Shown in pieces: positions 1 through 64,000 of a DNA stretch of 64,000 nucleotides. Location: the NCBI GenBank assembly GCA_034190875.2, contig CM067346.1, positions 44,709,363 through 44,773,362 on the forward strand, given 5' to 3'. Each line of letters starts with the position of its first letter. Position 1 is the first letter of the stretch. The notes under the pieces are model-generated. The model was not told the DNA's origin. It did not search any database and saw only the letters and a list, made by a program, of their open reading frames with translations. Both the position numbers and the translations under genes were made by a program. This DNA is from Urechis unicinctus. Its lineage: Eukaryota > Annelida > Polychaeta > Xenopneusta > Urechidae.

Positions 1-380
1 GTATATCAGTACGAAAACCTCGGCTAAAGCTAAAATTGTGGGTACTGCAATGATCTGAGCGTTTGATTGGTTGTTGAGCAATTATGACCTTGATTGTAAC
101 CCTACAGATGGGAAGTGATGTTATTATGTTTGAGTTTGATGTAGAGAGATACCCGTTGAGAAGATTCGCGTACCATTTTGCCCATCGCTTTCTTCATAGC
201 AGAAGGCAACAAACGGCTATGCGTAGCAGTTGCGGTTCAACAAGATATTTTATTATTTAACGAGAAAAAAACATGCTAGTGGGCAATGATAGCGGCATCT
301 GCTATAATGGTTTTGGTTAATGCCTTTGATTTCTGTATAGTTGATACCACAGTATCATTGCAACATAAAATAAAGGTCTA
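1..380. other. No recognisable feature
   Basis: I see no open frame of note, no RNA gene and no obvious repeat partner here. It probably belongs to the upstream edge of the 4.2-kb duplicated unit that becomes recognisable at about 380, but I could not find reliable anchors before that point. Confidence 0.4.
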
Positions 381-2560
381 ATCGGACGGCATTGCGGATT
401 ATCTTGGGAAAATGTCGCATAATGGACAGTTCTAAAATATAATTACTGATTATCAGCACCTTGCTCCTTACTAATACACCTGGTAAGCAATTTACATGCT
501 TTTATTAATATCCACGGAAAGCGATGTTCAGTGTTGTCAGAATGATATATTTTATCACATAATTATAGAGCTAAGAAATGCGCTAATGTGTCAAAAGCGT
601 CGCGAGTAACCATGAGAACATAACACGAGGTGAATGCTACTGACGAAACATTATAACCATTGAATTATAACCATTGAATTATAACCATTGAATTATGCAC
701 GCAATAATAATCGAAAATGCTTACGAATAGATGTGTACATAAAAATTCTTAAATAACTCGGCTGTGCAAAGCCAGGATTTGAATCACATGGATATTTGCC
801 AGGTTGCTGCTCAGCCTCTCGCCTCTTATACTGTCAGTCCCAGCTTAAGTTGAGAGATGATCACACGTTTAATATATTCCAATATATATGATATTGAGAA
901 GATGTTTAATAATACAATAATACATGAACACTTAACTGCTTCGGCAAGTATTTCACTGATGCAATTGAGCCTCATGGATTTTCATCCGGTCCGCCAAGTA
1001 GACCTTGACCTAAATTTCAAATACACTTTATCAAGGCTGAGACATAACAACATAAACCCTTGGCGAGCTGGCATCGCGAAACCCTGGTGGAAATGAGGAT
1101 TTAATCTGACATATGCGTTACCAGGATGTCCAAAGTATGCAAGGCGGTGGGGGATATGCTTCACGTGTTATGCTTAAGGTGCTGATCACCCTGTTGACAA
1201 AACTGCAATGTTGTACAGCTTATCAGAATGCATGACGATAACACTAAACAGACTTTAAGCCAGTAATGTAGTTTAGCTAGATCTTAGCACGAGTTAGCGT
1301 GGCATGGCAAATTGGAATATATCACATACTACTTGTATTGAAAAGGAAGTTCTAATATGGCCGACGTCAAACCCTCATAAGCGTCCGAGATTGACTTCTA
1401 GCATAGCTTACGAGCTTGATGTAGTGGTCGCGCAAATAAATATCTAGTAATTTGAAATATGAGAAACACAAAAAGATGCTCTGGCCTGCTGCATTCGAAC
1501 TATAACGCACAGTTGCCTTAGGTTGTGAAATAAAAGCCCCTGAAGTCACCTATTGGTGATGTTTTAAACAAACTAATAAAGCAAACTTTGCATTGTTAGC
1601 AATATAACACTAACGGAATGCCATTATATATGTGACCAACAGTACGTTGTCCGCCATATTTATCGCCCCCATATGTAATGATTTCATTGAAATATTCATA
1701 GTTACCAAATAACGTTGTTATATTTGCCTGTCCTTACTCCAAGCGGATGCGACTGCATCCTGTCACGGCATTGAGTGAATATACGAACTCTGACGAGCAC
1801 TTCAACTGAAGCCGCGCTCGGGTTGATACGTTAAAGTTAGACGTTAGCGTTATGTTAAATGCTACTACTAACGGAGGTTTGTATATATTTTTTTTTTTCT
1901 TGCCAGAGAAGCGCGGGCATCGAGAGAATAATGCAACCTGTACACTCATTTGCTCATAAGTAGCTAAGCGTTTGATATACACCCTACATAATAGAATATG
2001 GATTTCACTCTCCTTAGTCCAGAATAAACATTAACTGGCCGCATATGATAAGCCGCTGGATATTGCACAGGGCGCTGTCACCATTTCAAATTGCTGTACA
2101 CACCGAAATACATGATTGATTATATGTAAACGTTGCATTTGTTGGCAATTTGGTGCAATATCTATAATGCTGTCATTTTTGTGTAGTTGCATAATGACTG
2201 GATTATCCGTTCAGTCGCCTAAACCTTATAAATTATTGGCTTTATATAAACGATGGTCACAATCAAAAGGAATATGCTGCATGCCAACTTAGCAGGTACA
2301 TAATAAGCTCTACCTTACACGGTTATTTTCACCTGCCCACGCAAAAAAACGTATATGCAAAATGCATTTGTATATGATACATATATCCCGATGGATGCAA
2401 ATTATTTAGAAAAAAAAACATTCATGGGCCACCTGGGCTCAGCGAAACGCTACATACTGTGATGCCACGACATAATTGATTTCTGTATTGTTCAACTTAT
2501 GAACATTACCAAAGCATTTAAATATAGGGCTACAAATTGAACCAAAAACCGACAGACTGA
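380..2560 (+). repeat. 4.2-kb diverged unit, copy A
   Basis: This stretch matches 4545-6600 in the same orientation with an offset of 4.15-4.18 kb. Anchors seen directly: the exact 15-mer AGATCTTAGCACGAG at 1279-1293 and 5458-5472, AGGGCGCTGTC at 2069-2079 and 6219-6229, and similar blocks around 381/4547 and 1662/5827. Between anchors the match is weak and gapped, so the duplication is old. The segment just after 2069, an AAATTGCT-centred block, has a further relative near 26645-26700. No coding potential is visible. The family is not one I can name, and the outer limits are approximate. Confidence 0.65.
650..696 (+). repeat. 14-bp tandem repeat, 3.4 copies
   Basis: Three perfect consecutive copies of ATTATAACCATTGA occupy 650-691, followed by the first five bases of a fourth. 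The array is short but flawless, so it is much younger than the surrounding decayed 4.2-kb unit. The other copy of that unit, near 4.8 kb, does not show the array. Confidence 0.95.
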
Positions 2561-4545
2561 ACTTCATATTGAAGAGTTCCTATGGCATGGATATGCAAGA
2601 TAAGGACTTTTGATGACATCTGGTTTCTTAATGATGTATTTCATCAAAGCCCGATCCCTTGATATAGTAGTACATACCAAGGTTCCCCGTGACCCGACCG
2701 GTAGCTCTATAGCACCGTGCATGACCATTGTCCCAGCGCTGTGGCTTGTGCCAAGTGCACATTGCACTTAAAGTTGAGCGTTCCAGGCGTCACGATCATC
2801 CTCATCCATCACTCCTTGTTGAAAGTGGCGTAAAACCTCAATATTACCATTACTTCAAAAATAAAATTATCACAAATCATTAAAATTCTGTTTTGAAAAT
2901 AAAGTCATCAACCGATTTCTGACTACGGTTAGTACTAATATTCCAAAAGACGAGTTCAGTCGGTGACCCCTGCCTTATTTATGGACCCTGAAAGGTTTGA
3001 TTTCTTATTTTGACAGACGTAAATTCAAACCCATGTATGGCACACGGCAGACGCTGCAATACATCAGACGCTGAAATCCGGCGGAGTTTGAGCGTAGTAC
3101 CATACACGCATGCGTAGTTACTGGTGTAGATCGTTGCGCATTTGAACTTGTTTGTGAACAAAAGGTAATCATCAACAATTTGTTGTTCGCAATCGCATTA
3201 AAGGATAGTTAGCGAGTCACTTAAGCAGGAACACACAAATGCAAGCAAAAATAGAAATTGCCCCAAATCACTGTATAATTCACCATTAAAATGCTTCTAA
3301 CTCAGGAATCCTCCACATGATATAGCCCCAGTCTTTCACTTAATATCTATGCAAACTTAACATATGCCATATGTGATCACCGAGATATTCCTTGCCAAAC
3401 CGGACTGGTATAGTCGTTAACAGGGATTCGAGCTAACATTTGGGTTGATATGCTATACAGACCGAGAAATAGGTATTTGCAAGAGCTTAAGACCAGACAA
3501 GTTGCAGACGTGCAGTCGATCGGGATTCAATATGGTCATGCCGAACGTCGCGGTTTTTTTTAAAATTCAAGCCACATTTAAGGCGCGCGCCTCCTCGCGT
3601 AACAGCTCCTAATACACCTGTCGAATTTCCGGTCGTAAAATGTCGTTATGGGTTAGGCACTGACAACCGTAATTTGCAAACAAATTAGAAAAATCGGCGG
3701 ATACATTTCACGTGATCTGCTACGCCAGTGTTAACACATTATGCATGAGAGATTGACTAAGCGTTAGAACGTGCCAGAAAGTAGAATTGTCATAACTAGT
3801 TAAATCATAAAACATCTATTTAGTATACACCCTGAAACCTAATTGGATTATTGAACATATTCGAAACTGTTTAACAAGACTAGTAGTAACACTTTGAATG
3901 GATACGATAATGTACCAATGAGTTTGTTTGTTTAAGTAGAAGCAAACGTATTTGCTATATCAGCAAGATTGGATGTGAGTCACAACGTATATGCATGGTA
4001 GATGCAATATGACGATTGTCACAATCTGTTTTACAATTGTAGCACCTGAATCAGCCTACTACTGTATTTGTCATTCCATTACCTGTAACTATTGATCTTT
4101 TTCAACATTTGATAACATTATGCCTCAATGTTACACAGTCATTGGGAAGATTCTGTTGACCATGTTACAAGAAAATGATTATTGCTTGATTATGTTTGCG
4201 AACCGAATATACTAACAATGAAATATATTCTTCTTTGGTCAACGATTAGTAAAGCGGCATTGTTACGAATAGCGGATTGCTGCAGGTTTACGCTGTAGCA
4301 AGCAATGGACAATTTGACAGAGTACATGTATCATCTACACGAGTATCTATATAAATTGAACTCAAACAAATGTCTGTACTTGCTCTCTGTAGTAGGGTAG
4401 CACACAAGTTCATAATCGAACAAGTTCTCACATCATTTCGGAACCAATTTACTGTTTTAACGTGAAAGCCGTGAATATCTTATTGTCATATGCAAAGAAC
4501 GGATTGCAATAATGGATAATGCTGTTCCTATAGGCCTCCCGCCTG
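2560..4545. other. Non-coding, no feature recognised
   Basis: The longest frames here are about 60-67 codons and resemble nothing. There are short T runs and a small CpG-richer patch around 3585-3600. It is probably the remainder of copy A of the 4.2-kb unit, but I found no convincing anchors to 6.6-8.8 kb. Confidence 0.4.
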
Positions 4546-6600
4546 AGTCTAACCGGACGTTTATATCAATGCATATAATTTTTAAAATAACATATTGATG
4601 CGGAACAACCAAGTTAATAAGTCAGACAAAACCATTCATAACAGGTCATAAGTTCGGTATAGACAGCGAAAAAGCATGTTGAGCTGCGCCTCGTGTCCTC
4701 CTACGCATGTTTGGTTGTATATCATTCATCGCATGAATCACAACATCCTCTAGCAGCATCCTATGCATTGATGTAGACAAATATGTAAGGAATCACCATC
4801 ATACTATCCAATAATAGATGTTACTAGCATGATTAAATGGTACTGACAAGAAACGCAATGCAAAAACCTAATATAAATGTAACTAATTACCATCAACTCA
4901 AACATTTTGCCATTGTACACATGTAAGTTGAAGAGCGCGATTCGCCACGGTCTATTTAATGGTAGAGTGTGCAATGATGCGCCAACCGAGTTTAATGTGC
5001 CTTTGTAGATTATAATGCAAACCATTCAGACAAAGAACTGGCCACATCCGGGTTGATTTATTGCCCTGCACCTACACGAATAGCCATTGATTGATTATTT
5101 AATGGCTCAGACCTCACGCTTACGAAGCAACTCCTAATAGTCTACTATTGCTCAGTCATACATAGCGTATATGGGCCGCAGAAGTGATGCAATATATCTT
5201 AATCGCTGTTGCGACGAAGAGCGAATGGAGCCACTATCAACTGGTGAACAAAACATGTGTCCTGTGTGCCAAGCTCAATGACAGTCTATGAGCGCAATTG
5301 TCACTGGTCACTGTTCTCCTCAATTATATGTAACAAACGTGCGTAAATCGAGGTTTTGGCAATGCTGTTACTCGCATAAAAGTATCGTATCGTGTGTTGT
5401 TTGAATAAATTAAGCAGAGCTTGAAACATTAAGGTGGCATAAGGTCACAGTTTAGCCAGATCTTAGCACGAGAATTCATGGCGCAGCGTGTATCAATCTT
5501 TCGTACATTACTTCCATTACAAAAGTAGCTAATTCCGGTTTTTGTCTTATCCTATACAGATGTAACGCCTGATTTAGTGATCATGCTTATGAATATGCCA
5601 AGTTGCAATGGTGAGCAAAATCGGAAAGATATTTCAGCCAGATGATATATAATTTGCATTCATATTAGAATATTACGCTGCCTCTAGCCACAGGTTAAGA
5701 AATAGTGTTTCTTTAGTAGAGCTATTAAACTTTGTAAAATTTACTTCCTTAACAAATGAACTGAAACTTTTTTTTTAGGAAATCAAACGGAATGTGCTTT
5801 TCCAACAGTAAGATTTCTGCCATGATATCGCCCATGTATGTAATTAATTCATTGAATTTTACATAGTGATTACATGTAAGAACACATCTGTCTTGTTAAT
5901 ACTCGCATTGGCGGAATCGTTTTTGTGGCTAGCGTCGTTGGTTTAATTAATATTATGTTGCAAACGAGTGCTGCAAATGTCCAATGGCTTTCCAACACGA
6001 CACCATTTTATGCACTTTAATAAAGTTAAATCAGCAAACGCCATTTACAGTAAACTGCTGTTAAGTACACACCTTAATGTCAGTTTATGCCTGTCGTCAA
6101 TGGGCTGAAGTAGGTAATAGAGTCACATTACACCCCGCAAATAGAACAGAGATGTGGCTCTGTTTGGACCGGAATAACAACTAACTGGAAGCATATACTA
6201 AGTCGCAGAATAATACCTAGGGCGCTGTCGAATTAAATGAAAATTGCTTTGCACAGCGAGATATCTGATTGATCACATATTTTATTTGGAAGAGGAAATT
6301 TAATCGTTATTGTCAAACCCGAGATTTCAAGCAACGTTACTACCACATAAATGTTTAATTTAAGACAAATCCTGGTATTCAACAATTTAAGGCCTGTATC
6401 ATGCCTAATTGATTTCATCTGGGCGATGTTCGCCGGTATGACGGACAGCGTTAATATTTATGTCATACGTTTTCTCCGAGTGAAATATCGAAAATAGGAT
6501 TGGGCTGAAGTTTACTCGGCGCAAGACAGTTGTCAGTCATATTTGAAGCGACAAAACATTGTCCGTTGATGAAATGACATATCCACACACCTTTTGATTA
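4545..6600 (+). repeat. 4.2-kb diverged unit, copy B
   Basis: Collinear partner of 380-2560, with the anchors listed there. The block after 6219 (GGGCGCTGTC, then AAATTGCT and a GATTGATCACA-like stretch) also closely resembles 26645-26700, which links this family to the second large duplication. All open frames inside are short and differ between copies, so none is supported as a gene. Confidence 0.65.
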
Positions 6601-6760
6601 ACAAGAACAGTAACTAATTACCCGGCAATTAATCGGTAGGCATTGTATTCACAGTTGGTGCTTCTTTTTTTTCCGTCTTCACGAAACGTTAATTGTCAAA
6701 TCCGAGATCACAGGCAACGTAACTACCACATTTTATCCAAGACAGTCTTTGAATTCAAAG
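6299..6760 (+). repeat. Local direct repeat, offset about 383 bp
   Basis: A block of about 75 bp at 6299-6375 recurs at 6687-6760. It runs TTGTCAAA, CCGAGAT, a GCAACGT block, then ACTACCACA. The offset measured on TTGTCAAA (6310 and 6693) is 383 bp. The second copy overlaps the 91-codon frame at 6643-6918, which is therefore not supported as a gene. Confidence 0.75.
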
Positions 6761-8845
6761 ACAGCATTTTGTCACAAGTATTTTTCAAATGGGCTTTTCT
6801 TATTGTTGTCGTTTCTTACAAATTAAACCTCGACCCCAGTCACGACATTGATATTGCGTTGACGATTGTGAAAGACTACTCGTGGGGAATAATTGAAAAA
6901 TGTGCCACTACATTCTAGAATCTCTGTGGAAGGGTATATTGCGGAGAACAATCTTGATACGTGTGATCCTTTAAAATCTGCCTCACGGCACCGTCGTGAT
7001 CTACTATGGGGGGATTATGTAAAATACGAGAATTACACAAATGTCAAGCGTTGTATGTAAGGTATAATACTCCATCAACTTCATTTACTGAGAGATATTT
7101 CTCGTTCGTAAAATGTATAGCAACAATGCAGAGCAGGAACTGAGCACAAAAAAGATAATACTGATCCACAAAGAGCAGAAACTGGATGTTAACACTTTAA
7201 CAAAGTAATATGCTGCGCCAATCTACCGTTGGTTATTACAGACCAAAACTGTTTCGACCTCACCGTGCTCTTCAGAATGATTTTCGCCCCCGTTACCATC
7301 GCCATTGTTTCGTACATCTTTAACATCATCATCGTTATCGTGTTTATCATTATATTGCGCCATTTAGGCTGCTGCAATCTTAATAAACTGACTTATAGCT
7401 CTTGCGTTTGATGTACTGGGACTAGCCTTCTGGAGTTGATCAATCCTCCCACATATAAGTATTAAAGCTTTGTAAAGAGAGAACGTTTCGAGTGGTCATG
7501 TGATTTGCAACTTGATGTGCATCGTTAAGCGAGCAAAGGTCGCCACCTCACCAGCCAGAAGCCCCAGTATTACGACCTCCACCTTTCATGTGTCCCCCCC
7601 ACATATTAAGTTATTAACGTAGCATTGGTATTTAATTATATAAACGATAGTATACTCTGATGCGTTAAACGGCCGAGATATCAAAACCATCTGAACCTAT
7701 TCAATGCTAACAGTGCTGTTACGATGAAGCATGGCATATAGAAAGTGTAAAGCTCTCAAAGCAGCAGGAAAGGAACCACATAATATGGAGTTGAAGCTAT
7801 CCCTGTGGGATGAAGATGAAATATTCAACAGTATGTTGCTTCCGAACAGTTGCGATGGGCGGATTTGTTCTGTTTGATTAGCTATATATTCAGACAGAAA
7901 AAAAGCATTTCAGGCATCTTGAAATTTCTCTGTAATCGTCCATGTTATGGTCAATTGGAACATTCAGCAAGATTGAGAAAGTAGCTGAATCTTTACGACA
8001 ACGGCCAAATATAATATTGCTTTGACGGCATCTTATGATGCATAGTGACTGCCAATGTTGGTCCTTATTTCAGCTAACATAACATTTACGTTTTTGCAAG
8101 GAGGGATGCGATGTTTGTCTATAGACTATTTAGATATCAGAGCATTATGCATGTCGCACATGTTGAACAGTATGTACGAATGATATTAACCTAAACAACT
8201 GATATTGCTAGAGCAGAAATAATAGGCGGCATTCAAGTAATTAATTATCTTAATTAAAGTGAATAAACTATATATAAATATAAACCATGTTGTTTCGAGT
8301 GCATCACAGCGATATTTGAGGCTGTTGTTAGCCTTGAATTAATAACAGTGTACATGCAATATGTTGCTCATCAAAGCAAATCAACATGACCCATTACTCG
8401 TTCCAAATTAAGGCATTCTGTACGCCTTTCCGTATTAGAACGCACTTCCGTGTCGACCTGCCGTACTGCGCCTGCGTTACAGAAAAAAGATTGAACGTAT
8501 GAGTTGTCTTGGTTGTGTCAATAACTAACCTCATTAAGAAGGTACTGCGTGTTGCAATTTATACAAACCAAAAGACTTACCACCACAAATGTAGTTTATG
8601 TATCTCTATCATAAATTTTTTCTTAATAATTCCGAATAAACTAGCAATAAATTGTTTTTACACAAGCTGATGGGTTTACCACAGGGGCAGGGATTATACA
8701 GTCAGACATGTCCTGTTTTAAATGTCAAGTGTTCATTGTCATCTCCATATTATGTGTTGGCTTTCACTGGTATTCGCCCGAACAAACCTCTGCGTCAGAT
8801 GTCAAATAGTTCGCAGAAAAATTTGGTCTTCTTTATTCATTAAAA
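6760..8845. other. Non-coding, no feature recognised
   Basis: Short frames only. A CATCATCATCG stretch near 7325-7340 is a short CAT-rich patch. A homopolymer of eight C lies near 7595-7602. I see no RNA gene or transposon terminus. Confidence 0.4.
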
Positions 8846-8965
8846 AGCCTAATCAAAGACGTGCATTGATAAATTGAAAGTCATCAAAATGTAAGGGTCA
8901 CGAAGCAGCCATTGTGCTAAGAACAGGTACGTGATATTTGATTATCAGCAGCTTGCGTATGCTTT
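8845..8965 (+). repeat. Possible third copy fragment of the 4.2-kb unit
   Basis: A CCTAATC block followed by GTGCATTGATAAATT near 8848-8875 resembles the matching positions at 381 and 4547. GATTATCAGCAGCTTGC near 8940 differs by one base from GATTATCAGCACCTTGC near 443. A further weak match, ACCATTTCA plus GTACA, lies near 10529-10550 against 2081-2100. Taken together these suggest a third unit with an offset of about 4.3 kb, but the evidence is thin. Confidence 0.35.
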
Positions 8966-10150
8966 GTCAATTGTCCGGATGCTACAGAAGGTGTAATAGA
9001 AAAGTAGGCCGTTATCATTCAATCCAAGAAAATATTAACATCAATCAGAAGAGCCTAGAATTCGATAAATATTTATTCACAATAGTAGGAATTTTGTGTA
9101 ATAGTTGTATCAACGAAAACCCTTTGCAATGAACGCTTTGGTTAGCTATGCTCTTATATGGTACTTAAACTGTTAAACTGATAGTCCCTATAGAAGCAGC
9201 ATTACTCGCAGTTACTTGTGCTTCATTGAATAAGATCCATAATGGCAATTGCTTCCGGCTACAACACATAGTTTAATAACACGCATTGCTGCGACACACC
9301 CAACACGACATACATTGTTTATGGTATGATATTGATCCAGTTATTACGGCACAGGTTATACCACAGAGAGCTACCAGTGGGTGTGGGGGGGTTGGCAGGA
9401 AGGTGAAGGGTTCTCATTAGAAACCATTAGATGCTCAGTTAACGTTATGTAGAGATTTCGGAAAAAGACATTGAAATACAATTTAGAACATAGAAGCCTC
9501 TCTCATTCGCCTACGTTTCTAGATTATCATATATTTTAACGGCAAAAATTATGCATTATAGGATCAAACGTATTAATGATAGGACATATACCATAGCATG
9601 AGACTAACAATAACACGTTATCTTTTGAGCACCAATAGTGCTTATTTAGGAATCATGGCTACATCATGAGCTATATGTATATCAAGATACTATCGATCGA
9701 TTATATGCTCTAGTTGCAATTAGGAATACGCCATCAAGGAATACTTCACCGCTGACATTGTAGCTACTGGTAAACATGGTGTTTCTCAATTTATTGCGAC
9801 TTTGAACTTGTAAGTGTAACGGTGGTTTTTTTTCATCAAATTCTGGTCACGACATTCTTTGGTATGCCTTTACAAGCGATTTCTCAATAAAAAGTGTGTT
9901 ATGCTTTCGTGATGGTTAAGCCTAACACATACATGTATAAGTAGGTATGCTTTCTTGGGCTGGCAATAAAGATATCTTAATAGTTATTCCAACACAATTT
10001 GCAATTTGCAGACTTATAACCAAGGAACAGCCTTTCCTAAATTTCATTATCCTTATTGAATGAATTTCGATATTGCTATTTTGTATTCCATAGACCCTTA
10101 ATTAATAACGGAAAAAGAAGTAATAATAGGGATGGATAATTGGGGTGAGC
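8965..10150. other. Non-coding, no feature recognised
   Basis: AT-rich sequence with a G-run near 9382-9390 and a T-run near 9827. Nothing here is recognisable as a gene or a named repeat. Confidence 0.4.
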
Positions 10151-11221
10151 CAATAAGTTGCTTAGCTTCACTATGCACTGGTCTGCATTTTCATACATCA
10201 TTGTATACAATACGGCTCTCGTAATGACGTTAACTGGCGCCATGATATGGGCAGAGATCAGCCTTAGTAGAGCAATCCATGGCATTAAGGGGATAATTGA
10301 ACGTACTCGGATACGCTCAGTCTACATCAACAAGCGAATGGCTATGTATATTGGGACACTTATTGGAAGCTTCGCCTCTGGTTTAATTTCTTTAAGCAGA
10401 TATATACCAAAGAACTTAGAATATATAATGTCAGGAGGTCATCGATGGCTATGTTCTGACTTGTGGCCTATATAGCTTAGTCTAAGCTGTGATCATTCAT
10501 GCGAGTGTAACATTAAGGCTTGTGAAAAATGGACCATTTCATTCGGTTACTGTACAGCACAGCTGCGAATCGGAAAACCACGTATGCATATGTTCGTACA
10601 CTTAGTGCACCGTCTCCAATTTGACAGCGGCAGAACTTACTTGCACATTAACTGACTTTTTTTATTGACATATTATCATCGTCCAAAGCATATGCTACGA
10701 TTTAATGGTTTCTACTTCTAACTACTTGGGGGATGTATCACATATTAATACCGATAGCCCAAGTAATTATTGTGATATCTTTCTATTCACCGCTAACCCA
10801 GCTTATACCCCAGCCTAAATTCGTCCAGACAGTCACCTTTCCGGGCATAAAACGGGTACTTTCAAATAACAGATACATCTTCAAGCGCTGTGAAATTAAC
10901 ATAAAACGACCAAAAATTGTTCATGAAACATGCCACATAAATGAATCACCCGGGAAATACAATACAAGATCTTTCGATAACAGATCATACGAATTCAAGG
11001 TCAACAAATGACACTTAAACAGCGTACACCATGACCATACGCTTGGATGAGCGTTAAACAAACAGACTTTAAATGAACAACTGACGGTTGTTATTTCTTC
11101 TACGTGAATGGTAGTTGTTCTTGAAAGCGGTCAGTTTCCTGGATCAGCTTATCACTGGCGACAAATTTACAATGTATATACTTTGTGCGCCAATCGATTC
11201 CGCAGCAAGTTTGTTATAGTA

Positions 11222-11385
11222 CTTAACTCTTAGCGGGTTGACTCAGGTAAGTAATAATGATATGCTCCTGGCAGACATTCGGGTAAGCAGTGACAGATTA
11301 ATACTTAATCCCTATTACACTTTCTCAGGTAAGTAATAGTGCTTTACTCCTAGTCTTTCAGAACGAGTCCTGTGATGTGTGGAGA
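11222..11385 (+). repeat. 82-bp tandem duplication with duplicated donor-like motif
   Basis: Two adjacent units (11222-11303 and 11304-11385) begin CTTAA and each contain the exact 15-mer CTCAGGTAAGTAATA (11242-11256 and 11324-11338), followed by CTCCT(A/G)G. The 15-mer includes a perfect U1 5' splice-site consensus (CAG then GTAAGT). No open frame leads into it that I can defend, so I call it a tandem repeat and not an exon boundary. Confidence 0.85.
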
Positions 11386-11599
11386 TTTAAATATGAAGTC
11401 TGTCCGACCGTTGCTCGGAAGTGTAGCACTGCGATCCGATCATATGATAAGATTATGCTTGTAAACTACAATCGAAGCGGAGATCGACTCGAATTAGCCT
11501 GTGTCTACGTATACTCATTCACCTCATAATAAAAACAAAATTGACAGCCCCAATGCCAAAATATTAACTATTATACAATAAGATTGGTAAACAGCAAAT

Positions 11600-11721
11600 G
11601 GGAACATCTAGGTCAAAATATTTAATTCTTATGGAAGGTACACAGTCTATATAAGTTTGATGAAGTGATTTTTTTCGTGTATGTGTATCTTTCTGAATAA
11701 AATTGCTTACTTACTTACTTA
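11600..11721 (+). mobile_element. Possible retroposon 3' end with (TTAC)n tail
   Basis: An AATAAA-like stretch near 11696 is followed at once by a (TTAC) run at 11707-11721. Short tandem tails of this kind directly after an AATAAA-like motif are typical of non-LTR retroposon or SINE 3' ends. I found no reverse transcriptase remnant or Pol III boxes upstream, so the element class is inference and it may be just a microsatellite. Confidence 0.25.
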
Positions 11722-14700
11722 TTATTGCGATGATCAATCGGCTTAGACAACAGAATTCTAAACTTGTAATATCTCCACCTAAAAAGATGAATGGTCATGG
11801 ATAAGTAAATGACAATTTAAACACACAATATCTTGAATCCGAAGAAGCATGGCTGACTATACAATACAACACCATGGTTTTTTGTGCCCACTCATATTAC
11901 TTTTTGTATGAATAATATCAAAACGAAGTACAAAAATGCAGTGATGGCTCAATTATACCCTTTTAAATGTGTGTATAATTGATTCACGCTGCTGGGACGC
12001 TTCATGGGTCTTTTGCTTCAAGCCAAATGATGACCTCCATAGCATTTGACGTTACCTCAATGAAAAAGTAAAATTTAGGCCAATTATCTGATGAGCACCC
12101 GTTTATGCTATGTATGTAAGTAATATTGTTCAACCGTATCTATGGCAATGGTACGTGCAGTTAACTCAAAATTGTACCGGCCCCATGTACTCACAATCGT
12201 TCTGTGTTCTATCCTACACATCATTCCCTCGAATGTGATACAATAGACGTCGTAAAACAGCTAATCAATGCAATACAATAGATTATCATTCCGTTTTAAA
12301 GCATATATAACAGGCAACAGTTTCTAATAGTTCTTGGTACGAAACATGCCATCAATTATTAACTTAAGGCTTAAACGTAGCGGAACACATATCAGTAATT
12401 GATATTATAACCTGGTAAGCCACATACCGTAGGCAAGACGCCCTTATCGAACGGAAATGTGGCGGTTATATTGCCCTTCTGAGAACGCGATATAAGACGA
12501 TGTCCAAGCCTGAAATGAATCGCCTGGATAAAATGAAAAAAACTATGTGGGTCATTGTAAGGTATAATTGCAATCATTTCTCGTTCTCGTGCTGCTTATT
12601 GAAAATCAAACGATGAGAGAAAACAAACGTTGTAATCATTGAGAGATCATGTAATGATGAAAAATCAACAAATCACCTTAAGTTGCTCCGGTTGTAATCA
12701 ACTTTGGCACCTGTATGGCCGAAAGATCGTTTTCACTCAAATAAAATCATCAATGTCATTAAGGTTATGTACACAGAAGTTTGCCATTGTGATATATGCT
12801 GATTAAATAGTAGCCACTCATGGCGATCAAACATCGCTCCACATACACCAACAGACGTCTATGTTTTACGGAGCGACTGTTACGGATTATTTCCGGTTTA
12901 TATAAAGTTTCCAGCCCCATGCATTTACTAGTATCCAATGATATTGCATAAATCAGTAATATTCATCGCAATATAGCAGTATATTGGAAAGAGAAGGATG
13001 CCTCCCATATGAAAATACTCTTTATGTACACTATGGCAGAGCGTGCTCGATTAAACACGTCAAAAATTCGCTGTACCAATCATGATTTTTCCGGTGATAT
13101 TTTCATTAATGGTATTCCACGTAGTAGCTTCTGTCTAAGGTGAAAGCTAGATACGGCCCCGACAATAAATATTGGCAGTGAATCTCATATCCGCTTACCA
13201 TTGGATGGGTGCACAACAAATATTCACGTGTGTCCACAAGAGAATGCTAACCTAATTAAGTTTGAACGTTGCATGATAATGATCACATGATTGCTGGCAA
13301 GCGATGTTATCAATTGTGTATATGGGATATTGTTGCATGCATCAATTGTAGGCTCTTGTGCATTGATAATATTCGAAGAATTGAGGTTTTTCCGCTATTA
13401 GTCACACAGGACAGCATATTCCAGAATAATCATTTATTTAGATCAAACACCTACTGGTACTCAATAAAGTGGTCATCACTTTGAGCATTCTGGCAATGCT
13501 CTTTGCCGAGTTTTTTTACGTAATTAACTGGTCACGCATATCACCCAAGTACCACAAGGCAGTTTACAGAAGAATAATTTGGAAAAATAAGTTTTCTGGT
13601 TTCAAATACTGCGATAAAACCGGGTTTATTCATTTGTTGGCGTTGCTAATATTACCAATAATGGATTATGTAAGCTTCGATAAACAACATATATGAATAA
13701 AACCTGATCTGTCAGGATTTTTGAATTTTCTTTACCATGTCCATTTTTGCGTTAGCATGTAGATTCTGGCGCAGAATAAACGTGCAGTTCGAAATAAATC
13801 GATTCTTGTGTTTGGTGACTACAACTTTAATATAATAAATTAGTGACTTGATCGACAAGTTTGTTATTTTTCTCGATATTCTTATGGAGTCAATATTTGT
13901 TGTTGATATCCAGAATATGCTTTTGCTATTTACTAGAATATTAACGGTGTTATCATCATTAGCTATACTTATATAAGAGATGTAAATGTTCCTGGCCTAT
14001 ATGTAATCACATCACTTGCTAACTTGTCAGGAACTATGGCTTGTTTTTATACATTCAGGTAAAACCATTTATGTTTGGATGAGTGCCTTGTACGTAGGAG
14101 GAGGAGGGCCGTCATCGAGGTCCACGTAACTAGCAACAGGGCCTTCTAGGGAGGTCTCGATGAGTATGTGGATGACTAGGCTGCATTGAGGCATTAATTA
14201 TTAAAGCTGTGACGTTAATACTCAACGCACACCTATGACCAACTTTGCCTACGTAGAAAGCAGGTGTTTTTCCTGCCAGTCCGGCAGCCTGTATTACGTG
14301 TCACTGCGGAGCTATGAAATCCGTGAGGCATAGCATATTAAATAAATATTGCAACTGAGAGGTTAACTTGATATGGCACTAACGTCCCTGTACTCAAATG
14401 ATAATTTCCATTGAGATAATATTGCTCTTTTAATATAAAATGCTTGCACGCATGCTCAAGTTATCAATGTATTACCAGCAGCATAACTCACAATGCCATT
14501 GATACTTAGTATGAAACATATTCGACCTGTGGCTGTTATGCGAACAAAGAATTGTCTTAACTGAGCTGGATACTCATATAGTTATGTAAATGACAAAAAT
14601 TTTACTACGTTGTTTCCTGCTTTTTAATGCTTTACCACTCGGGGGTATGAAACAAAAGCCTCCATGATAGTAACGCCTACCCTTGTTTCAGTCTCCCCCT

Positions 14701-15319
14701 CTGACGATGGCCTTCCGCACAGTACATTCTACGTTTTTAACTTCTTATCTGACGAATAATATTGGTACTCTCTTATCATAACCTAATAAACCGTTAAAAA
14801 ACCAAAGGCGAAAGTGTGCTTTAGATGTTAATACATCCTTTTTTTGTATGGCTTTATAAAGCGGCTGACACGATTCGTTTAGCAATAAACAGCGGTGAAA
14901 GTACGGCATTTTCGCAGTCAACTACATAGACAATTGAAGTATGCGCATAGACCTTACATAATGTACTCTACCACTCACTCTATTATGAACAAATGTTATG
15001 TGTCGTTCGTTAATACATATACAGCCTAGTTTTTTATCATTGAAATCGTTATTGGATTGGTGGCTGAACACACGCGATTCATCGATCAGAGACACCAACA
15101 ACGCTGTTCTACCGGAATTCATCAACATGCAATTAATATTCGACTGCGGAAAAGGGTATTTGATGTATTTCAGGCCGTGTATGCCGTACATTGCCGAACA
15201 CCTTATATATGATTGTTATGACAGTTGAAGTTAGGATAGCATTACCACATTGAAACAACTGAAGTTACCTACTCAGTGTGTGAAATACTTGCTGCCGCCT
15301 ATGCCTTCAGCTTTAACTT

Positions 15320-15500
15320 ACTGAAAAGAGTTGGTTAGCATAATGGTCATAATTCTCAATTTGAACATGATATTGTTGTATAATCTATATTCTGCTCTTC
15401 AATTATTTACCGAAAAGAAGTGTATAGCAAAATTGTCATCACTCCCAGTGTGAACAAAAAATTATTATATGATCTCTTTTCTGTTCTCAGTTTTCTTATT
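15320..15500 (+). repeat. 90-bp tandem duplication
   Basis: Unit 1 (15320-15408) and unit 2 (15411-15500) align along their length: (C/A)(T/C)GAAAAGA, then TA.CA.AATTGTCAT, a GTGAACA-like block, TATTATATGATCT, and a TCTG.TCTTC end. They are moderately diverged. No coding function is suggested. Confidence 0.7.
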
Positions 15501-17385
15501 TGTTTGCAATTACTTCGTGTATGTCGTCTAGTAAGAACCCCTTAACCGAATCGTACATAATTAGAAGTTCGTGATTACAATGGAATCATGTCGGGCAAAC
15601 CGGTACATGTGTGCGATTTATAAAAAATGTGGCAGCACAAATGCCCAAATATATGGTAAGCCTGATGAGATGGTGGCTGTCTAAAATATGCTTATTCAAA
15701 TACGTAGGCAAATTTCCCTACTTTAAACGAATGCGCCACATCTGTTAGCTTTATAAACGGGAATAATAGTAATCGTTACATAAATTTATTCACATTCCTC
15801 TCACAAACAATTACGGACTTACCATTCGACGTTATCCACATAATGATGGACGCTTAATGCTGCCCTTACTTCTATACTCCGCTCTATAACACAACAGCCG
15901 GTGAATTGACAATTGGTTACCGTCTGTGCCTGAGCAATTACATGCTTAAAATTTAAAAATGCGAATTTCTAAGATAGTTACCGTCATTTCGCATGTTATG
16001 AGAAGAGATAGAGTGAAATTGCGTATAACAATACTATATATATATGCCACAAATAGCTAGTTCGTTAGCGACTTGTTGAGCCAACCTATTATTAGACTCT
16101 CGTCTACTAATGATAATATTACTTCCTACCTTCCGTTTGAGAGAACTCTAGTTGGGATGAAATGACATGCGACCGCCATAGCCTTCAGTGCTTCAATCAT
16201 GTAGGCTGCTGTGTGGCTTGTTTTAGTATAAAAGCCCAAGTCGGAAAAGCTATTTATATAGAATCATAGTCTGCTATTGCACTAATTGTCTAAACAAAAA
16301 TTCGCGTTATGTGCACGCTAGAAGCAAACAACCAAGCCTTCCGTAATGAAAGTTTGGCTACCTCGGATGCCTCATTTTGCAAAAGGCAAAGCTAAAATTG
16401 CCTTAAGACACCGGTATTAAACCTACTAAAGCAGCCTGATTTGGTTGTGGTAACGGTGTGATGAATAGCACTTATTTTGGAAGGCACAGATGTCTACATT
16501 GCGCTGTATTTTTTGCGTAGTATGCGTCGCAAGAAAATGCGCACATTACTGTCGTTCTCGAACGGACAACATAATTCTCTTCAGGATGCGTAATATGTCG
16601 ACTGATTGTCGGAAACCCGTCTGACAAGTTTTCAGCATTGTTTTTCATAGCATTAATATGATAGAACCACAAACACCAAGTACTACCTATAAATAACCAT
16701 GTAATTTAACGACGCTTGGTGTGCATCTAAGCACTTAACGTTATTCGGTTTATGCCAAATGGGGCGGTTTTTTTCCAAAACGCGAACGTGTGCCGATATA
16801 AACAGTACGTCACATAGAACTAATGACGTAAAAGACGTAGTACTTGCAAATTGGTCAATATATGATGAATAATTTTGGTTCTTTGATTGGTTCAGACAAA
16901 AAAACCGGCACGATAAAGAGAAACATACAGAAGGTTATGGCAGACGCAAGGTCACTTTTGGCAATAAGATGTCTCGGTAACTACCACGTACGTTGAGATC
17001 TATATAAATGGGTATTATGCTATTATGCCGCTGTGTAAAGCCAAGCTGCCAATTATTATAAGCAGATATTCTACCACAGCCTACACGGAATGTCTAAAAA
17101 CAACATCAAAGAAGATTGATGGTCGATGACCATTCAACGCTAATAATGTGTGTATATGATGCAGATAAGATCCGCTTGTGATATTACTGTGATACTTCTT
17201 GATGCCCTAGGGAGCTTACCGCGTAAATATAGACATAACCTGGTGTTTTACTGGTCACCAGTGTATGATTCCACAAGTGACCTTTCGCGAGCACGGAGGA
17301 ATCTTTCTTTTATCGCCAATAATCGGAGCAACCTTACTGTAAAGACTAAATCCTAAGCATCAATTACTACCACCACCACTACTGT

Positions 17386-17386
<1 letters not shown>

Positions 17387-17484
<98 letters not shown>

Positions 17485-17505
17485 TATTATCATCATCATT
17501 ATCAT
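17387..17505 (+). repeat. (ATC/CAT)n microsatellite
   Basis: About 32 uninterrupted trinucleotide units at 17387-17484, then an interrupted tail to about 17505, preceded by a short ACC-rich stretch. The antisense poly-Met frame over it is an artefact of the repeat. It sits at the position in copy 1 of the 11.4-kb duplication that corresponds to the microsatellite at 28818 in copy 2. Confidence 0.98.
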
Positions 17506-18108
17506 AGGCGTCATCATTAACTTCACCATATCATCATCGTTATATTCATTATTAACATAGTCATCGTCATTGCAACTTGCATAATTGCATCTGCATAATA
17601 TGAAATGGTTATCGTACACTATCTTGCTCAAATGAGTCCCAAAATACGAACATCAAGAGAAGATACATCAAAATAATGTTGTCATTTTATACCGATCAGT
17701 GAGTTAAGAATGTTGTTAACCTCGAAATAAGCCTAACAAATATTATAATTACTGCAAACTTTGATACATTGCATCTTATTTGTTTCAACGGGCAATGCAA
17801 AAACAATTTCTAATAACGAGCATATCTGGGACAACACTTCAAAGGCTCTTTACATCACATTGTATTTTGTCCATTTGATTGGACAACACTTATGGGGCAC
17901 AGCCATCCTTCGCGATGATGATGGAGCGTTGAGGTGCCACGTTGACTGTGGGCAATTGCGTGGGATTTCAGATGGGTATTGAGTGTGGTAAGTACTGAGT
18001 ATTTCTTCGAATGCAGAGTTCTGACGTGTCTGAGCTGAGCACATACTTAGTACTGATATCGACAGCCAGACACACCGTTGAATAAGCCATCATCGCAATT
18101 TATCTATT

Positions 18109-18225
18109 AGGACGAATACCCCTAGATAAGAAACATTTTGACGCCGCACTGCCGTCCGACACAACTTTTCGGACAAATACCCTTAGATTAGAAGCTATTT
18201 GACGCTGCATTGCCGTCTGGCGTAT
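18109..18225 (+). repeat. 60-bp tandem duplication
   Basis: Two units share GGAC(G/A)AATACCC, TTAGAT(A/T)AGAAGC-like sequence, TTTGACGC(C/T)GCA and TGCCGTC. The period is about 60 bp. It directly follows the part of copy 1 that matches 29480-29525 and has no evident counterpart in copy 2, so it looks later than the large duplication. Confidence 0.85.
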
Positions 18226-18367
18226 GAACAATCCGAATATTCCCTCTGGGTGCGCTTTAAAAACTGTTCTTATGATAGGGTTTATGGTCCAACCTCATTT
18301 GTATTTAATCTGACGCTTCGCGAAGAGGCTGGAATTATCTGCATGTGCGGCTGTTAATAGCTCCCCC

Positions 18368-18384
18368 CACACACACACACACAC
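18368..18384 (+). repeat. (CA)n microsatellite, about 8 units
   Basis: A short pure CA run preceded by a C run. Confidence 0.95.
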
Positions 18385-21212
18385 GCATTAACCCATACCA
18401 CACGAAACCAAAGCTTGGTTGTCCGACGTCATTAGTTTGTGTCTATCTTCTTTCAAAGATAATGTATTTACCGAAATGGAATGTAGCTTGTAGTTGCATA
18501 TTTGCCTTTGAATTGCCGATGTAACACTGAATCAGATGCACAAAGAGCCTCGCTATACGGAGTTATTGGGTGGTGTTCAGAGCGGCACCCCGCAATGGTT
18601 TGTTGGTCATAATCATATTCAAAACTTAAAATGATCCGAGGCTTGAGGTTGTATTTTATCAGGATGATTTGATTTACAACATGAATTTATGGTAGATTGC
18701 TGATGGTGAATATCCCGATCAAAGAGTTTATAGCTTCTGTGTTGGGATTAGGAAATTTCGTGAAATCCAAAGCCGTTATCAGGCGACAATATTTTGAAAT
18801 ATGTGATTATTGATCCGACGTCTCGGGTTCGAAGTCAGCTATAGACTCATCTGATTGGTCGAAGCTTCCACGGCTCAGAATTTATCAGACAATTCCACGT
18901 GGATTTAAGGGACGCTATGACAAAACAACGCACGGCACCTAACGGGTGGCGTCTTTACTTTTTTGTTTGAGCGAGCGCTGTTAGCGTTATTATAAACTCT
19001 TTGGTTTCATGGCACAAACACCCTACGTTCGCATAGGTGAGGCATATCAATAGTAACGCATACATGAAATATCGATCGCGTACACCAATGGAATTTTCCT
19101 GCATGAACATGTTTATAGTGTCTTAGAAGATGTGAGCGGCAAACACATCCACGCGCTTTTCCGCAAAGCATTTTGGTTATTTAGCATTCAACTCGTGCAT
19201 CGCGTCAAAGATTAAGTCTTTTTGTTTACACAATAATTTTCACCAGTGGTATCATATGGATTTACGGGCGATTCAGGCGAATAACCAGTAGTCATCGCAA
19301 TAAACACTGGCATTTGCAGTTTCCACTAGTTTAGGTCCACACCATTTAAGTCACTAAATGTATTTTTTTTTACAAAGACAATAGACAAAGCGGCACAAAA
19401 CGTGAATGTGCTGTGTGAATAATCTGTCAATAATGGCGTACAAAGAAGGAATCATGCTTACGACCTATCCTATAGCCGTGCAATGAAAGACGATTTTGTG
19501 TCGCAACGACAATGACGCCAATTTACCAGCCAACCAAATCTAAGACAGCATTGATAGAGGAAAATCTGGTTAAGCAATGAAATAAAATGCTTCAATGTTA
19601 ACTCTGATATAGTTATCTAACGGGTTTGTCAAGTGGATTACATAACAGAAATCACGTATAATTGCAACATGGCACTCTGTTGTGGTGATAAGTCCTATGG
19701 CTGCTATTTGTTGTCCGGCGCAGTTAGGAAGCTATAATATGTTATGACAACAGATGTAGTGTACCAGCTATTATTGTCTCTTAGACACACCGTAGGGGAC
19801 ATCATACGATTTCCTTCAATGCACACGACCGTCTAAACTATAAAAATATATCTGATAAACTTTTGGGCGACCTCTGTCAACAAAGAATTGTTGATCACGA
19901 CCATGATAATGATCACCATCATCACCATGCTCGTCATTGTGGTTACCAACATTTCAACTGAGCTAATGCTGGTGTTGGAAGAAAGGCACATCACCTGTTT
20001 AAGGACGCTGAAAAATTCGAAAATCTACGAGGTGGGGGGTACGTCGTAAGTGGGATAAAAACGATATGTAACTGCTAAACATTCCCTTAATAGTCGCTTT
20101 ACCCATGATATAATGTATTGCGCCTTTTTCTAAACAAAGCCATAGACACAATATACGTAGTCTGCATACGCTATTGGCAAGGAGTAAATGTATAATTGAT
20201 GATAATTGAAATCAATCTGTATTCTTGGTGCCTGGCTTAGTTACATCTTGCGCGTGTTAATTGCATTGGTGAAATTGATATGGTTTCCTCTGGGTCATGT
20301 TTTACTTGCAGCAATGTGCACTTAAAGACAATTGAGGGAGTTACTGCCGAGCTTTACCTCATTTGAGAGCAGATATATTTCCCTGAAAAAAAACCCAGCT
20401 CTTCTCCACCACCCGTAAACAATTCATGGTTTATCGTCGTTATTCGCTGTAGCCACTTCTGTTTCAATTAGCCAATTGACCCTGCACATATTTATTGTAA
20501 ATTAGGATGCTCATCGTCCATTGGCCGCGTGTTGCTCACAAAATGTATCTATTAAACCGACCTAAGGGAACAACTTTGCCCAAATAGAAAGCATGCAAAT
20601 AATGCATTTGCATTGTTCCGCTGTCAAAGAACAGTGAATACGATTTGCTGGTAAGAGCGCATTGTATTAGTTCCATTACAGAGGTATGCCCCCGGGACGC
20701 CAGCATGACATGCTGACAAGCTCTATGGTGTCCCATATCTTCAACCTAAAGCAAGTAGCAGTGTTAAATTAATAGGGGGATCCTTATAGTTAATTGCCAT
20801 CAAAATTACATATTTCTTGGCTTGGGCGACCTCTATTAACAGCAACACGAGGTGCTATAATGAGCGTTTGCCTGGTGACGGCTGCTACAGCTGCGATAAA
20901 CGCAGGGTCTGCCTCGCACTTACCCGCAGTGGACCCGCTAAATCGACAGGATACTGGCATGAAATATATTTCGATTTGTACATTAAATTATACATTCACA
21001 ACCGTCCTAATTATGTGTTTTCATGTGATATATCACACAACATGCATCTACCAGCTCTCAACTGCTCCGTGGTTTTTGCGATATTGATTCCAAGCACAGC
21101 AACAACACGCAATAATGTAAATGTTGGTTAATGGTCCGCGTTTTTCGTACACATATTTGCTTACCGGAACCCTTTGGATGAAAATAATATGTATCTTGTT
21201 ATCGTTGTATGG

Positions 21213-21686
21213 TTATTTGAGGCGTTTATCGCTCGTTAAGTTAAGCAGCAATAACAACATTGTAATAGTGTGTTGCTTGCCTAAAACAATGGGCGATTGA
21301 CGGAAACTCATTATAGCCGCATCGAAATAATGCTTTTGATTATACTGCAACACATCAAGAGAATTAAAAGTTTCGGGTTGCAGGGAGATACCTGGACAGG
21401 TAGGATTTTGTTTTCGTTCAGGTTTTAATGGTGGTAATGTTAATGTACGATATGGTAGTTGCTTGGTATTTGCATCTGTATAATCGCCCCCATCCCCACC
21501 CCCCTCCTCTTTTCTCTCTCTCAACCACACATACTTAACTAAACAAGTGGGAGTGACTGGCGAGTTAATATCACCCAGCCGCATGGAAGCTATCTTCATG
21601 TTCTCTCTATCTGCTAGTATGTAGTGCTCTATAGCGCACCTTTGCACTGACTGCAGCTCTCGCCTAATAACGCTCTTAGGCGCCAT
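21213..21686 (-). other. Longest open frame (157 codons), probably chance
   Basis: This is the longest frame in the window. Its N-terminal end lies on the block that matches 10155-10330 in copy 1 of the large duplication, where no frame is maintained. The middle is a polypyrimidine run near 21487-21525 that gives a Glu/Gly-rich stretch and contains no stops. I recognise no domain, signal peptide or catalytic motif. In a 64-kb AT-rich window one frame of this size is expected by chance. Confidence 0.15.
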
Positions 21687-21826
21687 GATATGACCAGGCA
21701 GCCGTCTTTTGAGACAGAATAGCTATAACACACTACATCAAGGGGATAATTGAATCCGCCTGAACGCGAGCAAACATTCACTCAGAGCTTAATGCTGCCA
21801 CCGGCGCTTCCTTTTCTATGTTACAG

Positions 21827-21847
21827 ACCCCATTATGCCGATGCAAG
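21827..21847 (+). other. Possible 21-nt microexon
   Basis: A pyrimidine-rich tract ends in ATGTTACAG at 21826. It is followed by 21 nt and then by the perfect donor AAG/GTAAGTATG starting at 21848. Twenty-one nucleotides preserves reading frame. The corresponding site in copy 1 (near 10382) lacks the donor, and no neighbouring exons are recognisable, so coincidence is likely. Confidence 0.15.
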
Positions 21848-22011
21848 GTAAGTATGGGTTTTAACCTTACACCAACACGATTACCAATTGTTATTAAACC
21901 AACCACCTGATCCGCTGTGGGTCACGTAATCAAATGATGTGTCAAATGTTGTAGTATTCAGCCAACGAATATTATCCGGAAAGGAGAATGCCGACATATC
22001 ATTAGCTTTGC

Positions 22012-22042
22012 AAAACTGTTTTCGCTGGAAAACTGTTTTCGG
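22012..22042 (+). repeat. Short tandem repeat, 2 copies
   Basis: AAAACTGTTTTCG occurs twice with a 17-bp spacing. Confidence 0.85.
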
Positions 22043-25000
22043 TTTCAATATAACTTCTGAGTAGCCACATACTAGCCATCTTTGGCAAGATACGTAGATG
22101 AAGTAACGTGTTATGGCTTACACTAAAATTACGCTACAGCATTGTATCAAATCATTATTTGTGTTCTCATCTGGCAGTATCGCACCTAGACAATAACTCG
22201 AGCAAAGCCTGCACATCACCATATATGAGCAGAAGCATTGTCTATATGACGTTAGCATCACCGTCTATTGTTTTACATTCGGTGCTTTATAGTTTCACGC
22301 TCAACAAAATATTCCATGATATGTAGACACAAAATATGCAACTTGATTTCTGTTTTGTCGTTTCTCATACACCTACATTATGCTGTATGCGACCTTATTC
22401 CGAACAACATCTAAATGTGACCAGAGTTTTACCTAAATGTTCCATCCAGTTAACGAGTTGTTGTTGAACGTAGATTCCGAGGGACGAAACGCCGAATGAT
22501 GGCAATAAAGTCACTTGCCCCCTACCCATATTGATACACGCTGGCAGTTAAAATACGCTATCGAATACGCCGACCATCAACGGGAACTACATATGGGTGG
22601 TTCATACCAATAACAATGCAGCTGACACGCCAAAAGTAAACTTTAGCTTTGATTTTCGCTCATGAAATAAAAATTCATTTGGTCGATGATGAATGTGAGA
22701 TTACGTGAGTTATCGGCTTCTAAAATCCCATTAAAGCAGGAACATGACCACCTACCCCTGCTATTCCAAATTTATCTACGGTATTTCTGGTGGAAGTAAG
22801 TGTCAAAATTGATAGAGGTTGATATCAACCGTATACAGGTTGCGCTAGCGTTGGTATGTTGGAAATTATGACATTAATTGTAATAATTACGACAGAGCAT
22901 AACACTCAAAGGATTTCTTAGTGAAAAGGTCAAACCATTTTTTGCGTAGACAAATGGACTAGAAGCTATATAAATTATTCACAGTCAACATGGGACTATT
23001 CTCTCGTAAATGAAAATTAGATATATAAGGATTAGATACATCCGCCTGTTACAATTGTGATGGCCACTACCATGACACGCTACTACATCCAGACTTATCC
23101 TTAGGCAAGACGTTTTTTAAATATATCTTGAATAAAACAATGTTACCTATAACAGATACACCTTCCATCACAGATCATTCCATTCATTTGATACAATGCT
23201 TAAGTTTAATCCCTTTACCGATCAGTGCGAGTTTTGTGACATTTTATCACCATGTGTTGCAAACACGTCACCAGAATATTAAGCGAAGACACGTGGCCCG
23301 CTATAAGTTACCATGTATGCCAAGTTATTCGCCAGAACAATAACAACAATAAGTGCAACAATAAGTACATCATACCTACATATTGAGACGCTCGACAGGC
23401 AAGTTGTTATTTATCCCTCGTCTACGAAATGCCACAAATGCAAAGAATTGTTGAATGAGGGTCGGATTATGAAATTGCGTTTAAGCGCCTCTACGTCTTA
23501 AAAACATTCTTTGTTACGGACCCTCTTAGAAATGTTAGTAGCTTTTATGTCGTGCTACATAACGCACACAAGTGCGAAACGACGCAAAGCGTTAAGTAAA
23601 ACACCAATTCGATGAATAATATCAAAATTTAAAGGTATTTAAAGGAGGTGGTGACTATCATTATTTGGTTATTCACCTTAAAAATTGTAGAGATGAGCCG
23701 CTTTTCGACCAGCGATAAACGTAATTTTTGTGACGTGGCGTATGGTTAATTTGGTTATATCATATGTTTAAATGAGCACAAGTACACATTGGCTTTAATA
23801 GAAGAGATTGTGCTGACAGGCAATACATGACGTCGACGCTACGTTGTCGCACCACGCACTTCAAGAGCAGCATATGTTCCAAAACCGGGCTTAGAAGTGC
23901 TGCGCAAATGGAGAGCGAATTTTCAAAGTGACCGTGCGAAGTTGATGTGAAGGAATCTTTCAGAACTGTAGATAGAAATGAGCAAATATGTAATCTGTAA
24001 TATGATCTTGATCGCGGGGGCTTCAACCTATATATTGTTTGCCATGACATTAGTCTAACTTGTGCAAACGTCAGTGATAACATTCGATGATAGTAAAACT
24101 AAATGCCATTATGGGACATTTCTTGCTGAAATAATCTTATCCGGTGCTATATCCTTATCTATACGCTAATGTAGGTATTATAGTTCGTGTCCAAAAACAT
24201 CGAGTGTAACACATGGATATTCAATGTTTTCTACCTGCACGAGCGTAAATGGCTAGAATTTTTTTTCCACCGATCCTTTGTTACGATATAGGTTATATTG
24301 AAAGGTTAGTAGGTTCGACAGGGATATATGCCTTTCACATTAAATTTGACGCAAGTTAAAAGGTCATAAGGTCAAAAGAAGTATTGGTTGCTGTAATCAT
24401 GCCTCACTAGAACGTGATGTGTGGATTAATTGCATTTAACCGCGCACGGTTACTGCATATCATATTATCATGCGTAATTCACAAGGAAGCTTGGTTAATG
24501 TCTTATCGAAAGAGCTGACAAAAAGAAGTTCACCGATGTCAACAGATGTTAGCCTCCTATTACCAACCACTGTATCCAGATGATTAACATTCGTATATAT
24601 GGTTAGCCAATATAGCAAGTTTTAAGGGGTCTGTGCATGTGAGTCCTGGACACTTTTAGACAGCTGCCGACCAGGCCCAATATCGTCATCTTTATAACTT
24701 TCTCTATTACTAAAAGCTTTCATCACAAAATGTTGTGACAACAAACCGTACGAACACAGATCCGTTTTCAGCCCTATAACATTTGCTGAGCGGCATATGC
24801 AAGTGCATCTCGCAAGGCCTCACGATGATTCTATTGCTGCAATAGGTATATTACCAATTATCACGAGGCAGAGGCTGACATAAAGCTACTGAAATCTACC
24901 ATAAGATATGTTTGTGTATTAAAATGTAAAATATTGGTTTTATTGCCTCAGAGTTGTATATATTGCGTGACTCACGAAAAAAGTAAAAGTATAACAGTCA

Positions 25001-28000
25001 TTTGTATTCCTTGTGGATTTTAATGATGACCTTTACAAAGACGGTTTCTGAAATCTTTTAAGCTATCTTGTCTTATATCCATCCAATATTTTATCTAGTT
25101 TATTGGTTTACTAAATTTTGCGACACATGTGACACACAACGTGCTTTTCGTGTTCCTCTTTTGAAGTGCTTAGTTGTTTTAACCACGTTTTTATTGTGTT
25201 TGGCTGAATACATGAATAAATCATTTGGTGCTCCATTCATTGTTTATCATAAGCACAACAGAGGACATGTACGCATGATTGCAAATCAGTAACTGCTCTA
25301 TCATATCACAATATAAGATTCGGCTCTTTTCTATAACTTATTATACATTGTTTGACTTCGGGTAATCTAAATTTCATCATCGCACAAGGCTATATATCAA
25401 CTACAAAATTATCTGTTATATATCTAGGTGCAATTATATCGATGAGATGACGACAGACTTGCATTGTTATTAAGCAAGTTAACTTACGACATGCCTTCTT
25501 TAATTTAATTGAGAAGTATATAGTTGACTGTTGTTACTTGATTTAAGCTTTTGCGAGGTATGGTTGTGGTGTGGGTTGGAGACATTGGTCTTGAGTTTTG
25601 CTTAAGCAGCAAAAGAAATTAATAACATGTGCCTCCTCTTTATACTGATGTTACCGGTGCATAAACCAAACGGTGTAACGGCCAATTACTTTGATCCATT
25701 TATGATTTAATTCAGCATGATAACGGGATGTTCTGCCCGACATATAATAGCCAAAGAATCGTTAATGTGATCTGTACTGTTGGTTTTACAGCCCTACGAA
25801 AGCATTAGTTGCAGGGAGAAATTGCATACATCCATGATGGTCACGTTCAGCGTAATCGGCTAATATCTCAGACACTGGACGGCATTTGTATGGTCTAAAT
25901 TAAGGGTTATGCTCTGTTAAAGAGAAGCACAACACCATTGAGCTAACATGCCTGCGGCACCACAGCGATCTAACCGCCATATGAAGTTGTCATCCGAGTC
26001 ACGAGATAACAGAAAAAATGTCAAACATAGGGATTGGCCCCTTGATTAGTGAATCGAAAAGCTATGCAGCTTATCACTATCTTATGGACACCTGCTTCAG
26101 TGCTCGGTACCGATTGATAGTTCTGACAGTTGATAATACAAGCAACCTCCATGATATGTTTCCATGAAAGTAGCCAGGTTTTCATTGATAATATATATGA
26201 CTTTTGTTGGATGTCATATATACGATGATAGTGGTAAAGTTAAGTTTAACCTCATTCCATTATGCACTGTGCAAACAATATGATTAGTTTTTGTCTTGCG
26301 CGATCTTAAAACGTTAAAGAAGGGCCCGACTACATTAAGAAATTACAAAGATACGAAGATAAAAAGAAATAAGAAGAAGAAATAGGCTCGCGTTATCGTG
26401 CCTGGTGTTATCGCTCTGATATTCCTCTGGAGAAAGACAAATCCTTAGAAATTTTAAAACTTCTTTAAGATTCATTGTTGAATCAAGAAACGGCGTAATT
26501 TAAATTCTAACATGGCTACAAATAAAATGGATAGTCGTGGATGTCGCACTTACTGGGGATTTGGTAAGAATCAGGTTTTGCTACATACATTAGTCCCACT
26601 TACAAGAGTTGGTATTATTTTTCAATAACCTTTCGCGATTTTTTTAACCGCGCTGTCACAATTTGAAATTGCTATGCACAGCAAAATACATGACTGATCA
26701 CGTTCTTGGGCGAATAAGTGCCATCTGCTTCTATTCTGGTGTAGCTGCTTGAGAGACCTAATTGTAACCATTTCATCGTATAGGGAATACGTATTCAGCT
26801 ATGAATTATCAATAAAAGCGGTTGTATGTAGCATGGAATCGGTCAATGAGATTTTGTAAAACATTTATTTGGTGATGTTTGATGAAATGCATCTTTAACA
26901 TTGGTACCATAATGATAAGCAATCCTCAGCGAACCCGCCATAGATAGTTAATATTCCAAATGACGATATATTGACAGTTTTCCAACCATTGTCAGGACTG
27001 ATATAGGTTAAACCGATCAATGGAGTAAATCAGGGACGTACACAAAGCACATGAAGTGCCTCTTGAAGCTTAATTAAGGCGTACATTATATTCAGCCGTT
27101 GTTGGAGCCTCCATTTATTCTGCTGCAGGTGAATTAATTTGAGCTGTCATTTCGAATAATAGCTACAATAGTTACATGAAGGATTCAATTATTCTATGCA
27201 GAGTCGTTATCATCTTGCTTTACTGCTTTATTCAGGCAAAACTGAAAAATATAAATAGCGTTTTGCTTATCTTCAATTACAATGCACTGCATCATCTGCA
27301 AACGTATCCAGATAAACTGAAACGTTAACATGTGTAGTAGAATGTGTTCGGGGGTGTGGGCAGAAATTGCAAATAAATAAGACAAGCATTCTTCCTTTGA
27401 ACAGGTTATAAATGATTACTTAAAGCGCCTAGTAGCGATGATGACAGATAAGGGTGAATATGATAATTGTGTGTTTCATATTGTTGAAGTAAAACCATTG
27501 TACATTGAGAGTCTATACCATGTGGGCTCTCGAGGCCAAACGCAGTCGCATCGTATTGAATAGCTGTGTCAACAATCTCCCATGATATTCTGTCGCAATA
27601 GCATATAAGCCTCGAGCATGTACCATTGATACAATTGCGCCCACGCCGCAGGAAGTATTTTCAAGGACGATACGACTGCGCCATACTACCTGTCTACCTT
27701 AGGTATTGCCTCAATGTTCGTACCTTAGTAACTTACTGTTGCTGACAATACTGGTTTGATATTTATAATGTGCCGCTTGCCGAATGTTTTGCAGCGGGAG
27801 GAAATAAACTTCATAACGGAAACGATAACCAGTAATGACATGTTATTTTACAACATCCATTGTAATGATTGTCACCATTTATTGCGTTTATGCGTCGAAG
27901 GTCCTGCGAATGTGGTGAACTTTGGTGTCTTGATCTCCCATTAAGTGCTGCATCGTTTCACACCCACAGCCATCGCGCTTTTTTTCTTCGAATTTCAAAA

Positions 28001-28817
28001 CTCTCGTGCCAATAAATAATGATTCACGTAGCATCGTCAATGGGCGCATTTTCGGTCTGGATACCACCGCCATATACAGTTTTCCTACATTATATTACAT
28101 AAGTGAAGCATAAATGGTCAGCGAAAACCGAAGACTGGTATCTTCATTTCTGGAATTATACTTTTATCCTAATATTGAAAGAGAGCAAATGTGATAATCC
28201 AGTTGTCGAGCGGTTTGTCTGAGTCGATTTTTTGTACGCATCCCATTTATGATCAACACCGCACTGCATTGTTCAATTATCACTTAATCGTCAATAGAAC
28301 GGCCAGCGTTTGCCATGTGCAGGACGAAAATTCATGTTAAATGCTTTTAACTGCAGCCAATACCACGCCAAAGTTTCAACTCCGACTCTCCCTCAGTACC
28401 ACAACATTAAGTTCTATATTGTTGGCCACGTCAATTGGCAAAACACCTCGCTGCCAGTGTACAAGTGAGATGGAAGAAAGAGAAGTCTGGTAATGAAGAA
28501 CATGATTGATGGTTCACTTTGATGGTACGGGCCGTTAAAATGAGGCACGACAATATCTACTGTCAGCATACAACGTGTTCTATTGTGGTAGCTATGAATG
28601 ATGCGAGCATGCTACTTCAAATTCACAGTGCAATGGATACTCAAATGTACTATGCAAGTAGCAAGCATTTCCCGTTTTTTGTATCATACCGCTATAGAGA
28701 CTGGCATTTGCTCTTTGGCGGCTATAAGCAGTGTGCCTTGAGAGAACAAATCATGGCTGTCAGCATCGCTATAATCAGGAACATCAACAGCCACCACCGC
28801 CTTCAACGCCCCTACTA

Positions 28818-28825
28818 TCACCACC

Positions 28826-28899
<74 letters not shown>

Positions 28900-28985
28900 C
28901 ATCATCATCAGTAGCAGCAGCATCAAACATTATCATCATCGTCTACATCATGACTGTCATCATCATCATCATCATCATCATCAAC
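28818..28985 (+). repeat. (CAC)n/(CAT)n compound microsatellite
   Basis: A CAC run at about 28818-28840 passes into a CAT run to 28910. A short GTAGCAGCAG interruption follows, then further CAT units at about 28956-28985. The poly-His, poly-Ser and poly-Met frames across it are artefacts. It lies in copy 2 opposite the array at 17387, which implies the ancestral unit already carried it. Confidence 0.97.
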
Positions 28986-31909
28986 GTGATCATAACCATC
29001 ATCAACATCATGAAAAAACCAGCTTTGCTGGATTAATCCTGCACTAATATAAAATGCTTTTTGAACACTGCCGAAAGGAGAACATCAAGAAGAGACAAAT
29101 CCAACTAATGATGTCGTCGTAATTCCCTTAAGTGAGTTGAAGATATTGATGATCTCGTATTAAGACTATGCAACCAGCTTACTATGATATTGCATTTAAT
29201 TGTCTCCTATGGGCAGCGTAGAGCAATTTCGTAAGTGCATTCCTTGGATTCCACTCTTAACATCCAATTTTATTACTAATCGCCACTTAAGCGAAGCATA
29301 AAATGTTTCTCCAATCCCATGGGACAATAATCTCGTCTATGAGGCATTGTATAAAGGAAATGAGGAGTCTCTGGTGTTGTACTCGTTATGGGCAATTACG
29401 TAAGACGTCAATTGGATACTTAGAATTTGATGGAGTGCAGTATGCTGTTGTGTCTGAGCAGGGTACATACTTCATTTGGAATACGTCACAAAACGTCATT
29501 ATCGTAACATTTTAAGATGTTAGATGTGATTTAGGAATTAACGCTCCACTGTTGCCTGATTTATGCATTAAACAAATATAACCTCTTAACGTGCGCCTCC
29601 AACCAATTCCCATGTTAGCATTTAGAGTGCAAGTTAAATGCAGTACGCTGTACTAAATCGACGTCATATTAACTCGTTGAACATAAAATGCGTACACATG
29701 TATATTCAAACCTATGGCAATATTGAAGGATTCATTAGAGGATGCGGCGCATGAAAAAACTTTTTGAATTATGCGGAAAATATTCACGCCGGAGAAAGAA
29801 TCATGTTGTACTCCTTACAAACCTAACATTTGTACACGCTAATTACCGGCTCGGTTGGTGTATTAATACGCTTATAAACTAGCCTTGGTAGAACTTTGCT
29901 GTTTCCCATGGCCTCGCGGCATCAAGTGGACAATTGGTGAAGCAAAATATGACGAATTTGGGAACCATATTATGGGCAAGCGAAATTGTAAAACAAAAAA
30001 CCCGTTTTAGGAGTCAATTAAGGCTATGAAGGCGTTAATTATTTCTGCTGCTGTATATTTGCTGCTACAAGAACAATAGCTCATTCCGTCACCGATCCAT
30101 GGCGCTGTATAAAGGCCACAAGGAAACAAAACGATTTTCATTAGCTCGAGCTTGGATGACATGATTCAGAACAATCGCATTTACCTCCCTATAGCGGTAG
30201 TTTAGTACAAGGATCTAGTCGAACGCCATTACGGTACATTACGTCGATTCAATATTTTGAAAGGTTTTTTATGCGTAAAAATACCATCTTGGTTTCGCGT
30301 TATCGGCTCAGAAAGTTTAGTCCATTACCGCTCTGCTTGGGTTGCCTTGCCGTCTCAAGCTGACTCATCCGCCATTCATCTTGTCTTTATTTCTCTGTGC
30401 CCGCCAATGGTATAATTGAGAACAAAATATGATTTTTTTCAGCGATGTCTAACAGTCTGGTTCATTTATGGATGCAATGAATTTATTTGGCATACACAAC
30501 TAGACACTAAGCCGAAACTGTTATGGCACCAACATCCTTAGTTCACATCGAAGTAATTTGTAAGGATACATGAACATCTAAGATTGACCAAGTTTACCAA
30601 GAGTTTATTCTTCGTGATGATTATTTTGCCGCTGTGAGCGGCAATCATTAGCATCTTCCGGCTTTTTTACAAAGCTTACATGCTCTGTTAATTTGTTTTA
30701 CTCGTTTGTCAAGTCAAGGATGCAATCGGCTACGCTTGTGATTTTGGTATAACATATATTATTAAGGATTCAATTATCTAACCTGGAAAGCAATCATTAA
30801 GTCTCTCTTAACACTGATGCCAACCCCATGTCTTTAGACAACTAATGCCCGAAAAAATGGCTATGATCTCATTAGTAAACTAACGTTAATCTAGCCCGAA
30901 GAATATTATTTTTACCATATATCAGAATCTGTAATCGATAAATGTTATGAATCCAACATTACTGAATATGCTCAATAAGGTCCTCAACCATGTATTTTGA
31001 TTCAGAAACTATCACTCAGCACAACAATCTGTTATCCACTGAACGATATCAATGATACTGAAGCCAAGAACGATGACAGTGTATATGATGCAAATATAGC
31101 CGGTTCGATTTTAAGAGATAATTACAGTCGCAACAGCAAATGTATTTGGCCTTTGAAAAGACAAGTGTGCATGCTGCCCATAGAAGTATTAAACTAACAT
31201 ATTTAGCGGTTTTAGAGATTAATGTAGAGTTGCTTTCATTAGAACAATATAAGAGTAATGTTAAAAAGAAATGCATGGATCAAGTTGTAATCACAACGCG
31301 GGTTTGCAAAGTAAATAATCCAAGATAGAATATTCATAATAATGCATGCGAGCCGGAAAAATAGTGAGTTAAAAGAAACGTCGTTAGAATACCAATAAGA
31401 AGTAGGTGTGGTGTAAACCCTTCGTGTAAAACACAAATGCTTGATACAGTAGAATATCAAGGCATCACAGGCATGCTATTATCACTAATTACAACAGGTA
31501 TTTGAAATTTGATAAAGGCGTTGGTTAAAACAGCGTAATAAACTAAGGTTAGGATGTACGCATTTTTACTCACATGCTTCATAAGGACTAGCAACAAGCC
31601 GCACTTTATGAGCAACAAGCGAGCTGTACCTCATTTGAAGGCAGATTTATTTCACTGAACGAGGACAAACCCATAACTTCTCCTCAAATGTCATAGGCCG
31701 GAAAGAATTCATGGTTTATTGGGGCAATGAATGAAGACTGCATGTACCTCTCTATGGCGAATTGAGCGGTTCATCGTTAAGTCACCTGATGTTACAAACA
31801 GAATGTATCCTTAGAACTGATATAAAGGCACAACGCTACCCAAATACACTTCGTGTCCATGACATGGTCGAGTTGATTTGATGTAAGTGAACAGCGCATG
31901 TCATTTGCT

Positions 31910-33700
31910 TGTTAGAGTGTACAATTCAGCTCTTTCAGAGGGGTATACACCTGCTCGTCCGAATAACAGTGAAACCTCCCGAGTGCTCGATAATTCAAAT
32001 CTTGACCCTGTACTGTTTTTCCAATAATTGAGGCAAGTGACTTGAGGCGACTGGTGTTTGTTTAATTTACCAGTAATTGCAGCATGACAGAAACGTGATG
32101 ATAAGACGATGATAACGTTGAAACGTATCCCACTTTGCTCTGACGCTCGATTGGCCGGTTGGATACCCACTAATATCGTTGAGTGTATAGCTCATGCCTG
32201 TTCAAGGCACACGCTGACTTAACTGCAACTGATTTGCATAAGCAATCTGGAGTGGTGGGGTAATGGTGGCGTATATTCTAACGGTTTACTATCCACTAAC
32301 ATTATCATTTACTTCAGTGTTCGATAATATGTAAAACATGCTATAGAGGCGAAGAGATTCATCAGTTTTCAGATAGAACAGCCAAATTGAGTTTCGTATT
32401 CAATTATTGAATGACTCGAATCACATGAATTGAGCCCTACGGATATGACGGACTATGCTAGGATCCGTTGAGGCATTTTAGGTCTGGCACATATATACTG
32501 GCACATTGTGTGATCAACCATGTTCATATGAAAGCAGTGTTCTTACTAACTATTTTGTTCAAAGCCTTGTATTAAGAGGTACATTTTCGCTTGTCTTTCC
32601 AATCACCAAACATTGTCCTGCAATGATGCTATCCAACGCTATCACAAAAAGTAGATATCGAGCAGTCAGCTATCAATATAAATGTTTTGGCACTATGTAA
32701 CCATATGTGCCGAGAATCGGGATGAATATCCAGTACTGTTTTTGTTGCATGACCTTTAATCAAATCTCACATTAACCTTAAAAGGGCAAGTAATGGCTAA
32801 AATATGAATTTTCGGGGTCATATAGAACGCGATTTTATTATCAATAACTTGTAGTTCTTTTTCGTTCCGACACGTAGTAAACAAGAAATAAACAAAAACA
32901 AACAACATATTCCGGAACCTCCCGACCGCACGCCGAGGATGAACGAAGGCGCTTTGACGTCATATGTCACCAGAAAATGGTGCCACGGACGCCGTTTCTA
33001 TTTGCCAACTAGCTGTCGTACTAATTAAGCGCTTTTTAAAGACACTTATCAGCGTTTTTTGATCCATGGTTTCTTGCGATTCTTTGAGTATACTCGTCCT
33101 TGCATTTCCCATATGAAAGTCGAGTTCATTAGTTATGTTTCTGTGCTGATTTTAAAAACAAAATGTGAAAATTGTCGCAGGGGTGGAATGCGGCCTTTAA
33201 AGACGTTTCATCTGTGGTGGAATATATGGAAAAAGGGTTTTAAGCTATGATCCTTCCTCGTACACAATAAAGTTAAGTCATTTACATATTGGTAGCCTGT
33301 TTCCAGTGCAAGAACTCTAGCTATCGCTTGTCCGCTTGGAAAAGTGGTCAGAATTTGCACTTGCCCATTGACAAAATTTACATGGCGGTAGTGATCAGTG
33401 TGGGGCGGTTCAGTTTTATAGCTGTTCCACAGATAGCATATACTTTTGTCTCGTCAGGCTGCCATATGTTGATGTATGCTTGCCTGACAGTAGCTTGCAC
33501 TTGTCCTAGACAATCATCGGGCGATATCCATTGCTCAGCCCTAGCCTACTGTCAAATTGCTTCATATAACTTTACCCTTATGTCTTCCAGTCTGTGTCAT
33601 CATGGTGCGAATATGTGAGGCCCAGTGCTGCAATAATTCGCATCTAACAAAACATAGTGATCATGTTTTTCCCGAAGGAATTATGTGTATATTTATACAG
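31910..33700. other. Non-coding, nothing recognised; possible upstream intron
   Basis: Frames of 63-109 codons occur (for example 33289-33618) but resemble nothing and lack splice signals I could defend. If 33701-33885 is an internal exon, this stretch would be its upstream intron. A TGACGTCATATG block lies near 32957. Confidence 0.4.
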
Positions 33701-33885
33701 GATATGTAATGGGAATGGTACAGAGCCTTCGTGAACAATTCTCAGCTAGTCTTACCCTGCTCAAGAATTCCATTGCTGAACTCCAGGGAATGAACCAGGA
33801 ACACCACCCTGACAAGGAGGAGGTTGAGAGACAACACATGGAGAGATTTCTTCTTTAGCTGAGTCATGTAGTAATGTCTCTTAAG
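33701..33885 (+). CDS. Exon-like segment, unknown protein
   Basis: After TTATACAG at 33700 there is an open frame (two bases completing a codon, then TAT GTA ATG...) of 51 codons to a TAG at 33856-33858. The protein is rich in Gln, Glu and Leu and looks like an amphipathic helix: it includes MVQSLREQFSASL, LLKNSIAELQG and DKEEVERQHMERFLL. Such density of heptad-like residues is unlike any other frame in the window. Nine more in-frame codons (LSHVVMSLK) follow the TAG and end exactly at the donor AAG/GTGATG at 33886. Either the gene ends at the TAG, or this is an internal exon with a nonsense lesion in which CAG would be the simplest ancestor. ATG codons at 33709 and 33715 exist but a spliced entry is likelier. 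I do not recognise the family. Confidence 0.55.
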
Positions 33886-34059
33886 GTGATGATGAATGAT
33901 GGTGTTGGTGGTGATGGTGTAGAGGAGGGGTGGTTATGGAGTTGATGGTGGTGGTAGAAGCATTAAATTTGTGGTTGGTCTATTGATATTTTCTTCTTTT
34001 TTCAGGTAATATCTAGGCTCTGTTTATTTTTCAGCTTTGGCTTCAGCTAAGTCAAGCTT

Positions 34060-34345
34060 CTGTTGTTTCATTGTACTTTCCTGTTAACAGGTGCACAAGG
34101 TCATAACTATTCCTAATCATTGCACTTACAAAAAATAAATGGTAAATATTGGGGTTGAAATTCACTTTCACCATCAAAGGTAATTTCAAACTGGTGATGT
34201 GTGATGACGAACAGACATTGGAGTTTAAGATGCTATCGCCCAAATGGCACCACCGTGCATAGCATACAGTGGGATTTGAACTTGCCACATTTGGGCAACT
34301 AGACAAACACCTGCGCTGCTGGACCACAGCTACCAGCCCATCATC
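34060..34345 (-). mobile_element. tRNA-derived SINE-like element, reversed
   Basis: Read on the minus strand from about 34345, the sequence begins GGGCTGGTAGCTGTGG (A-box-like). About 50 nt later it has AGTTCAAATCC, a near match to the Pol III B-box consensus GGTTCGANTCC, at 34272-34282. A body of roughly 170 nt and an A/T-rich end near 34130 follow. This is the layout of a tRNA-derived SINE. The tRNA-like head cannot be folded into an intact functional tRNA by eye, so it is not called a tRNA gene. It lies in the putative intron between 33885 and 34727. The antisense frame at 34052-34327 falls inside it. Confidence 0.6.
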
Positions 34346-34726
34346 ATTGGTGAGGTTACCGTCAAATAATCCAGCATGTGTTTGGCTTATTTTGAATGAT
34401 AAATAGGTGTAAGGTAAGCTAAGTTGTGGTGAAACTCAAAAACTGATATATGATATATGTTTATGGTTTGCTGAGAACTAATCGTGTAAATTTATAGGTT
34501 GCCATTTCCATTATCACAGACAAGTGAATAAGAGCCAGAAAGTGTTGGTCGTTGTGAGCAGAATTGAATAAGCATTACTTGTATAATGTGCCCACGAAAT
34601 TCAATCATGATGATTGCTGTGCAATGACACAGGATGGATAAAATACCCTGCTAAAAATATTGAATGACTGTTAACTTACCATTATTTGAGTGATACAACA
34701 TCTTTTGTACAATATGCAGGATACAG

Positions 34727-34750
34727 GAACAAGATGCAGATGTCCTGCAG
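34727..34750 (+). CDS. Candidate 24-nt exon, in phase with 33701-33885
   Basis: GATACAG precedes and CAG/GTATGTC follows, giving eight codons, EQDADVLQ. Entry at phase 0 matches the phase-0 donor at 33886 and the exit is phase 0. An alternative acceptor seven bases upstream (ATATGCAG, 34719) would give a 31-nt exon in another phase. The peptide suits the helical character of the preceding segment. Short exons arise by chance often, so support rests on phase agreement and the strong donor. Confidence 0.35.
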
Positions 34751-35023
34751 GTATGTCATGATTTTGGAATTGATGCTTCTTATCATTTTATGCATATGGT
34801 ATAATAAATAAGGCGGACTGCACTTAACTGAATTTTGTTGCTGGTTGTCGTCAGTGTGTAGTATCATCTATAAGTTCTAATATTATTTAGCAAAGTTTAA
34901 TGTAAATAACAGAATAAGCCACATTATGCTTTTTTGTCCCTTTATTGTTTCAAAGCTGGCAGTTTGAAACCAACATAAACTGATTCCTCCTTGGGAAAAA
35001 AACTTCTCTAATTCTTAGTACAG

Positions 35024-35083
35024 CACAGGCTGACAGTGGCACTCTGTGATGCCTGCCTAGATACCCCCAACCCCACAGTATAA
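35024..35083 (+). CDS. Candidate terminal exon, in phase
   Basis: Following a pyrimidine-rich tract and TAGTACAG at 35023, a phase-0 frame of 19 codons reads HRLTVALCDACLDTPNPTV and ends in TAA at 35081-35083. An in-frame GTATAA at 35078 could instead serve as a donor after 18 codons. The composition is protein-like and the phase agrees with 34750. AATAAA at 35281 gives a plausible 3' UTR of about 200 nt. I do not recognise the family. Confidence 0.4.
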   Translation, partial: HRLTVALCDACLDTPNPTV

Positions 35084-35280
35084 ACTGCTGACATGACGCG
35101 AATCGAAATAACCTGCAATATAAAGATATCTTTACAACTTTTCATTCAGTAAATGAATATTTTTCATCGGGTATCATCTGAACCAGACCATTTTTAGTTA
35201 ACTCACTCAAGCTGAGTAGCATGTTTCTTCTTGTACCTCTGGCAATAAGCACTTTATGCTATTTCGCTCCTTTGACATAA

Positions 35281-35286
35281 AATAAA
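35281..35286 (+). terminator. AATAAA polyadenylation signal candidate
   Basis: Canonical hexamer about 200 nt after the TAA at 35083. Supportive only together with the exon candidates, because the hexamer is common in AT-rich DNA. Confidence 0.3.
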
Positions 35287-35299
35287 AGCAAAATATGAT

Positions 35300-37270
35300 G
35301 GCAATTGTGCACTGTACGAGGTTTAAGTAATAAATATAGACCTAATAAGGACAAGATAAAGTATGTATTATTCAGGTTGGTATTCCAGGTAATACAAAGA
35401 ACTAGTGTAAGGCGTGGATTCTGGGCCATAGGTCTCTCTATACAACTCAGTGAAGAGGTATATTTAATTGTGACAGCTAATCCCTGAAAGGTCTCGGCTC
35501 CCAAAACCAGTGCCAATATTTAAAACAAAATTTGTATCTGCTTATCTGTTGACAAGGAGAATACAATTTATTGAAATTATAATCGATTTATTGCAAACAC
35601 GAAATATCGAGTGAAATCCCCATTGAATGAAGTAGCAGTTTTCATTTGCGATAACGTTTTACCATTAAATCAAATAATGGGACAAGAAAAGATATGCTCC
35701 GTAACAGAACAGGTGAATGGTGAATCAATCATTGATAACCGTGAAACGGGTCTGAAATCGAGGTGTATTATCGCTCGGTCCCCTTTGGTTGACGTTTTCG
35801 CGCTACATATTAGAAGTTATCACAATTTAATATATTCTAGGTGAACAAGTACTCCAAGCCACATCAAAAATGATGTGAATTGTTGCGGTATATGATGTAC
35901 ATGATGACAGGATGAAATCTACCACAGTTCCCATGTAAACAAACGAGGAAATAACCACGCTATCTGGCTCGACGGTGACATATGACGTCACAAACTCAGG
36001 AGCCAATGGCCGTTGTTTTTTTGCACATATGCCAAAACAGTCCGAAAAATCCAAGGCAATATTGGAAAAAAAAACCCACAAAATGACATCAATGGACGCA
36101 AATTATTGTCGGAAACGTGTTTCTTAAACTGATATACACATATCAAAACTTAGGAAGTCGAAAAAAGATGTTATCCCGGTCGCATGTCACGTCAACAGAA
36201 CAGACCCACCATCAAGCTTTCTGAGAGGTTAGGTCAAGCTGCTTTTCAGAAAAGACAATTATGAACCGTGGGTCTGCTATTTTGCCGTGACAAACGACCG
36301 ACGGTGAAAGTCATGTGATGCCAATTGCTCCACTTTTCCTGACGAACTGATGACCCTATGTAATATGTGAGGCTATTAAGATATCAAGAAGAGATATATT
36401 GCGGGGTGTAATATGCCATGTAGCACTGCAGCAAGTCTTGTAGCAATATTTGAAGACAAAGCTCTGCTAAAACAAGCTCCCTAACGTACATAACAAGGAT
36501 AACTTTTTTCATCTATCAATGTTAATCAACAATTTGAGTAAGGTCCCTTATGAGATTTCATCAAAGGCAATCGAATCTAGCTGGATATATTGATAGTGCA
36601 GATATACAAAATCATGTTTATTTTGGCGTAACAAGGCGGAAACGTGATTGAAATTTGCGATTCTCATGGTGAATATTACAATTGATTAACACTCTAAAAA
36701 AGTTAGAAAGATATTCATTCCGTTATGTAGGCACAGAACATTGATATGAAGTGCGAGCTGCTTGATATATAATTTTCGCGATAGTGCTGGATAGCATCTT
36801 AGCACGATGGTAAATGGGCGTTCTGTAATAAAACAGTTCATACTGGTGACAATGTGACATCTCTGTTCTTGTATTCATCAATCTTAGTATATATATATAT
36901 GTTTATTATGGGATAAGAAGGTTGTGTAATCTGAAAAGATGTCACAGTCTACACCCAAAGCATCCTTGTTAATTAAACGGGGCACTCCTTTTGCATGTCA
37001 TGTCCCTTTCGCTAAATTAGATCAATTTAGTTCTAGCGTTAGTTGGCGTTGGTCTCCAGGAGGATTGATTAATTCTAATTGAAGTGTGAGGCTAATACTG
37101 TGTTATTGTGGCAACATCATTATCCGATAAAGATTGTTTACCATAAAGAATAAGTAAAATCAAGGCAATGATGGCCTAGACAAACTGCAATATATGTGAT
37201 GCGTCACCTTAGAATGCCACGACTGATTCGCGTTGCAGTAGGTCTATCCCATGTTGTTTGTAGAACATGC
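35300..37270. other. Non-coding, no gene recognised
   Basis: Contains a palindromic CATATGACGTCA block near 35979, a short (TA)n at 36887-36901, and ATCTTAGCACGA at 36796-36807. The last repeats 12 bases of the 4.2-kb unit anchor at 1279 and 5458. Frames of 77-85 codons are unremarkable. Confidence 0.4.
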
Positions 37271-37680
37271 GCGAGAACGCTGAACAGGGCCATGTTGTGA
37301 TTTCCGCAAACATGCAAACAGCTCCATATTCGTAGTTATATTGACGCAGCCGAAATAGCTTATATATCAGGATGCAAGCGACTCACCTGGAACACCCAAC
37401 GCTTTCGACTACAAATATCGCATTCAGTTTCGTTCCCTTTGAGATTTGGTTCAATAATTTGATATCATACATGGGACTCGACTGGCCACATTTGTAATAG
37501 CGCCAATGTGGCGAGCATTTTCTCAAGAAATGAGTAAAGCCCCCTATACCTATTCATTTTGTAACAGAATACTGTCATAATATCCCTTAAAGCTCCATTA
37601 CAACATATTCCTTTTCTCATCAACTTGGGACCTTAAGCATTTTACACAAATCGTGTTTTTCAAGGCACATTATCTGTATT
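37271..37680 (+). repeat. Family J, copy 1
   Basis: Matches 41190-41560 in direct orientation, offset 3.92 kb. Shared blocks include AAACAGCTCCATA.TCGTAGTT, a CAGC.GAAAT.GCTT block, TTTTCTCAAGAAA.GAGTA.AGCC, and ATACCT followed by TTTTGTAACAGAA. No termini or coding capacity are visible. Confidence 0.75.
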
Positions 37681-38880
37681 GCATTACGAGCATTACGCAT
37701 GCTTGCATGCATGGCAACAATGCTAGAATGTGTGTCAGCTTGGGAACAATCGGATCTAATCGTCGTCAAAGAGACGTATCTGATGGTACCGTTTGCAATA
37801 CCTGGCGTTGCGCGGATTATGGTTACTGAAATAACTGTTCACAGATGGAGACTTGTTGCACTAATGCATTCCTGACGGTGCTCATGTGTTTAAGGTGCTT
37901 TAAATCGACCCAGCATATCTCTCTGCTTAAATGATGTTATAAATGATCACCTAAATAAGAAATTCACAAATAAAAGCTAAAAAATTGCATCTCGTTTTAT
38001 TGTCGCTGTGTGTTAAATTGTCATTATTTTCATAAATACCGCCACAGATGATAGGGTTAAGTCTCCTTTCTACAAATCTGCTAGGGCAGCACAATAAATC
38101 TCTGCTCTTGTGGAAGTCCTTATGAATTGAACGTGCAACCGCAGCTCATCAACCTTGAGTTCCCGCTTATGCTGGGAAACCATTACATTCCTCTTCCATC
38201 TTGATGATGGCCATCTAGATGAGTACCATTGTCATATAATACAGATAGAGATATTCAGTATGGCCTATAATTCTGCATATACCATACAGAAGATTTGCAT
38301 TTCCTTGAGCCATGTTTCGAGTACTTTTCCTACAGCTCCATTTATATTTCCATTTGTTGGTCATGCATCTCGCTTCTAGCAGATCTTCTTGTGTGGTACT
38401 TCTCGTAGAATCGCGTTTCATTATTGTGTTTGCCTTACGCTATTGTGTGAATTAATGAGGCTTTCTAGCATGGTGATGTGTTTTCGACCATATGTGTGCC
38501 GATTCATTTGTCAACTGCAACTTCAAACCCAGCCAAATGCATTTATTTTCACAAAACATTTGAGTTCTGCTCTCATTCCATAAACTTTTTTTTCCATGGA
38601 ATGTAAAGCACTCAGTCAAAATCGTCGATGGTAACCAGACGTCATGACAGGCTATCTATGCGGTGAGTATGCTAATGGTAAAAACACATGCTCGTCGTCA
38701 GGTGGCGCAAACATAAAATCAAGCATCATCCGGTATAAAGTACCCAATATATGATCACGATACGACACTCGTTTGAATAGGTTGCTGTCGTAGACAATTG
38801 TAGTGTATGCGAAGCAATCGAGCGAATAAATGTTGCATTTGATATGTAAAGGAAATACTAATCCGAGAATTCACCTTTTC
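37680..38880. other. Non-coding, no feature recognised
   Basis: Overlapping plus and minus frames at 38155-38421 cover the same bases, and neither resembles a known protein. A GCATGCTTGCATGC palindromic patch lies near 37697-37712. Confidence 0.4.
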
Positions 38881-39880
38881 AATACTTGTGTTCTCCTGTA
38901 TACAAATGAGAGTGTTTCCGATATGATCAGCCACGACAAATCCATTGAAAAATCACAATGTTATCAAGAAGGACTGAAATGATGGGATATAAATATATGC
39001 GTTACAATTCCATTCCTCACTGCATCACTATCAACACAGAGACCATACAATCTCAACTCGTACCTATCCGTCTACTTCAATACCAATCGAAGGGTCGATG
39101 GCATTCCTTATACTCTGATCGGTAGTCGATCGAACATGGGCCTTGTATGCAAGTTAATATAAATAGCTCCTTCTACATAATCAGGTATTATTTATGTACC
39201 CTAAATATCAACGAACAACACACTGCGTACTTCTCAAATGCATGTACGTCCATAGTAGAAAATCGTTAATTGGGGCGTGAAGGAAATGTGGAACCGACCG
39301 TAATGACATTAATGCAACAGTGGATATAGTTGAGTAATGTTAAAATATCATACCACAATTGTGGAGGCTGCCAGGATGTCATGCCTGTATGGTTTATTAC
39401 GGCTTCTATCGCAGTTACATGAGTAGCATCCATGATTCCAATCTCATGAGACGAATCGCGGAAGATAAACATGCAGCAGGATCGCTTTGAGCTCAAAGAA
39501 AATAAATGGGTTCAGAATGGCTTCGAAGTACCGGGAATACATATGATTGTGCGTGACCTTCAAAACATCAATGATCCTCTTTTAGTTCAGATGCACATGG
39601 GCAACATAACTGAAGTGAAGATATAATGGTTGCACAATTTAGTGTCAGTGATACACCGGAGAGATGACCTGCTTATGGCATATGCCTAAGACTTGGTTCA
39701 CATATATCTTGGTTCATATGTAATCAACCCTACAATATCGATTGTTATTGTTGGAATGGTTATGGTCGATCGTTGCCGAGCTGTTCGTGACGTCCGTTCT
39801 GAAGCTGCGTGTGAGCGGTTGTCGGTTGCTTTAATATGACTCGACTTGTGATCATTAAAAACACTACAGGATCAATAAAT
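38880..39880 (-). repeat. Family R1, inverted copy
   Basis: Reverse complement of 45660-46640 in order along about 1 kb. Exact inverted anchors: 21 bp at 39679-39699 against 45845-45865, and 20 bp at 39431-39450 against 46101-46120. There are further matches around a GATTTGTCGTG.CTGATCAT block and an AATCGATATTGTAG block. The minus frame at 39266-39496 has a matching peptide in the other copy, but 12 or more of the codon differences there change the amino acid and only one is silent. That fits neutral drift better than a maintained protein. Confidence 0.85.
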
Positions 39881-40019
39881 GACGCGTTGATACGCCACAC
39901 GGTCAGTTAGTAACAAGTACACCAGGTCACATTAATCAGGGCCATCCGACAATGTCCGTGATAATGTTCTATTTAAAGACTGTTTGAACGACATGTAAAA
40001 CGTAAAATGATCTGATCTG

Positions 40020-40680
40020 AAGTACAACCAGGGTAGCATGCACTTTGATACAACACTACGACGAGTACAATTCAAACACCTTTCGCTATCGTTTAGAGAT
40101 GATCGATATAAATTGACCAGACTAAGGTAAATTTGGCTCTGATCTTCTTTAACGTAGTCTCAATGTAGTCGCCAATATCTTATACCAACTAGCTCTTTTT
40201 CCATCTCACTACTCTCTTTGAAGCCCATTGCCTCTTGATTCTCCTGAATGAGCTGTTCCTTGACGATCTGTTTAAAAGCCACTATCACTGATTTTTCGTT
40301 TGTAGACTGCTCTGAGAGACTGCAATAAATGAATCTCATGGCCAATGGGGATTCATGCCTCTCTCACTATATTAACTTCTGATGTCTATGCCGATGCATT
40401 CAAGCACTCTTCATCTTCTGTGATGATGTTAAAATATACACAAAACGCAGTAGTAATGCAGCACATAAGGGTCACAATGAGGCAAAAATCACAAAATATT
40501 ATTCTGTGTATTTATAAATTTCGTGGGTACGTAACTGCCATCAATAGTTTAGATAAAAATGCTTATAAAACTCGTAGTACGACACCTTTATCCCCAACTA
40601 GTATTACCACACGTGAAATAAAGTAGCTGTTAATGTAGAAATGCATACTGCGTTGTTCAATACATCACATGTCGATATTG
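40020..40680 (+). repeat. Family K, copy 1
   Basis: Matches 59630-60180 in direct orientation, offset about 19.6 kb. Shared blocks: ACTTTGAT.CAA, GAGATGATCGATA, CTCTCTTTGAAGCC, TCTTGATTCT followed by GAATGAG, then GTAGTCTGCTC and ACGTGAAATA. Copy 1 has about 140 bp more between 40460 and 40600. The 61-codon minus frame at 40160-40345 lies inside it and is not maintained in the other copy. Confidence 0.75.
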
Positions 40681-40859
40681 ATAACATCTAAGTAGTCATT
40701 TCCCGTGAATTTTAGACATTTAGAAGCTAAGATCCACATTTGTGCAGTGCGTTGAGTTCTTCTAAGCCGTACGTATAGCTTACGTTATCAATCTGTGCGT
40801 TCTCGGATGATTTTCGTTATAAATTTTATCCTTGTGTGGCAGAAAAGGGTCTGATAACG

Positions 40860-41150
40860 AGGACTAATTAAGTTGACGCTGTCTCATTAGAAGCACTCGT
40901 AGCAAGGGAACGATTACTTTTGTATATAGCAGATTTTGCCCAACTGATCCAGTTTTGCTTTGTGCAATGGGAAAAAATATAGCATACTGAAATACCTTGC
41001 ATGGTTAATCCGAAGTTACAAATTCCCTCTCCAGAAGTTGTTCTCCACCATGAGTCATTTCATATCTTGTTCATATCCGCCAAAAGGATTCATCTGATAA
41101 AATACACGAGAAAAATGAAAGACAAAACTGAAAATAGGTGGTTTAAGTAA
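40860..41150 (+). repeat. Family Q, copy 1
   Basis: Matches 54240-54530 in direct orientation, offset 13.38 kb. Shared blocks: a TTTTGCCC / TTCTGCCC block, CATACCTTG-like, GTTCTCC.CCAT (41040/54422), ATATCT.., AGGATTCAT, then a GAGAA.ATGAA..ACA..ATGAAA stretch. It is followed within 50 bp by family J copy 2, so the two may be parts of one larger unit. Confidence 0.7.
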
Positions 41151-41189
41151 TTTGTGTTGCATAAGCAAATGCCAATACGTTACACGTCG

Positions 41190-42115
41190 CAAACAGCTCC
41201 ATAATCGTAGTTAACATGACACAGCTGAAATGGCTTGAATATCAGAAGCATGCGATTCACCTTGAGCGTCCATGATTTAAAACATAGCATAACTGACCGA
41301 ACTCATTCACTATAGCGTCAATGTGTGATACACATTTTCTCAAGAAACGAGTAGAGCCACATATACCTGTTTATTTTGTAACAGAAGATGATCATCATCT
41401 CCATAAGAGCACCATAACAAAACATTGGTTCTCTAATCGATATGGGACCTTAAACACATTCAGAAAACCGCCTTGATGTGTTTGATCAAGGACACAGATT
41501 TTATGTAAGTATTACAGGCCACTGTTGCGATATTAAAATATACTGAAATGCTCTTGGATGCTCCCCCAAATATGCAGAAGACACACACCACCCGATAAGC
41601 TCCATGCTAAAGGCACATATCATTAACAAGCGATGCTGCAACACTCGTGTACAATCATCATACATAACAGATGCAAATTTTCAATTGATTTGGCGCCCAG
41701 TTAAGATTAAATGGCATCATTCACTATAGCGTCATGCAATCTTCCCACTAATGTTTGCAGGTGGCAGAAGATGATCAATCTCCATAAGAGCGGATACAAA
41801 ACACATATTCTCTAAGGTTTGGGACAAAACTGTTGAGCCGCCTTGATGTTTTATGACAACTCAAGGTGAGCCTTACTTTTTTTGTTGTCGGAATATTACA
41901 TTCTAAAACGATAATCCCTAAAAATTATATAGACTACTCTTGGAAACACTGACAATAAACGAAGCGAAATCTGTTCAAAGGATGAACAACATACAATGAC
42001 CCTAGTCTGCAATCAGTGCATTCTGCAACATTTCTCGTGTACAATCATCATATATAATAGATGCAAATTTTCAATTGATTTGGCGCCCAGTTAAATCGAT
42101 GCAATCTCCCCACGA
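41190..42115 (+). repeat. Family J copy 2 with local tandem amplification
   Basis: After the J match to 37271-37680, the sequence repeats itself with a spacing of 380-415 bp. CATTCACTATAGCGTCA occurs at 41304 and 41718, and CAGAAGATGATCA plus TCTCCATAAGAGC near 41382 and 41764. A 60-bp block at 41645-41704 recurs at 42035-42094 with two mismatches. The near-identity of the last pair makes it one of the youngest duplications in the window. Confidence 0.9.
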
Positions 42116-42120
42116 GCGTT

Positions 42121-42342
42121 ATGAAACGGGCAAGGTCGGTTAAAGAAAGAAATGAAGATAAGTTAAAGATAACACGACAACGCATTGATCAAAAGGGAAC
42201 ATTCGAGATTGTCGCATGTGAGGATGCGGGTTTAGCCAGTGAAATGATGTCCATACATCGCGAACGCCAGTTGTCTGAACTCTATTTGCTGGAGTATCTT
42301 GAATGTTCCTGTTTGATCAATGCACCGTTATGTTATCTTTAA
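42121..42342 (+). CDS. Weak candidate ORF, Lys/Arg/Glu-rich
   Basis: A 73-codon frame begins right after the J tandem. It is highly charged (for example KERNEDKLKITRQRIDQKG), which is less common in random AT-rich sequence. It has no recognised domain, no upstream signals and no conserved partner that I could find. Chance is the more probable explanation. Confidence 0.12.
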   Translation: MKRARSVKERNEDKLKITRQRIDQKGTFEIVACEDAGLASEMMSIHRERQLSELYLLEYLECSCLINAPLCYL

Positions 42343-43162
42343 CCGACCTTTCCAGTGTTCATGAAGCTCGTCAGTATAGGGGAATGAATAAGGGAAGGTC
42401 GACGCACACTACACAGATTGAAGCAAAGGCAGAACCAAAAGAAAAGTAATCGATCTTATGACCAAATAAGTGCATGAAAGATTTATGCAATTACAGTGCA
42501 ATTGGAAGTTTCTGTGCAACGGGGTCCGGAACAAGTCCTCACGAAGCATCCAAATATGTTTCTACGTTTTTGTTGCCTTCAACACAGCAACGCCATAAGT
42601 GGGCGACATACTGACGACTTCACCCATTAGTAATGATCACCGAAAAATAAATATCGTCACAGCTTAAACTGTGCTGGTTTGCAGACAAGGTTTTTGTAAG
42701 TTGGACGATTCGCATTCTGTCTAAAAACATCGCTCAAGTATTTCTTTCTCTTCGTTTTTCGTCAGTGGGAATTAGACAGAATGCTTTATTACAGCGCCTA
42801 TGAACACCAAGACAGCTGTTAACATTAACTTACCTATTACATAAGTGGATAGGGATTTCATACAATGAAAAGTGCTTTATCTTTACAATATTCCGATCTA
42901 CCATTTTAGTATGGTTTATTCCCATTATTAAATTCATATTTGTGATCGTGCAGATTATAACTACTAACAATTAAACAATTAGCTATGTAGAGTGTTTTAT
43001 TCAATATTTGGCCATAATGATTAATTAAATAAGTAATTTTACGTATTTGATCAGGGCTTATAGTTATCAACCAAATGTCTGTGAGAGCAAAATGCCATCT
43101 TTAATATGTTTTAAGATGGCGTCTTATGTTCAGTTACTTGGAGCGAATTGTAACCAGAGTTA
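42343..43162. other. Non-coding, no feature recognised
   Basis: No open frames of note. An imperfect hairpin around 43093-43123 pairs GCCATCTTTAA with TTTTAAGATGGC. Confidence 0.4.
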
Positions 43163-43330
43163 ATGGCGCTTGCAGCAGATGCGCCTACGCTGTCATTGAA
43201 CATGAAGGAAATGCGCACAGGCTTGACAGAAACGCATCAATATCTGCGGTACCCACTCCCCATGGCAATATTGGCCATTCTGAGGCTCACTGGAGCAAGT
43301 GACGGCGAGATATGGGGCAAGATGTATTAG
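43163..43330 (+). CDS. Candidate ORF or exon, 55 codons
   Basis: ATG at 43163 to TAG at 43328, locally far richer in G+C than its surroundings. The product starts MALAADAPTLSLNMKEMR, has a hydrophobic stretch YPLPMAILAILRL and ends SDGEIWGKMY. The base composition step and protein-like residue use set it apart from other frames. One antisense frame is also open for about 44 codons, so the direction is not certain. I recognise no family. It could be a decayed exon or transposon fragment. Confidence 0.25.
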   Translation: MALAADAPTLSLNMKEMRTGLTETHQYLRYPLPMAILAILRLTGASDGEIWGKMY

Positions 43331-45660
43331 TCATTGTCGAGCGTCTGCGAGAATACTTTCACAATTAAAACCTAATATTACTTATAATCTAAAGCAAATC
43401 AGCCTTGTGATCTTGTAGTTTGTGTTTGGGTTGGTCATGTTAACTTACTTATTGCAATAGTTGTAACAATCATATTATGCATGATGGTACATGCAGAGTT
43501 CCATATGGATCGGATTGATCATGAATGTTGTAGCATTGGCAATATATTCCCCATTAGGAATTTCACTCCGATATAACTACCATGCCTGCTATGCTTATCA
43601 AAGCTACATGGTGGTAAGCACATTAAAGGTTCGTTAATAGTAGAGCTCGTCTTGTGTTAAATGTCCTCCTCAAGTAAAGTTAAAGGTATATTTGAACAAA
43701 AAATAAAGTTGATATTGTTGAATGATTAGGGTAGATATGGGTCTGAAGTGATTTTCGGTCAATGGAATTATCCAAAAGCACTTTCATATTTTCGATCGTG
43801 GTAAACACCAAACCCTAGACATGTCCAACTCCGATTCGTAGAAGCAGGGTAAATAAAAACACTTCTTATTTTCATCTACTGAATGAGTATCCGAATCAAG
43901 ATTTTGTTATTTTCCCAAAACAACATTTTCACCATAAATGCACAAACATAAACAGACGTAAACACACGCTAGAAGTATATGGATCAGCCAAAGACGGACA
44001 CAGAAGGGCTCTCTGTCTGATCAAATGTACTTGCTCAATATCTGACAACAATGCAACTGAAAGCCATGATCGTGAGCTGCGCAGTTGAATATGGACCTAT
44101 GACTCAAAATCAAATGCAGAATCTTCCAACATGCGACCGATGTCCGAACGTGTCAATATGAGACAGATATATTACAATTTGAAAAAGGTTAACATAATGG
44201 TAGTGCAGTTAGTGGACGGCAAAGTCACACATTATGGATCAAAATAAGGCTAAGCATTGGCACGAGGCACGCAAGGCATGGCTTTCAATTTAGCACTTGC
44301 ATTCAATTCAAGAAGCAATCATGATTTTCGTTAATAGATCAAATCGAGTTATTAAACTTATGCATTACGTCGATACTTTTTCCATCACCGCTCACATACG
44401 CCAGTCTATGCATGATTGCAAGATTGATCAAGTTATGCATGTTGGATAATTTATAAAAGCAATTGTCCGTATTCAAAAGTGAACATTATCACATTGATTA
44501 TATCCAATAATCTATATAAATGTGTGCCTGTGAAGCCGTTTAAATGCTGCTTTTTGTCCATTCTCTCACACCAGAAAGGCATTGTATACGACTCTGTGTA
44601 ATGGATGGCAACCAGTACACTATTTGAGGCTAGTGAGGCTTGTTGTTCCAAGATTGATATAACATCAGAGCATGGACGAAGACTGCTGTAAAACATTACT
44701 TATTGAATTTGGCATTGGAAAATCACATCTTTTTTTCAGTTTTGACATTGATTTTCCCGACAATGTGCATTTAATTTAATGAATTCTACAGGCAGATATG
44801 AAAGCCTTTGGCGGTTTGTATACCAATTGGCATATAAGTTCTTTTTATTCGTCTTATTTTATAGTAAAGCTAGTTTCGGATATCGGTTTGCGTACAAAGG
44901 CAATTAGCGTCATGTTAATGGCGTGCACAAGCACAATGCTGAGACATGGTGTAATTGCGATACCAGTTTTCATAATAGGCAATGAAAAATCAAGTATAAA
45001 CATATATCATTCTTAATTATTCCTACATCCGATGATATGTCTCCTGTTATCCGGTAGCATCAATTACACTTCAGCCCTCTAAGACAACACCAACGAATGA
45101 CATATGTACGGCGCAGAATTACTCAACGCACCCTTTGTAAACAATACTGCGTTAGGTGTATCTCCAACCAATCTGATGATAATCAATCCAAGTCATGGAA
45201 ATTAAATTAGTCAGCGTGAAAAAGTGCACAGGAATATTCACAATCGTGAGTACAATGGATTAACAGTTGCACTTATGATCCTGGTTGTAGCACAAAAGGT
45301 TTCAAGTGTTTTAATGGTGTTAGTGTTTGATGTGGTGTCCAGCTATTTACGAAATATATATGGCTTTGCTTTACATGACGCAGCTGCTTGTCTCCGTTTG
45401 CCAATGTCCAATTTTTTGGTCCAGTGTAGTAAAAAAAACATAGCTGATATTCATTGGAATATCTGACCAAATACTGTCCCTGAAGTCCGCAAATGTGTCA
45501 TAATGTGAGTTTCATGAGCATTTCGATCTAAACATATATTGAAGGCAGTTAGGTACCAACGCCATGGATAAGTAAATGCATCAAGCAGGATAACATTTGA
45601 TGTAATTACTTACCGGGGCTCTAGATGACGAGTGGTTAATTGTTTCCGTAAAATGAACAC
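43331..45660. other. Non-coding, no feature recognised
   Basis: Frames of 72-81 codons without recognisable content. This forms the right half of the spacer between the R1 inverted arms. Confidence 0.4.
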
Positions 45661-46640
45661 GATTCATTGATTTTTCAGATGATCACTGATCGATTTACGA
45701 TTTTCACAAACTTAAACTTCCTATCTTTGGGGATAATCAATCTAACAATAAAAATCGATATTGTAGAGTTGACATGCTCTTCAAGGCTTATGTGGATTAA
45801 AGCGGAATTTCGATACCTGTTTAAAAAAAAAACCTAATTCATATGAACCAAGTCTTAGGCATATGTCATAAGCATGTCATCTTAAACATTCTCGGCGGAC
45901 TATCACTGACTCCAAGTTGTACAACCATTGATAACACTTAATTTATGTAACCTATGTGCATCAGAACTAAATGTGGATCATTTATGTGTTAAAGGTCACG
46001 CACAATCCAATATATACACGATACTTCTAAGCCACTTTGACCCCATCTATTTGTTTTAGATAAAAGCAATCCTGCTGCATGCATATCTTTCGCAATTTGA
46101 CTCATGAGATTGGAATCATGGGTGATACTTATAAAACTGTGATAGAAGCCATAATAAACAAGAGAGACATGGCATCCTCAAAAAAGTGTGGTTTGATATT
46201 TTGACATCACTCAACTATATCCGCTGCTGCGTTCACTTGCGTAAATGTCATTGCGGTCAGTTCCTCATTTAACGATTTTCTACCATGGGCATATATGCGC
46301 TGTAGCAGTATACAATGTGTTGTACGTTGATATGGAGGATACATAATCAATACTGATCAAATGACGGGAACTATTAATACTTATTTGCACACTAAAACGG
46401 CCCATGTTCAATTCGTTATCGATCAGAGTATAAATGATGCAATTGATCGTTCTACTCGTATCTAATTAGACTTACAGATATGGCGTAAGATGGAATGGCC
46501 TCTGTGAGGATAGGGATATATTGAGGATGGGAATGGTAAGGCATATATTCTGTCCTATCGTATCTACCCTTCTTGGTAACCATTTGAACTTCAAGCGATT
46601 TGTCGTGACTGATCATGTCGGGAAAACTTTCATATTGGGG
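45660..46640 (+). repeat. Family R1, direct copy
   Basis: Inverted partner of 38880-39880 (anchors there), with a 5.8-kb spacer between them. Parts recur at 54690-54900, 55925-56090 and probably 57600-57740, for example TACTTCTAAGCCA and AATCCTGCTGCATATCTT near 46027-46090 and 55940-55970. So R1 is a dispersed family and the inverted pair need not be one element. Confidence 0.85.
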
Positions 46641-46800
46641 ACTCACTTTTATCACTGAGTGCAACACATGTACATCCACATGCTACCCGATTATTCGACC
46701 ACTAGTCAATTGCACACGAAGAACGGCACGGTTTTTCAGAGGTATAATTGGGGACTCACTTTTATCACTGAGTGCGCTTATGTATCCATGCTGATTATTC
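46633..46800 (+). repeat. 114-bp tandem duplication, young
   Basis: A 29-bp block is identical at 46633-46661 and 46747-46775, each followed by related sequence ending GATTATTCGAC. Perfect identity over 29 bp shows it is recent relative to its surroundings. A small tandem with AGAATGTTTTT follows near 46849-46877. Confidence 0.92.
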
Positions 46801-46877
46801 GACTGTCAATAACAATTTCTGAGGGTATGAGATTGTTGGCTGTAGAATAAGAATGTTTTTAAAAAAAGAATGTTTTT

Positions 46878-49800
46878 TGCAGTCAATCCCCACACCAACT
46901 TACATTATCGTCGTGCCTTCCGCCAAACCCATGATACAGGCTTTGCCTAATATCAGAAACAATACATTTTTGTGCAAACAGAGTCCCAGTTGGACGAGCT
47001 GTTTCTTAAAGTTGTGATTTCCACTGCTAGCGGCGAACATAAAGGTGCTTATCCGCCGTGGGGCGGATGGTCAAATTCGACCCATGCGTTTTTTACGTGG
47101 GCTCGTTTGAGGCAGCGATATATTCCAATTTACCAACATACATGTCATGTCAGGGGTAGTATCTTTGATGTGTAATAATGGTCTCAAATTCAATCAGTTT
47201 TTATGTCTAAGTTGATAAGTAAATACGCAAAAACAATAATAATCATTTATGAAGTGTCCATGCATATTTGGTTTCTGCTTCCAATTGTATGACAAGAATA
47301 CACCCAGCTCATACCAAAAGCCAACTTAGACACACAAAGGCAGCGTCGATTACATCCGCATAACAGTATCGATAAATGTTGATAACATGCAGCAGTTTAT
47401 CTGATATTGCCATCCTAAATGTGCACATAACATGGACGCTTCTGATGGTTATTTTGGAGCTACAAGCATTAGTTGCAATACATATCACTAATTGTAAATG
47501 CTGTATGTTATTTAGCTGTATGCGTACTGTGACGTCCTTATCCTTCTGTGTATAACTGGGTCGTTAAGATAATTCGTGCAAGTGACCCAAGTTCAACATA
47601 TACGTAGTACAGTCAGTGGCCGGCAAGTAGACGCATTATAAATCCAAGTAAAGACATGCAGTGATTCGACGCACAAGTCACACAAAAAATCTAAATTCAG
47701 TGTTTGCGTTTCAGTTCTCCGAGCATGTTCCTTGACGCCCCCTTTATCAATAAATAAAGTAAGAAAAGTATCCTCTTAAACGGATTTGATGCACCAATGC
47801 AAATAGAAGTGTGTATCCTCTTGCCCATTCTATCATTAATAACACATTTAATGAAATGAGGTGTTTCTTTAATGTAACAGTTTTTTGGTCGATAACATAG
47901 CCCCGCTTATCAACCACTGATAAAATATAGCAAGCATGGTTGCTTTGTGTAAGCATGGCTGCTTTGTGGGTAGAAAACTGAGATTTTTCTTGTTAATCAA
48001 TCATGTACAGCGAATTACTCAATGTTTTGCATTTATCTGCGAAGAAATGATCAATCTGAAATGGCGACTGGACGGTAATTGCACCACATTGATATATCAA
48101 ATAACCATTCGCGCTACAGCATAGCACACAAAATGATCATTGGTTGTTTGTGGGATGGGCTTTCACTAATCGCTTTTCACTGTTTTATATATGGTAGTAA
48201 TGATGAGGACAATGCATTGAGTCTGCAGTTGTTAATATATTGACAGAGCGTCTTGTATGGCGAATGACCTACATTTAATAGGGTCGTACCGGGTTTATAT
48301 TTAAACGAGATAACATCACAATAGCAATACAGCTTCAACTACAGAGCATGATTGGTGACATCTTGAATCACAAAGCAAAAGCAGTTTTGACAAGCGAGAT
48401 GGATAACAACATAACAGCGTGATACCCAATGTTATTCGCACCTTAAATCTGCAATCAGGGGGTAGTGTTGTTTACTAGGCTCTTGCAACATGCCGTGACT
48501 TGCGTCTTTTGGTGTATTGTTTGCTCGAAAACAAAATAATATTGCCCTAGCCTGTGGACCACATGTATACCATCTGTTATTACAGGCTCGCATAAGTTGC
48601 GCTTCTTCTTCATTAGGCAACAGAGGCTCGTCCCACAAAAGGAATTATGCTTGTGAAACCTGGAATATAGTGGTTAATCCTTACATATGGAAAGCCGTAA
48701 ATTCCTACTACCTACGCCATGCACAGTTTTAAAGATCTATGTCTGGCACAGCTGATGCCTACGACGCCGTGATTGGCCAACGAGGGTTTCTACGTGGGGA
48801 ATGGCATCAAGTGTAGATAGTCTGAATGAGCTGATGGAATATATTTGCTGTAATCCACAACAACATATATCACATGTTCGACTGGCGGCACACCAAGCAC
48901 CATATGGTGATAAGTTACCAGATCAAAGAGACTGTCTGGTTCAAAGGCGCACAGACAATGATATGTAAAACGTGACAACAATTTCTTTACATGGAATACT
49001 GTTCAATTGAAAGTATTACATAAACATTGTTCCCTTAAAAGCACATCAAGGGTGTTGTGGAAAAGGGCTTAGAGGTCGATTAGAGAAACAATTAGCAGTA
49101 ACGGATCGCTAATGGCGATGATCATCCGAAATTAATCTAAAGCCAAGGCTCGTTTACATAATAAATGAGGTCAGTCAAGCCCCATGCATTGCATCAAATC
49201 ATTAAAAAAAATCATAGAGAAACATAAAGGATTGAAATATTTGTAGCCAAAAGCGCAAGCTGAGTCGCGTTATTTCTGTTCACCGCAGCATCTCTTTTGC
49301 AGTATAGGTTTTGTTGAGAATAAGACGCTGAAGTGTATTAAAGTATGAATTTGTGTATCATTGTTGTATTACACAAATGATTGAGCCATTAAATCGACAG
49401 CGACCTCAGTAACTATAAGGTAGTCATGTAAGACATGGAGCTCGTCGATACAGATGCCAACAACAGGAGTACTGCTACGAAACGGCAGTCTGTTAGTCAC
49501 TTTGCTTTCAGTAACAAACAACTGCTTAATTCAGAGTTATTAACGATTGAGCAAGATTAGACCGTGCATCGTGCTAATTTATATATAAGGCTTGTTATAT
49601 ATGTCTTCAACGCCAGGTATACGATACATGCCCCAGCAGTTTATCGGCAAGTGGCTTGTTGACTTTTCCACTATCTGCAGTTAGAAATTGTTCTGCAGAA
49701 GCAATGTGGCGCCTTAACGATGGAGAATTACTTTTGTCAGGTAGATTTGGTACATAAAACTCTTTTGCAATTCGAGAAAACACCAATGCGCCTTATAGTA

Positions 49801-51200
49801 AACGGGATTCTAAACGTGCCCGTTCTTGCAGCAAGAACATGAAACATATGACTCTTTTGTTAATAGAATCATCCATCGTGGACCATTTTTCTATAGTCAA
49901 ATATAGTGCAACACTGATAAAACATTCACGGCCTCCGGTAATTAGTCATTCTTGTCAGTATCGCCCAACGGAATGGAATGGTCCTTGGTCTCAAAGCATG
50001 TTATATCAGCAATGAATATTGTTTTATTCTGGGTATTTCTGCTGGATCATATATGCGGTTAGAGCGGCCCGCTAAAATGTTCATGCTATTCATATGACAA
50101 TTCGGCTTAAATGGTTTACTTACAAGAGCACTCCGATATATATTTTGTTTTATATATAGGATAATTTGACAAAAACTTCAGCAAATTGAAATGGTCGAGA
50201 TGTGCATAATGATTTCGACCTTATCAATAAATACCGTCAAACCCAGTGCAATCAAAAGCACTGCGATCACCAGTGACGTTGTACCAAGTGTCTCCCGTCA
50301 CGTGACAGACAATATATGTGACGTTAGGCAGGACATTTTAATTAGCAGTTGCACGCATTTCAATGAGTTTTGGGGAAATGTTCTATCCACACAGTATTAC
50401 GGAAGCATTCTAGTTCGCTTCAATAGCTCGTATCCATGCATCGGTTTTAGGTTATGGCGGTGTCTGTTGGTCGCGCGTGTTCAATGCCAAAGAGCTCATA
50501 GCTGCGCTAAGAGGGTTCGCTTCGACCAGCTGCTCGGTGAATGTGCAAATGCGTAAAACACACACCCGGCATCAGATGACGCTACCACGAAATCAACATA
50601 ATCACATTGGGACTGTTGATCAGACTAGGGATTGATGAAGATATGTCGTTATCAGATTGATCGAGGTGACCATGCCCTCGAATTAATCAGACAATATCAT
50701 TTGGTTTGAGGGAAACAATTGCAAAGCGCAAACAAAAATTTAAATGATGATGCTTGGTCTATTCAAAATCAGTTTACCCACATCTGTACCACTAACCTGT
50801 ATACATAGCATATAAGTTGGATCCAATACGCGATTAAAGCTGATATATTCACAATAATACGTGAATGCTGACCATATTGCACTTATTTCTATGTTGAAAA
50901 GCCTTTTCATTATTTGCTTGACGTTTATATATCTAAGTTCCACATGAGAGGCAAAGACCCGGTATTTTACGGCTGTTCAAGATTATATAATTCTAAGAAC
51001 CTAGGGATTTGTATATGCTACGCCAGGTTTACTAATCGCTCATTTGTAGTGATAACAATGATAAATGACACAATGTAGATAGTTTACTGTCACATAATAG
51101 ATGAAATAAAAGACCTTACAAGACCTACAAAAATGGCCTTGTTACAGAAACATTGATAACGCGTGATATGGTTGATGCCCCCGTACCTTAGTATCACACA
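46878..51200. other. Non-coding stretch
   Basis: Many frames of 60-121 codons, none recognisable. The most protein-like is 46972-47175 (Trp-rich, including GAYPPWGGW), without splice or start support. A 19-bp duplication (AAGCATGG.TGCTTTGTG) lies at 47932-47969. The 121-codon frame at 50191-50556 has no recognisable domain. Confidence 0.4.
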
Positions 51201-52150
51201 TCACAACCTTGATGTATCTTTCACTACAATATGCCAAATGTTCATGATAATATTTTTATTGTCTCGCTGGTAACGAAATGTTGCGTCCTTGAAAGGTAAT
51301 TGTTTGACTTTATTCATATTGTCGCATAAATACTTTTTAATCATTTTGTCGAATTCTGGTTTGCTTGCGAAAGCAGCAGACACCATGTTACAGACGTACA
51401 CAAACATGTGATACCGGTCTTTATAGTAGACAGTAAAAATGAAACACGAACATTGTATATTTAACCACCTAAACGAGTCGTTCAGATTTTTATTCGCATT
51501 GTAAATCAATATGCGACAAAATCTCAAAATCACCTGGAGCTTACTTTTGTCTTGCCTATATCATAATGATGTCCATGAGGGAAATCGAGCTGAAGCGCAA
51601 TACGCTGCAATGCATACAAATTTTATGCTGTATATTGTCTGAGCAAAGGTGGAGAACCATTTGTTTACCGTTACCTGGTCCTAGCGATGATGATTTGTTT
51701 CCTTGGTTTGAATAAAAGATTGAGAAGCATGTTTTTTTCTTACTTAAAGAGATACAAAAAAAACATTTATGAACCATGAACTACACAATTGTCAATCTTT
51801 ATGGACATCTTCATTGACTTTTCCGACCTAACTGACTTGACTGTGGAATATTGGAGTTTAATGAACAAAACTATATATATCACGCTATTCAATATTGCCA
51901 GACAGATTTTGTGGAAAGCGCACTGTAATAGGCAATCGAAGGTCAAATGATTAGTAGAAATGATTTTCTTGATATAAGTTCGTTTTGGTACTGTTCACTA
52001 TGCCTGTTAAAGCAGATAGTTGATGGGCCACGGTATTGACAACGATATTACACATCAAAGTAATAATAACGGGGCTAATTAATCATTGCGCTGATTCATT
52101 AGATGCTTTACTAACTTTAGCAAGTAAATGGCATGGAATACATTGCAAAT
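51200..52150 (+). repeat. Family L, copy 1
   Basis: Matches 62720-63640 in reverse complement along about 0.95 kb. Blocks in order: CCATGTTAC.GAC, AAACACGAA.ATTGTA, GACAAAATCTCA, CAATACGC, ATTTGTTTACCG, CTTTTCCGACC, GGCAATC.AA.GTCA, then a 43-bp core at 52040-52082 with one mismatch. The minus frame at 51201-51533 (110 codons) is interrupted by indels in the partner, so it is not supported as a gene. Confidence 0.85.
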
Positions 52151-54240
52151 GAATGTTGAACATTTCTCAACAAAAAGATAAATCATCCATTTCTTGATGA
52201 AATACGCTGAACACATTCACCAACAAGATTAACATGATGTTCATGTCTTATGTGGTATTTATAATGTCGATTGTTATACATTTATACACATCATCTGGAT
52301 TTTAGGCCTATGGGTAACCAGGTAATATCATTATACTGGCGTTTGAGGTTGCGAGGAGTTAGCACTTATGATTTGTGTACCTACCATATTGCTTGCGTAT
52401 TAAATGATGCTCGTTGCTGAAGGTTGAAGTGATGTGATAACAACGTTTAATACACTGGTTGGTGAACTGGAACAACAAATGATACATGTCTGTTTTTGTG
52501 CTCAAACTAATAATTATGCATGAAAGTAGTTTTTAGTTTATATCAAATAAAAGCAAGATGTCTGTAATAGTCGCGTTATATCATTGGTGTTAATTGTATT
52601 TGTCCAATATCATACTACAATGCATCCCAAATCCTACACGGCTTCACATCCTTACAACCGCAATGTAACTATTATACCCAGTTATACCAGAATCAAGTTT
52701 ATTTTGCTGCACTCAGCCAAGCTCATCTTTGTATGGGGATTGCGACATCACCTTATATGCAAAGTGAGCTCTATAAACGCCTCTGAAAGAATATGTGATA
52801 CATTTCGACAATGTTAAAACATCATTAACATACGTCTGCATATGTTAGCAGGCTCGGTTTTTATCGTAAAATGTTGTGTGACTTATCAACTGCCTTTGGC
52901 ATTGGCTAATGCATGAAGCATTTACAATTACAATGGTCTGTTTGTTTTGCATTCATATGCGCATCTCATATGTCACGTGACAATCCTCGGGGCGAATAGC
53001 ACAGACATTGGTTAGTCCATTGAAGAGAAAACGCCCAGATGGACGGCCGAGTATCTCACATTATATTGGGAACCGACAGCATCGAAATACATCCAAGGAA
53101 AATAAATGTCATAGGGGTATGAATAAGGTGTGTTATGTTCGGCGATTGTACTCGAGTAAAATGTAGGGCGTTGGGATCGAAATATGTTATTGTTTGCACT
53201 ATTTGGTGATTTGGCAGAACTGATGGGTTGGCGCATAATGTATACAGTGTCACCACAACGGTATCAAAAGAAGCATGAAAATGGTTGCGATAACTTTGCG
53301 ATGTCTTGATAAATCTATGCAATCAGCTGATTTTAAGCGTTGCAAGTGTTTGCTTCCTAAATTGACGTCGAGGCTTTGTATTAGTCTCTTTTAAAAGGTT
53401 GGTTATTATTGAGTGCAGTTATGGACCTTAATACTGCTAGTTATCAGAAAGAGGCCATCGTCGAGGTCAAAAGTCAAGTGAAGTTAATCGAAATTGCTGG
53501 AAATGACTGCTCAAACATGATAAATACCGGTATGTGTTGAATTGAAATTAATGGTGTGCGAGAATATTGCATATAGGTACTTATCCTTGTCTTAGATGCC
53601 TCATCGTGTCCCACACGTCTGATATCTTTAATGAGGTTTGGATATATGTTTCTTGTTCAGTGTGTACTGCTCTATATCTTGTGCATGCTGGACTTCTCAT
53701 GACCAAAATTAGCTTCTCATAAACAACCAAATAAGAACAATGCATGGGATGCATCTTAAAAGGCACCAGAAGTGAATACAATGAGAGTGACATGAATCTT
53801 AACTGAGCATGAGATCCGTTCATTGCAGTATCTCTTACGAATTATCAAGGGCAAGGTCAGATCGTCATACCTCACGGAACCGCTCATTCAATAGTATCAA
53901 TAATCTATTGGTTTTAATGAAAGAAGTGAGGTGGAATAAAGTGCGAGTTGGGTTATGATATTGATGGAGAAGGTGACTGTATTGAGAAGATCAATACCAC
54001 ATATACTGTACAATGAAAACTGCGTTTCGAATTGTCCTCATGGTAGTATTGCATCAAAGTTTACATTGGTCGGGTTGCACGCTTAACATGGGGCAACAAA
54101 GTAATTGGTGGCAGTCACTTCCTATCTCGTGGTTAAAGTTAACACGTCTATTCATACGGGTATATTGGAGATCCTTAGCTTACACCATCGTAAAATGTAA
54201 TGGTTTGCCCTACAATGTAATTATCGTGCTGATATTACAT
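52150..54240. other. Non-coding, no feature recognised
   Basis: Frames up to 88 codons that overlap each other on both strands; nothing recognised. Confidence 0.4.
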
Positions 54241-54530
54241 TGATTTGTACAGAAAATTAAAATTTTACATGCCGTTTAAGTTGTCCTCGTTCTATATGTA
54301 TTTGCAATTGACTGCAAATTGGCTGTTTCTGCCCTATCGACCATATCACAATGAGCAATGCGATATCAAATATCATACCTTGATTAATCAGATGTTGCAA
54401 ATAATTTCCTCGCCGGAGACAGTTCTCCTCCATTGCGCATAGAATATGTTGTACATATCTGTCGGCAGGATTCATTAAACGTAATCGAGAATATGAACGA
54501 CACAAATGAAAAAAAAATTTTACAGGCATA
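54240..54530 (+). repeat. Family Q, copy 2
   Basis: Direct partner of 40860-41150. Frames on both strands (54245-54442 plus, 54257-54529 minus) cross it. Only fragments of the minus peptide resemble the translated partner, which has a stop, so neither is called a gene. Confidence 0.7.
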
Positions 54531-54689
54531 TATATGTGTTATAAATAATGTCATGCAGCGTGTTTACTTATAATAAGTCGAGGTCGAATCGATTAACCTG
54601 CTTTGTTTTGTGTTTCTGTTTCAAGCTTTTCACGTCATGTGTTGATAATATTTGGTTCTCTTCTGGTACAGGCCATAGAATGTTAATAC

Positions 54690-54900
54690 TATAACGCCTG
54701 GACAGGCATTTTGATCCCATTTCTATTCTTCAGATTGGCTCCATCATTGCTACTAATACAACTGCGATGAAAAAAACAGCAATAACCCAGACAGGCATGG
54801 CATAATTTGATATTTTACCTCATGAGGAAAAAGAACCGAACAATTCCATTCCACTTTCCGGATTTATGCAGATGACTAATGCGCTACATTTAATACAAAA
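54690..54900 (+). repeat. Family R1, partial copy
   Basis: An AACTGCGAT block, GCAATAACC.ACAC..G.ATG, TTTGATATTTTAC and GCGCTACATTT align in order with 46110-46200 and 55985-56160. Confidence 0.55.
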
Positions 54901-55924
54901 TACATATATGTAGCTGCAAAGGAATAAACCGGTGTTCTATACGAACGCAATGTTGAATTCAATGTCTTTAGTCCCAAATTCACAGGGTTTTTCCAACCCT
55001 TGTGGGTAGCGACTTAGACAGATATCAAATAGATATAACCATAACGTTTACACAATATTACTGTGCGTATATTCAAACGGCTAACTGTGAAAGTTCTTCG
55101 TTTCGTTGATTTCTTCAGTGACAATAAATCGAGCCTGTCTGGTGCAATTTAACAATGCGTTAATGTTGAACAGTTTAAACAATTCTGGAAATGAGAACAT
55201 TATTGCGGATTTTGTGAGATGCCCCCCATGAAGGTGTCCAGGTGGCGTATGTGTGTGTCTGCTTTGACTCATTATCTGTTTTGCGCGTTTCAGGACGTGA
55301 ATTTACGTGATTGGTCCTCGTCTGGTGCTTGAAGCAGAATGTAGATGATTGAAAACGTCTGGAGAGGTATTGGATTTTTCGATCGCTTACGTTGGGAATG
55401 TTGAGGAAGAGTTCTGCTGCGATGTGAACTGCTGGATATTGGGTGCATTAGAGAGGAACTACAATTACGGATCAGTAGATTGCATATCAGATAGTTCTCT
55501 CTAACTGTTATTTGCCAAGTAAGAGTGGAGCTATTTGGTGTTAGCTGTGTGTATTTATTAAAAATTTTGATATATTCTAGGCATAAAAACTGACCGTCGC
55601 TTCCCAGCTGCTAGGCTAGTGTGTTAGATTGATTAATGGCGTATGTTATATTAAAATGTTTTCATTGTGCAATAGCCACAGCACACTTTGCCTCCTGTTA
55701 GTGGTTTCTCGGGTTAATCTTTATTGTTGTGTCTATCTGTGGCAATTAATTCCAAATTCAACTCTTATTATTCTAAATTTAATCGGAATATTTCTTGGAC
55801 ATCGGTTAATATAAATTGCAGTCTAATTCAGTTTGTCTGGTATAGGTTGTTATGAATTAAACAGGTATGTCGATTGCAGTTTGAAAAAAACCCATGGCAT
55901 TATGCTATGCAGACATCGCATAGT

Positions 55925-56300
55925 TCGATGTTATATGGTACTTCTAAGCCATGGTGAATCCTGCTGCATATCTTCCGGGATTTAGCTCATCAGACTGGTA
56001 CCATGGGTTGTCTTATGCAGCTGCAGAATAAGCTGCAATAACCTACACTGGTATGACACCCTTGTAGCTCCCATATTTTACTTCACTTCATGCTGGGAAT
56101 GAACAAAAGAATTATATTCTTTTAACCGGATGTATGCGAATCAATTATGCTCTAACATTTGAAAAAACAATTAATCCTGCATAGAAGACAAATATGTTAT
56201 GACCGATGCATGAATCAGTTTACAGGATGCTTTCCCGAAATGCATGTCCCAAAATAGAAGAGTGATTGATGTGCGGAGTTCGTGATTGGGATAATTGAGC
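55925..56300 (+). repeat. Family R1/I copy
   Basis: The first part (55940-56050) resembles R1 at 46027-46160. The second part (56090-56290) is nearly identical to 57740-57940, including an exact 26-bp match at 56179-56204 against 57832-57857. Confidence 0.85.
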
Positions 56301-57590
56301 CAATAACCTATATGCAAACCCAAGTTGTTTTAATGGGCACGAATGAATAATAAGACGGTTGCAAATAAACATCTTCACCTTCGTTTTCTAATAGGTACCA
56401 TATCAGATATACGTGTCTTCTCTTGTTTGCTGATCACATTGCATTCAAACAAGGCGGGACATAAAAATAAAAGCAATAACGTGGACATTGCATCTGTAGT
56501 AGAAATCATCTGCCATGCCACTATGAACACATGACTGAGATTTCACAATATTAAAGGCAATTTATGGATCACAACCGCAGAGTCATTAAATGCGTTCTAT
56601 TTCCGATTGGTACTCATTTGCCGGCACCAGTGAGCATTAACTCTTCTATGAAGCATAGTACGGGGCATTGGTCATGACATTTATGGAACGGGAAATGGCA
56701 ATGGATGCTCTCTTGGGGGCTTTTAAACCTTACTGTTTGAAATATCATCTTTCAATTTAGCAATACAATATATGCCTTCCTGTTATTGTTTAAACCTAGC
56801 CCGACTTTTGTTGCCTCATAAATATTCATGTTGCATTAGTTAGAACAAAGAGTAGTATACGTGAGAAACGATCAATTAGTGTTTGTATTTGACTGCAAGC
56901 AAAGGCATCATAAAGATTTGGTGAACATTTCAATAGTAGTAACAGAGTCAAACCTACAGACGAAGCATATATGGATTAACTGCGTAACACATTTCCAATA
57001 GTTGCCTATTAGATGTGACTAGATAAAAATGAAGCTCTATTCATATCTTGTGATCTGTCAATGATGACATAGTTATTAAAACGATACCCCAAAGGACTCA
57101 TCGGTAAGTCGTTCTTTTTTAAATAATCAGTTGCCCTTTTGCTGTTTTGTCGGTGCTTAGCAGACTAGTCTTTCGGTTGTATCTTATCAGTTTCTCATCA
57201 ACGCCACATGGTGTAACCGCTATGGCAAATATTGCCTGGATCGTAAAGATGGATATTTGAACATAAAAAGTAACAAGAACGCCACAACCACGAATATCAA
57301 ACCGAGCATGACAGGGATATAAACAAGCGTTTCCGTATGTGTATTGATTAAAACCTACTCTGGACGACGTTTTGCTATATCATTCATCTCTGTGTCTACC
57401 GCAAATATATCCTGTCTGCTATTGCAATACCGCAAGACTACTTCTGTACTTTTGAAATAAGATATATTGAAAAAGGTCATCAAATAGTTTTATGCTTTTG
57501 CTGCCTTTGCTTGCAGACTGACACAAATACTAATCGGATCAAAACATAGCGCAATTCATGAATATACTAATCTGTTTTTTTCTAATTACT
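56300..57590. other. Non-coding, no feature recognised
   Basis: No open frame longer than 63 codons and no clear repeats beyond faint R1-like words. Confidence 0.4.
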
Positions 57591-57599
57591 ACAGCGTAG

Positions 57600-57945
57600 T
57601 AGCTTCGAGACAAACACAGTTAGGTTAGATTTTTACTTTGACATGACGGCATAAATAGAAAGTTGAAAGATGATACCTATCTATATTCCCTACAATCAGC
57701 CATGAAAGCCCCTGCGAAAGCACCTAGAGTCATCTCTCTCTTCATACTGGGAATGAACAAAAGAACTATATTCTTTCAAACGGATTTATGCGAATCAATT
57801 ATGCTCAACATTCGAAAAAATAATTAATCTGGCATAGAAGACAAATATGTTATGACCAATGCTTGAATCAGTTTACAGGATGCTTACTTGAAATGCTTGT
57901 CCAAACAAAAAAAAAGAGTGATAGATGTTCGGAGCTCCTGCTTCA
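57600..57945 (+). repeat. Family R1/I copy
   Basis: The 200 bp from 57740 match 56090-56290 at high identity, offset 1653 bp. This pair is much younger than most others in the window. Confidence 0.88.
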
Positions 57946-58316
57946 CGGTAGATTAAATGTTCTCTGGTTCAAACATTTCATGGCTTGAAAATGGATGCAC
58001 GTCTGATTGTAACGCGTCAATGTCAGCAAAGAGCTTAGAGCGCTCAATCAAGCCTTCCACCCGAGGAAATATGTGCAGACGCCACCTGTGAACCAAAGCG
58101 TTTTGTCATAGCGTCTCTTAAAACCATGTGGAATTCTTTGTTTTTAATTTTGAGCCATGGTCAATCAAGTGACTCAGTATTGTAAACAGACGCCGAGCTC
58201 CTAGACTTTGAATCAACAGTTACATGTGATTTTAATGATTTCACGGTATCGTCGCCTGATAACGGGGGTGTATTTCGTTTCATTTCATAATCACCACACA
58301 TATTTTGTAGCTATAA

Positions 58317-58505
58317 ACGCTACACTCGAGATTTTCGCATGTCCTTGGCAAGCCAACAAATGTTAATTTCTACCACAGGCCAGCTCCGTCGCTCCAGGCA
58401 GCTATTGACAATCTAAAACCACCATCTACAGCGTGGACACGAAAGATCAAGGATCGTAAACTGCGCCGACGCTGTGAGAGACTAACTGTTTTCGATGTAC
58501 CTTAG
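58317..58505 (+). CDS. Candidate terminal exon, basic C-terminal tail
   Basis: An open frame of 62 codons without an ATG ends at TAG 58503-58505. A good acceptor (TTTCTACCACAG, ending 58378) would give an exon of 41 residues starting PAPSLQAAIDNLKPPSTAW, followed by a strongly basic segment KIKDRKLRRRCERL. The residue use is protein-like and the other plus frames are closed. Both could reflect a real terminal exon, but no upstream exon is recognised and no family comes to mind. Confidence 0.3.
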   Translation, partial: TLHSRFSHVLGKPTNVNFYHRPAPSLQAAIDNLKPPSTAWTRKIKDRKLRRRCERLTVFDVP

Positions 58506-58542
58506 ACAGGGCAATTTATCAAGTTGACATTTATTAAATAAC

Positions 58543-58803
58543 TTGTTATTTCGCTATTTCGTGCGACGTATTTTGGCAGCAGAAAGACTCTGCACAACGA
58601 CATTTTTCCCGCTCTCATCAATCGCAGTGACGTCAGCCCAGTATTCCCATGTGCATGTTTGCGCCGATCATTGGTTGCAGTTTATTATAATGAAGGAAGC
58701 GATCACTGCAGAATCCAAGGAAACTTATCGCCCTTGCCTAAGTTTGGTCAAAACTATTCTGGTTTTGTTCTCGGACTGCAATCGACATTCACAAAAGCCC
58801 TAA
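58543..58803 (+). CDS. Weak candidate ORF, 86 codons
   Basis: The frame starts shortly after the stop at 58505, in a patch with higher G+C and a TGACGTCA at about 58628. It contains Cys and His residues but no recognisable motif. It is probably chance. Confidence 0.12.
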   Translation: MLFRYFVRRILAAERLCTTTFFPLSSIAVTSAQYSHVHVCADHWLQFIIMKEAITAESKETYRPCLSLVKTILVLFSDCNRHSQKP

Positions 58804-59049
58804 CTGGACAAACCTAATTTGGATGCAATTGATAGAAATCTATGCTCAGACAAATTAAGAATAAAGTTAAAATATAACATAGCGAGTAGTTATTTACGAT
58901 GATAACCTATGCTCAGAGATAATGTCGACATTGCACATTGAGAACACATTGGTGTTAAGTTAAGCTCTCGGTCGGTTCCGATAGCTACTATGAACGCAAA
59001 GTTTATAGTACATGCACCCATTGGGTGACATCAGAGAGAAAATAACGAC

Positions 59050-59330
59050 ATAGCACAGTCCCACAGATATCCTACTTCTCAAAGCAGCTGTAGTCGGAGT
59101 TCCTCGTCAGCACAGCAAGTAGCCATCGGTTACATCCTGCTAGAAGGTTGTACTGTCCACTCCTACTAGAGATTAACATAGCGTCAACACATGACTCGAA
59201 ATGCATAAGGCATAGGGAGTTATTCAATTTGACAGTGACTTACAATCAGTACAATATCACTAATAACGCGCAAATACGCTACTCCGTCAGTCACTAACTA
59301 ATATATTCACAAGGTCACTCACGCAAATCA
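59050..59330 (+). repeat. Family P, copy 1
   Basis: Direct partner of 61760-62010, offset 2.70 kb. GCGTCAACACATGACT is exact at 59181 and 61880, followed by GAAA, then AATA.CGC.ACT blocks. Confidence 0.75.
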
Positions 59331-59629
59331 GAAGGGCTCTCAATAACCGTTTTGCTGTTCTATTCCAAGGTCAGTCTGAACGGCATATAAAAGACGAGTA
59401 ATCCGTCGACAACTTCCATACAATTAACGTAAACACGTGATAGCAGTTTTAACAATAGCGTAGGTTAAGGTTCGCCGAACTGTGTCGCTATTTTTCATTG
59501 CATGAGAGTACATTATAATGCACACGACGCAGCAGTACGCATCGAAATATCCAACCGAGTTAACTTATTCACTCTTATGATTGGACATGACTATCACCAA
59601 CTTATTTGTTAGCCTGTGCTGCTGAATGG

Positions 59630-60180
59630 TGCAAGGATAAAGTTAACTTTGATGCAATACAATGATAAGGAGAATTTGCACTCCTGTTACCCTTATTTTG
59701 GAGATGATCGATACGAGGTTGATATGATACAGCTGAGGCTTATATCTTCTAAACCGAATGGCTGTGTCTATGTAGTCACCCCTCCACCAACATCATAAAT
59801 CATCTCGCTCTTGTTCCGGCTCACATCTCTCTTTGAAGCCTATTACTTCTTGATTCTTATGAATGAGTTGTTTCTTGAGTTATGACATTCTGCCAATGCC
59901 CACAAATAAGACATATTCACGGGTGATTCGGTTGTAGTCTGCTCAGAAGGAACTGCAATGAGCAGCCCTCACGACCAGTGAAGATTCATGCCGATCACAC
60001 AGTATTCGCTTCGGACGTCTCTAAAGATGCATTCATGCATTTGTCATCTTAAGCTGGTTATTAAAGTATAGAACAGCAAGTACGAGTGCAATTTACATGC
60101 ATCTAACGTGTGGTGAGTAGTTGATCAATGCAGGACGTGAAATATAGCAGCTGTGAATGTAAGCCTAGGTACTCGATCCA
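59630..60180 (+). repeat. Family K, copy 2
   Basis: Direct partner of 40020-40680, lacking the internal 140 bp. The 60-codon frame at 59616-59798 lies in it. Confidence 0.75.
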
Positions 60181-60599
60181 TCACAAATCGGTATTTCTGT
60201 GATATGGGGTGCAAGGGTTTGCTCTGTGTACTAACGTGCAATTTTCTATTATGAACAGAGCTTTCAAATGAGTCTTCTATAAAGACTCTATGTACTACAT
60301 TAGTAGAGGTGTTTTTTAACTCTATAAACGGGCACAAATACAAACTTTGATTTTAGATGACCATTTGCAAATTGTCGCTCTCACGATGTTAGCCTACACT
60401 TGTTCGACCGATATGAGGGCTTAATCGTTTATTTACAATTCCTAAAAACAAATCCACTGAGAAACAAAAGTAAGCTCCCGATTCTTATGTAGGTAGTATC
60501 TGAATGTGCCTACTTGAATGAATGTGTTATTCCATTGTCAATCGTGTATTGCTTTTGATGATATAAGACATCCAATCGTTGGTCAAAGCTACTGTCGTC

Positions 60600-61390
60600 A
60601 ACAGGGATAGTGTATGTTTTGCTGGTGTCTATTTGGTCTAAAATGAATTCTAATTATCAAACCACAAGATTGAAACCTTTTTAAACCCACGGGTTTGTCT
60701 GTTGCATTCGTTAGGTGTCTTTTAAGTCCATCAAACGGTTATGGCGAAGCCCAGATATACATTTTTATTTTGTTACGCATGTGTCGATAATATACTGTTA
60801 TATGACCTTTACCGCATCGATTTTAAGAAAAAAGCAACATTTAACTGAGTTATCCCAACATACATTCATCGCAACATTTCACTTCATCTTGACTTGTATT
60901 AATATTTTTAAATTGGTTGGTGGTACACTGACAATAGCTTTCAAAATGCAGGTCAGGTTATAACGCGATATACAATGAATAATTCACCAGTGTTTGCCGG
61001 ATCAGCCCAAGCTGAAATCACGGTCATTTCTTAAACCATTCAGGAAGTTTTTAAACCCACAGGGTATGTCTGTTTTGGGTCGTTACAGTCCACAGTCTCA
61101 CTCCATACTCATCAGCCATTGGCCATAGTTTCCAGTTTAATTGCATTATACAAGTGTCGATAAATATACTGTTATATTGGCTTTTACCGCATGTGATTAT
61201 GAAAAATCACATGACATTTCATTGTTTGGTCCCATATACATATTGCAACAATTCCTTCTCGGTAGAGTTTGATCTCCACAACGGGTCACATGGTATACTG
61301 TTCTTATCCAAAGGATTCATTCAGAATAGGTGTCATATTTGCATGTTGTTGAATCATCAAACGCCATATTCATCTTGTGGATAGCTGTCC
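60600..61390 (+). repeat. Family M, tandem pair of about 370 bp
   Basis: TTTTTAAACCCAC recurs at 60678 and 61048, and GTGTCGATA followed by ATATACTGTTATAT at 60781 and 61154, then TTACCGCAT. The offset is 370-373 bp. Both units contain open frames of 76-82 codons (60715-60963 and 61154-61384) whose peptides do not correspond, so neither is called a gene. Confidence 0.85.
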
Positions 61391-61759
61391 TCTTCCATGC
61401 TCTCATTATATTATAACTCGTTGCACAACTAGCTCTGCTATTCCCCAGTAGAGCACCCATGCCCATTCTTACCTCGAGGTCGTACCCACTGGTTTGAACG
61501 CATTGACAAGAAGCAGCATCAAAAACGCTTCATGCTATATATATAGCTTAGGGTTTATGAACCATAGGGAACCTCGGATAATGTACACAGACAACCATTG
61601 GTTCACTTGTCGCAGCAGATAACCGTTCCTATGAATTATCAATCAGGCTTATACTTGCCAATGATATAATGTGATATAATACTTATTTATGTTGATTTAT
61701 GTATGTTGCCCTAACTCGCTCAAAGCAAATATGCATCCTCCTGCAAGAGTTCTTCTAGA

Positions 61760-62010
61760 CTCCCATAACTTCAAACCGCCACGTAGGCACACATTGGCTA
61801 TCGGACATCAAACAACTGTTCTGGCGTTAAGAAAGTAACATAAAGTTCTACGGGCCGCTCATGCTAGTGACTACAAATGGCGTCAACACATGACTTGAAA
61901 CGTGTATATCGGAGTCATAAAACAGGATATCCACGCTACAAGATCAATAGATAACACGTAAATACGCCACTTGGTATGTCAATGACAAATACATATTCTA
62001 CTGTATCACT
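61760..62010 (+). repeat. Family P, copy 2
   Basis: Direct partner of 59050-59330. Confidence 0.75.
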
Positions 62011-62052
62011 TCAATCAGGAGCATCTCACAACATTCGTGCTAATGTTCCGTT

Positions 62053-62297
62053 TCAAGAACTGTTCAAGCGGCCTGTGTGAACAATGTGATGTACTTGAAA
62101 AGATATTTGCAAAGTAGAAGAGAGGTCTTTGGCTTTGACGCAATGACCTGACAGCCTTTTACATGCCACATCAGCTGCCGAAATGGTAACATTGTTTGCC
62201 GCACAATCAGCTCTGCCAATAATGCAAACGATGACATCTTTCGCGCCCAACGCTTTGCTGCCTGATTGCTTTTGTGTGAGCACATTACCCAATCCAT
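62053..62297 (-). other. Two overlapping minus frames, probably chance
   Basis: Two different minus frames of 77 and 79 codons are open over the same bases, which reflects a local shortage of stop trinucleotides. One has protein-like composition (KALGAKDVIVCIIGRADCAA) but no recognisable family. Confidence 0.15.
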
Positions 62298-62719
62298 TTC
62301 GTATACACCAGGATTAATAGGTTGGTGTGTATCATCCTAAAATGGTTAATAATGCTGTCTATCAGACGCTTTTGTTTCTAATACAATGACTGCTATTGCC
62401 GTCCAACCAAGCTTTAACTCCTCAATGGTCGATAAAATACATTTGTAATAGTCTTCCCGATGCTCCAGCTCCATGTTATCTTGTATATGAGGCATATCTA
62501 TAAAAGACAAAACTAACTAACAAGTCTGTTTTACACACTATGTAATACGCAAGCAATTCGGTAGAAAGTATGAATCACCGTGATAACTCCTTGAAACTTA
62601 AAAGTAATTGTATCACATAGATATTTATAGGCCTATTATCAATATGGTAATTGCATCAGGGTACAACAATCTATATTACTAAAACTACGTGGGCCATAAA
62701 CATGCAGTCCACGTTTTTA

Positions 62720-63640
62720 GCGAATGTGCTCAGCCTGCTCCACGAACAATGAATGATTTACCCTTTTATTGGGCAATAAGCAGGGACTAACCCCCCAATA
62801 AATCAGCACAATGCTTAATTAGCCCCGTTATTATCACTTTGATGTGTAATATCGTTGTGAACACCGTGTCCCATTCATCGTCGGCTCTATTAGGCGCAAC
62901 GAACGGTAACAACGGACTTGGGGAAATGACGTTGGATTGCCTATGATAGTGCATACAATTCAAGCGCGTTTGATGAATTTTTGTTTGTAATATTGGATAG
63001 CGTCATGAACACCGAGGTGGCAATATTCCGCAGTCATGTTAGTATATCTTTGGTCGGAAAAGTAAACAAACATGACCAGAAAGTTGGAAAATATTGTTAA
63101 TGTATTATTCATAAACAAGTTTTTGTTATTGATTAAGTGCCAAATGCAATATTGCATACTACGCAATCCTGCATTCACATCAAGGACACAGGACAAGGAT
63201 ACGGTAAACAATTGATACATTTAATAAATGTAGCATTATGGCGTATTGTGTTTCTGCTCAATTTGTACCAAGGACAAAGCTTCATAACAACCGTTCACGT
63301 ATAACCCCACTATAAAACTGACCAGCGCAAATGGGGTTCACGGCGTTTGCTGAGATTTTGTCAATTATTAATTCACTAAAACACCCTCAACGCATTTATT
63401 TATGTTACCAGTTAGTCACGACTTGAATAGAATGACGTCTTATTTGATATATCCGTGAAGAGATAATCATAGGAATGAAGTCCCGAACGCCAGGGTTTGA
63501 TGATCAAACGTACAATATTTGTGTTTGTCATTGCTGGCAATGAAGACATGTAACGCAATGTCCCAACATTGTGCTTGTGTTGGTCAGTAACATGGCGCTC
63601 ACTGCCAAGCAAACCTTGTTTTAATATAAACTAAGATGAA
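62720..63640 (-). repeat. Family L, copy 2 (inverted)
   Basis: Reverse complement of 51200-52150. The 43-bp core at 62815-62857 matches 52040-52082 with one mismatch. The 86-codon minus frame (62960-63220) is not maintained across its full length in the partner. Confidence 0.85.
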
Positions 63641-64000
63641 TCAAAGTGAGGTACGCGATAATATTATGAGATCACATAACTACTTATCAAGAACTCGCCA
63701 CGTCATTACAGGCGAGCAAAAGAGTATGGCTGTGAGCAATTATTACAAACACTTATCACATGTTTATTCCCAACAAATGTAATATGGAACGGATACTGAG
63801 TTTACGGTCATGCCATGCGTTAATAAAGTTTCTGTTACCTGATCACTCCAAGTTTGAAGGTCGTGAAGCGATCTTCACGTTAATCTATTCTCTTCCAGGG
63901 ATCTATTTTGCGTCGTTCATCATTGTGACTTGACTACTCGGCTAATCCGCGATCCAAAACTATTCATCTTCTAACAACCTGGCATACTTTCTTTGAATCC
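63640..64000. other. No recognisable feature
   Basis: Short non-coding remainder. A GATCG/CGATC-rich hairpin-like patch near 63866-63875 is the only point of note. Confidence 0.4.

What the first reader, a model, noticed from the sequence alone, without database searches (positions are those of the whole stretch)
10155..31910. An ancient 11.4-kb direct duplication fills a third of the window
At least ten short exact or near-exact anchors link 10.15-20.72 kb to 21.6-31.9 kb in the same order, with an offset that stays within 11.27-11.50 kb. The two copies have otherwise decayed almost beyond recognition. Either a segmental duplication has stayed adjacent while drifting, or the locus is a remnant of a long-period tandem array.
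Basis: seen in the sequence. Interest (0 to 1): 0.7.

Follow-up and report, generated by a model that had tools for sequence, protein, structure and literature searches.

The report
Non-coding duplication cluster on one chromosome
The two similar stretches are real but only patchily alike, and they look like the oldest visible layer of a roughly megabase-long, gene-poor region that has been copied locally again and again, forwards and backwards, on one chromosome.

Summary
The ~11.4-kb offset is real but is not a continuous diagonal. Four ordered blocks of 10.15-20.79 kb (A) recur in 21.60-32.04 kb (B) at offsets of 11.27-11.51 kb, with profile E-values 3e-10, 3e-27, 4e-12, 5e-39; best reversed-control hit 0.23.

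A and B are old paralogues inside a larger structure. 73% of the window has another local copy (reversed control 0%). Window 1.25-27.7 kb lies inverted twice downstream; 29.8-64 kb lies in pieces upstream. Six genome marker searches returned 68 rows: 62 on C5 44.23-45.31 Mb, 4 at C5 65.17 Mb, 2 on contig C831. Left of the window 19 of 26 rows are plus strand, right of it 25 of 28 minus. Three markers recur in one order every ~110-150 kb. One 1.25-kb tract suggests gene conversion.

No convincing coding signal was seen, and no tRNA or Rfam match. Best reading: an old, mostly neutral local segmental-duplication cluster. Species, transcription and function are untested.

The parts
10150..20785 (+). 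Copy A (A0) of the ~10-11 kb sub-unit, with ordered landmark blocks b1-b4
   Evidence: inverted copies P1 and P2 (mostly 83-94% per 200 bp between 5.4 and 15 kb) and a direct copy F at C5:44.43 Mb (mostly 78-91%)
21604..32035 (+). Copy B (B0), the old paralogue of A, alike at the claimed offset only in blocks b1, b2, b3, b4
   Evidence: relatives of its 31610-32578 part at 44.489, 44.630 and 45.177 Mb and a weak 114-bp one at 44.939 Mb
10150..10320 (+). block b1 of A; B partner 21604-21755
   Evidence: E 3e-10 with A profile; further copies near -15.9, -17.9, +151.9 (weak) and +154.1 kb
17365..18060 (+). block b2 of A with (ATC)n microsatellite 17387-17538; B partner 28813-29472 with (ATC)n 28840-29011
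   Evidence: an ATC array lies at b2 in A0, B0, F, P1, P2 and beside a partial b2 hit at 73.4-73.7 kb
19005..19220 (+). block b3 of A; B partner 30521-30728
   Evidence: E 4e-12
20330..20785 (+). block b4 of A; B partner 31587-32035
   Evidence: E 5e-39 (to 31969; to 32035); identity 59-62% between A and B types, 82-99% among the 8 A-type rows
10400..17250 (.). middle of A without detectable homology to B at the claimed offset
   Evidence: 0 of 19 profile tiles at the offset; HSP scores near background
13511..14766 (.). probable gene-conversion tract shared with inverted copy P2: 1-5 mismatches per 100 bp inside against 6-14 in the five bins on either side
1250..27725 (-). stretch with inverted paralogues at window-relative +109.6..135.2 kb (P2) and, from 4558, at +77.8..99.5 kb (P1)
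29781..64000 (+). stretch whose paralogues lie in pieces at window-relative -89.4..-56 kb, mostly direct, some inverted (for example 50938-51698)
57000..57743 (+). marker R: plus-strand copies at 44.518 and 44.646 Mb, minus-strand copies at 44.912 and 45.153 Mb, a weak minus match at 44.471 Mb

Best explanation
The window is about half of one period of a local, intrachromosomal segmental-duplication cluster of mostly non-coding DNA about 1.1 Mb long. An ancestral ~10-11 kb sub-unit carrying blocks b1-b2-b3-b4 and an ATC microsatellite was duplicated early into A, B and C types. Larger blocks carrying A, B and further sequence were later duplicated head to tail every ~110-150 kb, and others lie inverted to the right of the window. 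The likely mechanism is unequal exchange and template switching between copies, which seed further events, with patches homogenised by gene conversion. Shown: block homology, multiplicity, confinement to one region at the sensitivity of six marker searches, orientation bias, relative depths of divergence, one tract with the pattern of conversion. Inferred: unequal exchange or template switching as the cause, and essentially neutral evolution.
For: A-B blocks stand out from reversed controls. 73% of the window and of the 257 kb of called bases has a local paralogue at E<=1e-8 and >=150 bp; reversed control 0% and 1.3%. Six marker searches gave 68 rows: 62 on C5 44.229-45.313 Mb, 4 at C5 65.17 Mb, 2 on C831. 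A, B, R recur in the same order on the plus strand: 44.435/44.489/44.518, 44.584/44.630/44.646, 44.727/44.741/44.766 Mb; 44.979/44.939/44.912 Mb reads in the same order on the minus strand, with B resting on a weak 114-bp match. b4 identity is 59-62% between A and B types, 82-99% among 8 A-type rows, 81% between two B-type rows, so at similar rates the A/B split predates the larger duplications. Conversion pattern at 13.51-14.77 kb. No codon-like periodicity, no Pfam match above a curated cut-off in the window frames identified, no Rfam match in three scans, no tRNA.
Against: The silent 7-kb middle is not what uniform neutral decay predicts, since the blocks are still ~60% identical; loss or replacement, or constraint on b1-b4, is needed. 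Several copies do not fit a tidy array: P1 and P2 have no R; the A copies at 44.32 and 45.07 Mb have no ordered B and R partners by these markers; C at 44.680 Mb is inverted inside the left half. 7 of 26 rows on the left are minus and 3 of 28 on the right plus. b1 has extra copies ~2 kb apart, so its 11.4-kb pairing could be coincidental, and part of A (18.66-19.01 kb) recurs at other offsets with E down to 5e-35. b4 is somewhat better conserved than its upstream kilobase in the 44.586-Mb copy (82% against 77% for both together). There are 8 frames of >=110 aa in the window, about twice the rate of one mononucleotide shuffle (16 in 257 kb). No repeat library and no expression data were available.
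Confidence: 0.75

Rival explanations
1. The units are copies of a non-coding transcribed locus (long non-coding RNA or small-RNA precursor cluster) under selection; b1-b4 would be exons or promoters kept while the rest turns over.
For: Only four blocks survive between A and B while the sequence between b1 and b2 does not. b1, b3 and b4 also recur in order in the inverted C copy at -15.9..-29.2 kb. b4 is somewhat better conserved than its upstream kilobase in the 44.586-Mb copy.
Against: Against P1 and P2, blocks b1, b2 and b4 are no more conserved than the surrounding 84-93% (b3 could not be judged there because the projection is misaligned at 18.4-19.8 kb). No Rfam match.
Confidence: 0.11
2. 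It is the remains of a protein-coding tandem gene cluster, either pseudogenised or with exons too short to see here.
For: Tandem duplication commonly leads to arrays of related genes (PMC13431229 passage). An intact heparan sulfate 3-O-sulfotransferase-like frame lies 35 kb left of the window. The window has about twice as many frames of >=110 aa as one shuffle predicts (8 against about 4).
Against: Lowest codon-periodicity p is 0.0084, unadjusted, over 510 overlapping windows. In 150 of 162 frames scanned no family had more than one member, and the 12 of 13 matches traced back are below Pfam's cut-offs, 11 of them in two microsatellite frames. The sulfotransferase frame has no second copy in the 294 kb fetched, only a 29-residue match at E 0.97.
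Confidence: 0.08
3. A and B are two insertions of one large mobile element, not a segmental duplication.
For: Similar length and orientation; parts such as 18.66-19.01 kb recur elsewhere at other offsets.
Against: 62 of 68 marker rows lie in one 1.1-Mb stretch, unlike a dispersed element; paralogy runs for tens of kilobases across unit borders; no transposase or polymerase family among the matches.
Confidence: 0.03

Closest known systems
Local (tandem, <1 Mb apart) intrachromosomal segmental duplications, as surveyed in 117 vertebrates and one starfish (PMC13431229; start of abstract and passages seen)
   Same: Large duplicates clustered within about 1 Mb of one chromosome; local errors of recombination and replication are proposed there as the cause.
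   Different: Here most copies are 59-89% identical, below the usual 90% calling threshold (recalled); no gene was found inside the units; species unknown.
Mosaic duplication blocks around core duplicons such as primate LCR16a (PMC7419210; passages seen)
   Same: Nested, mosaic blocks in both orientations along one chromosome.
   Different: LCR16a carries a gene family (NPIP) and is associated with interspersed duplications; no gene was found in these units and they stay within about 1.1 Mb at the sensitivity used.
Macrosatellites and higher-order repeats (recalled; review PMC8122249 seen in search listing only)
   Same: Units nested in a larger repeated unit, with exchange between copies.
   Different: Few copies, a period of ~110-150 kb, strong divergence and mixed orientation instead of a homogeneous array.

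Membership tests
Local segmental-duplication cluster | Long (>=1 kb) paralogous blocks | tested here: met
   Chains with 9-22 kb of aligned length within the 264 kb
Local segmental-duplication cluster | Blocks are not common mobile elements | tested here: inconclusive
   Six markers are almost confined to one region and no mobile-element domain appears, but no repeat library was available and the search skips very common words
Local segmental-duplication cluster | Copies at >=90% identity (usual operational threshold, recalled) | tested here: not met
   Chains mostly 56-87%, A/B 59-62%; above 95% only the 13.5-14.8 kb tract, a ~0.9-kb pair at +101.1/+130.1 kb, the 65.17-Mb copy and P1-P2 at b4
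Local segmental-duplication cluster | Clustering within ~1 Mb of one chromosome | tested here: met
   62 of 68 rows on C5 44.229-45.313 Mb; exceptions C5 65.17 Mb (4 rows) and C831 (2 rows); counts are lower bounds
Continuous 11.4-kb tandem duplication (the finding's claim) | Continuous homology along the diagonal | tested here: not met
   0 of 19 tiles starting at 10.5-16.8 kb hit at the offset
Macrosatellite or homogeneous tandem array | Many near-identical head-to-tail copies | tested here: not met
   Three head-to-tail units by markers, others inverted, b4 identities 59-99%
Protein-coding tandem gene cluster | Recognisable domains or codon-like substitution in the copies | tested here: not met
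   power low for short exons
Small-RNA or long non-coding RNA cluster | Transcription of the locus | not testable with these tools
   No expression data held; no Rfam match

The most novel reading that the evidence does not exclude
A gene-poor locus that has kept duplicating and converting within one megabase since the A/B split because its non-coding content is selected, for example as a small-RNA or recombination-control locus, with b1-b4 as the retained functional elements.
Probability: 0.08. Interest if true: 0.7.

Novelty: new variant of a known kind. Interest (0 to 1): 0.3.

Why it matters
It shows how an apparent pairwise repeat can be the deepest layer of a nested duplication history. 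Paralogues from about 1% to about 40% different, in both orientations within one locus, form a natural series for studying how non-coding duplicates decay, how long a microsatellite persists at one place, and how far gene conversion reaches between inverted copies. It is filed as a variant because it works like a local segmental-duplication cluster but is too diverged for the usual identity threshold. If neutral, the interest is moderate.

Tried and rejected
Continuous 11.4-kb homology was rejected: the middle gives 0 of 19 tiles, near-background HSP scores and background seeds. Constraint on b1-b4 was looked for in the A0/P1/P2/F comparison: b1, b2 and b4 are not above their surroundings; b3 could not be judged because the projection is misaligned at 18.4-19.8 kb. 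A function for b4 was considered from conserved stretches in the alignment, which by eye include a splice-donor-like and octamer-like motifs (motifs recalled, not tested); it was not pursued, since upstream sequence is nearly as conserved (77% over 1.48 kb including b4; b4 alone 82%). Coding content: codon-periodicity test on windows that passed its gap and mismatch filters; Pfam on 10 proteins, 9 of them window frames, where one frame had a below-cut-off match to Phlebo_G2_C (E 0.097); Pfam on 150 of 162 frames of >=63 aa with >=14 different residues, the 12 shortest left out. One search listed 13 families of one member each, best E 4e-6 and 7e-6. Rescanning 10 of the frames traced 12 of the 13: 11 to two frames over the B0 microsatellite and one (GPDPase_memb, E 0.0012) to 13442-13693; all 12 are below Pfam's cut-offs. 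The thirteenth (zf-RING_2, E 0.0067) was not traced. The first alignment of b4 (A1) had minus-strand loci in the wrong orientation and one misplaced row; it was redone as A2 and is not used. One search printed an empty table, probably through unsupported scoring options; redone. In one search the bins at 1.0-2.0, 13.5, 16-17 and 18.5-19.5 kb are affected by misaligned paralogues, so it is not relied on. In one search the 13.8-14.0 kb bins are misaligned against P1. Species: the cytochrome oxidase search did not complete. Whether the sulfotransferase gene is duplicated elsewhere in the genome: not completed. Markers 43000-43560, 62600-63600 and 7100-8030: not completed. Literature: three searches and passages of two papers; no claim of absence from print is made.
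Full report
Setting. The window is C5:44709363-44773362 of an unnamed 1.19-Gb genome in 926 contigs. That size and the lack of long frames point to a eukaryote (inference); the species was not identified. GC is 35-42% per kilobase. No tRNA (bacterial settings) and no Rfam match were found; the longest window frame is 169 aa. Coordinates outside 1-64000 below are window-relative (position p is C5:44709362+p).

The observation. Shared words alone are weak evidence: spaced seeds in the two offset bins number 5 and 4, with mean 1.28, sd 1.21 and maximum 6 over 130 bins, and many shared words come from an ATC microsatellite. Alignment is stronger. Blastn finds b1 10168-10301/21604-21754, b2 17365-18048/28813-29472, b3 19005-19218/30519-30727 and b4 20338-20780/31610-32035 at the offset, plus one shifted and two off-diagonal microsatellite hits; reversed B0 gives none, and the controls of all 12 A-by-B comparisons give one hit in all. 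Profiles of 3-4 rows from A0, its inverted copies P1 and P2 and the 44.43-Mb copy F raise the four blocks to E 3e-10, 3e-27, 4e-12 and 5e-39, against a best reversed hit of 0.23. The same search also shows hits off the offset: a local tandem repeat near 15.3 kb, and 18.66-19.01 kb at 58.3 kb (minus, down to 5e-35) and 50.6 kb, so part of A is a dispersed local repeat.

What is not there. None of the 19 tiles starting between 10.5 and 16.8 kb hits at the offset. Since ~60%-identical blocks are detected easily, the middle is not just more of the same decay: it was lost, replaced or never shared. The equal spacing of b1 and b2, 7.20 kb in A and 7.21 kb in B by the blastn starts, is the main hint of collinearity there. 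b1 is the weakest link, because it has further copies about 2 kb apart at -15.9/-17.9 kb and, more weakly, +151.9/+154.1 kb.

The larger structure. Comparing the window with 100 kb on either side (with one run of 6,567 N), window 1250-27725 occurs inverted at 109.6-135.2 kb, and 4558-27725 inverted at 77.8-99.5 kb; 39380-49558 and 56594-71270 occur directly at -76.6..-65.9 and -63.9..-51.1 kb, with some inverted pieces between; -19..-1 kb occurs inverted at 135-155 kb. In all, 73% of the window has a local paralogue at E<=1e-8 and >=150 bp, against 0% for reversed sequence; for the 257 kb of called bases the figures are 73% and 1.3% (the forward run also includes F as a target, the control does not). 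No unrelated region of this genome was available for comparison.

Where the copies are. Six marker searches gave 6, 19, 16, 14, 6 and 7 rows; rows are matched pieces, not distinct copies, and include the window itself. Of the 68, 62 lie on C5 between 44.229 and 45.313 Mb, four at C5 65.17 Mb and two on contig C831. Of the 62, 26 lie left of the window (19 plus, 7 minus), 8 in it (all plus) and 28 right of it (25 minus, 3 plus). The tool skips common words and scores only the best candidates, so confinement is shown only at that sensitivity. The 65.17-Mb copy is 96-97% identical to the 44.586-Mb copy over 3.4 kb and may be the other haplotype placed near the contig end; this was not tested.

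Order. Markers A (b2/b4), B (31.6-32.6 kb) and R (57.0-57.7 kb) recur in that order on the plus strand at 44.435/44.489/44.518, 44.584/44.630/44.646 and 44.727/44.741/44.766 Mb, with steps of about 148 and 144 kb for A, 141 and 110 kb for B, 127 and 121 kb for R. To the right, 44.979/44.939/44.912 Mb gives the same order on the minus strand, with B a 114-bp match, and B and R at 45.177/45.153 Mb are also minus. Exceptions: P1 and P2 carry A and part of B without R; the A copies at 44.32 and 45.07 Mb lack ordered partners by these markers; C at 44.680 Mb is minus in the left half and plus pieces lie at 44.872, 44.883 and 45.014 Mb; minus pieces lie at 44.23-44.30 and 44.471 Mb. The picture is a two-armed cluster with disorder, not a clean array.

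Relative ages. For b4 (11 rows), the 8 A-type rows are mostly 82-88% identical (P1-P2 97%, 44.586 with 65.17 99%, both with 45.07 93%); two B-type rows are 81% identical; A versus B is 59-62%; C is 69-72% to A and 61% to B. By the Jukes-Cantor formula, worked by hand, that is about 0.55 changes per site for A/B against about 0.18 for A-type pairs at 84%. The unrooted tree separates the two B rows (100%), and B with C (99%), from the A rows. At similar rates the A/B split therefore predates the large duplications. An ATC array lies at b2 in A0, B0, F, P1 and P2 and beside a partial b2 hit at 73.4-73.7 kb, while two further arrays at -47.7 and -39.7 kb have no b2; it appears to predate the A/B split.

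Gene conversion. From about 13511 to 14766 the window and P2 differ by 1-5 per 100 bp, against 6-14 in the five bins on either side. P1 and P2 differ by 5-17 per 100 bp inside (bins 13.8-14.1 kb set aside as misaligned or short) and by 1-6, once 10, outside. The simplest reading is a recent transfer from A0 to P2, inverted copies about 107 kb apart; no formal test was made.

Function. Against P1 and P2 identity per 200 bp is mostly 83-94% over 5.4-15 kb, lower at 11.2-11.6 kb, without sharply conserved islands apart from the tract; beyond 15.4 kb the projection is often misaligned. Codon-position bias over 510 overlapping windows has a lowest unadjusted p of 0.0084. The window has 8 frames of >=110 aa, where one mononucleotide shuffle of the 257 kb gave 16, about 4 per 64 kb: a modest excess, at least one of the eight being microsatellite. 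Pfam on 150 of 162 frames gave 13 single matches; 12 were traced and all are below the curated cut-offs, 11 of them in two microsatellite frames. The nearest gene seen is an intact 320-codon frame resembling heparan sulfate 3-O-sulfotransferase 5 at -34956..-33997, with no second copy in the 294 kb fetched. The best explanation is duplication-prone, mostly neutral DNA in a gene-poor stretch; unequal exchange and template switching are inferred, not shown.

Known parallels. In vertebrates duplication within 1 Mb is favoured over more distant duplication and is ascribed to errors of recombination and replication (PMC13431229, start of abstract and passages). Mosaic, partly inverted blocks on one chromosome resemble core-duplicon blocks such as LCR16a (PMC7419210, passages), which carry a gene family; none was found here. 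It works like a local segmental-duplication cluster, but most copies fall below the usual 90% identity threshold (recalled), so I file it as an old, diverged variant of that kind rather than as a member.

Noticed in passing
L020:5044-6003 (+), window-relative -34956..-33997: Intact 320-codon frame resembling heparan sulfate glucosamine 3-O-sulfotransferase 5 (phmmer E 2.9e-83 to 3bd9_A), the only frame in the 264 kb that I recognised as a gene.
   Followed up: partly
C5:65170260-65173698 (L033): A copy 20 Mb away, ~114 kb from the contig end, 96-97% identical to the copy at 44.586 Mb; possibly the other haplotype misplaced in the assembly.
   Followed up: partly
window-relative +101993..+108559: A run of 6,567 N between inverted copies P1 and P2 (assembly gap or withheld stretch); 101105-101992, just before it, matches 130053-130944 at 95%.
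   Followed up: no
window 38906-39703 and 45841-46633: Inverted repeat, 74% identical, about 6 kb apart, on top of the larger duplication pattern.
   Followed up: no
window 56083-56287 and 57737-57943: Direct repeat, 87% identical, 1.65 kb apart.
   Followed up: no
window 4558-4909: 352 bp at 93.5% identity to inverted copy P1, above most of the surroundings; perhaps another conversion patch.
   Followed up: no
L029 about 3.6-8.4 kb (C5 ~44.443-44.448 Mb): Dense tandem array with many overlapping ~75-80% identical self-matches in the flank of copy F.
   Followed up: no
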